Source: Bacillota bacterium
GTDB lineage: Bacteria > Bacillota > Sulfobacillia > JAJZYS01 > JAJYTV01
Length of the DNA stretch: 32,745 nt
Assembly (NCBI GenBank): GCA_021799275.1
Contig: JAJZAT010000033.1
Coordinates: 1-32,745, forward strand
Direction of reading: 5' to 3'
The translations under genes were made by a program, and so were the position numbers. Of this stretch, positions 1-32,745 are shown one piece after another. The number at the start of each line of letters is the position of its first letter. The stretch's first letter is position 1. Below the pieces are notes generated by a model that saw only the letters and a program-made list of their open reading frames with translations, did not search any database and had not been told where the DNA came from.

Positions 1-13
1 GCGGGTCTGCGAT

Positions 14-33
14 GATACCGATGGGACGGTATC
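14..33. repeat. Short perfect inverted repeat upstream of the DUF4338 gene
   Basis: A 7-bp perfect inverted repeat (GATACCG / CGGTATC) is separated by 6 bases. It lies about 20 bases before the DUF4338 start codon. It could be a terminator of a gene left of the window, a transposon-end structure or an operator. No T-run follows it, and the transposon left end cannot be placed from this window. Confidence 0.4.
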
Positions 34-54
34 AAAGGGGGCCCGCGTTCTGCT

Positions 55-969
55 ATGGGCAGGTTTGAGGAGCCGTTCTGGGTGGGCGAGCGGTACTTCA
101 GTGCGGAAGACATCGCCCATATCAGGGGGACGGTAGATCGGTTCAGGCGGCTCAGCCGCAAGGAACTTGCTCGGACGCTGTGCGAGAACCTGCCGTGGAA
201 GGCGCCGAACGGGCGACTAAAGGTGGACGCCTGCGAGCTGTTGTTGCGGCAGATGGAGGCAGCAGGCAGGATTCGGCTGCCTGGGAAGCAGGGCACGGGG
301 CCGAAGACATTCACGGACGTACAGGCACCGCCGGTGGACGCCTGGACCTTGGCGGCACCGCTGGCGGCAGTGCGGCCGGTGACGCTGGAGCCGGTGCCGG
401 CAGAGGAACTGCGCACGTTCAACGCGACGTTGGCGGCGTATCACTATCTGGGCTATCGCCGACCGATCGGGGCACACCAGCGTTACTGGCTGAAGGTGCA
501 GGCTGGCGAGGAGCGGCGGATCGCGGGGGCGATGCTGTTCGGAGCTGCGGCCAAGGCGGTATTGGCCCGTGACCGCTTTATCGGCTGGACGCGGGAGGAG
601 CTTGCGCGTTACCGCGTGCGGATCGTCAACCAGAGCCGGTTCCTGATCCTGCCGGGGATCACGGTGCCGCATCTGGCGAGCCATGCTCTGGCGCTTGCGG
701 CACGGCGGCTGCCACAGGACTGGGCGGTGCGCTACGGCTATATGCCGGTGCTGTTTGAGACGTTTGTCGAGCCGCCGTGGCGGGGCACGTGCTATCTCGC
801 GGCGAACTGGCTCGAGCTTGGCGACACGGCGGGGCGCGGCCGGCAGGATCGTGCGAACAGACGAGAACTCAGCCGCAAGGCGATCTTCGTCTACCCGTTG
901 CGGCGCGACTGGCGTCGGACGCTCTGTGAGCCGCTGCCAGCGGCCGCGGACGACGAGGACGATGCGTAA
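55..969 (+). CDS. DUF4338 (DruA-like) family protein
   Basis: The 304-residue protein resembles the DUF4338 family, which includes DruA of the Druantia anti-phage system. Recognisable features are an N-terminal helical region (residues 20-90) and the conserved block HYLGYRRPIGAHQRYWL near residue 130, followed by a hydrophobic core with INQSRFLILP-like sequence around 190-200 and a C-terminal segment rich in Arg and aromatic residues. The molecular function of the domain is not known to me. The gene overlaps the downstream transposase start by 8 bases, so the two are probably translated together. No other Druantia genes (druB-E) are visible, so the domain here more likely belongs to a transposon than to a full defence system. 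The start ATG has a G-rich ribosome site about 13 bases upstream, slightly far. Confidence 0.75.
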   Translation: MGRFEEPFWVGERYFSAEDIAHIRGTVDRFRRLSRKELARTLCENLPWKAPNGRLKVDACELLLRQMEAAGRIRLPGKQGTGPKTFTDVQAPPVDAWTLAAPLAAVRPVTLEPVPAEELRTFNATLAAYHYLGYRRPIGAHQRYWLKVQAGEERRIAGAMLFGAAAKAVLARDRFIGWTREELARYRVRIVNQSRFLILPGITVPHLASHALALAARRLPQDWAVRYGYMPVLFETFVEPPWRGTCYLAANWLELGDTAGRGRQDRANRRELSRKAIFVYPLRRDWRRTLCEPLPAAADDEDDA

Positions 970-2374
970 TCCGGGCGCCATTCATGCAGCGACGCTGCCG
1001 CATCGCACGAGCCCGTGGCGGACGGGGGAGGAGGAGCAGGCCGCGAGGCAGGCGGGCTCAGAGGCTCAGTTGCAGGTGTTGCGTGCCCTGTTGCCCGGCA
1101 TCTTCAGCCGCTTCGCAAAGATCGAGGATCCGCGCCGCCCGGGCAGCATCAAGCACAAGGCGGCCGTGGTGCTGACGTTCGCTCTGCTGATGGCCATTTA
1201 CCAAATCGACTCGCGCCGTCAGGCGAACCGTGAGCTGAGCGCGCCGACCTTTTGGGAGAACCTGCGGAGCGTGTTCCCAGACCTCGACACGGTCCCCCAT
1301 GCGGACACTGTCGCACGCTTCCTGGAGGAGATCCCGTCCGAGGATCTCATCGATGTGCTGCTCGGGACGATCCGCCAGTTGATGCGCAAGAAGAAGCTCG
1401 CTGCCTGGCTCACGCGCGAGGGCTACGTCGTGGCGATCGACGGCACGCAAAAATGGGCGAGTTTCACCCCGTTCGCGCCGGAGGCGTTGCGCAGGAAGCG
1501 CGGGGCAGACGTGATCAAGTATCAGGCCTACGTCCTCGAGGCGGTGCTCGTCGGCCCGCATGGCGTCAGCCTGCCGCTGCTCTTTGAGTTCTGTGAAAAT
1601 GACCCGGCGGCCGGCCCTGAGACGAAACAGGATAGCGAGCAGAAGGCCTTTAAACGGCTGGTGAAGCGCCTCAAGCAGGCCTTCCCGCGAGTTCGCTTCG
1701 TGCTGGTGATGGACGGACTCTACCCCAACGGGCCGGTGATGACGCTCTGCCGCGCCTACCACCTGGACTTCATGATCGTGCTGCCTGATGCGTGCCTACC
1801 TACCGTATGGCGCGAAGTGAACGGACTGCACGCGCTCAGCCCGGAGAACCAACGGCGCCACCGCTGGGGCGATCGCGAGCAGGTGTTCTGGTGGGTGAAC
1901 GGCATCGACTACACGTGGGAGGACCAAAACAACCGCTACCACCACTTGAAGCTCCACGTGGTGGTCTGCGAGGAGACCTGGCAGGATGGCGGCCAGACCG
2001 CACAGAGCCGCTGGGCATGGGTGTCCTGCGTGCCGCTCACGAGGCAGAACGTCGTCCGACGCTGCAACGAGATGGGCCGCCGCCGCTGGGATATCGAGGC
2101 GAATCTGCTCGTCGACAAGCACTTCGGCTACCATTACGAGCACCTGTACTCCCGCAACTGGAATGCGATGCGCGGCTGGCACGCGCTCTTCGCCCTCGGC
2201 CAACTGCTCAATACGCTCAGCCTGCACGTCACCGGGCTCTTCGCAATCTACCAGCGGTTCGGTCTGCAGGGTACGATCCGCTTCCTGCGCCAAACCATGA
2301 TGGGGCCCTGGCTGGATCGAAAACGCCTTATGGAGATCCGCCACCGACCGCCGCAACTGCGACTGATCCTCTGA
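962..2374 (+). CDS. DDE transposase (H-repeat/ISAs1-like fold)
   Basis: A 470-residue transposase. The N-terminal block (residues about 45-85, containing KIEDPRRPGSIKHK) matches the DDE_Tnp_1-associated N-terminal domain found in H-repeat and ISAs1-like transposases. The catalytic residues can be placed: Asp160 in VAIDGT, Asp251 in LVMDGL and Glu379 in RRRWDIEANL, an IS4-type W-x-I-E motif. The reading frame stays open upstream to 683, but the ATG at 962 overlaps the end of the DUF4338 gene (ATGCGTAA), which is typical of translational coupling, so I chose it. The gene appears intact. Its exact IS family is uncertain. Confidence 0.85.
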   Translation: MRNPGAIHAATLPHRTSPWRTGEEEQAARQAGSEAQLQVLRALLPGIFSRFAKIEDPRRPGSIKHKAAVVLTFALLMAIYQIDSRRQANRELSAPTFWENLRSVFPDLDTVPHADTVARFLEEIPSEDLIDVLLGTIRQLMRKKKLAAWLTREGYVVAIDGTQKWASFTPFAPEALRRKRGADVIKYQAYVLEAVLVGPHGVSLPLLFEFCENDPAAGPETKQDSEQKAFKRLVKRLKQAFPRVRFVLVMDGLYPNGPVMTLCRAYHLDFMIVLPDACLPTVWREVNGLHALSPENQRRHRWGDREQVFWWVNGIDYTWEDQNNRYHHLKLHVVVCEETWQDGGQTAQSRWAWVSCVPLTRQNVVRRCNEMGRRRWDIEANLLVDKHFGYHYEHLYSRNWNAMRGWHALFALGQLLNTLSLHVTGLFAIYQRFGLQGTIRFLRQTMMGPWLDRKRLMEIRHRPPQLRLIL

Positions 2375-2602
2375 AACCCGCCGCGTGAGCCATTGACATC
2401 CCCTCGCACAAGGCGCGCTTGCCGCGCCGACCATGTGCTTGCTTCGCTGCCAACGGGCGGCCCAGCATCACACGCTCACCACCCACAGACCGGCACAGCG
2501 GCGTCCGCTTCGCGTCTCAGCACACCGTACCGACCCTGCCCCAGCCCATTTCGGCCTCGATGCCCACCGTCGTGCGTCATCTCTGCAGCCAGCCCCGTGC
2601 GG

Positions 2603-2631
2603 TTGCGCCGTACGGTGCCGCATGCTATCCT
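2603..2631 (+). promoter_or_regulatory. Possible sigma-A promoter of rpmB
   Basis: TTGCGC (2603-2608) and TATCCT (2626-2631) are separated by 17 bases, about 45 bases before the rpmB start. Both hexamers are imperfect. The rest of 2375-2676 shows no convincing gene: the open frames there have no ribosome sites and appear to be chance frames in GC-rich DNA. Confidence 0.4.
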
Positions 2632-2676
2632 ATATGTCGTTTGTACCTTTCGTTGAGTATTGGGAGGGCTTTCAAC

Positions 2677-2868
2677 TTGGCTAAGACCTGCTCCGTGTGT
2701 GGCAAGGGCGTCGCGCACGGCAACCTCGTATCGCACTCCAACATCAAGACGCACCGCACCTGGGGCGCCAACATCCAGACCGTGCGCGCCGTCGTCAACG
2801 GGCACGTCGAGCGCGTCAACGTCTGCACCCGGTGCCTGCGGTCCGGAAAGGTCCAGCGCGCGCTCTAG
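2677..2868 (+). CDS. rpmB: 50S ribosomal protein L28
   Basis: A 63-residue L28 protein of the large ribosomal subunit. It begins MAKTCSVCGKGV and carries the zinc-ribbon type cysteines CSVCGK (residues 5-8) and CTRC near residue 50, so this is the Cys-containing, probably zinc-binding form. SNIKTHRTW in the middle is typical of L28. The start is TTG at 2677, preceded by GGGAGGG with 8 bases of spacing; an ATG start further upstream would add a long non-homologous tail. The gene is convergent with spoVM, with a shared terminator between them. Position next to spoVM and rpe follows the Bacillus arrangement. Confidence 0.96.
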   Translation: MAKTCSVCGKGVAHGNLVSHSNIKTHRTWGANIQTVRAVVNGHVERVNVCTRCLRSGKVQRAL

Positions 2869-2877
2869 ATCCGCCAT

Positions 2878-2928
2878 AAGCGCAAAACGGGCGGTTCCCC
2901 AGCCGGGGGAACCGCCCGCTTTGCGCTT
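2878..2928. terminator. Long bidirectional terminator hairpin between rpmB and spoVM
   Basis: GGGCGGTTCCCC (2889-2900) pairs perfectly with GGGGAACCGCCC (2906-2917). The stem is extended by AAGCGCAAA (2878-2886) and TTTGCGCTT (2920-2928). Short T-runs lie on either side depending on strand. It separates the convergent rpmB and spoVM genes and can serve both. Confidence 0.9.
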
Positions 2929-2944
2929 GCCCGCCTGGGAGCCT

Positions 2945-3055
2945 TCACTCCTCAGGCGGTGGCGTGGCTCCCTTGCCACGGCCCTCGAACAGAGAGAACA
3001 GGCCGAGCAGCAGACCGCCGAGGAGCTTAGGCACCCGTACGACGTGCACGCGCAA
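2945..3055 (-). CDS. spoVM: Stage V sporulation protein M (SpoVM)
   Basis: A 36-residue open frame that aligns without gaps with the 26-residue SpoVM of Bacillus: Met, basic, aromatic/aliphatic residues, then VPKLLGGLLLGLFSLF against LPKFLGGIVRAMLGSF. The conserved Pro, Lys and Gly-Gly are present. In Bacillus, SpoVM is an amphipathic peptide that recognises the curvature of the forespore membrane and anchors SpoIVA for coat assembly. The start is TTG at 3055, preceded by GGGGGTGGA at 7 bases; an upstream ATG at 3079 would add 8 residues that SpoVM does not have. An acidic, proline-rich tail extends about 10 residues past the Bacillus end. The position between rpmB and rpe supports the assignment and marks the host as a spore former. 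Confidence 0.9.
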   Translation of the reverse strand: MRVHVVRVPKLLGGLLLGLFSLFEGRGKGATPPPEE

Positions 3056-3090
3056 CTCGAGTCCACCCCCGCTGTCCATGGTATGGGGAG

Positions 3091-3738
3091 TCAGGGCGAT
3101 TCGTGCAGGGATCTGCGAATCTCCGCGATGCGTTCTGCGGGATCGGCCTCTGGCGCGAAAATGGCGGAGCCCGCCACGAGAATGTCGGCGCCGGCCCGCA
3201 CCACCTCGGGCGCGGTGGCAGGTCCGATGCCGCCGTCGACCTCGATCAGGGCGTTAGGCAACAGGTCCCGCGCACGCCGGATCTTCTCGATCTGCCCGGC
3301 CAGGAAGGACTGCCCGCCGAAGCCGGGGTCCACGGTCATGACGAGCAGGAGGTCGAGGTCTTCCCCAACCTCCGCGACCGCGCTGAGCGGTGTCCCCGGG
3401 TTGAGCGCCACGCCCGCCTCGCAGCCGAGGTCGTGCACCTGCGCGATCAGCCGGTGCAGGTGCGGCGTCGCCTCCACGTGCACGATGAGGCGCTTCGCCC
3501 CCGCCTCCGCGTAGCGCGGCAGGAGGTCCTGCGGCCGCTCGACCATCAGGTGGCACTCGACGGGTATCTCCGACGCCTTGACGACGGCGGCGCTGAGCAG
3601 CGGGCCGAAGGTGAGGTTCGGCACGAAGTGGCCATCCATGATGTCGAGATGCCAGACATCCGCGCCCTTCGCCCGCCTGAGCTCGTCTCCGAGGCGCAGG
3701 AAGTCCGCGGTGAGAATCGATGGCGCGATCAGTGCCAT
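3091..3738 (-). CDS. rpe: Ribulose-phosphate 3-epimerase
   Basis: A 215-residue TIM-barrel enzyme interconverting ribulose-5-phosphate and xylulose-5-phosphate in the pentose phosphate pathway. Signature elements are IAPSILTADF at the N terminus, the metal-binding HLDIMDGHFVPN (residues about 30-41), HLMVERP, MTVDPGFGGQ and DGGI followed by a C-terminal phosphate-binding VAGSAIF. Length is usual for the family. It overlaps the end of rsgA by 10 bases, so it belongs to the same transcript. thiN, found after rpe in Bacillus, is absent here; spoVM follows directly. Confidence 0.96.
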   Translation of the reverse strand: MALIAPSILTADFLRLGDELRRAKGADVWHLDIMDGHFVPNLTFGPLLSAAVVKASEIPVECHLMVERPQDLLPRYAEAGAKRLIVHVEATPHLHRLIAQVHDLGCEAGVALNPGTPLSAVAEVGEDLDLLLVMTVDPGFGGQSFLAGQIEKIRRARDLLPNALIEVDGGIGPATAPEVVRAGADILVAGSAIFAPEADPAERIAEIRRSLHESP

Positions 3739-4577
3739 TGCGGTGGCCTCCCTTCGATCTCCGCGAGGAATCTCAAGTATCGCTCGTAGCGTCCCTGGTC
3801 GATCAGGCCCCTATCTACCGCGTCGCGGACGCCGCAGTCCGGCTCGGCGCGGTGCACGCAGTCGCTGAAGCGGCACTCCCTGCCCCCGAATTCGGGGTAA
3901 AGGTCGCGCAGCCGCCACGGTTGCACGAGTGGCAGCTCGAGCGCCGAGAAGCCGGGCGTGTCCGCCACGAGTCTTCCCTCGCCGAGTTCGTAGAGCGTCG
4001 CGGACCTCGTCGTATGACGTCCGCGGCGCAACCGCGCCGAGATTGCGCCCACCTCCACGGCAATGTCGGTGAGCGCCGTAAGCAGGCTCGACTTCCCGAC
4101 GCCGCTCGGTCCCGCAAGCACGGCGAGACCTTGGGGCAGCGCCCCGCGCACCTGGGCGACGCCCTCGCGGCAGATCGCCTCCGTCTCGACCACTGCGTAG
4201 CCCGCCGCCCGGTATGGCGCCGCAAACTCGCAAAGTTGCTCCGCCGTGGCGAGGTCCGACTTGTTCAGCACCAGCACCGCGGGCAACCCGACGGCGGCCG
4301 CCTGCAACAGCAGACGGTCGACGTCGGACGGCTGTACGGCGGGGTCGCGCAGCGTCGCGACGACGAGAAGCAGGCTCGCGTTCGCCACGGGTGGACGGCC
4401 GAGCTCGTTGCGGCGCGGCCGCACCTTGGTGATGTGTTCGCCGGAGATCTCCACCTCGTCGCCAGCCAGAAGGCCGCCGTCGCGCAGCACGCCCTTCGGC
4501 CGCAGGCTCAGGATCTCCTCCCCGCTGCGTACCTGCGCCCGGTCACCGAGCACGCGCAGCACCACGCCCAGCTTCAC
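3729..4577 (-). CDS. rsgA: Ribosome small-subunit-dependent GTPase RsgA
   Basis: A 282-residue circularly permuted GTPase acting late in 30S subunit maturation. An N-terminal OB-fold (residues 1-65) precedes the permuted G motifs: G4 LNKSD, G1 GPSGVGKSSL, G2 RHTTR and G3 DTPGF. The C-terminal zinc-binding knuckle is visible as ECRFSDCVH followed by Cys (C-x5-C-x-H-x6-C pattern). The gene lies between the kinase prkC and rpe as in Bacillus, where RsgA (CpgA) is a PrkC substrate. It overlaps prkC by 4 bases. No anomalies. Confidence 0.96.
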   Translation of the reverse strand: MKLGVVLRVLGDRAQVRSGEEILSLRPKGVLRDGGLLAGDEVEISGEHITKVRPRRNELGRPPVANASLLLVVATLRDPAVQPSDVDRLLLQAAAVGLPAVLVLNKSDLATAEQLCEFAAPYRAAGYAVVETEAICREGVAQVRGALPQGLAVLAGPSGVGKSSLLTALTDIAVEVGAISARLRRGRHTTRSATLYELGEGRLVADTPGFSALELPLVQPWRLRDLYPEFGGRECRFSDCVHRAEPDCGVRDAVDRGLIDQGRYERYLRFLAEIEGRPPQWH

Positions 4578-6460
4578 TGGATGGAGATCTCGCCTCCCTG
4601 CACCGGCAGAGGCTGCGAGTACACGATGCTGGGTACTGTGCTGCCGTCGGTGCCTGCGTAGACCTCGATCCGCCCGTCGCCCTCCCAGGTCGCCACCAGC
4701 GGCGTCGATCCGGTGAAGGTCGGGTTCGTGTAGATGATGTTGGTGCCCGTCGCGTCCACGATCCAGACCTGGATATCGGCGGTGCCCTGGCCCGTGTAGG
4801 TGAGTGTGATCTGCTGCGGCCCGCCAAGCGGCCCCGAGCCGCCCGACGGCGGGATGCCCTTGCTGATGGTGAGGGCGATCGTCATGTTGCTCGTCACCTG
4901 GGTACCCGGCGGCACGGACTGATCGAGGACCGTGCCCGCGCCCGTGGTCGAATAGGCGTAGGTCACCCCGGCCGGTGGCAGCCCGAGCGCCTGCATCTCC
5001 GGCTGGACCTGCGTCTGGTAGTTCTCGCCGATGAAGTTCGGCACCGCCGCCTGACTCTGACCCGGCCCATCGCTGATCCAGATCCGGACCGTCGAGCCCG
5101 CGACCAGCTTGGCGCCCGCGCCGGGCGACTGCCGCACCACCGTGCCCTGCGTCTGGCTGCTCTTCTCATGCAGGGTGACCGGAAAGAAATTGAAGGAGGT
5201 AAGCGATGCCTTGGCCGCCGCCTCGGTCATGTTCGTGACGGGAGGCACCGCGATCTTCTGCGGTCCGCTCGAGACCCAGAGACTGACGACGCGGCCGCGC
5301 TTCACGGTGTCGCCCGGGGCCGGGTTCTGCAGCACGACCGTGCCGGCCTTGGCCTTGTTGTGCTCCGTCCCGACCTTGGCAGCCACCAGACCCTGCTTGT
5401 GCAGCTTGGCCTTGGCTTTCGCGAGGCTCATGCCCTCGACTTTCGCCACATGCACCTGGGGGACCGTCATCCAAGTGGTGAAGGCCTTGGCACCGCCGAC
5501 GCCAAGCAGCACCAGCACGATCACGAGAACGATCCAGGGCCAGATGCGCCGCTTTCTCTTCTTGGGAGGGTGCTGGTGGCGGCCGTTCCTGTTCGCCGGC
5601 GTCTCGCCCTCGCCGCCCTCGTCCGGCCCCAGCGGCTCGCCGATCTCCTCGAGCGACCTTCTCAGATCGCCGAGCAGGGCGTCCGCGCTCTGGTAGCGTG
5701 CGGCCGGGTCCTTGGCGAGAAGGCGCGCGACGATCGCCTCGACGCTGCGCGGCACCTCCGGCCTGCGCTTGCGCAGAGCGACCGGTTCCTCCTGCAGGTG
5801 CTTGAGAGCCACCGCCACCGGCGTCGCGCCCTCGAAAGGCGGCTGGCCGGCCAGCATCTCGTAGAGCACGGCCCCGAGGGAGTACAGGTCGGACTTGACG
5901 TCGGTGAAGCCGCCCCTCGCCTGCTCCGGAGCGAAGTAATGGGCCGACCCGATGATGGTGTTCGTGTGCACGATGGTGGTTCCGGTCGCCGCCCGGGCGA
6001 TGCCGAAATCCGCCACCTTCACTTCCCCGTCGGGGGTGAGGAGAATGTTCTGCGGCTTGATGTCGCGGTGGATGATGCCCTTCTTGTGCGCGGCCTGCAA
6101 CGCCCGCGCCACGGCTGCCGCCACCTGCAGGGCCCGCCCGACCGGCATCGGACCCTGGCGCTGGATGGTCTCCTTCAGCGTCTCGCCTTCGACGAGCTCC
6201 ATGACGATGTAGTGCGTTGCCTGCTCCTGGCCGACGTCGTAGACGTGCACGACGTTCGGATGCACGAGACTGGCCGCCGCTTGCGCCTCCTGGCCGAAGC
6301 GGCGCACGAACTGCTCGTCACCCGCGAACTCTTCCCTCAGCACCTTGATGGCGACCGGCCGGTGCAGGAGGGTGTCCTCAGCCCGCCACACCCACGCCAT
6401 GCCACCGCCGCCGATGCGCTCCTGCAGCAGGTAGCGCCCGCCCAGCGTCTCGCCCTTCAC
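4574..6460 (-). CDS. prkC: PASTA-domain eukaryotic-type Ser/Thr protein kinase
   Basis: A 628-residue membrane kinase. The cytoplasmic kinase domain (about 1-270) has a glycine loop at 17-20, Lys39 in VAIKV, Glu58, catalytic Asp133 in HRDIKPQN and Asp151 in DFG. A basic linker leads to one transmembrane helix (about 308-328). Three extracellular PASTA repeats follow (about 335-400, 401-465, 466-535), which in PrkC/Stk1 homologues bind muropeptides or lipid II. The last 90 residues form an additional threonine-rich beta-type domain not part of the core architecture. In spore formers PrkC signals germination and cell-wall state. It overlaps stp and rsgA by 4 bases each, so kinase, phosphatase and a known-type substrate are co-transcribed. 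Confidence 0.95.
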   Translation of the reverse strand: MKGETLGGRYLLQERIGGGGMAWVWRAEDTLLHRPVAIKVLREEFAGDEQFVRRFGQEAQAAASLVHPNVVHVYDVGQEQATHYIVMELVEGETLKETIQRQGPMPVGRALQVAAAVARALQAAHKKGIIHRDIKPQNILLTPDGEVKVADFGIARAATGTTIVHTNTIIGSAHYFAPEQARGGFTDVKSDLYSLGAVLYEMLAGQPPFEGATPVAVALKHLQEEPVALRKRRPEVPRSVEAIVARLLAKDPAARYQSADALLGDLRRSLEEIGEPLGPDEGGEGETPANRNGRHQHPPKKRKRRIWPWIVLVIVLVLLGVGGAKAFTTWMTVPQVHVAKVEGMSLAKAKAKLHKQGLVAAKVGTEHNKAKAGTVVLQNPAPGDTVKRGRVVSLWVSSGPQKIAVPPVTNMTEAAAKASLTSFNFFPVTLHEKSSQTQGTVVRQSPGAGAKLVAGSTVRIWISDGPGQSQAAVPNFIGENYQTQVQPEMQALGLPPAGVTYAYSTTGAGTVLDQSVPPGTQVTSNMTIALTISKGIPPSGGSGPLGGPQQITLTYTGQGTADIQVWIVDATGTNIIYTNPTFTGSTPLVATWEGDGRIEVYAGTDGSTVPSIVYSQPLPVQGGEISIQ

Positions 6461-7194
6461 TGCTGCTCACCCCGCTCGTCGAGCGGCGCGGTGCGCGCCG
6501 CCACCACCGTGATGTTGTCGGGGCCGCCGGCGCGATTGGCCGCTTCGACGAGGCGCAGGGCCACACCGGCGAAGCCGTCCCGCATCTCGCGGGCGACCTC
6601 AGCCTCGGTGATCGCCGACACGAGGCCATCCGTGCAGAGCAGGACCACATCGCCCGGCTCGAGCTCGAGTGTGCCCTCGTCGCACGCGAACGGCTCGAAG
6701 CCAAGCCAGCGCGTCAGAACGTGCTTCTGCGGATGGCGCTCCGCTTCCGACGGCGGAATCGTCCCCTGCCGCATCAGTTCCTGCGCCACCGAGTGGTCGT
6801 GCGTAACGCAGGTGAGCTCGCCGCGACGAAGCAGGTAGAGGCGCGAGTCGCCGACGTGGGCGAAGGCGAGCCGCTGCTCGCTCAGCCAGGCGCAGGTCAT
6901 GGTCGTGCCCATCCCCGCCTGCCGCGTCGACTCCTGCCTGGCGGTCAGGATGCGCTCATTCGCGGCCTCGAGCGCGTCGCGCAGCGGCCCGGTCTCCGGC
7001 GCCTCCCGCTGATGCGGCTCGAGGCACTCCCGGAACGTGCGCGTCGCGATGGCACTGGCCACCTCGCCGGCCTGCGATCCGCTGACGCCGTCGGCCACGG
7101 CCAGCAGCACGCCGCTCGAGAATGGCACGAGCGCGAAACTGTCCTCATTGTGAGAGCGCACGCGTCCTGGGTCGGAAGCCGCCGAAAACTCCAA
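6457..7194 (-). CDS. stp: PP2C-family Ser/Thr protein phosphatase
   Basis: A 245-residue PPM/PP2C phosphatase that reverses PrkC phosphorylation (PrpC in Bacillus). Metal-binding motifs are RSHNEDSF near residue 15, ADGVSGSQAGE near 35, GTTMTCAW, HVGDSRLYL, LLCTDGL and GGPDNITVV near the end. The open frame extends upstream to 7338 inside rlmN, but that part has no homology. TTG at 7194 has GGAGAGGTG 8 bases upstream and gives the normal N terminus (EFSAASDPGRVRSHNED), so I chose it. It starts 29 bases after rlmN and overlaps prkC by 4 bases. Confidence 0.93.
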   Translation of the reverse strand: MEFSAASDPGRVRSHNEDSFALVPFSSGVLLAVADGVSGSQAGEVASAIATRTFRECLEPHQREAPETGPLRDALEAANERILTARQESTRQAGMGTTMTCAWLSEQRLAFAHVGDSRLYLLRRGELTCVTHDHSVAQELMRQGTIPPSEAERHPQKHVLTRWLGFEPFACDEGTLELEPGDVVLLCTDGLVSAITEAEVAREMRDGFAGVALRLVEAANRAGGPDNITVVAARTAPLDERGEQQ

Positions 7195-7223
7195 CTGGGG
7201 TTCACCTCTCCGTCGGGCAAGGC

Positions 7224-8348
7224 CTATCTCTCTTCTTGGGGGCCCTTCTGCATGGTTCCGGGGAGCACGATCGGCCACGACCTGCGCGGCGCGACCGGCT
7301 GCCCCTCCCTGTCGTAATGACGGCGCAGCTGCCCGCACGCCGCCTGCACCTCCTGCCCCATGGTACGGCGGACGGTGGCGTTGACGCCCTGCTCCACGAG
7401 GCGCTGGCGGAAGGCCGCCACCCGCTCGGGGGCCGGCGCCTCGAAGGGAAACTCGGGCACCGGGTTCAAGGGGATCAGGTTGACGTGGCCAGGATGGTCG
7501 CGCACGAGCCGCGCCAGCCGGTCCGCCTCGTCCACGCCGTCGTTGAGGCTGCCGACGAGCAGGAATTCGTAGGTGATGCGCCGTCCCGTGGCCTCGAAGT
7601 AGTGGTCGGTCGCCTGGAGCACCTCCGCGATCGGGTAGCGGCGGTTCTCGGGGATCAGCGCGGATCGCAGCTCGTCCTGTGTCGCGTGCAGCGACAGTGC
7701 GAGATTGAGCGGCAGGCCTTCGGCGGCCAGGCGGTGGATCTGCGGCGCCAATCCCACCGTGGAGACGGTCATGTGGCGGTAGGAAAGACCAAGCACCTCA
7801 GGATCGTGCATATGCCGCAAAAACGCAAGTACAGTGTCGTAATTGTCGAGCGGCTCTCCTGCCCCCATCATCACTAGACGTCGCAAGGGCTCTGGGCTTG
7901 CGGCCCTCGCCGCCCAGAGAAACTGCTCCACGATCTCTCCCATGGTAAGGGAGCGCGTGAACGCCGAGACACCCGTCGCGCAGAAGCGGCAGCCCTGACG
8001 GCAGCCGACCTGCGACGAGAGACATGTGCTCGCGCCAAAGTCGTAGGGCAGAAGAACGGTCTCCGCCGAACCCTTGTCAGGATAGATGAGGAGCGCCTTG
8101 CGCACGCCACCGGCGGCCTCTTGCACCGTAGCGACCTGCGCCCCGCCGAGCGGAAGCTCTTCTCCCAGCCGCGCGCGCAGCGCCTCCGGCAGATCGGTCA
8201 TCTCGTCGTAGGTTTGGGCCCGTCGGCGGTAGGCCCACGTCAGCACCTGATGCGCGCGGAACTTCGGCTCGCCCCTCTGGGCGAACCAGTCGCGCAGCGC
8301 GTCGGGAGCCAGATCGTAAAGCGTCAGCTGTACCCCTCCATAGCCCAC
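7224..8348 (-). CDS. rlmN: Dual-specificity 23S rRNA/tRNA adenine-C2 methyltransferase
   Basis: A 374-residue radical-SAM enzyme methylating A2503 of 23S rRNA and A37 of some tRNAs. The [4Fe-4S] cluster cysteines are C116, C120 and C123 in CRQGCRFC. GAGEPL and the ITYEFLLVGSLNDG strand are typical, and the C-terminal catalytic Cys lies in QEVQAACGQL. GTG at 8348 is preceded by GGGAAGAG at 7 bases; a CTG eight codons downstream with its own GGAGGGG is an alternative start and gives an N terminus closer to the family. It lies between rsmB and stp as in Bacillus. Confidence 0.95.
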   Translation of the reverse strand: MGYGGVQLTLYDLAPDALRDWFAQRGEPKFRAHQVLTWAYRRRAQTYDEMTDLPEALRARLGEELPLGGAQVATVQEAAGGVRKALLIYPDKGSAETVLLPYDFGASTCLSSQVGCRQGCRFCATGVSAFTRSLTMGEIVEQFLWAARAASPEPLRRLVMMGAGEPLDNYDTVLAFLRHMHDPEVLGLSYRHMTVSTVGLAPQIHRLAAEGLPLNLALSLHATQDELRSALIPENRRYPIAEVLQATDHYFEATGRRITYEFLLVGSLNDGVDEADRLARLVRDHPGHVNLIPLNPVPEFPFEAPAPERVAAFRQRLVEQGVNATVRRTMGQEVQAACGQLRRHYDREGQPVAPRRSWPIVLPGTMQKGPQEER

Positions 8349-8382
8349 AAGAATTCTCTTCCCTTGCCTGTGTCTCCTCCGG

Positions 8383-9666
8383 TCAGGCTATGCGGCGCAA
8401 TTGCGCCAGGAACATGCCAGGCAGGAGAAACCCTGCTTCCGTCAAGGTCTCGGCGCATGGTGGCGGCGTCTCGCTGAGAACGAAGCCGCCGTCCGCAAGG
8501 ATAGTCTTCACCGGCACAATGGTTTCCTCCGGTTCCTGGCTGCAGACACTGTAGGTCACGGTCCCGCCAGGGGCGCAGGCCCGGCAGGCAGCGCGCAGAA
8601 GTTCCGCCTGCAGCGCGCCGCGCGCACTGAACTCCTCCGGCCCCCGCCGCCATTTCACATCCGGTCGCCGCTGCAGCACGCCGAGCGTCGAGCACGGCGC
8701 ATCGAGCAGGACCTGATCGGCCCCCGACACGTTGTCGGGCAGGCTGCGCGCGTCCGCCGCCAGGAACTCCGCGAGCAGTCCAAGGCGGCGCTGCTCCTGT
8801 TCCGCCTCGCGGATGCGGTCCGGATCGAGATCCACGCCCGTCACCCTGCCCGACTGCCGCTCCGCCTGCTGCAAGGTCTTCGTCCCGCGGCCGCAGGCGC
8901 TCTCGAGAAAGAACTCCGCCTGTCCGATCGCCTCGCCCACGGCCTGGGCGCCCACGTCCTGCACCTGCCAGTGGCCTTCCCCGTAGCCGGGCAGGGAACG
9001 TACGTCGCCACCGGCCTGCAAGGCCAGGGCGTACGAAAGGCCAGGAACCTCCGCCGCCACCACGCCGGTCGCGGCGAACGCGGACAGGCTAGCCTCCAGC
9101 GTCGTGCGCCTGCGGTTCAAACGCAGCACGAGCCGCGGCACCTCCTGGTTGCGCCGCAGGAGCGCCTCGGCGCCATCCCGGCCCAGACGCCCGACCCACC
9201 GCTCCACCAGCCAGCGCGGGTGCGCGTACTGAAGCGCGAGCGCCTCGACCTGGTCCGTGGGCAGGTCCGGCAGGCCCCGCTCCGCCACGCGACGCAGCAC
9301 CGCGTTCACAAAGCCCCTGGCACGTCCGGCCCCTACCTCCCCCGCCGCGTCGGTGCTGCTGTCCACCACCGCGTAGGCCGGGAGGCCAAGTTTCAGGAGT
9401 TGGTAGGTTCCCTGCCGCAGGATGGCCCGCACCAGCGGGTCGAGGTCGCCGAGTGGGCGCCGGAGATGCGGTTTGAGGCTATGGTCGAGCAGGCTGCGCC
9501 AGCGCTCGCTGCCGTAGGCGAGCTCGGTGCAGAAGCCACGGTCGCGGGTGTCGAGGCCGGCCCTGCGCAGAGCCCTGTCGAGGGCCTGCGGCAGGTGCTG
9601 GCCGGCCTCCACGCTTGCGGCGACGCGTGCCGCGGCTGCCCGGGCGGAACTGCCTTGCCTGCTCAT
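8383..9666 (-). CDS. rsmB: 16S rRNA m5C967 methyltransferase RsmB
   Basis: A 427-residue protein with an N-terminal NusB-like RNA-binding domain (about 5-140; RDRGFCTELAYG is characteristic) and a C-terminal SAM-dependent methyltransferase domain. The two motif cysteines are in DAPCSTLG (motif IV) and TYSVCSQEPEE (motif VI), the latter being the catalytic nucleophile position in m5C enzymes. The SAM-binding motif reads ESACGRGTKT with acidic VDLDPDR following. RsmB methylates C967 of 16S rRNA. It overlaps fmt by 4 bases. Confidence 0.94.
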   Translation of the reverse strand: MSRQGSSARAAAARVAASVEAGQHLPQALDRALRRAGLDTRDRGFCTELAYGSERWRSLLDHSLKPHLRRPLGDLDPLVRAILRQGTYQLLKLGLPAYAVVDSSTDAAGEVGAGRARGFVNAVLRRVAERGLPDLPTDQVEALALQYAHPRWLVERWVGRLGRDGAEALLRRNQEVPRLVLRLNRRRTTLEASLSAFAATGVVAAEVPGLSYALALQAGGDVRSLPGYGEGHWQVQDVGAQAVGEAIGQAEFFLESACGRGTKTLQQAERQSGRVTGVDLDPDRIREAEQEQRRLGLLAEFLAADARSLPDNVSGADQVLLDAPCSTLGVLQRRPDVKWRRGPEEFSARGALQAELLRAACRACAPGGTVTYSVCSQEPEETIVPVKTILADGGFVLSETPPPCAETLTEAGFLLPGMFLAQLRRIA

Positions 9667-10574
9667 CGCACCATGGCCCCGTCCAGGAACGGACGACCGC
9701 GCACGAGTTCCACGGCCGACTGGCTTCGCCCGCCGGACGGCTGCAGCTCCGTCACCAGCAGCGCTCCGCGGCCGGTACCCACAAGAAGGCCACGGGGGTG
9801 GGTCTTGAGTGTGCCCGGTCCCAACTCGTCGCCTGCAGCGGTCGCGCGCAGCAGGCGGAGTTCGAGGTCCCTGCCCTCCACCCGGACACGCACGCCTGGG
9901 CGCGGCGACAGGGCCTGAACCTGCAAGGCCAGATCCGCCGCGGGGCGCGAAAGATCGAGCTGCTCGTCCTCGCGGCTCAGGCGCCGCGCATAGCTCGGCT
10001 CACCGTCCTGCGGCGTCTGCGGCAGGCTGCCGGCTTCGAGCAGCGTGAGCGCCTCGGCGAGCATGCGCGCCCCCCGCCTCGCGGTTTCCGCCTCGAGCTC
10101 GCCCGCGGTCATCTCGCGCGGCAGCGGAAACGACTCCTGCAGATGGATGGGGCCCGCATCGAGTTCCTGCACGATGCGCATGATCGTAACGCCGGCCTGC
10201 CGGTCTCCGGACCAGATCGTCCAGGGGATCGGCGCCGCGCCGCGGTGACGCGGCAGAAGCGAAGGGTGCACGTTCAGGCATGGGATCGCATCGAAGAGCG
10301 ACGCGGGCAGCATGCGACCGTAGGCGACCACCACCGCCGCGTCGGGCGCCAAGGCCTTGAGGCCCCGCACCGCATCTTCGTCGAGCCTCGCGGGGGTCCG
10401 CACCGCGAGGCCGAGTTCGGCGGCGCGCAGCGCCACAGGCGTTGGCGTCATGCGCTGGCCACGACCTCGCGGCCTGGGCGGCGCGGTCACCACCACGGCC
10501 ACGTCGTGCCGCTCAGCTACGGCAGCCAGCGACGGCACGGCAAAGTCTGGCGTCCCGAGGAAGAGGACCTTCAC
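9663..10574 (-). CDS. fmt: Methionyl-tRNA formyltransferase
   Basis: A 303-residue enzyme transferring a formyl group from 10-formyl-tetrahydrofolate to initiator Met-tRNA. The N-terminal Rossmann part starts MKVLFLGTPDFAVPSL. The catalytic Asn-His is in LNVHPSLLPRHRGAAP (about 105-120) and the catalytic Asp in QELDAGPI (about 145). The C-terminal OB-like tRNA-binding domain (about 205-303) is present. It overlaps def by 4 bases; the deformylase acts on the same formyl-methionine later. The prophage-like element upstream carries its own initiator tRNA, a substrate for this enzyme. Confidence 0.96.
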   Translation of the reverse strand: MKVLFLGTPDFAVPSLAAVAERHDVAVVVTAPPRPRGRGQRMTPTPVALRAAELGLAVRTPARLDEDAVRGLKALAPDAAVVVAYGRMLPASLFDAIPCLNVHPSLLPRHRGAAPIPWTIWSGDRQAGVTIMRIVQELDAGPIHLQESFPLPREMTAGELEAETARRGARMLAEALTLLEAGSLPQTPQDGEPSYARRLSREDEQLDLSRPAADLALQVQALSPRPGVRVRVEGRDLELRLLRATAAGDELGPGTLKTHPRGLLVGTGRGALLVTELQPSGGRSQSAVELVRGRPFLDGAMVR

Positions 10575-11107
10575 CTGGCTTCGGCGCCGTCGCCGTTGCC
10601 GGTTTCGCCTTCCTGGGCCGCCTCTCCGCCTTCAGCCTGGTCATCCTCCGGCTCATCCGCGACTTCCCAGACCTCCGTCGCACGATCGATGAAGAGCACG
10701 CCGTCGAGGTGGTCGATCTCATGCTGGATGGCGACGGCGAAGAGTCCCTCCGCGTCGAACCACTCCGTCCTGCCGTTCTGCAGTGTGGCGCGCATCTGCA
10801 CCGTCTTGTGGCGCGGTACCTTGCCCTGGAGACCCGGGATCGAGAGGCAGCCCTCCACCCCTTCCACGATCTCCTCGTCGCGCCGGACGATCTCCGGGTT
10901 GATCAGCTTCAAAAGGCCGTCGCCGACGTCGATGACGACGAGTCGCTTGAGCACCCCGATCTGGTTGGCGGCAAGCCCCACCCCGTGCGCCTCGTACATC
11001 GTCTCGGCCATCTGGTCGAGCAGCCGGCGCGCGGACAGGTTGGGCTTGCGCAAGGGTTCCGCCTTGCGCTTGAGGACGTCGCTCGGGTGCTTCACGATCT
11101 CCAGCAT
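10571..11107 (-). CDS. def: Peptide deformylase
   Basis: A 178-residue metalloenzyme removing the formyl group from nascent proteins. All three motifs are visible: GVGLAANQIG (about 43-52), EGCLSIPG (about 88-95) with the metal-ligand Cys, and QHEIDHLDG (about 127-135) with the two His ligands and catalytic Glu. The last 35 residues are an acidic, low-complexity tail (rich in Glu, Gly, Ala) beyond the normal end of short type 1 deformylases. It is co-transcribed with priA upstream and fmt downstream. Confidence 0.96.
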   Translation of the reverse strand: MLEIVKHPSDVLKRKAEPLRKPNLSARRLLDQMAETMYEAHGVGLAANQIGVLKRLVVIDVGDGLLKLINPEIVRRDEEIVEGVEGCLSIPGLQGKVPRHKTVQMRATLQNGRTEWFDAEGLFAVAIQHEIDHLDGVLFIDRATEVWEVADEPEDDQAEGGEAAQEGETGNGDGAEAR

Positions 11108-11131
11108 CAGTATCAGATCCTCCCTGGGTTG

Positions 11132-13255
11132 TCAGCGGAATTGGCGCGGGTCAAAAAACAGCGCTTCGCGCAGCCCCTGATGATCCTGCGGAGGCGGTAG
11201 TGCGGCCGCGATCTCCCGCAGGCGCTCGCGGCGCTCCGCGACGAGCAGCGTCTGCCAGCGGTAACGCCCCTTGGCCTTCGGAATGGGCGCCGGCGCCGGT
11301 CCCAGCACGCGAACGTCGCCGCCTGCCATCGAGCGGACTTCCTGCGTGCGGCGCTGGGCCAGCTCCGCGACTGCCTGCTCCTCGATGCCAGAGTATCCGA
11401 TCAGCAGCAGTTCGCCAAACGGCGGATAACCACCTCGCCTGCGTTCGCGCAGTTCCTGCTCGGCAAACCCCCGGTAGTCGTGGCGGACGGCGTAGCGGAA
11501 GGCGGCGTGGTCCGGATCGAAGGCCTGGATCACGGCGCGCCCGGGGTGCTCGGCCCGACCCGCCCGACCGGTGACCTGCATCAGCAGCTGGAAGGTACGC
11601 TCCGAGGCGCGGTAGTCCGGCTGCCCGAGGCCGATGTCCCCGATCACGACGCCGACCGACGTGACGAGCGGGAAGTCGAAGCCCTTGGCCACCATCTGCG
11701 TGCCGACCAGGATGTCCGCCTCGCCACGCCGGAAGGCCGCGTAGACCTTGTCCGCGCCTCCGACGCGCTGCACGGCGTCCCGGTCGAGGCGCAGGACGCG
11801 CGCGCCGGGCCAGGTCTCCTCGGCGGCCTGGGCAACCCGCTGGGTGCCGGTGCCTAGGAGGCGGAGCTTGCCCTGGCACTCCGGGCAGCGCGACGGCGCC
11901 GCGCCGCGCCAGCCGCACAGGTGGCAGACCGCCTCGCCGCCTTCGTGATACGCGATCGCGACGCTGCATTGCGGGCAGGTCGGGACGTGGCCGCAGGCCG
12001 TGCAGACCATGCTCGGATGAAAGCCGCGGCGGTTCAGCAGCAGGATCGCCTGCTGGCCCTGGCGCAGGCTATCCCGCACCGCCTGGGTCAGCTGCGGCGT
12101 GAAGATGCGGCCAGGGGTTCGGCGCAGGTCGACGAGCTGCACTTCGGGCAGGGGCCGCCGCGCGATGCGCTCGGGCAGCTCGACGAGGCCGATCCTGCCT
12201 TCGCTCGCGGCCTGGAAGGTGCAGAGATCCGGTGTCGCCGAGCCGAGCACGAGCGTCGCGCCCCGCCGGGCGGCGCGCCACAGCGCCACGTCCTGGGCGT
12301 GATAGCGCGGCGCCTCCTCCTGCTGGTAGCTCGCCTCATGCTGCTCGTCGACGATCACTACGCCGGCATCGATCGGCGCAAAGACAGCGGACCTCGGCCC
12401 GACCACCACATCCGCCAGCCCCTCGTGCAGCCGGCGCATCGCCGAGTGGCGCGCCGCCTCTCCCACCGCGGAGTGCAGCACCGCCGCGCGATTGCCGAAG
12501 CGGGCCCGCACCAGGTCGACAAGCTGTGCCGTGAGGGCGATTTCGGGCACCAGGAGAAGCGCGCCGCGTCCGTCGCCGAGGGCGTCCTCGATCAGGCTGA
12601 AGTAGACCTCCGTCTTGCCGCTGCCGGTGACGCCGAAGAGGAGGTGCGTGCCGCCCTTACCCGCGCGCAAGGCTCTGAGAGCCGCCGCCTGGGCATCCGT
12701 GAGCTGAGGTCCGCCGGCATGCGGAGCAGGGGGTGGCGTCGGCACATGACGGCGCACGAGTCCTTTCCTGGCCATGGGCGCGGCGAGTGCCAGGGGCAGC
12801 GTGGCGGGTCCGCGCCAGAGGGCCCTGTACGCCTCGAACTGGCGTGGGGCACGCGCCTGCAGCCGATCGAGCTCCTGCTGGGACAGGGCCGCTGCGATCT
12901 CCCAGCGCGCCGCCTCCGGCTCGAAGCCGCGGGCACCGGGCAGGATGGGCGAAACCGCCTGCGGCCAGCTGCAGAGGTAGCGTTGGCGCAGGGCCTGCGC
13001 GACGAACACCGCCTCGGCGGCGTCGCCGAGCGCCGGACCCAGGACTTCGGCGATCGGCCGCAAGCGATCGGGCGCCACCTCCGCGGGCTTGTGCGACACG
13101 ACGAGACCGATCTGCGTGGAGCGCCTGAACGGCACGCGCACGAGCATGCCCTCGGCCACACCACCCGCGGGGCAGGCGTAGTCGAGGGGCATCTGCGGGC
13201 CGTGGCCGAGGACTACCTGCACGACCTCGCGCTCAGCGGCCGAGTCGCTGGGCAA
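11132..13255 (-). CDS. priA: Primosomal protein N' (replication restart helicase)
   Basis: A 707-residue superfamily 2 helicase restarting stalled replication forks. The N-terminal 3'-DNA-binding domain (MPLDYACPAG onward), Walker A GVTGSGKTEVYF, helicase box DEQH (VIVDEQHEAS) and the zinc-binding insertion with four CxxC-type pairs (CTACGHVPTCPQC and CHLCGW...CPEC) are all present. The frame is open to 13396 but this part overlaps coaBC and looks like chance sequence. TTG at 13255 with GGAGGAG 13 bases upstream is the best start; GTG at 13222 is an alternative. It overlaps the end of coaBC by 23 bases. Confidence 0.94.
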   Translation of the reverse strand: MPSDSAAEREVVQVVLGHGPQMPLDYACPAGGVAEGMLVRVPFRRSTQIGLVVSHKPAEVAPDRLRPIAEVLGPALGDAAEAVFVAQALRQRYLCSWPQAVSPILPGARGFEPEAARWEIAAALSQQELDRLQARAPRQFEAYRALWRGPATLPLALAAPMARKGLVRRHVPTPPPAPHAGGPQLTDAQAAALRALRAGKGGTHLLFGVTGSGKTEVYFSLIEDALGDGRGALLLVPEIALTAQLVDLVRARFGNRAAVLHSAVGEAARHSAMRRLHEGLADVVVGPRSAVFAPIDAGVVIVDEQHEASYQQEEAPRYHAQDVALWRAARRGATLVLGSATPDLCTFQAASEGRIGLVELPERIARRPLPEVQLVDLRRTPGRIFTPQLTQAVRDSLRQGQQAILLLNRRGFHPSMVCTACGHVPTCPQCSVAIAYHEGGEAVCHLCGWRGAAPSRCPECQGKLRLLGTGTQRVAQAAEETWPGARVLRLDRDAVQRVGGADKVYAAFRRGEADILVGTQMVAKGFDFPLVTSVGVVIGDIGLGQPDYRASERTFQLLMQVTGRAGRAEHPGRAVIQAFDPDHAAFRYAVRHDYRGFAEQELRERRRGGYPPFGELLLIGYSGIEEQAVAELAQRRTQEVRSMAGGDVRVLGPAPAPIPKAKGRYRWQTLLVAERRERLREIAAALPPPQDHQGLREALFFDPRQFR

Positions 13256-14417
13256 CAAAGGCCATGATCTCCTCCCCGATCTCGCGCTTGGTGGCGGGAC
13301 CGACCTGCCATGCCCCATGGGCCGTGACGAACGTGCAGACGTTGGTGTCGACACCGAATCCGGCGTCCTCCCGCCGGACGTCGTTGCCGACGACAAGGTC
13401 GCAGTGCTTCTGCTGCAGCTTGCGCCTGGCCTCCGCCTCGGGGTCGTCCGTCTCCGCAGCGAAGCCCACCAGCACCTGGCCCGGCCGCCGATGAGCCCCA
13501 GCGTACGCGAGGATGTCCCTGGTACGCTCGAGCTCCAGCGAGCCAGGCAGTTCGTCCTTCTTCACCTTGTGCTCGAACCGGTTCGCCGGGCGCAGATCGG
13601 CCACCGCCGCGGTCGCGACGAACACGTCGGTGCTCCCCAGCTCCCGCTCGACGGCGCCGAACATCTCGGCCGAGCTCGTGACGGGCACCACGTGCACGCC
13701 GCCAGGAGGCCTCACCTCGGTCGGTCCCAGCACGAGCGTCACGTCCGCGCCCCAGGCGCGGGCCGCCTCCGCGACCGCTATGCCCATGCGCCCCGTCGAC
13801 GGATTGGAAAGAAAGCGTACTGGATCGATGAACTCTCGCGTGGGCCCGGCCGTCACCAGCACCCGCACCGCGCTGAGGACCGGAGTGCGCAGCGTCTCCT
13901 CGATGGCCACGAGGATTTCCTCGCGCTCGGGCATTCGGCCGACGCCCTCGCGGCCCGACGCCAGATGTCCTTCGCCCGGAGCGAGGACACGCTGCCCGAA
14001 CGACTGCAGGCGCCCGACATTCTCGCGCGTCGCCGGATGCTGCCACATGCCGGACTCCATCGCCGGCGCCCAGATGACCGGGCAGTGGGCCGAAAGCAGA
14101 AGGGCGCCAAGCAGACTGTCCGCCAGCCCGTGAGCCGCCCGTGCGATGAAGTCGGCCGTCGCCGGCGCGATGACGACGAGTTCGGCGGCCTGCGCGAGCT
14201 CCACGTGCAGGATGCTTTCCCCGCCCTGCCAAAGATCCTCGTCGCGATAGGCCGTCCGACCTGTGACAGCTGAGAAAGAGAGCGGCGTCACGAAGGCCTC
14301 CGCAGCACGCGTCAGGACCACGTCGACGGCGTGGTCCTGCTGGCGGAGCTTGCTTGCGAGATCCACGGCCTTGTAGGCCGCGATGCCCCCGGTGACGCCG
14401 AGGACGATGCGGCTCAC
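13233..14417 (-). CDS. coaBC: Bifunctional phosphopantothenoylcysteine decarboxylase/phosphopantothenate-cysteine ligase
   Basis: A 394-residue CoA-biosynthesis protein. The N-terminal CoaC flavoprotein domain (about 1-180) starts IVLGVTGGIAAYKAVDL, and includes VIAPATADFIARAAHG and the active-site loop PVIWAPAMESGMW. The C-terminal CoaB ligase domain (about 185-394) has VTAGPTREFIDPVRFLSN and the FEHKVKKDELP block. It converts phosphopantothenate to phosphopantetheine in two steps. The start ATG overlaps the rpoZ stop by 4 bases. Confidence 0.95.
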   Translation of the reverse strand: MSRIVLGVTGGIAAYKAVDLASKLRQQDHAVDVVLTRAAEAFVTPLSFSAVTGRTAYRDEDLWQGGESILHVELAQAAELVVIAPATADFIARAAHGLADSLLGALLLSAHCPVIWAPAMESGMWQHPATRENVGRLQSFGQRVLAPGEGHLASGREGVGRMPEREEILVAIEETLRTPVLSAVRVLVTAGPTREFIDPVRFLSNPSTGRMGIAVAEAARAWGADVTLVLGPTEVRPPGGVHVVPVTSSAEMFGAVERELGSTDVFVATAAVADLRPANRFEHKVKKDELPGSLELERTRDILAYAGAHRRPGQVLVGFAAETDDPEAEARRKLQQKHCDLVVGNDVRREDAGFGVDTNVCTFVTAHGAWQVGPATKREIGEEIMAFVAQRLGR

Positions 14418-14620
14418 TTCAGGGCGAGCTGCGGCCCGTCGTAGTTGAGATCCCCGCGCGCAAGCTCCCAGAGCGCTTGCGTCACCGGCTTGGGCCGTCC
14501 AGGCTCGTCTTCTGCTCCGTCGTCCAGCAGGACGCGGGCACGCTTCGCCACGGCCACGACCAGCGCGTAACGCGAATCAGTGTGGCGCGTGAGCTGTTCA
14601 AGCGACGGCTGCTGCAACAA
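14414..14620 (-). CDS. rpoZ: DNA-directed RNA polymerase omega subunit
   Basis: A 68-residue protein with the omega signature TDSRYALVVAVAKRARVLLD (residues 14-33) and a C-terminal KPVTQALWELARG segment. Omega stabilises the beta-prime subunit in RNA polymerase assembly. It lies 16 bases after remA; gmk, which normally lies between the two genes, is missing. It overlaps coaBC by 4 bases. Confidence 0.94.
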   Translation of the reverse strand: MLQQPSLEQLTRHTDSRYALVVAVAKRARVLLDDGAEDEPGRPKPVTQALWELARGDLNYDGPQLALK

Positions 14621-14636
14621 GGCACCTCCTCAGTCT

Positions 14637-14933
14637 CTACTCCTGCGATTCTTCGGCCTCTTCGTCCTCGTCCTCCTCCTCCGACGGCGCGCCACGCTGC
14701 GCGAGGCGGTTGGCCACGGTTTCGGGCTGCACCGCGGAGAGCACGACATGCTCGGAATCGGTGATGATGACGGCACGCGTACGCCTGCCGTACGTTGCGT
14801 CGATCAGCGTCGACCGATCCCTCGCCTCGGAGATGATGCGCTTGATCGGTGCCGACTCCGGACTGACGATCGCGATGATCCGGTTCGCCGACACGATGTT
14901 GCCGAAGCCGATGTTGACCAGCTTGATCTCCAG
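14637..14933 (-). CDS. remA: RemA/YlzA family DNA-binding regulator (DUF370)
   Basis: A 98-residue RemA homologue with the very conserved core [20 protein letters not shown], followed by [11 protein letters not shown] and [11 protein letters not shown]. RemA forms DNA-wrapping rings and activates matrix and osmoprotection genes in Bacillus. The frame is open to 14993, but the only good ribosome site, GGAGGAG, is 6 bases before a CTG codon at 14933, and initiation there gives an N terminus exactly colinear with RemA (M-x-IKL). A TTG at 14948 is the only other candidate and has no clear ribosome site. The last 20 residues are an acidic Glu/Asp tail not found in the short Bacillus protein. Confidence 0.92.
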
Positions 14934-15041
14934 AGCGATCTCCTCCAAGCAAGAGGTCTCAGGTCGGCCAAACTCGCCCAGGCGCCTTCGCACGCGTCAA
15001 GGCTCGCTGTTTCTTCAAAATAGGCGATCGCCTCGCCCTTG

Positions 15042-16217
15042 TCAATTCGCAAAGGGCGACGGCGTGAGGTCGCGAAGCCGCGTGAGCACCCGCTCGATGT
15101 CCTCCTCGGACACCGTGAGGCAGACCCGGACGTAGCCCTTGCCGTACTTGCCATAGCCGGAGCCGGGCACCACGACGACGCCCGCCTCGAGCAGTCGCGA
15201 GGCGAAGGCCTGGTCGTCTCCGCCCGGAGCCTTCGCCCAGACGTAGAAGGTGGCCTTGGGCATCGGCACGTCCCAGCCAAGCTCCCGCAAACCGAGGCAG
15301 AGCTTGTCGCGGCGTGCGCGGTACACCTGGTTCATCCCTGCGAAGAACGCCTCGGGATCCTGCTCCAGCGCGGCCGCGCCGGCATACTGGACGGCGTTCC
15401 ACTGGCCGGAGTCGGAGTTGTTCTTGATGCGGCCGAGGGCGGCGATCGCCTGCGCGTTGCCGACCGCGGCGCCGAGGCGGAACCCTGTCATGTTGAACGG
15501 CTTCGACAGGGAGTAGAACTCGATCGCGACGTCCTTGGCCCCGGGGATCTCGAGCACGCTCGGCGCCCGCTCTCCCTCGAGGGTCATCTCGATGTAGGCG
15601 GCGTCGCTCACGAGAAGGATGTCGTGGCGACGGCAGAGTTCCACCGCCTCCTGCAGGAACGCGCGGTCGGCGACCGCCCCCGTCGGGTTGTTCGGGTAGT
15701 TGATGAAGAGAAGCTTCGCACGCCTCAGCACATCTTCCGGAATCGCCTTGAGGTCCGGCAGGAAACCGCGCTCCTCCGTCAGAGGCAAGGGGTACACCTC
15801 ACCGCCCGCAAGACCCGTATGCGCGTCGTACACGGGGTACGAGGGATCCGGTGCCAGGACGACATCGCCCGCCTCGACATAGGCCCAGAGCAGATGCGCG
15901 AGGCCCTCCTTCGAACCGATCACCGTGAGGACCTCACGGTCGCGGTCGAGGCTGACGCCGAAGCGCCGACCGTAGTATGCGGCGACAGCCGCGCGGAAAG
16001 CGGGCAGCCCGTCGTAGCGAGGGTATCGGTGGTTGGCGGCCCGCGCCGCTTCGCGCTGGACCGTCTCGATCACCACGGGCGGTGCCGGCAGATCCGGATC
16101 ACCGATACCGAGCGAAATCACTTCGACGCCACGCGCCTCGACGGCACGGCGCCGTTCGTCGAGCGCCGCGAAGAGGTAGGGCGGCAGCGTGTCCATGCGG
16201 GAAGCGAGCCTCACCAT
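15042..16217 (-). CDS. dapL: LL-diaminopimelate aminotransferase (DapL type)
   Basis: A 391-residue fold-type I PLP aminotransferase. The Schiff-base lysine is in SLSKPFNMTGFR (about 230-240); LGIGDPDLP, RYPRYDGLPAFR, NYPNNPTGA and the C-terminal YVRVCLTVSEED with the carboxylate-binding Arg are typical of the LL-DAP aminotransferase/AspC-like subgroup. It is next to dapF and overlaps it by 7 bases, which supports LL-diaminopimelate aminotransferase: tetrahydrodipicolinate to LL-DAP, then DapF epimerises to meso-DAP for peptidoglycan and lysine. A general aspartate aminotransferase is less likely. The space to remA (about 100 bases) shows no clear terminator. Confidence 0.87.
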   Translation of the reverse strand: MVRLASRMDTLPPYLFAALDERRRAVEARGVEVISLGIGDPDLPAPPVVIETVQREAARAANHRYPRYDGLPAFRAAVAAYYGRRFGVSLDRDREVLTVIGSKEGLAHLLWAYVEAGDVVLAPDPSYPVYDAHTGLAGGEVYPLPLTEERGFLPDLKAIPEDVLRRAKLLFINYPNNPTGAVADRAFLQEAVELCRRHDILLVSDAAYIEMTLEGERAPSVLEIPGAKDVAIEFYSLSKPFNMTGFRLGAAVGNAQAIAALGRIKNNSDSGQWNAVQYAGAAALEQDPEAFFAGMNQVYRARRDKLCLGLRELGWDVPMPKATFYVWAKAPGGDDQAFASRLLEAGVVVVPGSGYGKYGKGYVRVCLTVSEEDIERVLTRLRDLTPSPFAN

Positions 16218-17074
16218 GTGTCAGCATCCTTTCGTGCCGGCCAGCGCAAGATGCCCTCAAAACTGAACGTGGCCGGCCCCGTCATCAAGACGTGATCATC
16301 CTGTTCCCAGTCGATGTGCAGCACGCCACCTGCGAGTTCGACGTCAGCGCTGCGGCCGCTGCGTCCGGTCCAAGCCGCCGCGACGAGCGTCGCGCAGGCG
16401 CCGGTGCCGCAGGCCAGCGTGCGCCCCGAGCCCCGCTCCCAGACCTCCATGGCGATGCGACCCGGCGACAGCACCCGCGCGAACTCCACGTTCGTGCGCT
16501 GCGGCGCGAAGGCCACGCGCTCGAGCTCGGGGCCGATCCCGAGCGCCAGCTCCTTGAGGTTGCGGTCCTCCTCCGGAAAGCAGACGAGGTGGGGGTTGCC
16601 CATCGAGATGCCGGTGGCCGCGAGACGCTCGCCCCGGATCTCGACCGGGACGTCGCGCAGCACGCCCTGCCCGAGAAAGCCGATCTCGGCCCGCTCGAAG
16701 CGAGGGCTACCCATGTCCACGCGCACCTGCCCGTCCCCGAGCACCTCGCCACGGATCCGTCCGGCGCGGGTGTGCACCGCAAGCGCCCGCGGCGCATAGC
16801 CGCGGGCGTGGCCGTAGCGCATCAGGCAGCGCACCCCGTTGCCGCACATCTCGCCCTCGGAGCCGTCGGCATTGAAGATGCGCATGCGAAGCTCCGACGC
16901 ATCGTCGCCCGGCTCGATCAGGATGACGCCGTCGCTGCCCACGCCCAGGTGCCGGTCCGAGACCGCCTGCGAGAAGCTGGCGAAGTCGATGGTGGCGAGT
17001 TCGGGATGCGCCACCAGGTCGAGGTAGACGTAGTCGTTGCCGAGGCCGTGCATCTTCAGGAACGGGACTTCCAC
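16211..17074 (-). CDS. dapF: Diaminopimelate epimerase
   Basis: A 287-residue cofactor-independent epimerase making meso-diaminopimelate. The start region KMHGLGNDYVYLD is characteristic. The two catalytic cysteines are in GEMCGNGVRC (about 75) and ACGTGACAT (about 228). The frame is open far upstream across the ATPase gene, but GTG at 17074 has GGGAGG 7 bases upstream and gives the normal N terminus, so I chose it. It overlaps the ATPase stop by 19 bases and so was probably transcribed with it; the insertion in the ATPase may therefore affect expression of dapF and dapL. Confidence 0.95.
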   Translation of the reverse strand: MEVPFLKMHGLGNDYVYLDLVAHPELATIDFASFSQAVSDRHLGVGSDGVILIEPGDDASELRMRIFNADGSEGEMCGNGVRCLMRYGHARGYAPRALAVHTRAGRIRGEVLGDGQVRVDMGSPRFERAEIGFLGQGVLRDVPVEIRGERLAATGISMGNPHLVCFPEEDRNLKELALGIGPELERVAFAPQRTNVEFARVLSPGRIAMEVWERGSGRTLACGTGACATLVAAAWTGRSGRSADVELAGGVLHIDWEQDDHVLMTGPATFSFEGILRWPARKDADTW

Positions 17075-18768
17075 ACGGCAGCCTCCCAGGTCGAGCGGCC
17101 ACGGGCTCGGCGCAACAGGCGCCGCCGCGCCGCTATACCGAATGATCCCAGTCCTGAGACTGCCACGACGGCCAGCCAGTTCGCAAGATCCAGAGGTACG
17201 GTGCGGAAGGTCGAAGCGGCCCACGGCGGATAGATGGCCGCCAGCAGGAGGCCGATCGACGAGAGTACCGCGACCAGTAGGTACGGATTCGAGGTCAAGC
17301 CCATTTCCATGATCGAGCGGGTCTCGGAGCGGCAGTCGAAGGAGTGGAAGAGCTGGCTCATCACGAGCGTCGCGAACGTCAGGGTGCGCGCCAGCGGCAG
17401 CCCCGCCCCCAGCAGGAGCGAGACCGTGAACATGCCGAGCGTCGACACGCCGATCAGGACGCCCCGGCTGACGATGCGCCAGCCGAGCCGGCGGGCGAAG
17501 ACGCCCTCGCCCGCCGGCCTCGGCGGACGCTGCAGCGCGTCGGGCTCGACCGGTTCGAGTCCCAGGGCCAGGGCTGGCAGACCGTCCGTGGCGAGGTTCA
17601 CCCAGAGGATCTGGATCGGCAGCAGGGGCAGGGTGAGTCCCGCGATGGCCGCGCCGAACATCACGAGCACCTCGCCCACGTTGCACGCGAGCAGGTAGCG
17701 GACGAACTTGCGCACGTTGTCGTAGATGCCGCGCCCTTCCTCGACGGCCGCGACGATCGTGGCGAAGTTGTCGTCCGCCAGGACCATGTCGGCCGCTTCC
17801 TTGGTGACATCGCAGCCGGCCATGCCCATGGCCACGCCGATGTCGGCCACGCGCAACGCCGGTGCGTCGTTGAGGCCGTCACCGGTCATCGCGACGATCT
17901 CGCCGTTGGCGGAAAGCGCCTCCACGAGCCGCAGCTTGAACTGCGGCGACACGCGCGCGTAGACCGACGTACTCTGGGCGACGCGGCGCAGATCCGGCTC
18001 GGGCAACTGCTCCACGTCGGCGCCCCGGGCCATGCCTTCGCCCTCGCGCAGGATGCCGAGTTCGCGCGCGATCGCCTGCGCCGTGGCGGGGTGATCGCCT
18101 GTCACCATCACGGTGCGGATGCCGGCCCGCCGGCACATCCGCACAGCGTCGCGGACCTCCGCCCGCGGCGGGTCGTAGAGCCCGACGATGCCGAGGAGCG
18201 TCAGTCCCTGATGCTCGCTTGGGTGTGCGACGTCCCTGACGGCCACCGCGAGGGTGCGCAGGCTCTCCTGCCCGAGCCGCACCGTCCTGTCGAGCCACTC
18301 GCGCTTGCGCTCGGCGGTGAGTCCGACATCGCGCCCACCCACGCGCTCGGTGGCGCACATGCGCAGAATGGCCTCCGGCGCGCCCTTCGTGATCTGCACG
18401 AGCCGCTCGCCCCTGCGCACCACCACCGTCATGCGCTGCGCTTCCGAGGAGAACGGCACCTCGAGGATGCGAGGCCGCTCGCGCTCGAGGCGCGAAACAT
18501 CGATGTCCGCCTTGCCGGCGGCGACGATCAGGGCCACTTCCAGCGGGTCGCCCTCGGTGCGCACGCGTTTTTCATCCATGTGCAGTTCGGCGTTCTGGCA
18601 AAGCGCCAGGGCCTCGAGCGCCCCGCGGGCGTCGTCGCCATGGCGGTCGCCGGAAACGCGCAGGATCTGCCCCCTGCGGTCGTAACCGTCGCCGGTCAGG
18701 CGATACTCCGCGTCACCCGTGAGCAGCTTGCGCACCGTCATCTCGTTGCGCGTCAGGGTGCCGGTCTT
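17056..18768 (-). pseudogene. yloB: Ca2+-transporting P-type ATPase, C-terminal part, disrupted by prophage-like insertion
   Basis: The readable part is the C-terminal two thirds of a SERCA-like P-type ATPase. It starts inside the phosphorylation motif: the frame reads AKTGTLTRNEMTVRKLL where the family has DKTGTLT, so the phosphorylated Asp codon and all upstream sequence are lost. Preserved are nucleotide-binding KGAPEAIL, hinge MTGDGLNDAPALR, and six C-terminal membrane helices with the VNLATDGLPALALGLEP cation-site motif. An in-frame TAA lies about 7 codons before the junction, so no fusion is made; an internal ATG at 18741 opens a 561-codon frame but the product could not be phosphorylated. 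By synteny this is the yloB orthologue, a sporulation-expressed Ca2+-ATPase in Bacillus. The N-terminal part should lie beyond the other end of the element, outside the window. Confidence 0.9.
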
Positions 18769-18772
18769 GGCA
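18753..18772. other. Element/host junction (att site) inside the DKTGTLT motif
   Basis: On the minus strand the ATPase codons Lys-Thr-Gly-Thr-Leu-Thr are intact up to 18768. Immediately upstream the expected Ser-Asp codons are replaced by element sequence (Pro-Ala, then a stop). This places a recombination junction at about 18768-18772, directly after the integrase gene. The core dinucleotide cannot be fixed without the other junction. Confidence 0.75.
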
Positions 18773-20351
18773 GGATAATCGGTTTATTCTGGCTCTCTGA
18801 AGCGGGTTCCGGCTTCTTGAAGATGATCTCGACGACACCGTCATCGCGCACGATGATTCTGTCACCCAGCCAGAACTCCAGGAAACTGCGTCGTTCCTTG
18901 AGGGTAGCCTCTTCCCGAAGTACCTGCTTGAGTTCGCGCTGCAACATCCGGAGGTCTTTGATGGTGAAGTCAGATGCCTTCGCTCGGCGCAGTCGGCTTT
19001 CCGTTTCCTGCAGCATAGCTCGGAGTCTCAAGCGCTCTTTCTCGATGGCAGTCTGTTTCTTATCCAAGACAGCGGCCGAGAATCGGCCGGCTAGAATGAG
19101 ATCGAGGAGTTGGGCCTCTTGTCGGTCAACTTCCTTGAGTTGCTTGGTTATCTTGGCGATTTCGTCGCTCGCCTGACGGATCTGAACGTTCTGATCTCCG
19201 TGCTGGCTCGTCGTCAGGTCCAATAGACGACCGGATAAGATGGTGTCTGTCACATGCTGCCACACGAGATTGGTTAAGGCGTCTCCATCCCATCGCGGAG
19301 CATCCAGACATGCGGTTCCATCGCGTAGACGCGCTGTGTTGTACCGCGAGGCACAGACATAGTAGAAGGTGCCCGACCTGGGATCATGTCGTGGCGTGAG
19401 GGTCGCTCCGCACCTTGGGCAGGCCATAAGTCTATCCAGAAGCCGCGTAGCCTCTGCTGGTCGCCCGCCACGCTGATTCGACCGCCGCTGCAGAAGACAC
19501 CGATTCCAAGTTTCTTCGTCGATAAGCGCCGGGTGCGCGTTGGGCATCGCAATCCAATCGCTCTCTCGATGAGTTTTGCTGCGTTTGCCCTTGGAGTGAC
19601 TTCGCTTATTCCAAACAAAGGTGCCCGAATAGACAGGGTTGCGCAGCATGTTGGCGATAGTGGCCGAGTTCCACAGCGTTTGAGGCGCCGGCACGCCGCT
19701 TTGAATTAGCCATTCCATGATGTCCTTGGCACTCATCCCGTCGATGTAGTGCCGAAAGATCAGGCGAACGATGTCCGCCTTGGTGAGGTCCTGCCACCAG
19801 TTGGTATCGTCGGGAACGTAGTGCTCTGTGGTTATATCAACCTTGTATCCGAACGGTACCTTCCCGCCCGTGAATCCGCCTTCCTTGGCCCGATCCCTCT
19901 TGCCACCCAGCGTTCGCAGCAGAATGAGCTTGCGTTCCTTAGCAGCAAAGTTCGCCAGAATTGAAAAGATGAGCTGCCCGTTGTCGTCGGCTAGGTCGAA
20001 CGCTTCAGTAATGCTTTGGAGCTTCACGTTGAGATCCATGAGCCCTTTGACTAGGGGGTATAAGTCCCACGGGTCAGCTCTCGTGAAGCGGTCCACTCTG
20101 GCGATCAGCACCAGGTTGAATCGGCCCGCTTGTGCGTCCCGGATGAGCTCTCTAACCGCCGGGCGGTCCTCAATGGTCGCTCCACTTATCCCGGCGTCCT
20201 GATACACACCTGTTATCTCGACTTCATGTCGGGCGCAGAACTCTCGGAGATCCCTCTCTTGGGCATCCAGGGAGTAGTTGTCCACCTGCGAGGCGCTAGA
20301 CACTCGCGTGTAAAGGGCTGCTCTATCCCGCGCCGCGTTCGTGCCAATCAC
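18753..20351 (-). CDS. Large serine recombinase (site-specific integrase)
   Basis: A 532-residue large serine integrase. The resolvase domain (about 10-150) has YTRVSS with nucleophile Ser18, and RVDRFTR with a conserved Arg pair. A recombinase domain (about 170-290; GGKVPFGY and NPVYSGTFVW) and a zinc ribbon with CPRCG near 320 and a second Cys pair follow, then a coiled-coil region (about 390-490), typical of this family, which binds attP/attB and depends on a directionality factor for excision. Its last five codons and stop lie in the host ATPase sequence. The start GTG at 20351 is the only start after an in-frame TAA; no ideal ribosome site precedes it. Confidence 0.95.
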   Translation of the reverse strand: MIGTNAARDRAALYTRVSSASQVDNYSLDAQERDLREFCARHEVEITGVYQDAGISGATIEDRPAVRELIRDAQAGRFNLVLIARVDRFTRADPWDLYPLVKGLMDLNVKLQSITEAFDLADDNGQLIFSILANFAAKERKLILLRTLGGKRDRAKEGGFTGGKVPFGYKVDITTEHYVPDDTNWWQDLTKADIVRLIFRHYIDGMSAKDIMEWLIQSGVPAPQTLWNSATIANMLRNPVYSGTFVWNKRSHSKGKRSKTHRESDWIAMPNAHPALIDEETWNRCLLQRRSNQRGGRPAEATRLLDRLMACPRCGATLTPRHDPRSGTFYYVCASRYNTARLRDGTACLDAPRWDGDALTNLVWQHVTDTILSGRLLDLTTSQHGDQNVQIRQASDEIAKITKQLKEVDRQEAQLLDLILAGRFSAAVLDKKQTAIEKERLRLRAMLQETESRLRRAKASDFTIKDLRMLQRELKQVLREEATLKERRSFLEFWLGDRIIVRDDGVVEIIFKKPEPASESQNKPIILPRPAP

Positions 20352-20384
20352 TCCCCCAACGGGAGCGGGTTCGTGGTGGATCGC

Positions 20385-20576
20385 TTAGGCTCCTTTTCGG
20401 TTGCCACGGTACTTGTTCAGAAGGTCGACCAGCATCGTGGCCGCCTGCTTCAGGTTAACGGTCGGAGTCGACTCGTCTGGCGGTACCTCGATCACTCGGG
20501 TGGGCTTGAGAATTGGGCTGTGCCCCATCCGCGGGGAAGGGTCCGGCGACGGAAGCCGCTCAGGAATGAACGCCAT
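20385..20576 (-). CDS. Hypothetical small protein upstream of integrase
   Basis: A 63-residue frame starting ATG at 20576 with GGGGAGGG 5 bases upstream. The protein begins with a proline-rich part and ends with a predicted helix (about 38-60, LKQAATMLVDLLNKYRG). I do not recognise a family. It lies 33 bases before the integrase; a directionality-factor role would fit this position but there is no sequence evidence for it. A longer frame to 20687 exists but has no ribosome site. Confidence 0.6.
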   Translation of the reverse strand: MAFIPERLPSPDPSPRMGHSPILKPTRVIEVPPDESTPTVNLKQAATMLVDLLNKYRGNRKGA

Positions 20577-20664
20577 CCCCACCCTCCCCTCTCCACACCC
20601 TATGAACGGACTGCTTGTCCTCTTGCTGACTGCGATCTCACGCTTTCCATGCGTCCAGCGGGCA

Positions 20665-20811
20665 CTAAATCGGCACCCTGACCGCACCGATCAGCACGAG
20701 GACAATCAAGATGAGGACCGCAACCCCCAGCAGACCACCGACGAGGTGAAGGCCCCACCTGATCAAAAGGAACGCGCCGATCGCGGCCACCACGATGAGC
20801 CACCAGGGCAC
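20665..20811 (-). CDS. Hypothetical small membrane protein
   Basis: A 48-residue frame of almost only hydrophobic residues: PWWLIVVAAIGAFLLI (about 2-17) and LLGVAVLILIVLVLIGAV (about 27-44) form two membrane helices separated by a short RWGLHLVGG loop. GTG at 20811 is preceded by AAGGAG at 10 bases. The frame can be extended to a TTG at 20976, but the added part is polar, without a ribosome site. Size and topology resemble phage holins or small superinfection-exclusion proteins; no function can be assigned. Confidence 0.55.
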   Translation of the reverse strand: MPWWLIVVAAIGAFLLIRWGLHLVGGLLGVAVLILIVLVLIGAVRVPI

Positions 20812-20993
20812 GGCAGCATCACTCCTTGTGCGAGCAAACAAGATGGCCCCGCGCACCCGCTCTTCCGGCAGATGCTCGGGGCCGGTTCCATGTCCTCTGC
20901 TTATTGCCGCGGTGCGAAAGTAGACCCGCGGCTCCGACGAGCTAAGAAAGGCCGCCCGCACCTTGCCTTCAGGCAAGAGCGCGGGAGTAACAC

Positions 20994-21284
20994 CTATTCG
21001 GTCTTAGATGTATCTTCTATGGACGGCTGAAGTTGCATGACCAGATCAGAGAGCTCGGCTACCCGTTCAAGGAGATTGTCGCGCTCTCGCATTAGCATGC
21101 GGTTCTTTGTTCGTAGTGTGTCGACCTCGGTGAGCAGCAGCGGCATGACGCCCAAGCATGCGTTTGTGGCCATGGTTCGTTCTTCAGGTGAAGGGTCTCG
21201 AGCGGAAAATTCTTCACGGAAGCCCAATGTTGCCTCGAGCCAGCGTTTCTGGATCCGTGCGGTCGCGTTATCGCTGAGATGCAT
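20994..21284 (-). CDS. Hypothetical coiled-coil protein
   Basis: A 96-residue protein starting ATG at 21284 with the strong ribosome site AGGAGGAAGCAC directly before it. Residues about 48-85 (LLLTEVDTLRTKNRMLMRER onward, then ELSDLVMQL) form a leucine-heptad coiled coil. No recognised family. It is the next minus-strand gene after the S24/S26-like gene. Confidence 0.75.
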   Translation of the reverse strand: MHLSDNATARIQKRWLEATLGFREEFSARDPSPEERTMATNACLGVMPLLLTEVDTLRTKNRMLMRERDNLLERVAELSDLVMQLQPSIEDTSKTE

Positions 21285-21315
21285 GTGCTTCCTCCTGTTG
21301 CTTATCTTTAGTCGG

Positions 21316-21621
21316 TCAGGTGCTGGGCCGGCTAAGCCGACCGAAGATGTGGGACCTCGGGGCCCATCCGTTGAGATGGCCGCGGGCGCTGCCGATCAGA
21401 TAGCCGCGCGGCCCGACTGCGTGGACGAGGTGCAGGTACTCGCGACCCCTCACGCGACAGAGCACGATGTCGCCCTTGCAGACCTCGTCGCTAGACGAGA
21501 TGGGGTTGACTCTCACAATCTGACCGTCTTCCACGAGTCCGCGCATTGAGTGGCCTCGTGGCCGGATCGTAACGCTCGTGCCGGCCTGCAGTTCGGCGAT
21601 CGCGTGGCTGGCCCATCCCAT
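21316..21621 (-). CDS. S24/S26 peptidase-like protein
   Basis: A 101-residue protein with the fold signature of the LexA/signal peptidase clan: TIRPRGHSMRGLVEDGQIVRV holds the nucleophile Ser in the Ser-Met pair, followed by CKGDIVLCRVRG and YLHLVHAVG. Where LexA has the general-base Lys, this protein has His (LVHAV), as in Ser-His signal peptidases. There is no DNA-binding domain and no membrane helix, so it is a lone catalytic domain. ATG at 21621 shares its A with the stop of the upstream SWIM gene (TAATG), so the two are coupled. Substrate unknown. Confidence 0.75.
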   Translation of the reverse strand: MGWASHAIAELQAGTSVTIRPRGHSMRGLVEDGQIVRVNPISSSDEVCKGDIVLCRVRGREYLHLVHAVGPRGYLIGSARGHLNGWAPRSHIFGRLSRPST

Positions 21622-22118
21622 TAGCTGACCCTGCGCTCGATCTCGAGCGCCACTTTGAGATGTTTGCACGGGCGCGTAGCGCCGAAGGTAAATGCAGGGC
21701 ACGAACAAACACCAAGCTTGGTCCATACCTGATAGTCCTGACGTCCGTGGGCGATGTAGTGGCCAGGCTCGACATACTCAAGCCCGACTGCCTCGAACTC
21801 AGGAGGTGCCGGAAGGGTTGACTCTGCCAGGGCGACGGCTGCCTCGTCTTCTCTCGGGATTAGAGAGAGCCGACCAAGCCGCTCGCTGTCGTCCAGCGGG
21901 TAGATCGAGACCTCGACAGATTGGGTTCTGTGCGCCGCGCAGGCATGGATCAGCGAGCCGAGACCGAGCTTGGCGGCATCTTTCTCGAGCAGTGGGCCGT
22001 GTCGTTCGGCGTGTCGCCAGACGAAGAGCCCGGTCGGAGTCCGTAGCCATGCTCCAACAGCAGTGAAGCCGCCGCGGTGTTTTGCCGCGACGGCTCCAGT
22101 CCAGATGCGATTAGCCAT
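21621..22118 (-). CDS. SWIM zinc-finger domain protein
   Basis: A 165-residue protein with a C-terminal SWIM motif: CSCPAFTFGATRPCKHL (C-x-C-x10-C-x-H; about 140-157). Such motifs bind DNA or proteins. The first 60 residues (RIWTGAVAAKHRGGFTAVGAW) form a small beta-rich part; the middle is acidic. ATG at 22118 has AGAAGG about 9 bases upstream. It overlaps the zinc-ribbon gene by 8 bases and is coupled to the S24/S26-like gene through TAATG. The frame to 22211 is an extension without support. Confidence 0.75.
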   Translation of the reverse strand: MANRIWTGAVAAKHRGGFTAVGAWLRTPTGLFVWRHAERHGPLLEKDAAKLGLGSLIHACAAHRTQSVEVSIYPLDDSERLGRLSLIPREDEAAVALAESTLPAPPEFEAVGLEYVEPGHYIAHGRQDYQVWTKLGVCSCPAFTFGATRPCKHLKVALEIERRVS

Positions 22119-22245
22119 TCCTTTTCGCCTTCTGTTTGTTCGTGGATTTCTTTTGCGATGGCAGTTTCTGTCCGCATTCGTAGCAGAACATCGCATCCGC
22201 GTGCCGTGCAACTGTACCGCAGTGAGAGCAGGTTTTGAGGTCCAT
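22111..22245 (-). CDS. Small zinc-ribbon protein
   Basis: A 44-residue frame: CSHC at residues 6-9 and CYEC at 21-24 form a zinc ribbon, followed by a lysine-rich tail (KKSTNKQKAKRNG). ATG at 22245 follows AAAGGAG at 12 bases. It is the first gene of a three-gene overlapping set (zinc ribbon, SWIM, S24/S26-like). Function unknown; nucleic-acid binding is likely from the basic tail. Confidence 0.7.
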   Translation of the reverse strand: MDLKTCSHCGTVARHADAMFCYECGQKLPSQKKSTNKQKAKRNG

Positions 22246-22298
22246 TGTGAAGTATGTCTCCTTTCTTATTTCTTACTGTGAGGCTACTGCACGTAGTA

Positions 22299-23033
22299 TT
22301 AGGGAACAATACCTTTGATTTCGTCGATGGACGGCGTCGGCTGCCAGTTCCATACCGACTCACCACCTGTGATTTCGGGCAGATACTTGCCGTCGATCTT
22401 ATCGGGGCGAACGAATTTTGCGAGGTAGTCGACCTTGCCGTTGCGCTCGACGCGCCAGACGGCTCCTTCCGGTTGGTCGATCGCGCCGTGAAAGCCGTGC
22501 TCGCCAAGGAGATCGAGGGCGTGTTCGATGGAGCAGGGTCCATTGAGGTGCAGGATGTGCGGCGTGATGCAGTACGGTACGACGCGGTACGCGAACTCTT
22601 CGGAGTTGGCGCGCTCTGCGCCGCGCATTAAGTCGAAGACGACGAAGGGTTCGTGCTGCAGCGCGTAGCGGGTGCCGTGGGCCTGAGCCAGCCACTCCCC
22701 CACTACACGTTCGCCGTCCTGGAGCAAGGCGGCGAAGCGCTGCTCGTTGCGGCGGACCCAGTCGGCGAAGAGTTGGTGCTGTTCGTACTTCGAACTCTGG
22801 GCAAGGTAGCCGGCGCGGCCGAGGGCTAGGATGACGCCGTCGACTTTGGCAACGGCGCAGCAGGAGCCGTCCAGTTTCTCGGTCACAATGATGAGGTCGT
22901 GTTTGTCGCGGAGTTTGATGGTACAGATGGTGGCCTGGCCGGGTTCGCAGTGGTGGTCGCCTGCGCCCAGGCGGCTGCCGGGCAGGTGCGGAATGCTACC
23001 GTAAGCCTTGATGCCGAGAGGCTTGTTAGCCAT
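22299..23033 (-). CDS. RNA ligase (Rnl2-type nucleotidyltransferase)
   Basis: A 244-residue ATP-dependent RNA ligase family protein. Nucleotidyltransferase motifs in order: motif I EKLDGS with AMP-accepting Lys53, motif III-like FVVFDLM (about 130), motif IV EGAVWRVER (about 190) and motif V LAKFVRP (about 205). These enzymes seal 3'-OH/5'-phosphate nicks in RNA, in T4 phage to repair cleaved tRNA. It lies about 600 bases from the tRNA array and on the same strand, so tRNA repair is the natural inference. A 5' kinase/3' phosphatase partner is not in the window. A DNA ligase is less likely because of the short length and lack of an OB domain. Confidence 0.87.
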   Translation of the reverse strand: MANKPLGIKAYGSIPHLPGSRLGAGDHHCEPGQATICTIKLRDKHDLIIVTEKLDGSCCAVAKVDGVILALGRAGYLAQSSKYEQHQLFADWVRRNEQRFAALLQDGERVVGEWLAQAHGTRYALQHEPFVVFDLMRGAERANSEEFAYRVVPYCITPHILHLNGPCSIEHALDLLGEHGFHGAIDQPEGAVWRVERNGKVDYLAKFVRPDKIDGKYLPEITGGESVWNWQPTPSIDEIKGIVP

Positions 23034-23099
23034 AGGTCACCTCCAGGAACGAGGAGTGGCGGCACCGCGAGAAGCGATGCCGCCTGGTATGATGCAAGG

Positions 23100-23582
23100 C
23101 TACTTTGTGAACTTGTCTGCTACCGTTGAAGCAGCAAACGACTCTGGTTTGATCTTGGCGTCGAAGCCGCTGCCGACGATCATACCGACCACATCTTTGA
23201 TAACCTCGCTCGTTGGGCCGTGGTAGCCCACATCGAGGTGGATCTCGACGTGATCCAGCCCGAGCCCGAGTCGCGAGAGCTGCTCAGAGAGGCGGCTTGC
23301 GAGCCCGAGTGAGAGCGACGCTTCATAGAGCATGCGCTGTCGCAGGGACTTCATCGGACGCTCGTATTGGGTCTGATAGTAGAAGCGACCGCCCTTGCCG
23401 ATACGGTGGATGACAACCGCGGTGACGAAGCGAATCTCGTCTCGTGTCTTCTGGGAGTCGGTGCCGACGATGAGGTTGTACGCCGTGTCTGGATTCTCAC
23501 GCACGAACGCAAGGACGTCGTGGAACATGGCCTCGAAGTCGAGGTTGCCCTTGGTCGGACTCTTGAACAGCGGACTTTTCAT
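23100..23582 (-). CDS. ykuK: RNase H-like YkuK family protein
   Basis: A 160-residue DUF458/YkuK protein. NPTKGxLxFE-like start (SPTKGNLDFE), NLIVGTDSQ with the first acidic residue of the RNase H fold, FVTAVVIHRIGKGGRFYY, LRQRMLYEASLSLGLASRL and IHLDVGYHGPTSEVI are all in family order. Its biochemical activity is not established to me. YkuK genes are found in Bacillus genomes and phages. Its place between the RNA ligase and the first tRNA gene suggests an RNA-related job, which is inference. ATG at 23582. Confidence 0.88.
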   Translation of the reverse strand: MKSPLFKSPTKGNLDFEAMFHDVLAFVRENPDTAYNLIVGTDSQKTRDEIRFVTAVVIHRIGKGGRFYYQTQYERPMKSLRQRMLYEASLSLGLASRLSEQLSRLGLGLDHVEIHLDVGYHGPTSEVIKDVVGMIVGSGFDAKIKPESFAASTVADKFTK

Positions 23583-23610
23583 CGTCGATCACACCTTCCC
23601 GTTCTGAATT

Positions 23611-23685
23611 TGGTGGGTCTGGCGGGACTCGAACCCGCACCGTGCGGCTTAAAAGACCGCGGCTCTGCCTTCGAGCTACAGACCC
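23611..23685 (-). tRNA. tRNA-Lys(TTT)
   Basis: Full cloverleaf with GGGTCTG/CAGACCC acceptor, encoded CCA and anticodon loop CTTTTAA (U33 normal). It is the 3'-most tRNA of the array in transcription direction, 28 bases after the YkuK gene start. Confidence 0.95.
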
Positions 23686-23690
23686 GAACT

Positions 23691-23778
23691 TGGCGGAAGG
23701 AGTGGGATTCGAACCCACGAGGCGGGATCGCCTACACGCTCTCCGGGCGTGCGCCTTAGACCGCTCGGCCATCCTTCC
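23691..23778 (-). tRNA. tRNA-Ser(GGA), C33 variant
   Basis: Class II tRNA with long variable arm, GGAAGGA/TCCTTCC acceptor, encoded CCA. Anticodon arm CACGC-CCGGAGA-GCGTG: position 33 is C, not U, and 37 is G. Confidence 0.93.
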
Positions 23779-23785
23779 AGTGAGC

Positions 23786-23873
23786 TGGCGGAAGAGGCGG
23801 GATTCGAACCCGCGAGGGGTTGCCCCCTACTGGTTTAGCAAACCAGCGCCTTCGGCCTCTCGGCCACTCCTCC
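23786..23873 (-). tRNA. tRNA-Ser(GCT)
   Basis: Class II tRNA, long variable arm, encoded CCA. Anticodon arm perfectly paired (ACCAG/CTGGT... in the sense strand ctggt complement) with loop TTGCTAA, reading AGC/AGT. U33 normal. Confidence 0.94.
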
Positions 23874-23879
23874 ATGACT

Positions 23880-23967
23880 TGGCGGAAGGGGCGGGGTTCG
23901 AACCTACGAGGACTTGCGCCCCTGCGATTTTCAAAACCGTCGCCATCGACCGCTCGGCCACCCTTCC
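23880..23967 (-). tRNA. tRNA-Ser(TGA)
   Basis: Class II tRNA with encoded CCA. Loop TTTGAAA gives anticodon TGA with U33. The anticodon stem has an outer A-C mismatch and the T stem an A-C mismatch, so pairing is weaker than in neighbours. Confidence 0.85.
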
Positions 23968-23972
23968 AGAAT

Positions 23973-24047
23973 TGGCGCCCCCGGCAGGAGTCGAACCCGC
24001 GCGCTCCGGGTAGAAACCGGATGCTCTGTCCACTGAGCTAGGGGGGC
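23973..24047 (-). tRNA. tRNA-Arg(TCT)
   Basis: Loop TTTCTAC between TCCGG and CCGGA; acceptor GCCCCCC with one C-C mismatch at the inner pair; encoded CCA. Reads AGA/AGG. Confidence 0.92.
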
Positions 24048-24102
24048 GTTTGGCGAAAAGAAACGATGTGTTGCTACCTATCGCGGCATGGCGTCTACAG
24101 TT

Positions 24103-24441
24103 TTATCGTTCCGCACTTTGCATGGGGTCTGCCTTTCGCTTTGCTCGTCTCGCTGCGCGCTCCATCCGCTCCAAGGACCGCTGAATGCGTCTGTGCTTTC
24201 GCCATGTTTGCGGGCGCGGATCGTACCACCACCGGCACCTTGCGGGGTCCCACACGACCCGCAGAAAATATGCTACGTCCTGCACGCTTGCCACAGTTGC
24301 GGGAACGGTCTTCAAACTAGCCAACAACTCTGACTGCCTTTTTGTAATGCGTTCAGGCGAAGCGTGCGCATACATGTCGTCTTGGATCATGTGCGCGTCA
24401 AATCCCAACAGGCCGCGACTTTTCCATGGGTGTTTAGCCAT
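24103..24441 (-). CDS. Hypothetical protein within the tRNA array
   Basis: A 112-residue, basic protein. ATG at 24441 has AAGGAG at 7 bases, a near-ideal site. The C-terminal third (about 85-112, RKHRRIQRSLERMERAARRA) is a strongly basic helix, suggesting nucleic-acid binding; WWYDPRPQTW in the middle is rich in aromatic residues. No family recognised. It separates the first five tRNA genes from the rest, so a polycistronic tRNA/mRNA transcript is likely. Confidence 0.7.
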   Translation of the reverse strand: MAKHPWKSRGLLGFDAHMIQDDMYAHASPERITKRQSELLASLKTVPATVASVQDVAYFLRVVWDPARCRWWYDPRPQTWRKHRRIQRSLERMERAARRAKRKADPMQSAER

Positions 24442-24505
24442 ATCCACGCTCCTTCCACACTCTGCATGGAGTCCGGCGTACGCTTCCGCAGCTTCGAGGC
24501 TTAGG

Positions 24506-24580
24506 TGGAGCGGACAGCGGGACTCGAACCCGCAACCTCCGCCTTGGCAAGGTGGTGCTCTACCGTCGAGCTATGACCGC
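24506..24580 (-). tRNA. tRNA-Gly(GCC)
   Basis: Loop TTGCCAA, stem with one G-T pair, T arm perfect. Acceptor GCGGTCA/TGTCCGC has one T-T mismatch. Encoded CCA, discriminator T. Reads GGC/GGT. Confidence 0.93.
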
Positions 24581-24584
24581 GAAT

Positions 24585-24661
24585 TGGCGCCCCTGGAGGG
24601 ATTCAAACCCCCGACCTGCCGGTTCGAAGCCGGCCGCTCTATTCGACTGAGCTACAGAGGC
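24585..24661 (-). tRNA. tRNA-Arg(TCG)
   Basis: Anticodon arm GCCGG-CTTCGAA-CCGGC, encoded CCA, acceptor paired. The T loop is TTTGAAT: the normally invariant C56 is T, which would weaken the D-T loop contact with G19. Confidence 0.9.
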
Positions 24662-24674
24662 AGAAGATCCCGAC

Positions 24675-24768
24675 TGGCCTGAAGAGTGGGACTCGAACCC
24701 ACGTTTCTGCCCCTAACCATTGATCAAACGGCTGCGAGGCGGTGCCCTATCCACTGGACGATCTTCGA
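24675..24768 (-). tRNA. Atypical tRNA-like gene, anticodon undetermined
   Basis: A perfect T arm (GTGGG/CCCAC), Arg/Asp-like D arm (CAGTGGATAGGGC) and encoded CCA frame 94 bases, but no standard anticodon arm fits at position 27-43. One candidate helix (GCCGT/ATGGT) presents GAT with C37; another weakly paired loop, CTCGCAG, presents CGC. The region before the T arm has CGTTT/AAACG pairing like a long variable arm. The outer two acceptor pairs also do not match. It may be a degenerate gene, a gene with an insertion, or a non-standard tRNA. Confidence 0.5.
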
Positions 24769-24811
24769 GTGCGGTTGCGCACCCGCACTCTGCCAGCCAA
24801 GCTTTGCAAAA

Positions 24812-24892
24812 TGGTCCCGAGGGGAGGACTCGAACCTCCGTGTGGTGTGCCCGGTCTACAGCCAGGCGCAGTCGCCGCTGTGCCACCTCGGG
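24812..24892 (-). tRNA. tRNA-Tyr(GTA)
   Basis: Anticodon loop CTGTAGA in a CCTGG/CCGGG stem with one wobble; encoded CCA; acceptor CCCGAGG/CCTCGGG. At 81 bases the variable arm is shorter than in most bacterial tRNA-Tyr. Confidence 0.92.
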
Positions 24893-24898
24893 AAAACT

Positions 24899-24974
24899 TG
24901 GTAGCGGGGGGCGGATTCGAACCGCCGTTCTCCGGGATATGAACCCGGTGAGATGACCACTTCTCTACCCCGCG
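24899..24974 (-). tRNA. Initiator tRNA-fMet(CAT)
   Basis: The initiator identity elements are visible: first acceptor pair mismatched (C1-T72), A11-T24 in the D stem, and three G-C pairs (GGG/CCC) next to the anticodon loop TTCATAT. Overall sequence is close to bacterial tRNA-fMet starting CGCGGGG. Encoded CCA. From here to 25111 (about 135 bases) I see no gene. Confidence 0.92.
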
Positions 24975-25111
24975 ATATTGACACGCCCCACCTGCGTATC
25001 GCCTCGAGCAACCTTGGTGATCGCGTTTGCCGCTCAAGTCCACTCCCGCCCTAGACGGCCATGCCGACCAAGCACATGACCGCCGGATTCGGAACGGGAT
25101 CTCCCGAAACT

Positions 25112-25188
25112 TGGTAGCAGCGGGTGGCATTGAACCACCGACCTCACGGGTATGGACCGTGCGCTCTGACCGTCTGAGCTACGCTGCC
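25112..25188 (-). tRNA. tRNA-Met(CAT), elongator, C33 variant
   Basis: Anticodon arm CACGG-TCCATAC-CCGTG resembles bacterial elongator tRNA-Met (TTCATAC) but position 33 is C. Acceptor GGCAGCG/CGCTGCT with G1-T72 wobble; encoded CCA. Confidence 0.92.
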
Positions 25189-25195
25189 GGAAACT

Positions 25196-25270
25196 TGGAG
25201 CGGATGACGGGACTCGAACCCGTAACAACCGGCTTGGAGGGCCGATGCTCTACCGTTGAGCTACATCCGC
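25196..25270 (-). tRNA. tRNA-Gly(TCC), C33 variant
   Basis: Anticodon arm TCGGC-CCTCCAA-GCCGG with one wobble; bacterial norm is CTTCCAA, so U33 is replaced by C. Acceptor GCGGATG perfect; encoded CCA, discriminator T. Confidence 0.93.
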
Positions 25271-25272
25271 AT

Positions 25273-25349
25273 TGGTGGTGCCGGGCGGACTCGAACCGCC
25301 GACCTCTCGGTTATCAGCCGAGTGCTCTAGCCAACTGAGCTACGTCACC
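25273..25349 (-). tRNA. tRNA-Ile(GAT)
   Basis: Loop CTGATAA in a perfect CTCGG/CCGAG stem, encoded CCA. Acceptor GGTGACG/CGGCACC has one A-G mismatch. Confidence 0.94.
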
Positions 25350-25351
25350 AT

Positions 25352-25427
25352 TGGTGGGTCGGGCGGGACTTGAACCCGCGACCTCCGGCTTTTCAGACCG
25401 GCGCTCTACCTGCTGAGCTACCTTCCC
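25352..25427 (-). tRNA. tRNA-Phe(GAA)
   Basis: Loop CTGAAAA, T arm perfect, encoded CCA. Acceptor GGGAAGG/CCGACCC has two central mismatches (A-A, A-G). Confidence 0.92.
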
Positions 25428-25428
25428 G

Positions 25429-25513
25429 TGGTGCCGAGAGCGGGACTTGAACCCGCAAGGCCAAGGCCACCGCGTTTTGAGTGCGGCGCGTTTGCCAATT
25501 TCGCCATCTCGGC
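25429..25513 (-). tRNA. tRNA-Leu(CAA)
   Basis: Class II tRNA with long variable arm. Loop CTCAAAA, reading TTG; inner stem pair is A-C. Acceptor GCCGAGA perfect; encoded CCA. It is the only Leu tRNA found in the array. Confidence 0.93.
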
Positions 25514-25534
25514 GTTCAAATATCGCTACCGTAG

Positions 25535-26107
25535 TTAGGCGTGTCGCCTGGCAAGGTTCTTGCCTGCGTACGTTTTTGTTTGACTGTGGCAATTCGGACA
25601 AAGCAGTTCTAGGTTTTCTACCCTGTTGTCGTTGTTCACGCCGTTCTTGTGGTGCAAGTGTAGAGAGATGGGCTTGCCCATCCAGGAACTTAGTCTACAC
25701 TTTGCGCACTTGTACTCGAGAATACAGTCTTCGATCAAACGACGCTTCAGGTTCTGTCTCCCGTTACGGGAGCCGTCCTTCACTAGCATCAGGCGTAACG
25801 CCTTACCCTTACTCCGGTATGTAACTACGTCTCCACGCTTGAGTGCGTCATTCCACGTTTGCCAAGTGAAGCCAAAGCGAATCTTGCACTCTTGGATAGA
25901 GTGCCCTCTGTCGTAGTAGTCTTGAACCTCCTTCCAATTGTATCGAACCTGCTGAGGCACAGGGAGGTGTAAGCGGTGCTTATGGTATGTGACGGTACTT
26001 CGTTTGCAATGCAACTCACTGGCTATCTCACATGTTCGCATGCCAGCCTGTAGCATGGTCCGTATTTGGTCTGCTATGTTTCTGGGACCGCTCGTGGCCA
26101 TAGGCAT
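25535..26107 (-). CDS. HNH endonuclease (homing-type) inside the tRNA array
   Basis: A 190-residue protein. The N-terminal part (about 8-50, IADQIRTMLQAG then CEIASELHCKRSTVTYHKHR) is a helix-turn-helix DNA-binding domain, with a second similar segment at 60-90. The C-terminal HNH domain (about 130-185) has CAKC, HLHHKNGVNNDN with the catalytic His pair, NLELLCPNCHSQT with zinc Cys pair and final His. ATG at 26107 has GGGAG at 6 bases. Free-standing HNH genes of this type in phages act as homing endonucleases that spread to intergenic sites. It interrupts the tRNA array with about 620 bases. Confidence 0.9.
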   Translation of the reverse strand: MPMATSGPRNIADQIRTMLQAGMRTCEIASELHCKRSTVTYHKHRLHLPVPQQVRYNWKEVQDYYDRGHSIQECKIRFGFTWQTWNDALKRGDVVTYRSKGKALRLMLVKDGSRNGRQNLKRRLIEDCILEYKCAKCRLSSWMGKPISLHLHHKNGVNNDNRVENLELLCPNCHSQTKTYAGKNLARRHA

Positions 26108-26129
26108 GGAACACTCCCTGCAGGAAAGA

Positions 26130-26204
26130 TGGTAGAGGCGGCCGGATTCGAACCGACAACCGCTTGTTTGTAGGACAAGGGCTCTACCGTTGAGCTACGC
26201 CTCT
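26130..26204 (-). tRNA. tRNA-Val(TAC), C33 variant
   Basis: Anticodon arm CTTGT-CCTACAA-ACAAG; normal bacterial loop is CTTACAA, so U33 is C. Acceptor AGAGGCG/CGCCTCT perfect; encoded CCA. Confidence 0.94.
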
Positions 26205-26205
26205 A

Positions 26206-26283
26206 TGGCACCCCAGGAGGGATTCGAACCCCCGGCCTCCGCGTCCGTAGCGCGGCGCTCTGCTTCCGCTGAGCTACTGGGGC
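26206..26283 (-). tRNA. tRNA-Arg(ACG)
   Basis: Anticodon arm CCGCG-CTACGGA-CGCGG, encoded CCA, G1-T72 wobble. Decoding of CGC/CGA would need A34-to-inosine editing by TadA of the host. From 26284 to 26394 there is no gene, only a hairpin (AGCCCG/CGGGCT) near 26370-26388. Confidence 0.94.
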
Positions 26284-26394
26284 ATTTGCTGGCGGTCGGT
26301 TCACCACGTCACGCTCCTTGGCTTCCCGACCCTTACCGCGTTGCTACTGGCCAGCAGTCTCATGTACTCAAGCCCGTGAGCGGGCTCAGAAACT

Positions 26395-26470
26395 TGGTAG
26401 CGCCAGCGGGATTCGAACCCGCTCTACCACCTTGAGAGGGTGGCGTCCTTACCGATTAGACTATGGCGCC
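26395..26470 (-). tRNA. tRNA-Glu(CTC)
   Basis: Loop CTCTCAA in a CCACC/GGTGG stem; acceptor GGCGCCA/TGGCGCT with G1-T72; encoded CCA. U33 normal, unlike the Glu(TTC) gene nearby. Confidence 0.94.
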
Positions 26471-26471
26471 A

Positions 26472-26546
26472 TGGTTCGGGGAGCAGGACTCGAACCTGCA
26501 TTCCTGGGTCCAAGGCCCAGTGTGGCTACCGTTGCACCATCCCCGA
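26472..26546 (-). tRNA. tRNA-Gln(TTG), C33 variant
   Basis: Anticodon arm CTGGG-CCTTGGA-CCCAG, position 33 is C. Acceptor TCGGGGA/TCCCCGA perfect; encoded CCA. Confidence 0.93.
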
Positions 26547-26554
26547 ATGAAACT

Positions 26555-26631
26555 TGGTAGGGCGTGCGGGATTTGAACCCGCGATCTGCTCCTTGAAGGG
26601 GAACCGGCTTAAGCCGCTCGCCTAACGCCCC
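26555..26631 (-). tRNA. tRNA-Glu(TTC), C33 variant
   Basis: Anticodon arm GTTCC-CCTTCAA-GGAGC with one wobble; position 33 is C (bacterial norm CTTTCAC). Acceptor GGGGCGT with G1-T72; encoded CCA. From 26632 to 26718 there is no gene; a nested inverted repeat (CAAGGGC/GCCCTTG with inner GCGGC/GCCGC) lies at about 26667-26700. Confidence 0.88.
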
Positions 26632-26718
26632 ACGAAAAGTGGCCGCGCGCTGCCGGTGCGACAAGGGCGGCGAAGCCGCTCGCGAAGCCCTTGCCGCGGA
26701 AGGCGAGCGTGTGGCAAC

Positions 26719-26795
26719 TGGTCTGAGTGGCAGGATTTGAACCTGCGGCCTCCTGCTCCCGAAGCAGGCGCGCTACCAAGCTGCGCTACACCCAG
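26719..26795 (-). tRNA. tRNA-Pro(CGG)
   Basis: Anticodon arm CCTGC-TTCGGGA-GCAGG, T arm perfect, acceptor CTGGGTG with one wobble, encoded CCA. Confidence 0.94.
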
Positions 26796-26801
26796 ATGAA
26801 A

Positions 26802-26877
26802 TGGCGGTGGTGACGGGTTTCGATCCCGTTGCCTCGGCCTTGACAGGACCGCGCTCTCCCGATTGAGCTACACCACC
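26802..26877 (-). tRNA. tRNA-Asp(GTC)
   Basis: Loop CTGTCAA, acceptor GGTGGTG perfect, encoded CCA. T loop is ATCGAAA: T54, which is normally methylated to ribothymidine, is A. Confidence 0.92.
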
Positions 26878-26883
26878 GAAACT

Positions 26884-26958
26884 TGGATGCCCCGGCAGGT
26901 CTCGAACCCGCACCTCCTGGGCCAGAACCAGGCGTGTTACCAATTACACCACGGGGCA
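26884..26958 (-). tRNA. tRNA-Gln(CTG)
   Basis: Anticodon arm CCTGG-TTCTGGC-CCAGG, acceptor TGCCCCG perfect, encoded CCA, discriminator T. U33 normal. Confidence 0.94.
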
Positions 26959-26959
26959 A

Positions 26960-27148
26960 TTACTCGAGCGGAGAGATGAGACCGTGGGCCGCAATGTCCT
27001 GTTTGGATTGCAGGGCCCGAAACCTGAGCGTGACGACGGCCTCGGTCATGTGGATCTGCTCTCGCGGCGTGAGCGCTTCGTTACGCTTGGCCTTTTCGAG
27101 GGCATCTCGCTGTTCTTGGGTTAGGACGTAAGATACGGCGCTCACCAC
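26960..27148 (-). CDS. Hypothetical small protein with LTxEQR motif
   Basis: A 62-residue, mostly helical protein between two tRNA genes. It begins with tandem GTG codons at 27148 and 27145 behind GAAAG; the real start may be either. The segment LTQEQRDALEKAKRNEALT (about 9-27) is similar to the 28-residue protein at 28255-28341. No family recognised. Stop lies one base from tRNA-Gln. Confidence 0.55.
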   Translation of the reverse strand: MVSAVSYVLTQEQRDALEKAKRNEALTPREQIHMTEAVVTLRFRALQSKQDIAAHGLISPLE

Positions 27149-27158
27149 CTTTCGAAAT

Positions 27159-27233
27159 TGGTAGGCTCGGAGGGGATCGAACCCTCGACCCGACGCTTAA
27201 GAGGCGTCCGCTCTACCGCTGAGCTACGAGCCT
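27159..27233 (-). tRNA. tRNA-Lys(CTT)
   Basis: Anticodon arm GACGC-CTCTTAA-GCGTC, acceptor AGGCTCG/CGAGCCT perfect, encoded CCA. Its anticodon arm is identical to that of the truncated tRNA at 28383-28439. Confidence 0.95.
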
Positions 27234-27239
27234 GCAAAC

Positions 27240-27315
27240 TGGTAGAAGTGGCGGGATTCGAACCCGCTTTCCCTTCGCTCCCAAAGCGAATGCGCTTCTG
27301 CTGCGCTACAGCCGA
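27240..27315 (-). tRNA. tRNA-Pro(TGG) with broken acceptor stem
   Basis: T arm, D arm and anticodon arm (TTCGC-TTTGGGA-GCGAA) are intact and CCA is encoded, but the 5' acceptor strand (TCGGCTG) does not pair with the 3' strand (CACTTCT) at the outer two positions and weakly elsewhere. An intact tRNA-Pro(TGG) lies at 28447, so this copy may be decaying. Confidence 0.6.
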
Positions 27316-27321
27316 CGAAAC

Positions 27322-27395
27322 TGGATATGGTAACAGGCATCGAACCCGTGACCTGTCGCTTACAGGGCGGTTGCTCTACCATATGAGGGGTTGTC
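27322..27395 (-). pseudogene. Degenerate tRNA-Thr(TGT)
   Basis: T arm (ACGGG/CCTGT), anticodon loop CCTGTAA (C33) and CCA remain. The D-arm-like part reads CTC-ATATGGTA-GAG, and the 5' acceptor strand no longer matches the 3' strand TACCATA; oddly, the matching TATGGTA lies inside the D loop. The 5' boundary is uncertain. An intact tRNA-Thr(TGT) lies at 28529. Confidence 0.55.
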
Positions 27396-27407
27396 GTCCA
27401 CCGACGC

Positions 27408-27782
27408 TTACTCTTCAGTGAGGAAGGTATCGATGTCCGGCACCAGATCCTTCGCCTTCCGATAGCTCTCAACAAGCATCGCCTCGTCACTGTTCTTCAA
27501 GTGACGGAAGACGAAGAACGCAGGAACGAAGGACACTGGGATGATGAGCAGCAGGCCGATGGTCACGAGGATGCTGAGATCGTTCACGACGAAAGTGTAG
27601 GTGAGGATGGCGCCCGCGGACAGGCCGACGCCAGCAGCGAGGAGATTGTGGAAGAGATTCGCCTGCTGTGCCATATGTTCGTGTGCTAGGCATATAGTCT
27701 CCCATGTCTGCTCTCGCATTTTTCTCTTTTCGGCCTTCATCAGATCGTCGAAATTCATGGCCGTCTCTGGCTCATCTCTCAT
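27408..27782 (-). CDS. Hypothetical two-helix membrane protein
   Basis: A 124-residue protein with a cytoplasmic-looking helical N terminus and two membrane helices (about 57-75, GVGLSAGAILTYTFVV, and 79-101, ILVTIGLLLIIPVSFVPAFF), then a C-terminal helix. No family recognised. ATG at 27782 or, eight codons later, ATG at 27758 could be the start; the frame upstream overlaps the preceding gene and is not supported. It lies directly after another membrane-protein gene. Confidence 0.6.
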   Translation of the reverse strand: MRDEPETAMNFDDLMKAEKRKMREQTWETICLAHEHMAQQANLFHNLLAAGVGLSAGAILTYTFVVNDLSILVTIGLLLIIPVSFVPAFFVFRHLKNSDEAMLVESYRKAKDLVPDIDTFLTEE

Positions 27783-27799
27783 ACAGCGAGATAGAGAGA

Positions 27800-28204
27800 T
27801 CAAAGCCTTCGGGTTCTGGACTGGTGACTTGTATCTTGGAGGGTTTGGGTGGTAGGTGCATTGCCCGGAACTCGGCCGGCTCTTGTGGTTTGCTGCCCTT
27901 TCGCTGCCGCTGTCTTGAGTACCCAGACAAAGAACCCTCCAAAGAGGGCAGCGCCGGGCACCATAGTGGCCAGCGTGAGAAGGTTCCACTCTGCCTGCGG
28001 CAGCCTGCCGAAGGAAAGCACATCCAGCACAGCACTAAATGCGCAGACCACACCGACAATGCCAAAGAACTGTCCCAGTGAGTAGCCGATCGACTCCCCG
28101 TTGGGCGATTCCGCGCGGCCTGCATGATCCACGAGCACCATGCCGGCCGGCATCGCTACCAGCACGCCGAGCCCGATTAGCATCGAAAGTCCTTGTGTGT
28201 CCAC
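27800..28204 (-). CDS. Hypothetical three-helix membrane protein
   Basis: A 134-residue protein. GTG at 28204 has AAGGAG at 7 bases. Three hydrophobic segments are seen: residues about 7-25 (SMLIGLGVLVAMPAGMVLV), 45-63 and 76-96 (LATMVPGAALFGGFFVWVL). The C-terminal 35 residues are polar. No family recognised. The two neighbouring membrane-protein genes form a small pair inside the tRNA array. Confidence 0.65.
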   Translation of the reverse strand: MDTQGLSMLIGLGVLVAMPAGMVLVDHAGRAESPNGESIGYSLGQFFGIVGVVCAFSAVLDVLSFGRLPQAEWNLLTLATMVPGAALFGGFFVWVLKTAAAKGQQTTRAGRVPGNAPTTQTLQDTSHQSRTRRL

Positions 28205-28254
28205 CGTCGCACTCCTTCTGCGTATGATTGTTCTTGGTGAGCGTACGAACTCCT

Positions 28255-28341
28255 TTAGCGGGCGGCTGCTAGAGTAAGCGGTTGGTGCCGCTGGGCCTTA
28301 CGCATAGCGGCACGTTCTTCTCGCGTAAGCAGATCGGTCAT
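28255..28341 (-). CDS. Very small protein with LTxEER motif
   Basis: A 28-residue frame, MTDLLTREERAAMRKAQRHQ onward, with ATG at 28341 preceded by AGGTG at 7 bases. It resembles residues 9-27 of the protein at 26960-27148 (LTxExR-x2-(L/M)-x-KA-x-R-x3-LT), which supports both as real genes. Function unknown. Confidence 0.55.
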   Translation of the reverse strand: MTDLLTREERAAMRKAQRHQPLTLAAAR

Positions 28342-28382
28342 TGTGTGACACCTACCAGTTTTCAGCCTTTGTGAAACCAAGT

Positions 28383-28439
28383 TGGCGACCATTATCCGAC
28401 GCTTAAGAGGCGTCCGCTCTAGCCGTTGAGCTATGGACC
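28383..28439 (-). pseudogene. Truncated tRNA-Lys(CTT) without T arm
   Basis: 5' acceptor strand, D arm (GCTCAACGGCTAGAGC), a perfect anticodon arm GACGC-CTCTTAA-GCGTC and a terminal CCA are present, but the T arm and variable loop are missing. The whole is 57 bases. The simplest reading is an internal deletion of an older tRNA-Lys(CTT). Confidence 0.7.
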
Positions 28440-28446
28440 AGCAAAC

Positions 28447-28521
28447 TGGTCGGAGTGGTTGGGAACGAACCAGCGACCCCCTGGTTCCAAACCAGGTGCG
28501 CTACCGCTGCGCCACACCCCG
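28447..28521 (-). tRNA. tRNA-Pro(TGG)
   Basis: Anticodon arm CCTGG-TTTGGAA-CCAGG perfect, acceptor CGGGGTG with one wobble, encoded CCA. T stem has one C-A mismatch. Confidence 0.93.
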
Positions 28522-28528
28522 ACGAAAT

Positions 28529-28604
28529 TGGAGCCGGTGACAGGCATCGAACCCGTGACCTGCGCATTACAGGTGCGCTGCTCTACCAACTGAGCTACAC
28601 CGGC
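28529..28604 (-). tRNA. tRNA-Thr(TGT), C33 variant
   Basis: Anticodon arm GCGCA-CCTGTAA-TGCGC, U33 replaced by C (norm CTTGTAA). Acceptor GCCGGTG perfect, encoded CCA. Confidence 0.94.
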
Positions 28605-28610
28605 AAACAC

Positions 28611-28686
28611 TGGAGGCCAAGGCCGGCATTGAACCGGCGACCTGCGCGTTACGAATGCGCTGCTCTGCCGTCTGAGCTACTCGGCC
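28611..28686 (-). tRNA. tRNA-Thr(CGT)
   Basis: Anticodon arm GCGCA-TTCGTAA-CGCGC with inner A-C mismatch, acceptor GGCCGAG, encoded CCA. U33 normal. Possibly a duplicate of the Thr(TGT) gene next to it: both D arms and stems are similar. Confidence 0.93.
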
Positions 28687-28689
28687 TTT

Positions 28690-28765
28690 TGGCACGGCGG
28701 CCGGGAGTCGAACCCGGTCGGCGGGATTTGGAGTCCCGCCAGCTTGTCGCGAAGCGTCCCGCCGT
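28690..28765 (-). tRNA. tRNA-Trp(CCA)
   Basis: Anticodon arm CGGGA-CTCCAAA-TCCCG, acceptor ACGGCGG/CCGCCGT perfect, encoded CCA. Confidence 0.93.
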
Positions 28766-28771
28766 ACGAAC

Positions 28772-28846
28772 TGGCTGACCTGGGAGGACTCGAACCTCCA
28801 ACACCTCGGTTAACAGCCGAGTGCTCTACCATTGAGCTACAGGTCA
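28772..28846 (-). tRNA. tRNA-Asn(GTT)
   Basis: Anticodon arm CTCGG-CTGTTAA-CCGAG perfect, acceptor TGACCTG, encoded CCA. From 28847 to 28972 no gene is seen. Confidence 0.95.
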
Positions 28847-28972
28847 GTGAAGTTGTGTCCAGTGCCGCACCCGAGAGTTTCTCACCGCTTCTTCTCTTAA
28901 CCCGTTCTGCAGTTGGGTCATTTGAATCCGCGAGATCCGCCCTCTTCGAAGCGCTTTGCTGCACTGGAACCT

Positions 28973-29050
28973 TGGTGGAGCCGGAGGGATTCGAACCCTC
29001 TTAACCTCCCGCTTGCAAGGCGGGCGCTCTCCCAGTTGAGCTACGGCCCC
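28973..29050 (-). tRNA. tRNA-Ala(TGC)
   Basis: Anticodon arm CCCGC-CTTGCAA-GCGGG perfect, acceptor GGGGCCG with one wobble, encoded CCA. The G3-U70 pair of tRNA-Ala is present (GGG.../...CTCC). Confidence 0.94.
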
Positions 29051-29057
29051 GAAACTT

Positions 29058-29133
29058 TGGGACGACCGGCGGGGATCGAACCCGCAACCTCTGGGGCCAC
29101 ATCCCAGCGCTCTACCATTGAGCTACGGTTGCC
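29058..29133 (-). tRNA. tRNA-His(GTG)
   Basis: Anticodon arm CTGGG-ATGTGGC-CCCAG. The genome-encoded extra G at -1 faces C73, the His identity pair. One A-C mismatch in the acceptor; encoded CCA. Confidence 0.93.
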
Positions 29134-29142
29134 ATGAAACTT

Positions 29143-29218
29143 TGGTGGGCCCGGCAGGGGTCGAACCTGCGCGTGGCCGCTTATGAGGCGGCTGCTCTAC
29201 CAGTTGAGCTACGGACCC
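29143..29218 (-). tRNA. tRNA with CAT anticodon (Ile2 or Met)
   Basis: Anticodon arm GCCGC-CTCATAA-GCGGC, acceptor GGGTCCG/CGGGCCC, encoded CCA. It has none of the initiator marks. The loop CTCATAA is common in tRNA-Ile2, where C34 becomes lysidine, but a second elongator Met cannot be excluded. It is the first tRNA transcribed. Confidence 0.9.
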
Positions 29219-29296
29219 GGAAAACAAAACGACACAGCCGAGCGGGTGCTCTTGCTGTGCCGCGAACCGCTTCCGTCACACTTCAGGCATTTGTCT

Positions 29297-29404
29297 TCAT
29301 AAGACAGCCTTCCGTGGACGGTAGAAGCTGCGCCGCGGCAAAGCAGGCCAGTACGCTATATGCGTATTGACTGATTTCGCTGGTTGCGACTGCTTGACTG
29401 CCAC
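29297..29404 (-). CDS. Small basic leader peptide before the tRNA array
   Basis: A 35-residue frame starting GTG at 29404 with GGAGG at 7 bases. It ends about 80 bases before the first tRNA and lies behind a TATAAT box at 29428-29433. The protein is basic and rich in aromatic residues at the end (SFYRPRKAVL). No family recognised. It could be a leader peptide or a small DNA-binding protein. Confidence 0.5.
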   Translation of the reverse strand: MAVKQSQPAKSVNTHIAYWPALPRRSFYRPRKAVL

Positions 29405-29427
29405 GGTATCGCCTCCGTTCTAATGTG

Positions 29428-29433
29428 ATTATA
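29428..29433 (-). promoter_or_regulatory. Possible -10 box of the tRNA array promoter
   Basis: A perfect TATAAT on the minus strand is followed after about 18 bases by GGAGG and the GTG start of the 35-residue frame, then the tRNA array. The -35 region (GTAACA about 18 bases upstream) matches poorly, so a phage or activated promoter is possible. Confidence 0.5.
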
Positions 29434-29453
29434 CACGACCGTGGCCTATCGTG

Positions 29454-29747
29454 TTACGCCTGGAGCGCGAAGCGAGGCACGAAGCAATCGCCCAGGAGTC
29501 CTGTCGAGCGGTCTATGTGCCTCATGATTCCGAACACGTCATGCGCGAAGTTGAAGTCGTCGGCCTCCAGCAGTTCCTGCAGGCGGAGCGGCACCTTGGC
29601 GTGCGTGGCCTCCAAGTCCATTGCGAGGCTCATCTTATCGAGCCGCCGACCGTGCTGCCGCATTATTTTCGCTGCCCGGTCCACGATCCCGCGAACGATC
29701 TTCCGCTCTTCCTTAGTGAAGTCCGCGAACTCGATGGTTCCTTGCAT
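29454..29747 (-). CDS. Hypothetical phage protein
   Basis: A 97-residue helical protein starting ATG at 29747 with AAAGGGGG at 9 bases. Central sequence EERKIVRGIVDRAAKIMRQ and MDLEATHAKVPLRLQELL are amphipathic helices. I recall similar small proteins in phages but cannot name a family. It overlaps nothing and lies between MazG-like gene and the tRNA-array promoter. Confidence 0.72.
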   Translation of the reverse strand: MQGTIEFADFTKEERKIVRGIVDRAAKIMRQHGRRLDKMSLAMDLEATHAKVPLRLQELLEADDFNFAHDVFGIMRHIDRSTGLLGDCFVPRFALQA

Positions 29748-29790
29748 TGGCGGTGTCCCCCTTTCTGTACCGACCGCATCCATCGTGCGG

Positions 29791-30123
29791 CTACACCGCC
29801 CGGTTGATGCTTCGTTCGGTTGCGAATCCCTCTGGGTAGCGTTGGCGCAGCTTTTCGATGTTGGCTTCGGCGATCTCCTCAAGCGATAAGCCGCAGGTCT
29901 TGGCCATCATCGCGAGATACCACATGACGTCGCCGAGTTCGTCACGCAGCTTGTCCTGGTTGAGCTGGTGCCCGTGGAAGGCGATCTTCTTCACGGCGTC
30001 GCAGACCTCGCCTGCCTCTCCCGCAAGGCCCATGGAGAAGTTGATCAGCCGACGCTCATTGGTGTCTTCCGGGCCGCGGTTCGCGGTGCGCTCCGCGAGC
30101 GCGGTGTAGGCGTTCCAGTCCAA
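29791..30123 (-). CDS. MazG-like nucleotide pyrophosphohydrolase
   Basis: A 110-residue single MazG-like domain. LAGEAGEVCDAVKK (about 33-46) and DELGDVMWYLAMMA (about 60-73) give the EExxE...ExxD metal-binding pattern of all-alpha NTP pyrophosphatases. Phage MazG proteins hydrolyse dNTPs or alter (p)ppGpp levels; the substrate here is unknown. The stop of the upstream gene lies directly at its start (30124 to 30123), so both are co-translated. Confidence 0.9.
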   Translation of the reverse strand: MDWNAYTALAERTANRGPEDTNERRLINFSMGLAGEAGEVCDAVKKIAFHGHQLNQDKLRDELGDVMWYLAMMAKTCGLSLEEIAEANIEKLRQRYPEGFATERSINRAV

Positions 30124-30567
30124 CTAGGCACCTCCCGCGGATTGTCCGATATGTTGGACGGGCCAGCGGAAGGTCGCGAAGACGCCGCCCTTGGCCTTGT
30201 GCTCGCGTAGTGCGTGTGCAACCTTCAGGCCGTCTTCGGTCATGTGGACGAACCCGTTGATGAGGCTCAGGACCTCGACGAGTCCGGCCGCCTCGAGGTC
30301 ATCAAGGCAGTCCCAGTCGTCGTGCGTCTTGAGTTGTGAGACTTTTCCGGTACGTGTCATCCGAAGCCTCGTTCCGTAGGTCGGCTCCCAACGGCGCTCA
30401 CCGAAGCGGGCCACAGCCATCATGGGATGGCGCTTCGGGTTGCAGCGCATCCGAAGCGGATCGAGACGGCCCGTGTTGCCAACGCTGTCGACACAGCACG
30501 TCTCGACGTAGGCCAGGAGCGACCAGTGGTCCTTCCCGAAGCGAGAGATGGGAACGGTTTTCAACAA
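30124..30567 (-). CDS. Hypothetical phage protein
   Basis: A 147-residue protein beginning SRFGKDHWSLLAYVETCCVD, with RMRCNPKRHP and a C-terminal FVHMTEDGLKVAHALREHK segment resembling a winged-helix. Similar uncharacterised proteins of this layout are common in phages; no function is known to me. TTG at 30567 has GAGGTG at 5 bases; a second TTG follows directly. Confidence 0.75.
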   Translation of the reverse strand: MLKTVPISRFGKDHWSLLAYVETCCVDSVGNTGRLDPLRMRCNPKRHPMMAVARFGERRWEPTYGTRLRMTRTGKVSQLKTHDDWDCLDDLEAAGLVEVLSLINGFVHMTEDGLKVAHALREHKAKGGVFATFRWPVQHIGQSAGGA

Positions 30568-30594
30568 GGCATCACCTCATAAAATTTTGAGTGA

Positions 30595-30637
30595 TCGGCG
30601 GTGTATTGCGTGAAGTTGTTTTGCAATACACCGCCGA
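30595..30637. terminator. 15-bp perfect hairpin in the leader of the 30124-30567 gene
   Basis: TCGGCGGTGTATTGC (30595-30609) pairs perfectly with GCAATACACCGCCGA (30623-30637) around a 13-base loop. On the minus strand it is followed by a short AAAATTTT stretch after about 6 bases, then by the ribosome site of the next gene. It may be a terminator, an attenuator or a processing site. Confidence 0.6.
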
Positions 30638-30688
30638 CCTTGAACCGCCGGCTTACATGTTTCCTTGTCTTTGCGAGGGACATTATTT

Positions 30689-30713
30689 AGCGCAGTGCGC
30701 TTACTTAATTATA
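30689..30713 (-). promoter_or_regulatory. Promoter -10 box with overlapping palindromic operator-like site
   Basis: TATAAT (minus strand, 30708-30713) is followed by a palindrome AGCGCA-g-TGCGCT (30689-30701) at the expected transcription start. No good -35 hexamer is seen. The arrangement fits a repressible early promoter for genes from 30567 leftwards. Apart from this and the hairpins, 30568-30852 has no supported gene. Confidence 0.45.
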
Positions 30714-30777
30714 CGGTGGACTCACCTTCTTTTGGTTTGACTTGAACCCCGAGAGTGGACGGCGTCCCGTCCCTGCT

Positions 30778-30809
30778 CCAGCCAAGCAGGAGGTGGAGAC
30801 CTTGGCTGG
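30778..30809. repeat. 9-bp inverted repeat downstream of bet/recT
   Basis: CCAGCCAAG (30778-30786) pairs with CTTGGCTGG (30801-30809) with a 14-base loop. It is the second of two hairpins behind the annealing-protein gene. Confidence 0.55.
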
Positions 30810-30820
30810 AGGAGGCGCGG

Positions 30821-30840
30821 GGCGGCCCCGCAGGGCCGCC
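30821..30840. terminator. GC-rich hairpin behind bet/recT
   Basis: GGCGGCCC and GGGCCGCC form an 8-bp stem with a 4-base loop just after the stop codon of the annealing-protein gene. No T-run follows, so Rho-independent termination is doubtful; with the second hairpin it could protect the mRNA end. Confidence 0.5.
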
Positions 30841-30852
30841 AGCCGCAGTGTG

Positions 30853-31797
30853 TCAGCTTGCCGCTGCTTGCTCTTTGGGCGTTTCCTCGGGCGGTACCTT
30901 GTTAGGCGTCTCGGGAGGTGGTGTCTCCTCAATCTTGGCCTGTGCCGCCTTGAGCAGCTCGGCGATCACGATGTCTGCCTGTTCTACCGTAAGTGCCCGC
31001 GGTGTGGCGATATCCAGGTCGAGGATCTCACCGCAGCGCTTAGTAAGGCCGGAGACGTCGAGGCCGACGCCCTGCGCGAGATCCCACATCTTCTTGACCT
31101 GCTCCTCGGTGACGCCGCCCTCGCCGGGCTTCGCAGCCTTCGGAGTCTGCCTGGAAGCGGGTGTGGGGCCGGGCTTGGGCGCGTTCTGCGGAGCCTGCGG
31201 AGCCTGAGGTTCCTGCGGAGTGGGATCCTGTTCCTCGTTCTCGAGGTGGTCCATCTCCTCGGCTGTGTAGAGGCCGGACAGCAGGTTCGGGAATGCCTTG
31301 CGAAACGCGAGCGCCTCGGCGGTCTTGGCCAGCATGGTGTCGGCCATCTTCGCCCAGGTGTCCATGAGCTGGCCGCTGCGGTCGAACTGGCGATAAGCCG
31401 CGTAGCGGGCGATGCCGTAGAGGGGCTCACTGAAGCCGCGGCGCAGGATGCCGACCTTGGCGAGGATCGGCGGCGCGTCAGAAACCCAGGCATCCGTCCA
31501 GACGCCATCAGGTCCGCAGAAGAGTGGTGTCGTCTGGCCGAGATACTCTCCTGTCCGCTCGGCCGCGATACGGAAGCCGTCGATCGTCGCCTGCGGCGTG
31601 ACCTTGCCCTTACGCTTCGAGGGGTAGACCTGGTTCAGCAGCGGGTTGAGGCCCGTCTTGCGGGCGTAATACAGCAGAAGCTGTACGTCGTCCTCAGTAG
31701 AGCCTTCGGGCATCTTGGTGCGGCGGATGAGGTCGATGTCCTTTTCGGTGAACTGGATTAGGTCACCCGACGACTTGCGGGGGGCTTCTGCAGGCAC
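30853..31797 (-). CDS. bet: Bet/RecT-type single-strand annealing protein
   Basis: A 314-residue protein of the Red-beta/Bet family. The conserved block runs from about residue 45 to 90: YYARKTGLNPLLNQVYPSKR, then KVTPQATIDGFRIAAERTGEYLGQ. The core (1-185) is followed by a Pro/Gln-rich linker (about 190-225) and a C-terminal helical domain, then an acidic/Pro tail. Bet anneals single-stranded DNA in phage recombination together with a 5'-3' exonuclease, here the neighbouring nuclease gene. ATG at 31797 directly follows the nuclease stop. Confidence 0.92.
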   Translation of the reverse strand: MPAEAPRKSSGDLIQFTEKDIDLIRRTKMPEGSTEDDVQLLLYYARKTGLNPLLNQVYPSKRKGKVTPQATIDGFRIAAERTGEYLGQTTPLFCGPDGVWTDAWVSDAPPILAKVGILRRGFSEPLYGIARYAAYRQFDRSGQLMDTWAKMADTMLAKTAEALAFRKAFPNLLSGLYTAEEMDHLENEEQDPTPQEPQAPQAPQNAPKPGPTPASRQTPKAAKPGEGGVTEEQVKKMWDLAQGVGLDVSGLTKRCGEILDLDIATPRALTVEQADIVIAELLKAAQAKIEETPPPETPNKVPPEETPKEQAAAS

Positions 31798-32745
31798 TTA
31801 CTTCCCCTCCTTGCGAATCTTGATAAACCATCTGTTGAAGCCTGAACCTCGCGTCAGATAGGGCTCGATCTGCTGCGGGGTGAAAATGCCGGCCGCGATC
31901 GCACCTTCAATGTCGGGGGTGACGCGACCAAGGATCTGTGAGCGGGAGATCGTGATGCCACTCGCCGAAAGCGCCTGTGCCTTGGCGTCGTCGAGTGCCT
32001 TATCAAAGACGCCCTCGAGTTCTTTCTGACGAGCCTTGGCTGACTCTACGTCGCCTTCCGCCTTCTTGCGTTGCTGGTCGAGATCGGTGTACTCCTTGAT
32101 GTCTTCGGCCAGCGATGGCAGCGTTACGATGACTTTGCCCTTGTCCTGACCCTTGCCGACAGTCTCGGTTTCTGCATCTGCACCCCAGCAGTGCCGCCAG
32201 AAGGGGCAGCGGGCCATGCCCTGGGCTGTCGGCCACGCGCATGGGAAGTACGTCGGGCCGTAGCTATCGGGGATCGGCAAAGGCTCGCGAAACAGCTCGA
32301 TCGCTGCCTGCACATCGTTCAGGCGGTCGACTAGACGCTGCGCCCGTTCCTTGTCGTAGATGACTGGGAACGACTTGATCTGGCCGGTTTCTTTGACCCT
32401 GTAGGCAAGTTCCGCGGTGGCGTCGTGTGCGAGACCCCAGAAGTGTAGGTAAAGCGTCACCTGGTCGATGTGGCTCTCCATTGGGAGACGCGACAGAGAC
32501 TTCTCTGTGGTGGATTTGGACTCGACGAGATGTCTGAGCGGTGCAACCCAGATGTCGATGTGACCCACGCCGAAAGGCGACTCGACCTTGATTTGACGCT
32601 TCACGCGGCGCGGGAAGCCGTCAGCCCATAGATGGTAGATCGCATCTTCATGCTCGTCGCCGCTTTGGAAGATCGAGAGAGAACGCTCGTCTGGTGCGTC
32701 TGCTTCGTAGCTGAGAGCTCGGAGCGTCTGCTTGCGAGGGCAGAG
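31798..32745 (-). CDS. Cas4-like/RecB-family PD-(D/E)XK nuclease (5' end outside window)
   Basis: The frame is open to the window edge; the visible part (about 315 residues) starts inside LCPRKQTLRAL, typical of the first cluster cysteine of Cas4/AddB-like nucleases. The catalytic motif is HIDIWVAP with Asp and VESKS with Glu-x-Lys. Three more cysteines lie in CAWPTAQGMARCPFWRHCW, so a [4Fe-4S] cluster is likely. A coiled coil (DQQRKKAEGDVESAKARQKE) follows and the C terminus (GSGFNRWFIKI) is phage-specific. Paired with the Bet protein, it is probably the exonuclease of the recombination system. GTG at 32604 is not the real start. Confidence 0.85.
   Translation of the reverse strand, partial: LCPRKQTLRALSYEADAPDERSLSIFQSGDEHEDAIYHLWADGFPRRVKRQIKVESPFGVGHIDIWVAPLRHLVESKSTTEKSLSRLPMESHIDQVTLYLHFWGLAHDATAELAYRVKETGQIKSFPVIYDKERAQRLVDRLNDVQAAIELFREPLPIPDSYGPTYFPCAWPTAQGMARCPFWRHCWGADAETETVGKGQDKGKVIVTLPSLAEDIKEYTDLDQQRKKAEGDVESAKARQKELEGVFDKALDDAKAQALSASGITISRSQILGRVTPDIEGAIAAGIFTPQQIEPYLTRGSGFNRWFIKIRKEGK

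Follow-up and report, generated by a model that had tools for sequence, protein, structure and literature searches.

The window, which is the whole 32,745-nucleotide stretch analyzed here, comprises all of contig C49 of its own genome (G000). Its minus strand carries the C-terminal half of a Ca2+-type P-type ATPase (17056..18768), the first codon of which is the Lys of the catalytic DKTGTLT motif. The ATPase frame is open over 17059-18768 from K-T-G-T-L-T onward, and its Pfam matches, Cation_ATPase, Hydrolase and Cation_ATPase_C, are those of a typical Ca2+-type P-type ATPase. It adjoins a gene on the same strand (18753-20351) whose 532-amino acid product is, by its domains, a large serine recombinase (LSR) or phage integrase: Resolvase PF00239, Recombinase PF07508 and Zn_ribbon_recom PF13408 are all present, and the match to the phrog_95 integrase reaches 1e-107. 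Across the junction, GC content shifts from ~0.68-0.72 on the ATPase side to ~0.56-0.62 on the element side. The two genes overlap, as originally noted: the integrase frame crosses the junction (attL) into host DNA, and ATPase bases in a different reading frame supply its final codons and stop.

The integrated element begins at this junction and is known over a left part of ~14 kb (18769..32745), the contig ending within the element. Beyond the integrase gene (int), and likewise on the minus strand, are a small hypothetical ORF adjoining int (20385..20687), a small ORF (20994..21284) resembling one on contig C29 of genome G007, an ORF that by eye is S24/LexA-peptidase-like, with no Pfam or PHROG match (21316..21726; 75% identical counterpart on the same G007 contig), and one that by eye is SWIM-zinc-finger-like, with homologs in related elements (21621..22211). 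Domain matches identify an RNA ligase (PF09414, 22299..23033), an RNase H-like protein (PF04308, 23100..23582), a MazG-like pyrophosphohydrolase (29791..30123), a RecT-type single-strand annealing protein (30853..31797) and, truncated where the contig ends, a RecE/Cas4-like exonuclease (31798..32745). Between the RNase H-like and MazG-like genes is an array of 32 tRNA genes on the minus strand (23611..29218), interspersed with a few ORFs including an HNH endonuclease recognized by its domain (25535..26107, minus strand). The array, unusually large for an integrating element, covers 19 amino acids, with no tRNA-Cys called and one gene without an amino acid call. In G007, the corresponding syntenic segment (L206) has ~1 kb between its RNase H-like and RecT genes, leaving no space for a tRNA array.

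The right end of the element, on the attR side, occupies 1.3 kb of a second G000 contig (C25:1-1350, L069) and contains a sequence with helix-turn-helix (HTH) motifs, here called the tail, and, just inside the element end, a gene for a GIY-YIG/T5orf172-type protein with an N-terminal winged HTH (L069 277-942). Together the two contigs display recombination and nucleotide genes and the tRNA array, the middle of the element lying outside both, and no phage structural genes were found on the 15 kb that they cover. A second, different prophage-like region of G000 (L204, G000:C28:243000-262772, 6952-14153) encodes a tyrosine integrase, a related exonuclease (59% amino acid identity) and RecT-like and SSB proteins.

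The original prediction was that an LSR element had inserted exactly at the DKTGTLT motif, and that an N-terminal ATPase fragment and a second junction should be found at the far end. A search of G000 with the N-terminal half of the ATPase of an intact congener located both on C25 (1343-2338, minus strand), in a fragment 95% identical to the intact congener protein that terminates at ...CTCAGACAAGACAGGA (also given as ...GCTCAGACAAGACAGGACACTCAGTTTATC). In the intact genomes G002 and G005, DNA similar to C25 lies upstream of the ATPase and DNA similar to C49 lies downstream, meeting at the DKTGTLT codons, so the two contigs represent one split locus. Intact relatives carry GACAAGAC at the insertion site; joining the host flanks of C25 and C49 gives TLGSATVICSDKTGTLTRNEMT, with nothing gained or lost, and the joined ATPase halves read ...SDKTGTLTRNEM. 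The split point lies between the catalytic Asp codon and its neighbor (GAC|AA|G). With both junctions in hand and the empty site restored, the predicted insertion is confirmed.

The attL site (18747..18788, minus strand, ~20 nt each side of the dinucleotide AA) consists of the phage arm AATAAACCGATTATCCTGCC and the host arm GACCGGCACCCTGACGCGCA. Alignment of attL and attR, which had been proposed as the way to define the core, leaves AA as the sole common bases, both in G001 (attL CCCCACTAAAACAGG, attR TCCGACAAGACAGG) and in G007 (attL CCCCACTAAGACCGG, attR TCAGACAAAGCAGG). The probable crossover dinucleotide of the window (18767..18768, minus strand) therefore corresponds to the first two bases of the Lys codon AAG that follows the catalytic Asp. 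The attP site of G000 rebuilt from C49 and C25 is AAACCGATTATCCTGCC-AA-GACAGGACACTCAGTTT, one arm from each contig, and shows dyad symmetry about AA at 13 of 17 positions (shuffle p 5e-5). Since the arms come from separate contigs, the dyad independently supports the pairing of C49 with C25. The dyad is also seen in G007 (11/17) and in G001/G006 (9/17). The attB itself has little symmetry, as has been reported for the attB of A118 (PMC3556126). Short att sites, a two-base crossover and a dyad-symmetric attP, as in LSR systems, are all found here, and the attP dyad, together with insertions at the same site in four other species, further backs site-specific integration.

Integration breaks the pump gene of the host. 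Stop checks at both junctions revealed no replacement from the element for either ATPase half: at attL the phage-side frame has a stop five codons upstream of KTGTLT, and at attR stops occur 10 or 25 codons past the crossover. As read from these junctions, both halves are broken in the carrier and unrepaired by phage sequence, and the inactivation foreseen by the original prediction is clear. We considered whether the ATPase is simply decaying and rejected this on dN/dS values, computed between closest relatives, of ~0.07-0.1 in both halves (G000, G001), like those of intact genes. Selection as strong as in intact genes implies that the inserted state is recent, or else reversible or transient in each lineage, and precise excision would be expected to restore ATPase activity. 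The DKTGTLT codons had been thought the most conserved DNA of the gene, but the 42-nt attB window, at rank 268 of 2239 in the gene, is conserved without being at the top.

In G001 (L070, G001:C170; L028, G001:C168), the ATPase next to the crossover is unusually divergent over ~30 nt, with 14 of 30 nt differing from G000 and from G002, as against ~17% elsewhere, and with amino acid changes and unusual codons. The divergence beside the crossover could reflect escape of attB or conversion.

The family sample consists of ten genomes, recorded as 'Bacillota bacterium' MAGs (e.g. DX1.bin73, SKS1.bin49, LSA2.bin86, DBS2-4.bin93). The site is occupied in G000, G001, G006, G007 and G008, representing five species and two genera of one family, and intact in the congeners G002, G004 and G005; G003 and G009 stand outside this tally, their contigs ending near the site. 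Same-site attL junctions are present in G001, G006 and G007, and attR junctions in G001, G006, G007 (two) and G008. The G007 integrase, 60% identical to that of the window, adjoins the same ATPase codon in the same phase; looking for this integrase beside ATPase fragments in other genomes had been proposed as a check. Two attR-ended copies of the ATPase N-terminal region indicate at least two uses of the site in the G007 lineage; they are in tandem (L073, G007:C28:1-20000, 635-1622 and 6919-7907), and the upstream one retains a remnant right end only, with the tail and a 58% identical GIY-YIG-type gene. As judged from these junctions, DKTGTLT is a recurrent LSR attachment site in the family. 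The expectation that it might serve in many hosts holds for two genera of one family, but we found no use of it outside the family.

In G006 an uninterrupted ATPase is followed by a scaffold gap and then by an attR-type phage end, and this combination of empty and occupied site suggests a mixed population. Identical integrase sequence is present at contig ends of G001 and G006, and identical right-end sequence at contig ends of G001 and G007, which is consistent with the same or a nearly identical element residing in species of two genera within one assembly. The same or closely related elements are present in two genera of what appears to be one sampled community. The MAG contigs are fragmented throughout, several ending inside the element, and such material could in principle give rise to an artefact of assembly or binning that fused phage and host contigs. 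We regard this as extremely improbable: the junction base is identical in several genomes, including those with different integrase sequences, both flanks are syntenic with intact genomes, the attP dyad arises from two separate contigs, and G006 has the site both intact and occupied.

The position of the crossover relative to the integrase frame points to an additional consequence of integration. Codons 1-528 of the prophage int are phage-coded; codon 528 ends on the first A of AA, and the remainder (RPAP and TGA) is host DNA. In the reconstructed attP, the frame continues instead as RQDTQFISAEASLPLDPELQPPSFDEVYRLNHEQGMTLKEIAREYGMSWDTVRRMF... to a total of 652 amino acids, this length being a reconstruction from attL and attR, and the reading past the crossover encodes the tail, ~124 residues with two HTH motifs. 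Pfam finds HTH matches in two stretches of the tail, including the resolvase HTH family, and a single-sequence structure model (mean pLDDT 74) has a disordered linker and two three-helix units; a fold search with the tail gave nothing below E 0.001. Full-length tail matches number six in 101 relatives, solely at these attR junctions, and there is no full-length match outside the family among 398 genomes of the phylum. Weak matches in G028, G046 and G064, outside the family, cover just an HTH motif of unrelated proteins and were set aside. A hairpin resembling a terminator lies after the tail in the G007 remnant copy.

The tail is under purifying selection: in the int frame pooled pS is 0.225 and pN 0.041 (pN/pS 0.18), and neither of the remaining frames has a comparable bias. 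The layout could also be that of an ordinary LSR prophage within a host ORF, like Bxb1 in groEL1, if the HTH protein were encoded by a separate gene that merely lies in frame and has its own start. LSRs commonly integrate within ORFs (PMC8092301), and an in-frame TTG at codon 14, present in most tail copies, is a possible start. However, the G008 tail (43% identity), for which the integrase side is missing and the phase relative to Int is set by homology at the crossover, lacks this TTG and has no ATG, GTG or TTG among its first 34 codons, whereas its conserved first HTH region begins before codon 34, so that any start would fall within the HTH. The linker upstream of the HTH is itself coding-like in the int frame (pN/pS 0.30), no stop separates int from the tail in either reconstructed pair (G000 and G007), and the tail is in phase with int in both, even though their left attP arms differ. 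We consider a separate HTH gene improbable.

The best explanation, which we hold to be very likely, is that a temperate-phage-like element has interrupted the ATPase gene and, by integrating, has removed the tail of its own integrase; attP is probably located inside int. The junctions, the precise empty sites, the same-site insertions in multiple species, and a tail frame that is continuous and under purifying selection are direct observations; that the fusion protein exists, is expressed and influences direction is what we infer from them. According to this model, the serine integrase would recombine attP with attB, made up of the DKTGTLT codons in a single P-type ATPase gene, crossing over at AA after the Asp codon. 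In the free (attP) form, int would read through the crossover to encode the 652-amino acid Int with its two-HTH C-terminal tail. Integration would split the ATPase gene and simultaneously detach the tail from int, leaving a prophage enzyme of 532 amino acids in which a few host-coded residues replace the tail, and a tail sequence without a start behind the ATPase N-terminal half. The long form would be the infecting enzyme and the short form, which retains the catalytic, Recombinase and zinc-ribbon domains, the prophage enzyme, full-length Int being regained only upon excision.

Most likely, integration would thereby alter integrase activity and help to make the reaction one-way. Without its DNA-binding tail, the enzyme could be weaker in synapsis or re-integration, which would stabilize lysogeny, and excision could need a directionality factor or an incoming full-length Int, as has been discussed for suicidal integrases (PMC8371274). 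That the enzyme is a self-switching serine integrase, in which cutting off the tail is a built-in directionality control alongside or in place of a separate directionality factor, is a tentative proposal to which we give slightly less than even chances. The effect might alternatively be on expression control, as in integration-dependent immunity (PMC4557955), with the tail serving chiefly in repression, as a degradation signal or in some other regulatory role, so that its removal would alter lysogeny control and not direction. Such systems share the layout, with attP in the gene of a DNA-binding protein and differing viral and prophage C termini (PMC4557955, PMC8092301), and the tail consists of two HTH motifs. 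In the present case, however, the truncated gene is that of the integrase itself, the loss is an entire two-HTH region of ~124 residues as opposed to a short tag, and no repressor was identified. A switch of this kind seems unlikely to us, if less so than a separate HTH gene.

Neither a free phage nor an attP contig in which int and tail form one continuous ORF was found among the named genomes and viral contigs or by attP-arm pattern search; the sole match to the right attP arm as a DNA pattern was an unrelated phage gene. Direct scans of the named genomes and viral contigs returned no close relatives of the integrase, RecT or the HTH tail, and among 50,697 phage records the closest integrase match reaches only ~26% identity. 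A KTGTLT ATPase fragment beside the integrase gene was looked for at ~80 viral loci that encode distant LSRs and at the LSR loci of relatives, and only the G000 and G007 integrases have one. The LSRs of G112, G124 and G128 have ~33% identity, and those ORFs that were read out (G112 and G128) end without a tail.

Serine integrases are widely used tools, and the control of direction is a central open point for them. A natural enzyme with two forms differing only by a tail that the reaction removes would make it possible to test directly whether direction is set by C-terminal extensions, and the choice of attB places a cation pump under an unusual all-or-none switch. LSR prophages have been described within ORFs (PMC8092301). 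In the open-access literature searched, we found no precedent for a P-type ATPase motif as an attachment site, nor for a serine integrase whose own gene contains attP.

The integrase resembles those of the phiC31/Bxb1/A118 type in its Resolvase, Recombinase and zinc-ribbon domains, its short dyad attP and its two-base crossover, and integration into a host ORF is shared with A118 (into comK) and Bxb1 (into groEL1). It differs from them in an attP that would lie inside int, in the loss of a two-HTH tail on integration, and in the use of a P-type ATPase catalytic motif as attB. In mycobacteriophage integration-dependent immunity (BPs gp33), attP is in the gene of a DNA-binding protein, which is shorter in the prophage than in the virus (PMC4557955); those systems truncate a repressor gene and use tyrosine integrases, whereas here the serine integrase itself is truncated. 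The archaeal suicidal tyrosine integrases (SSV1, pTN3, pT26-2) are likewise encoded by a gene that contains the att site and is partitioned by integration, the complete gene existing only in the free form, as would be the case here (PMC8371274). An attP in the integrase gene, a feature of the SSV type, is found in the present element by reconstruction from both junctions. Self-disrupting recombinases have been stated to be exclusively archaeal (PMC8371274), and our model, if true, would extend them from the archaeal tyrosine class to bacterial serine integrases. In contrast to the SSV-type enzymes, the integrase described here is of the serine class and bacterial, and its catalytic and core DNA-binding domains are intact in the prophage, only the C-terminal tail being lost.
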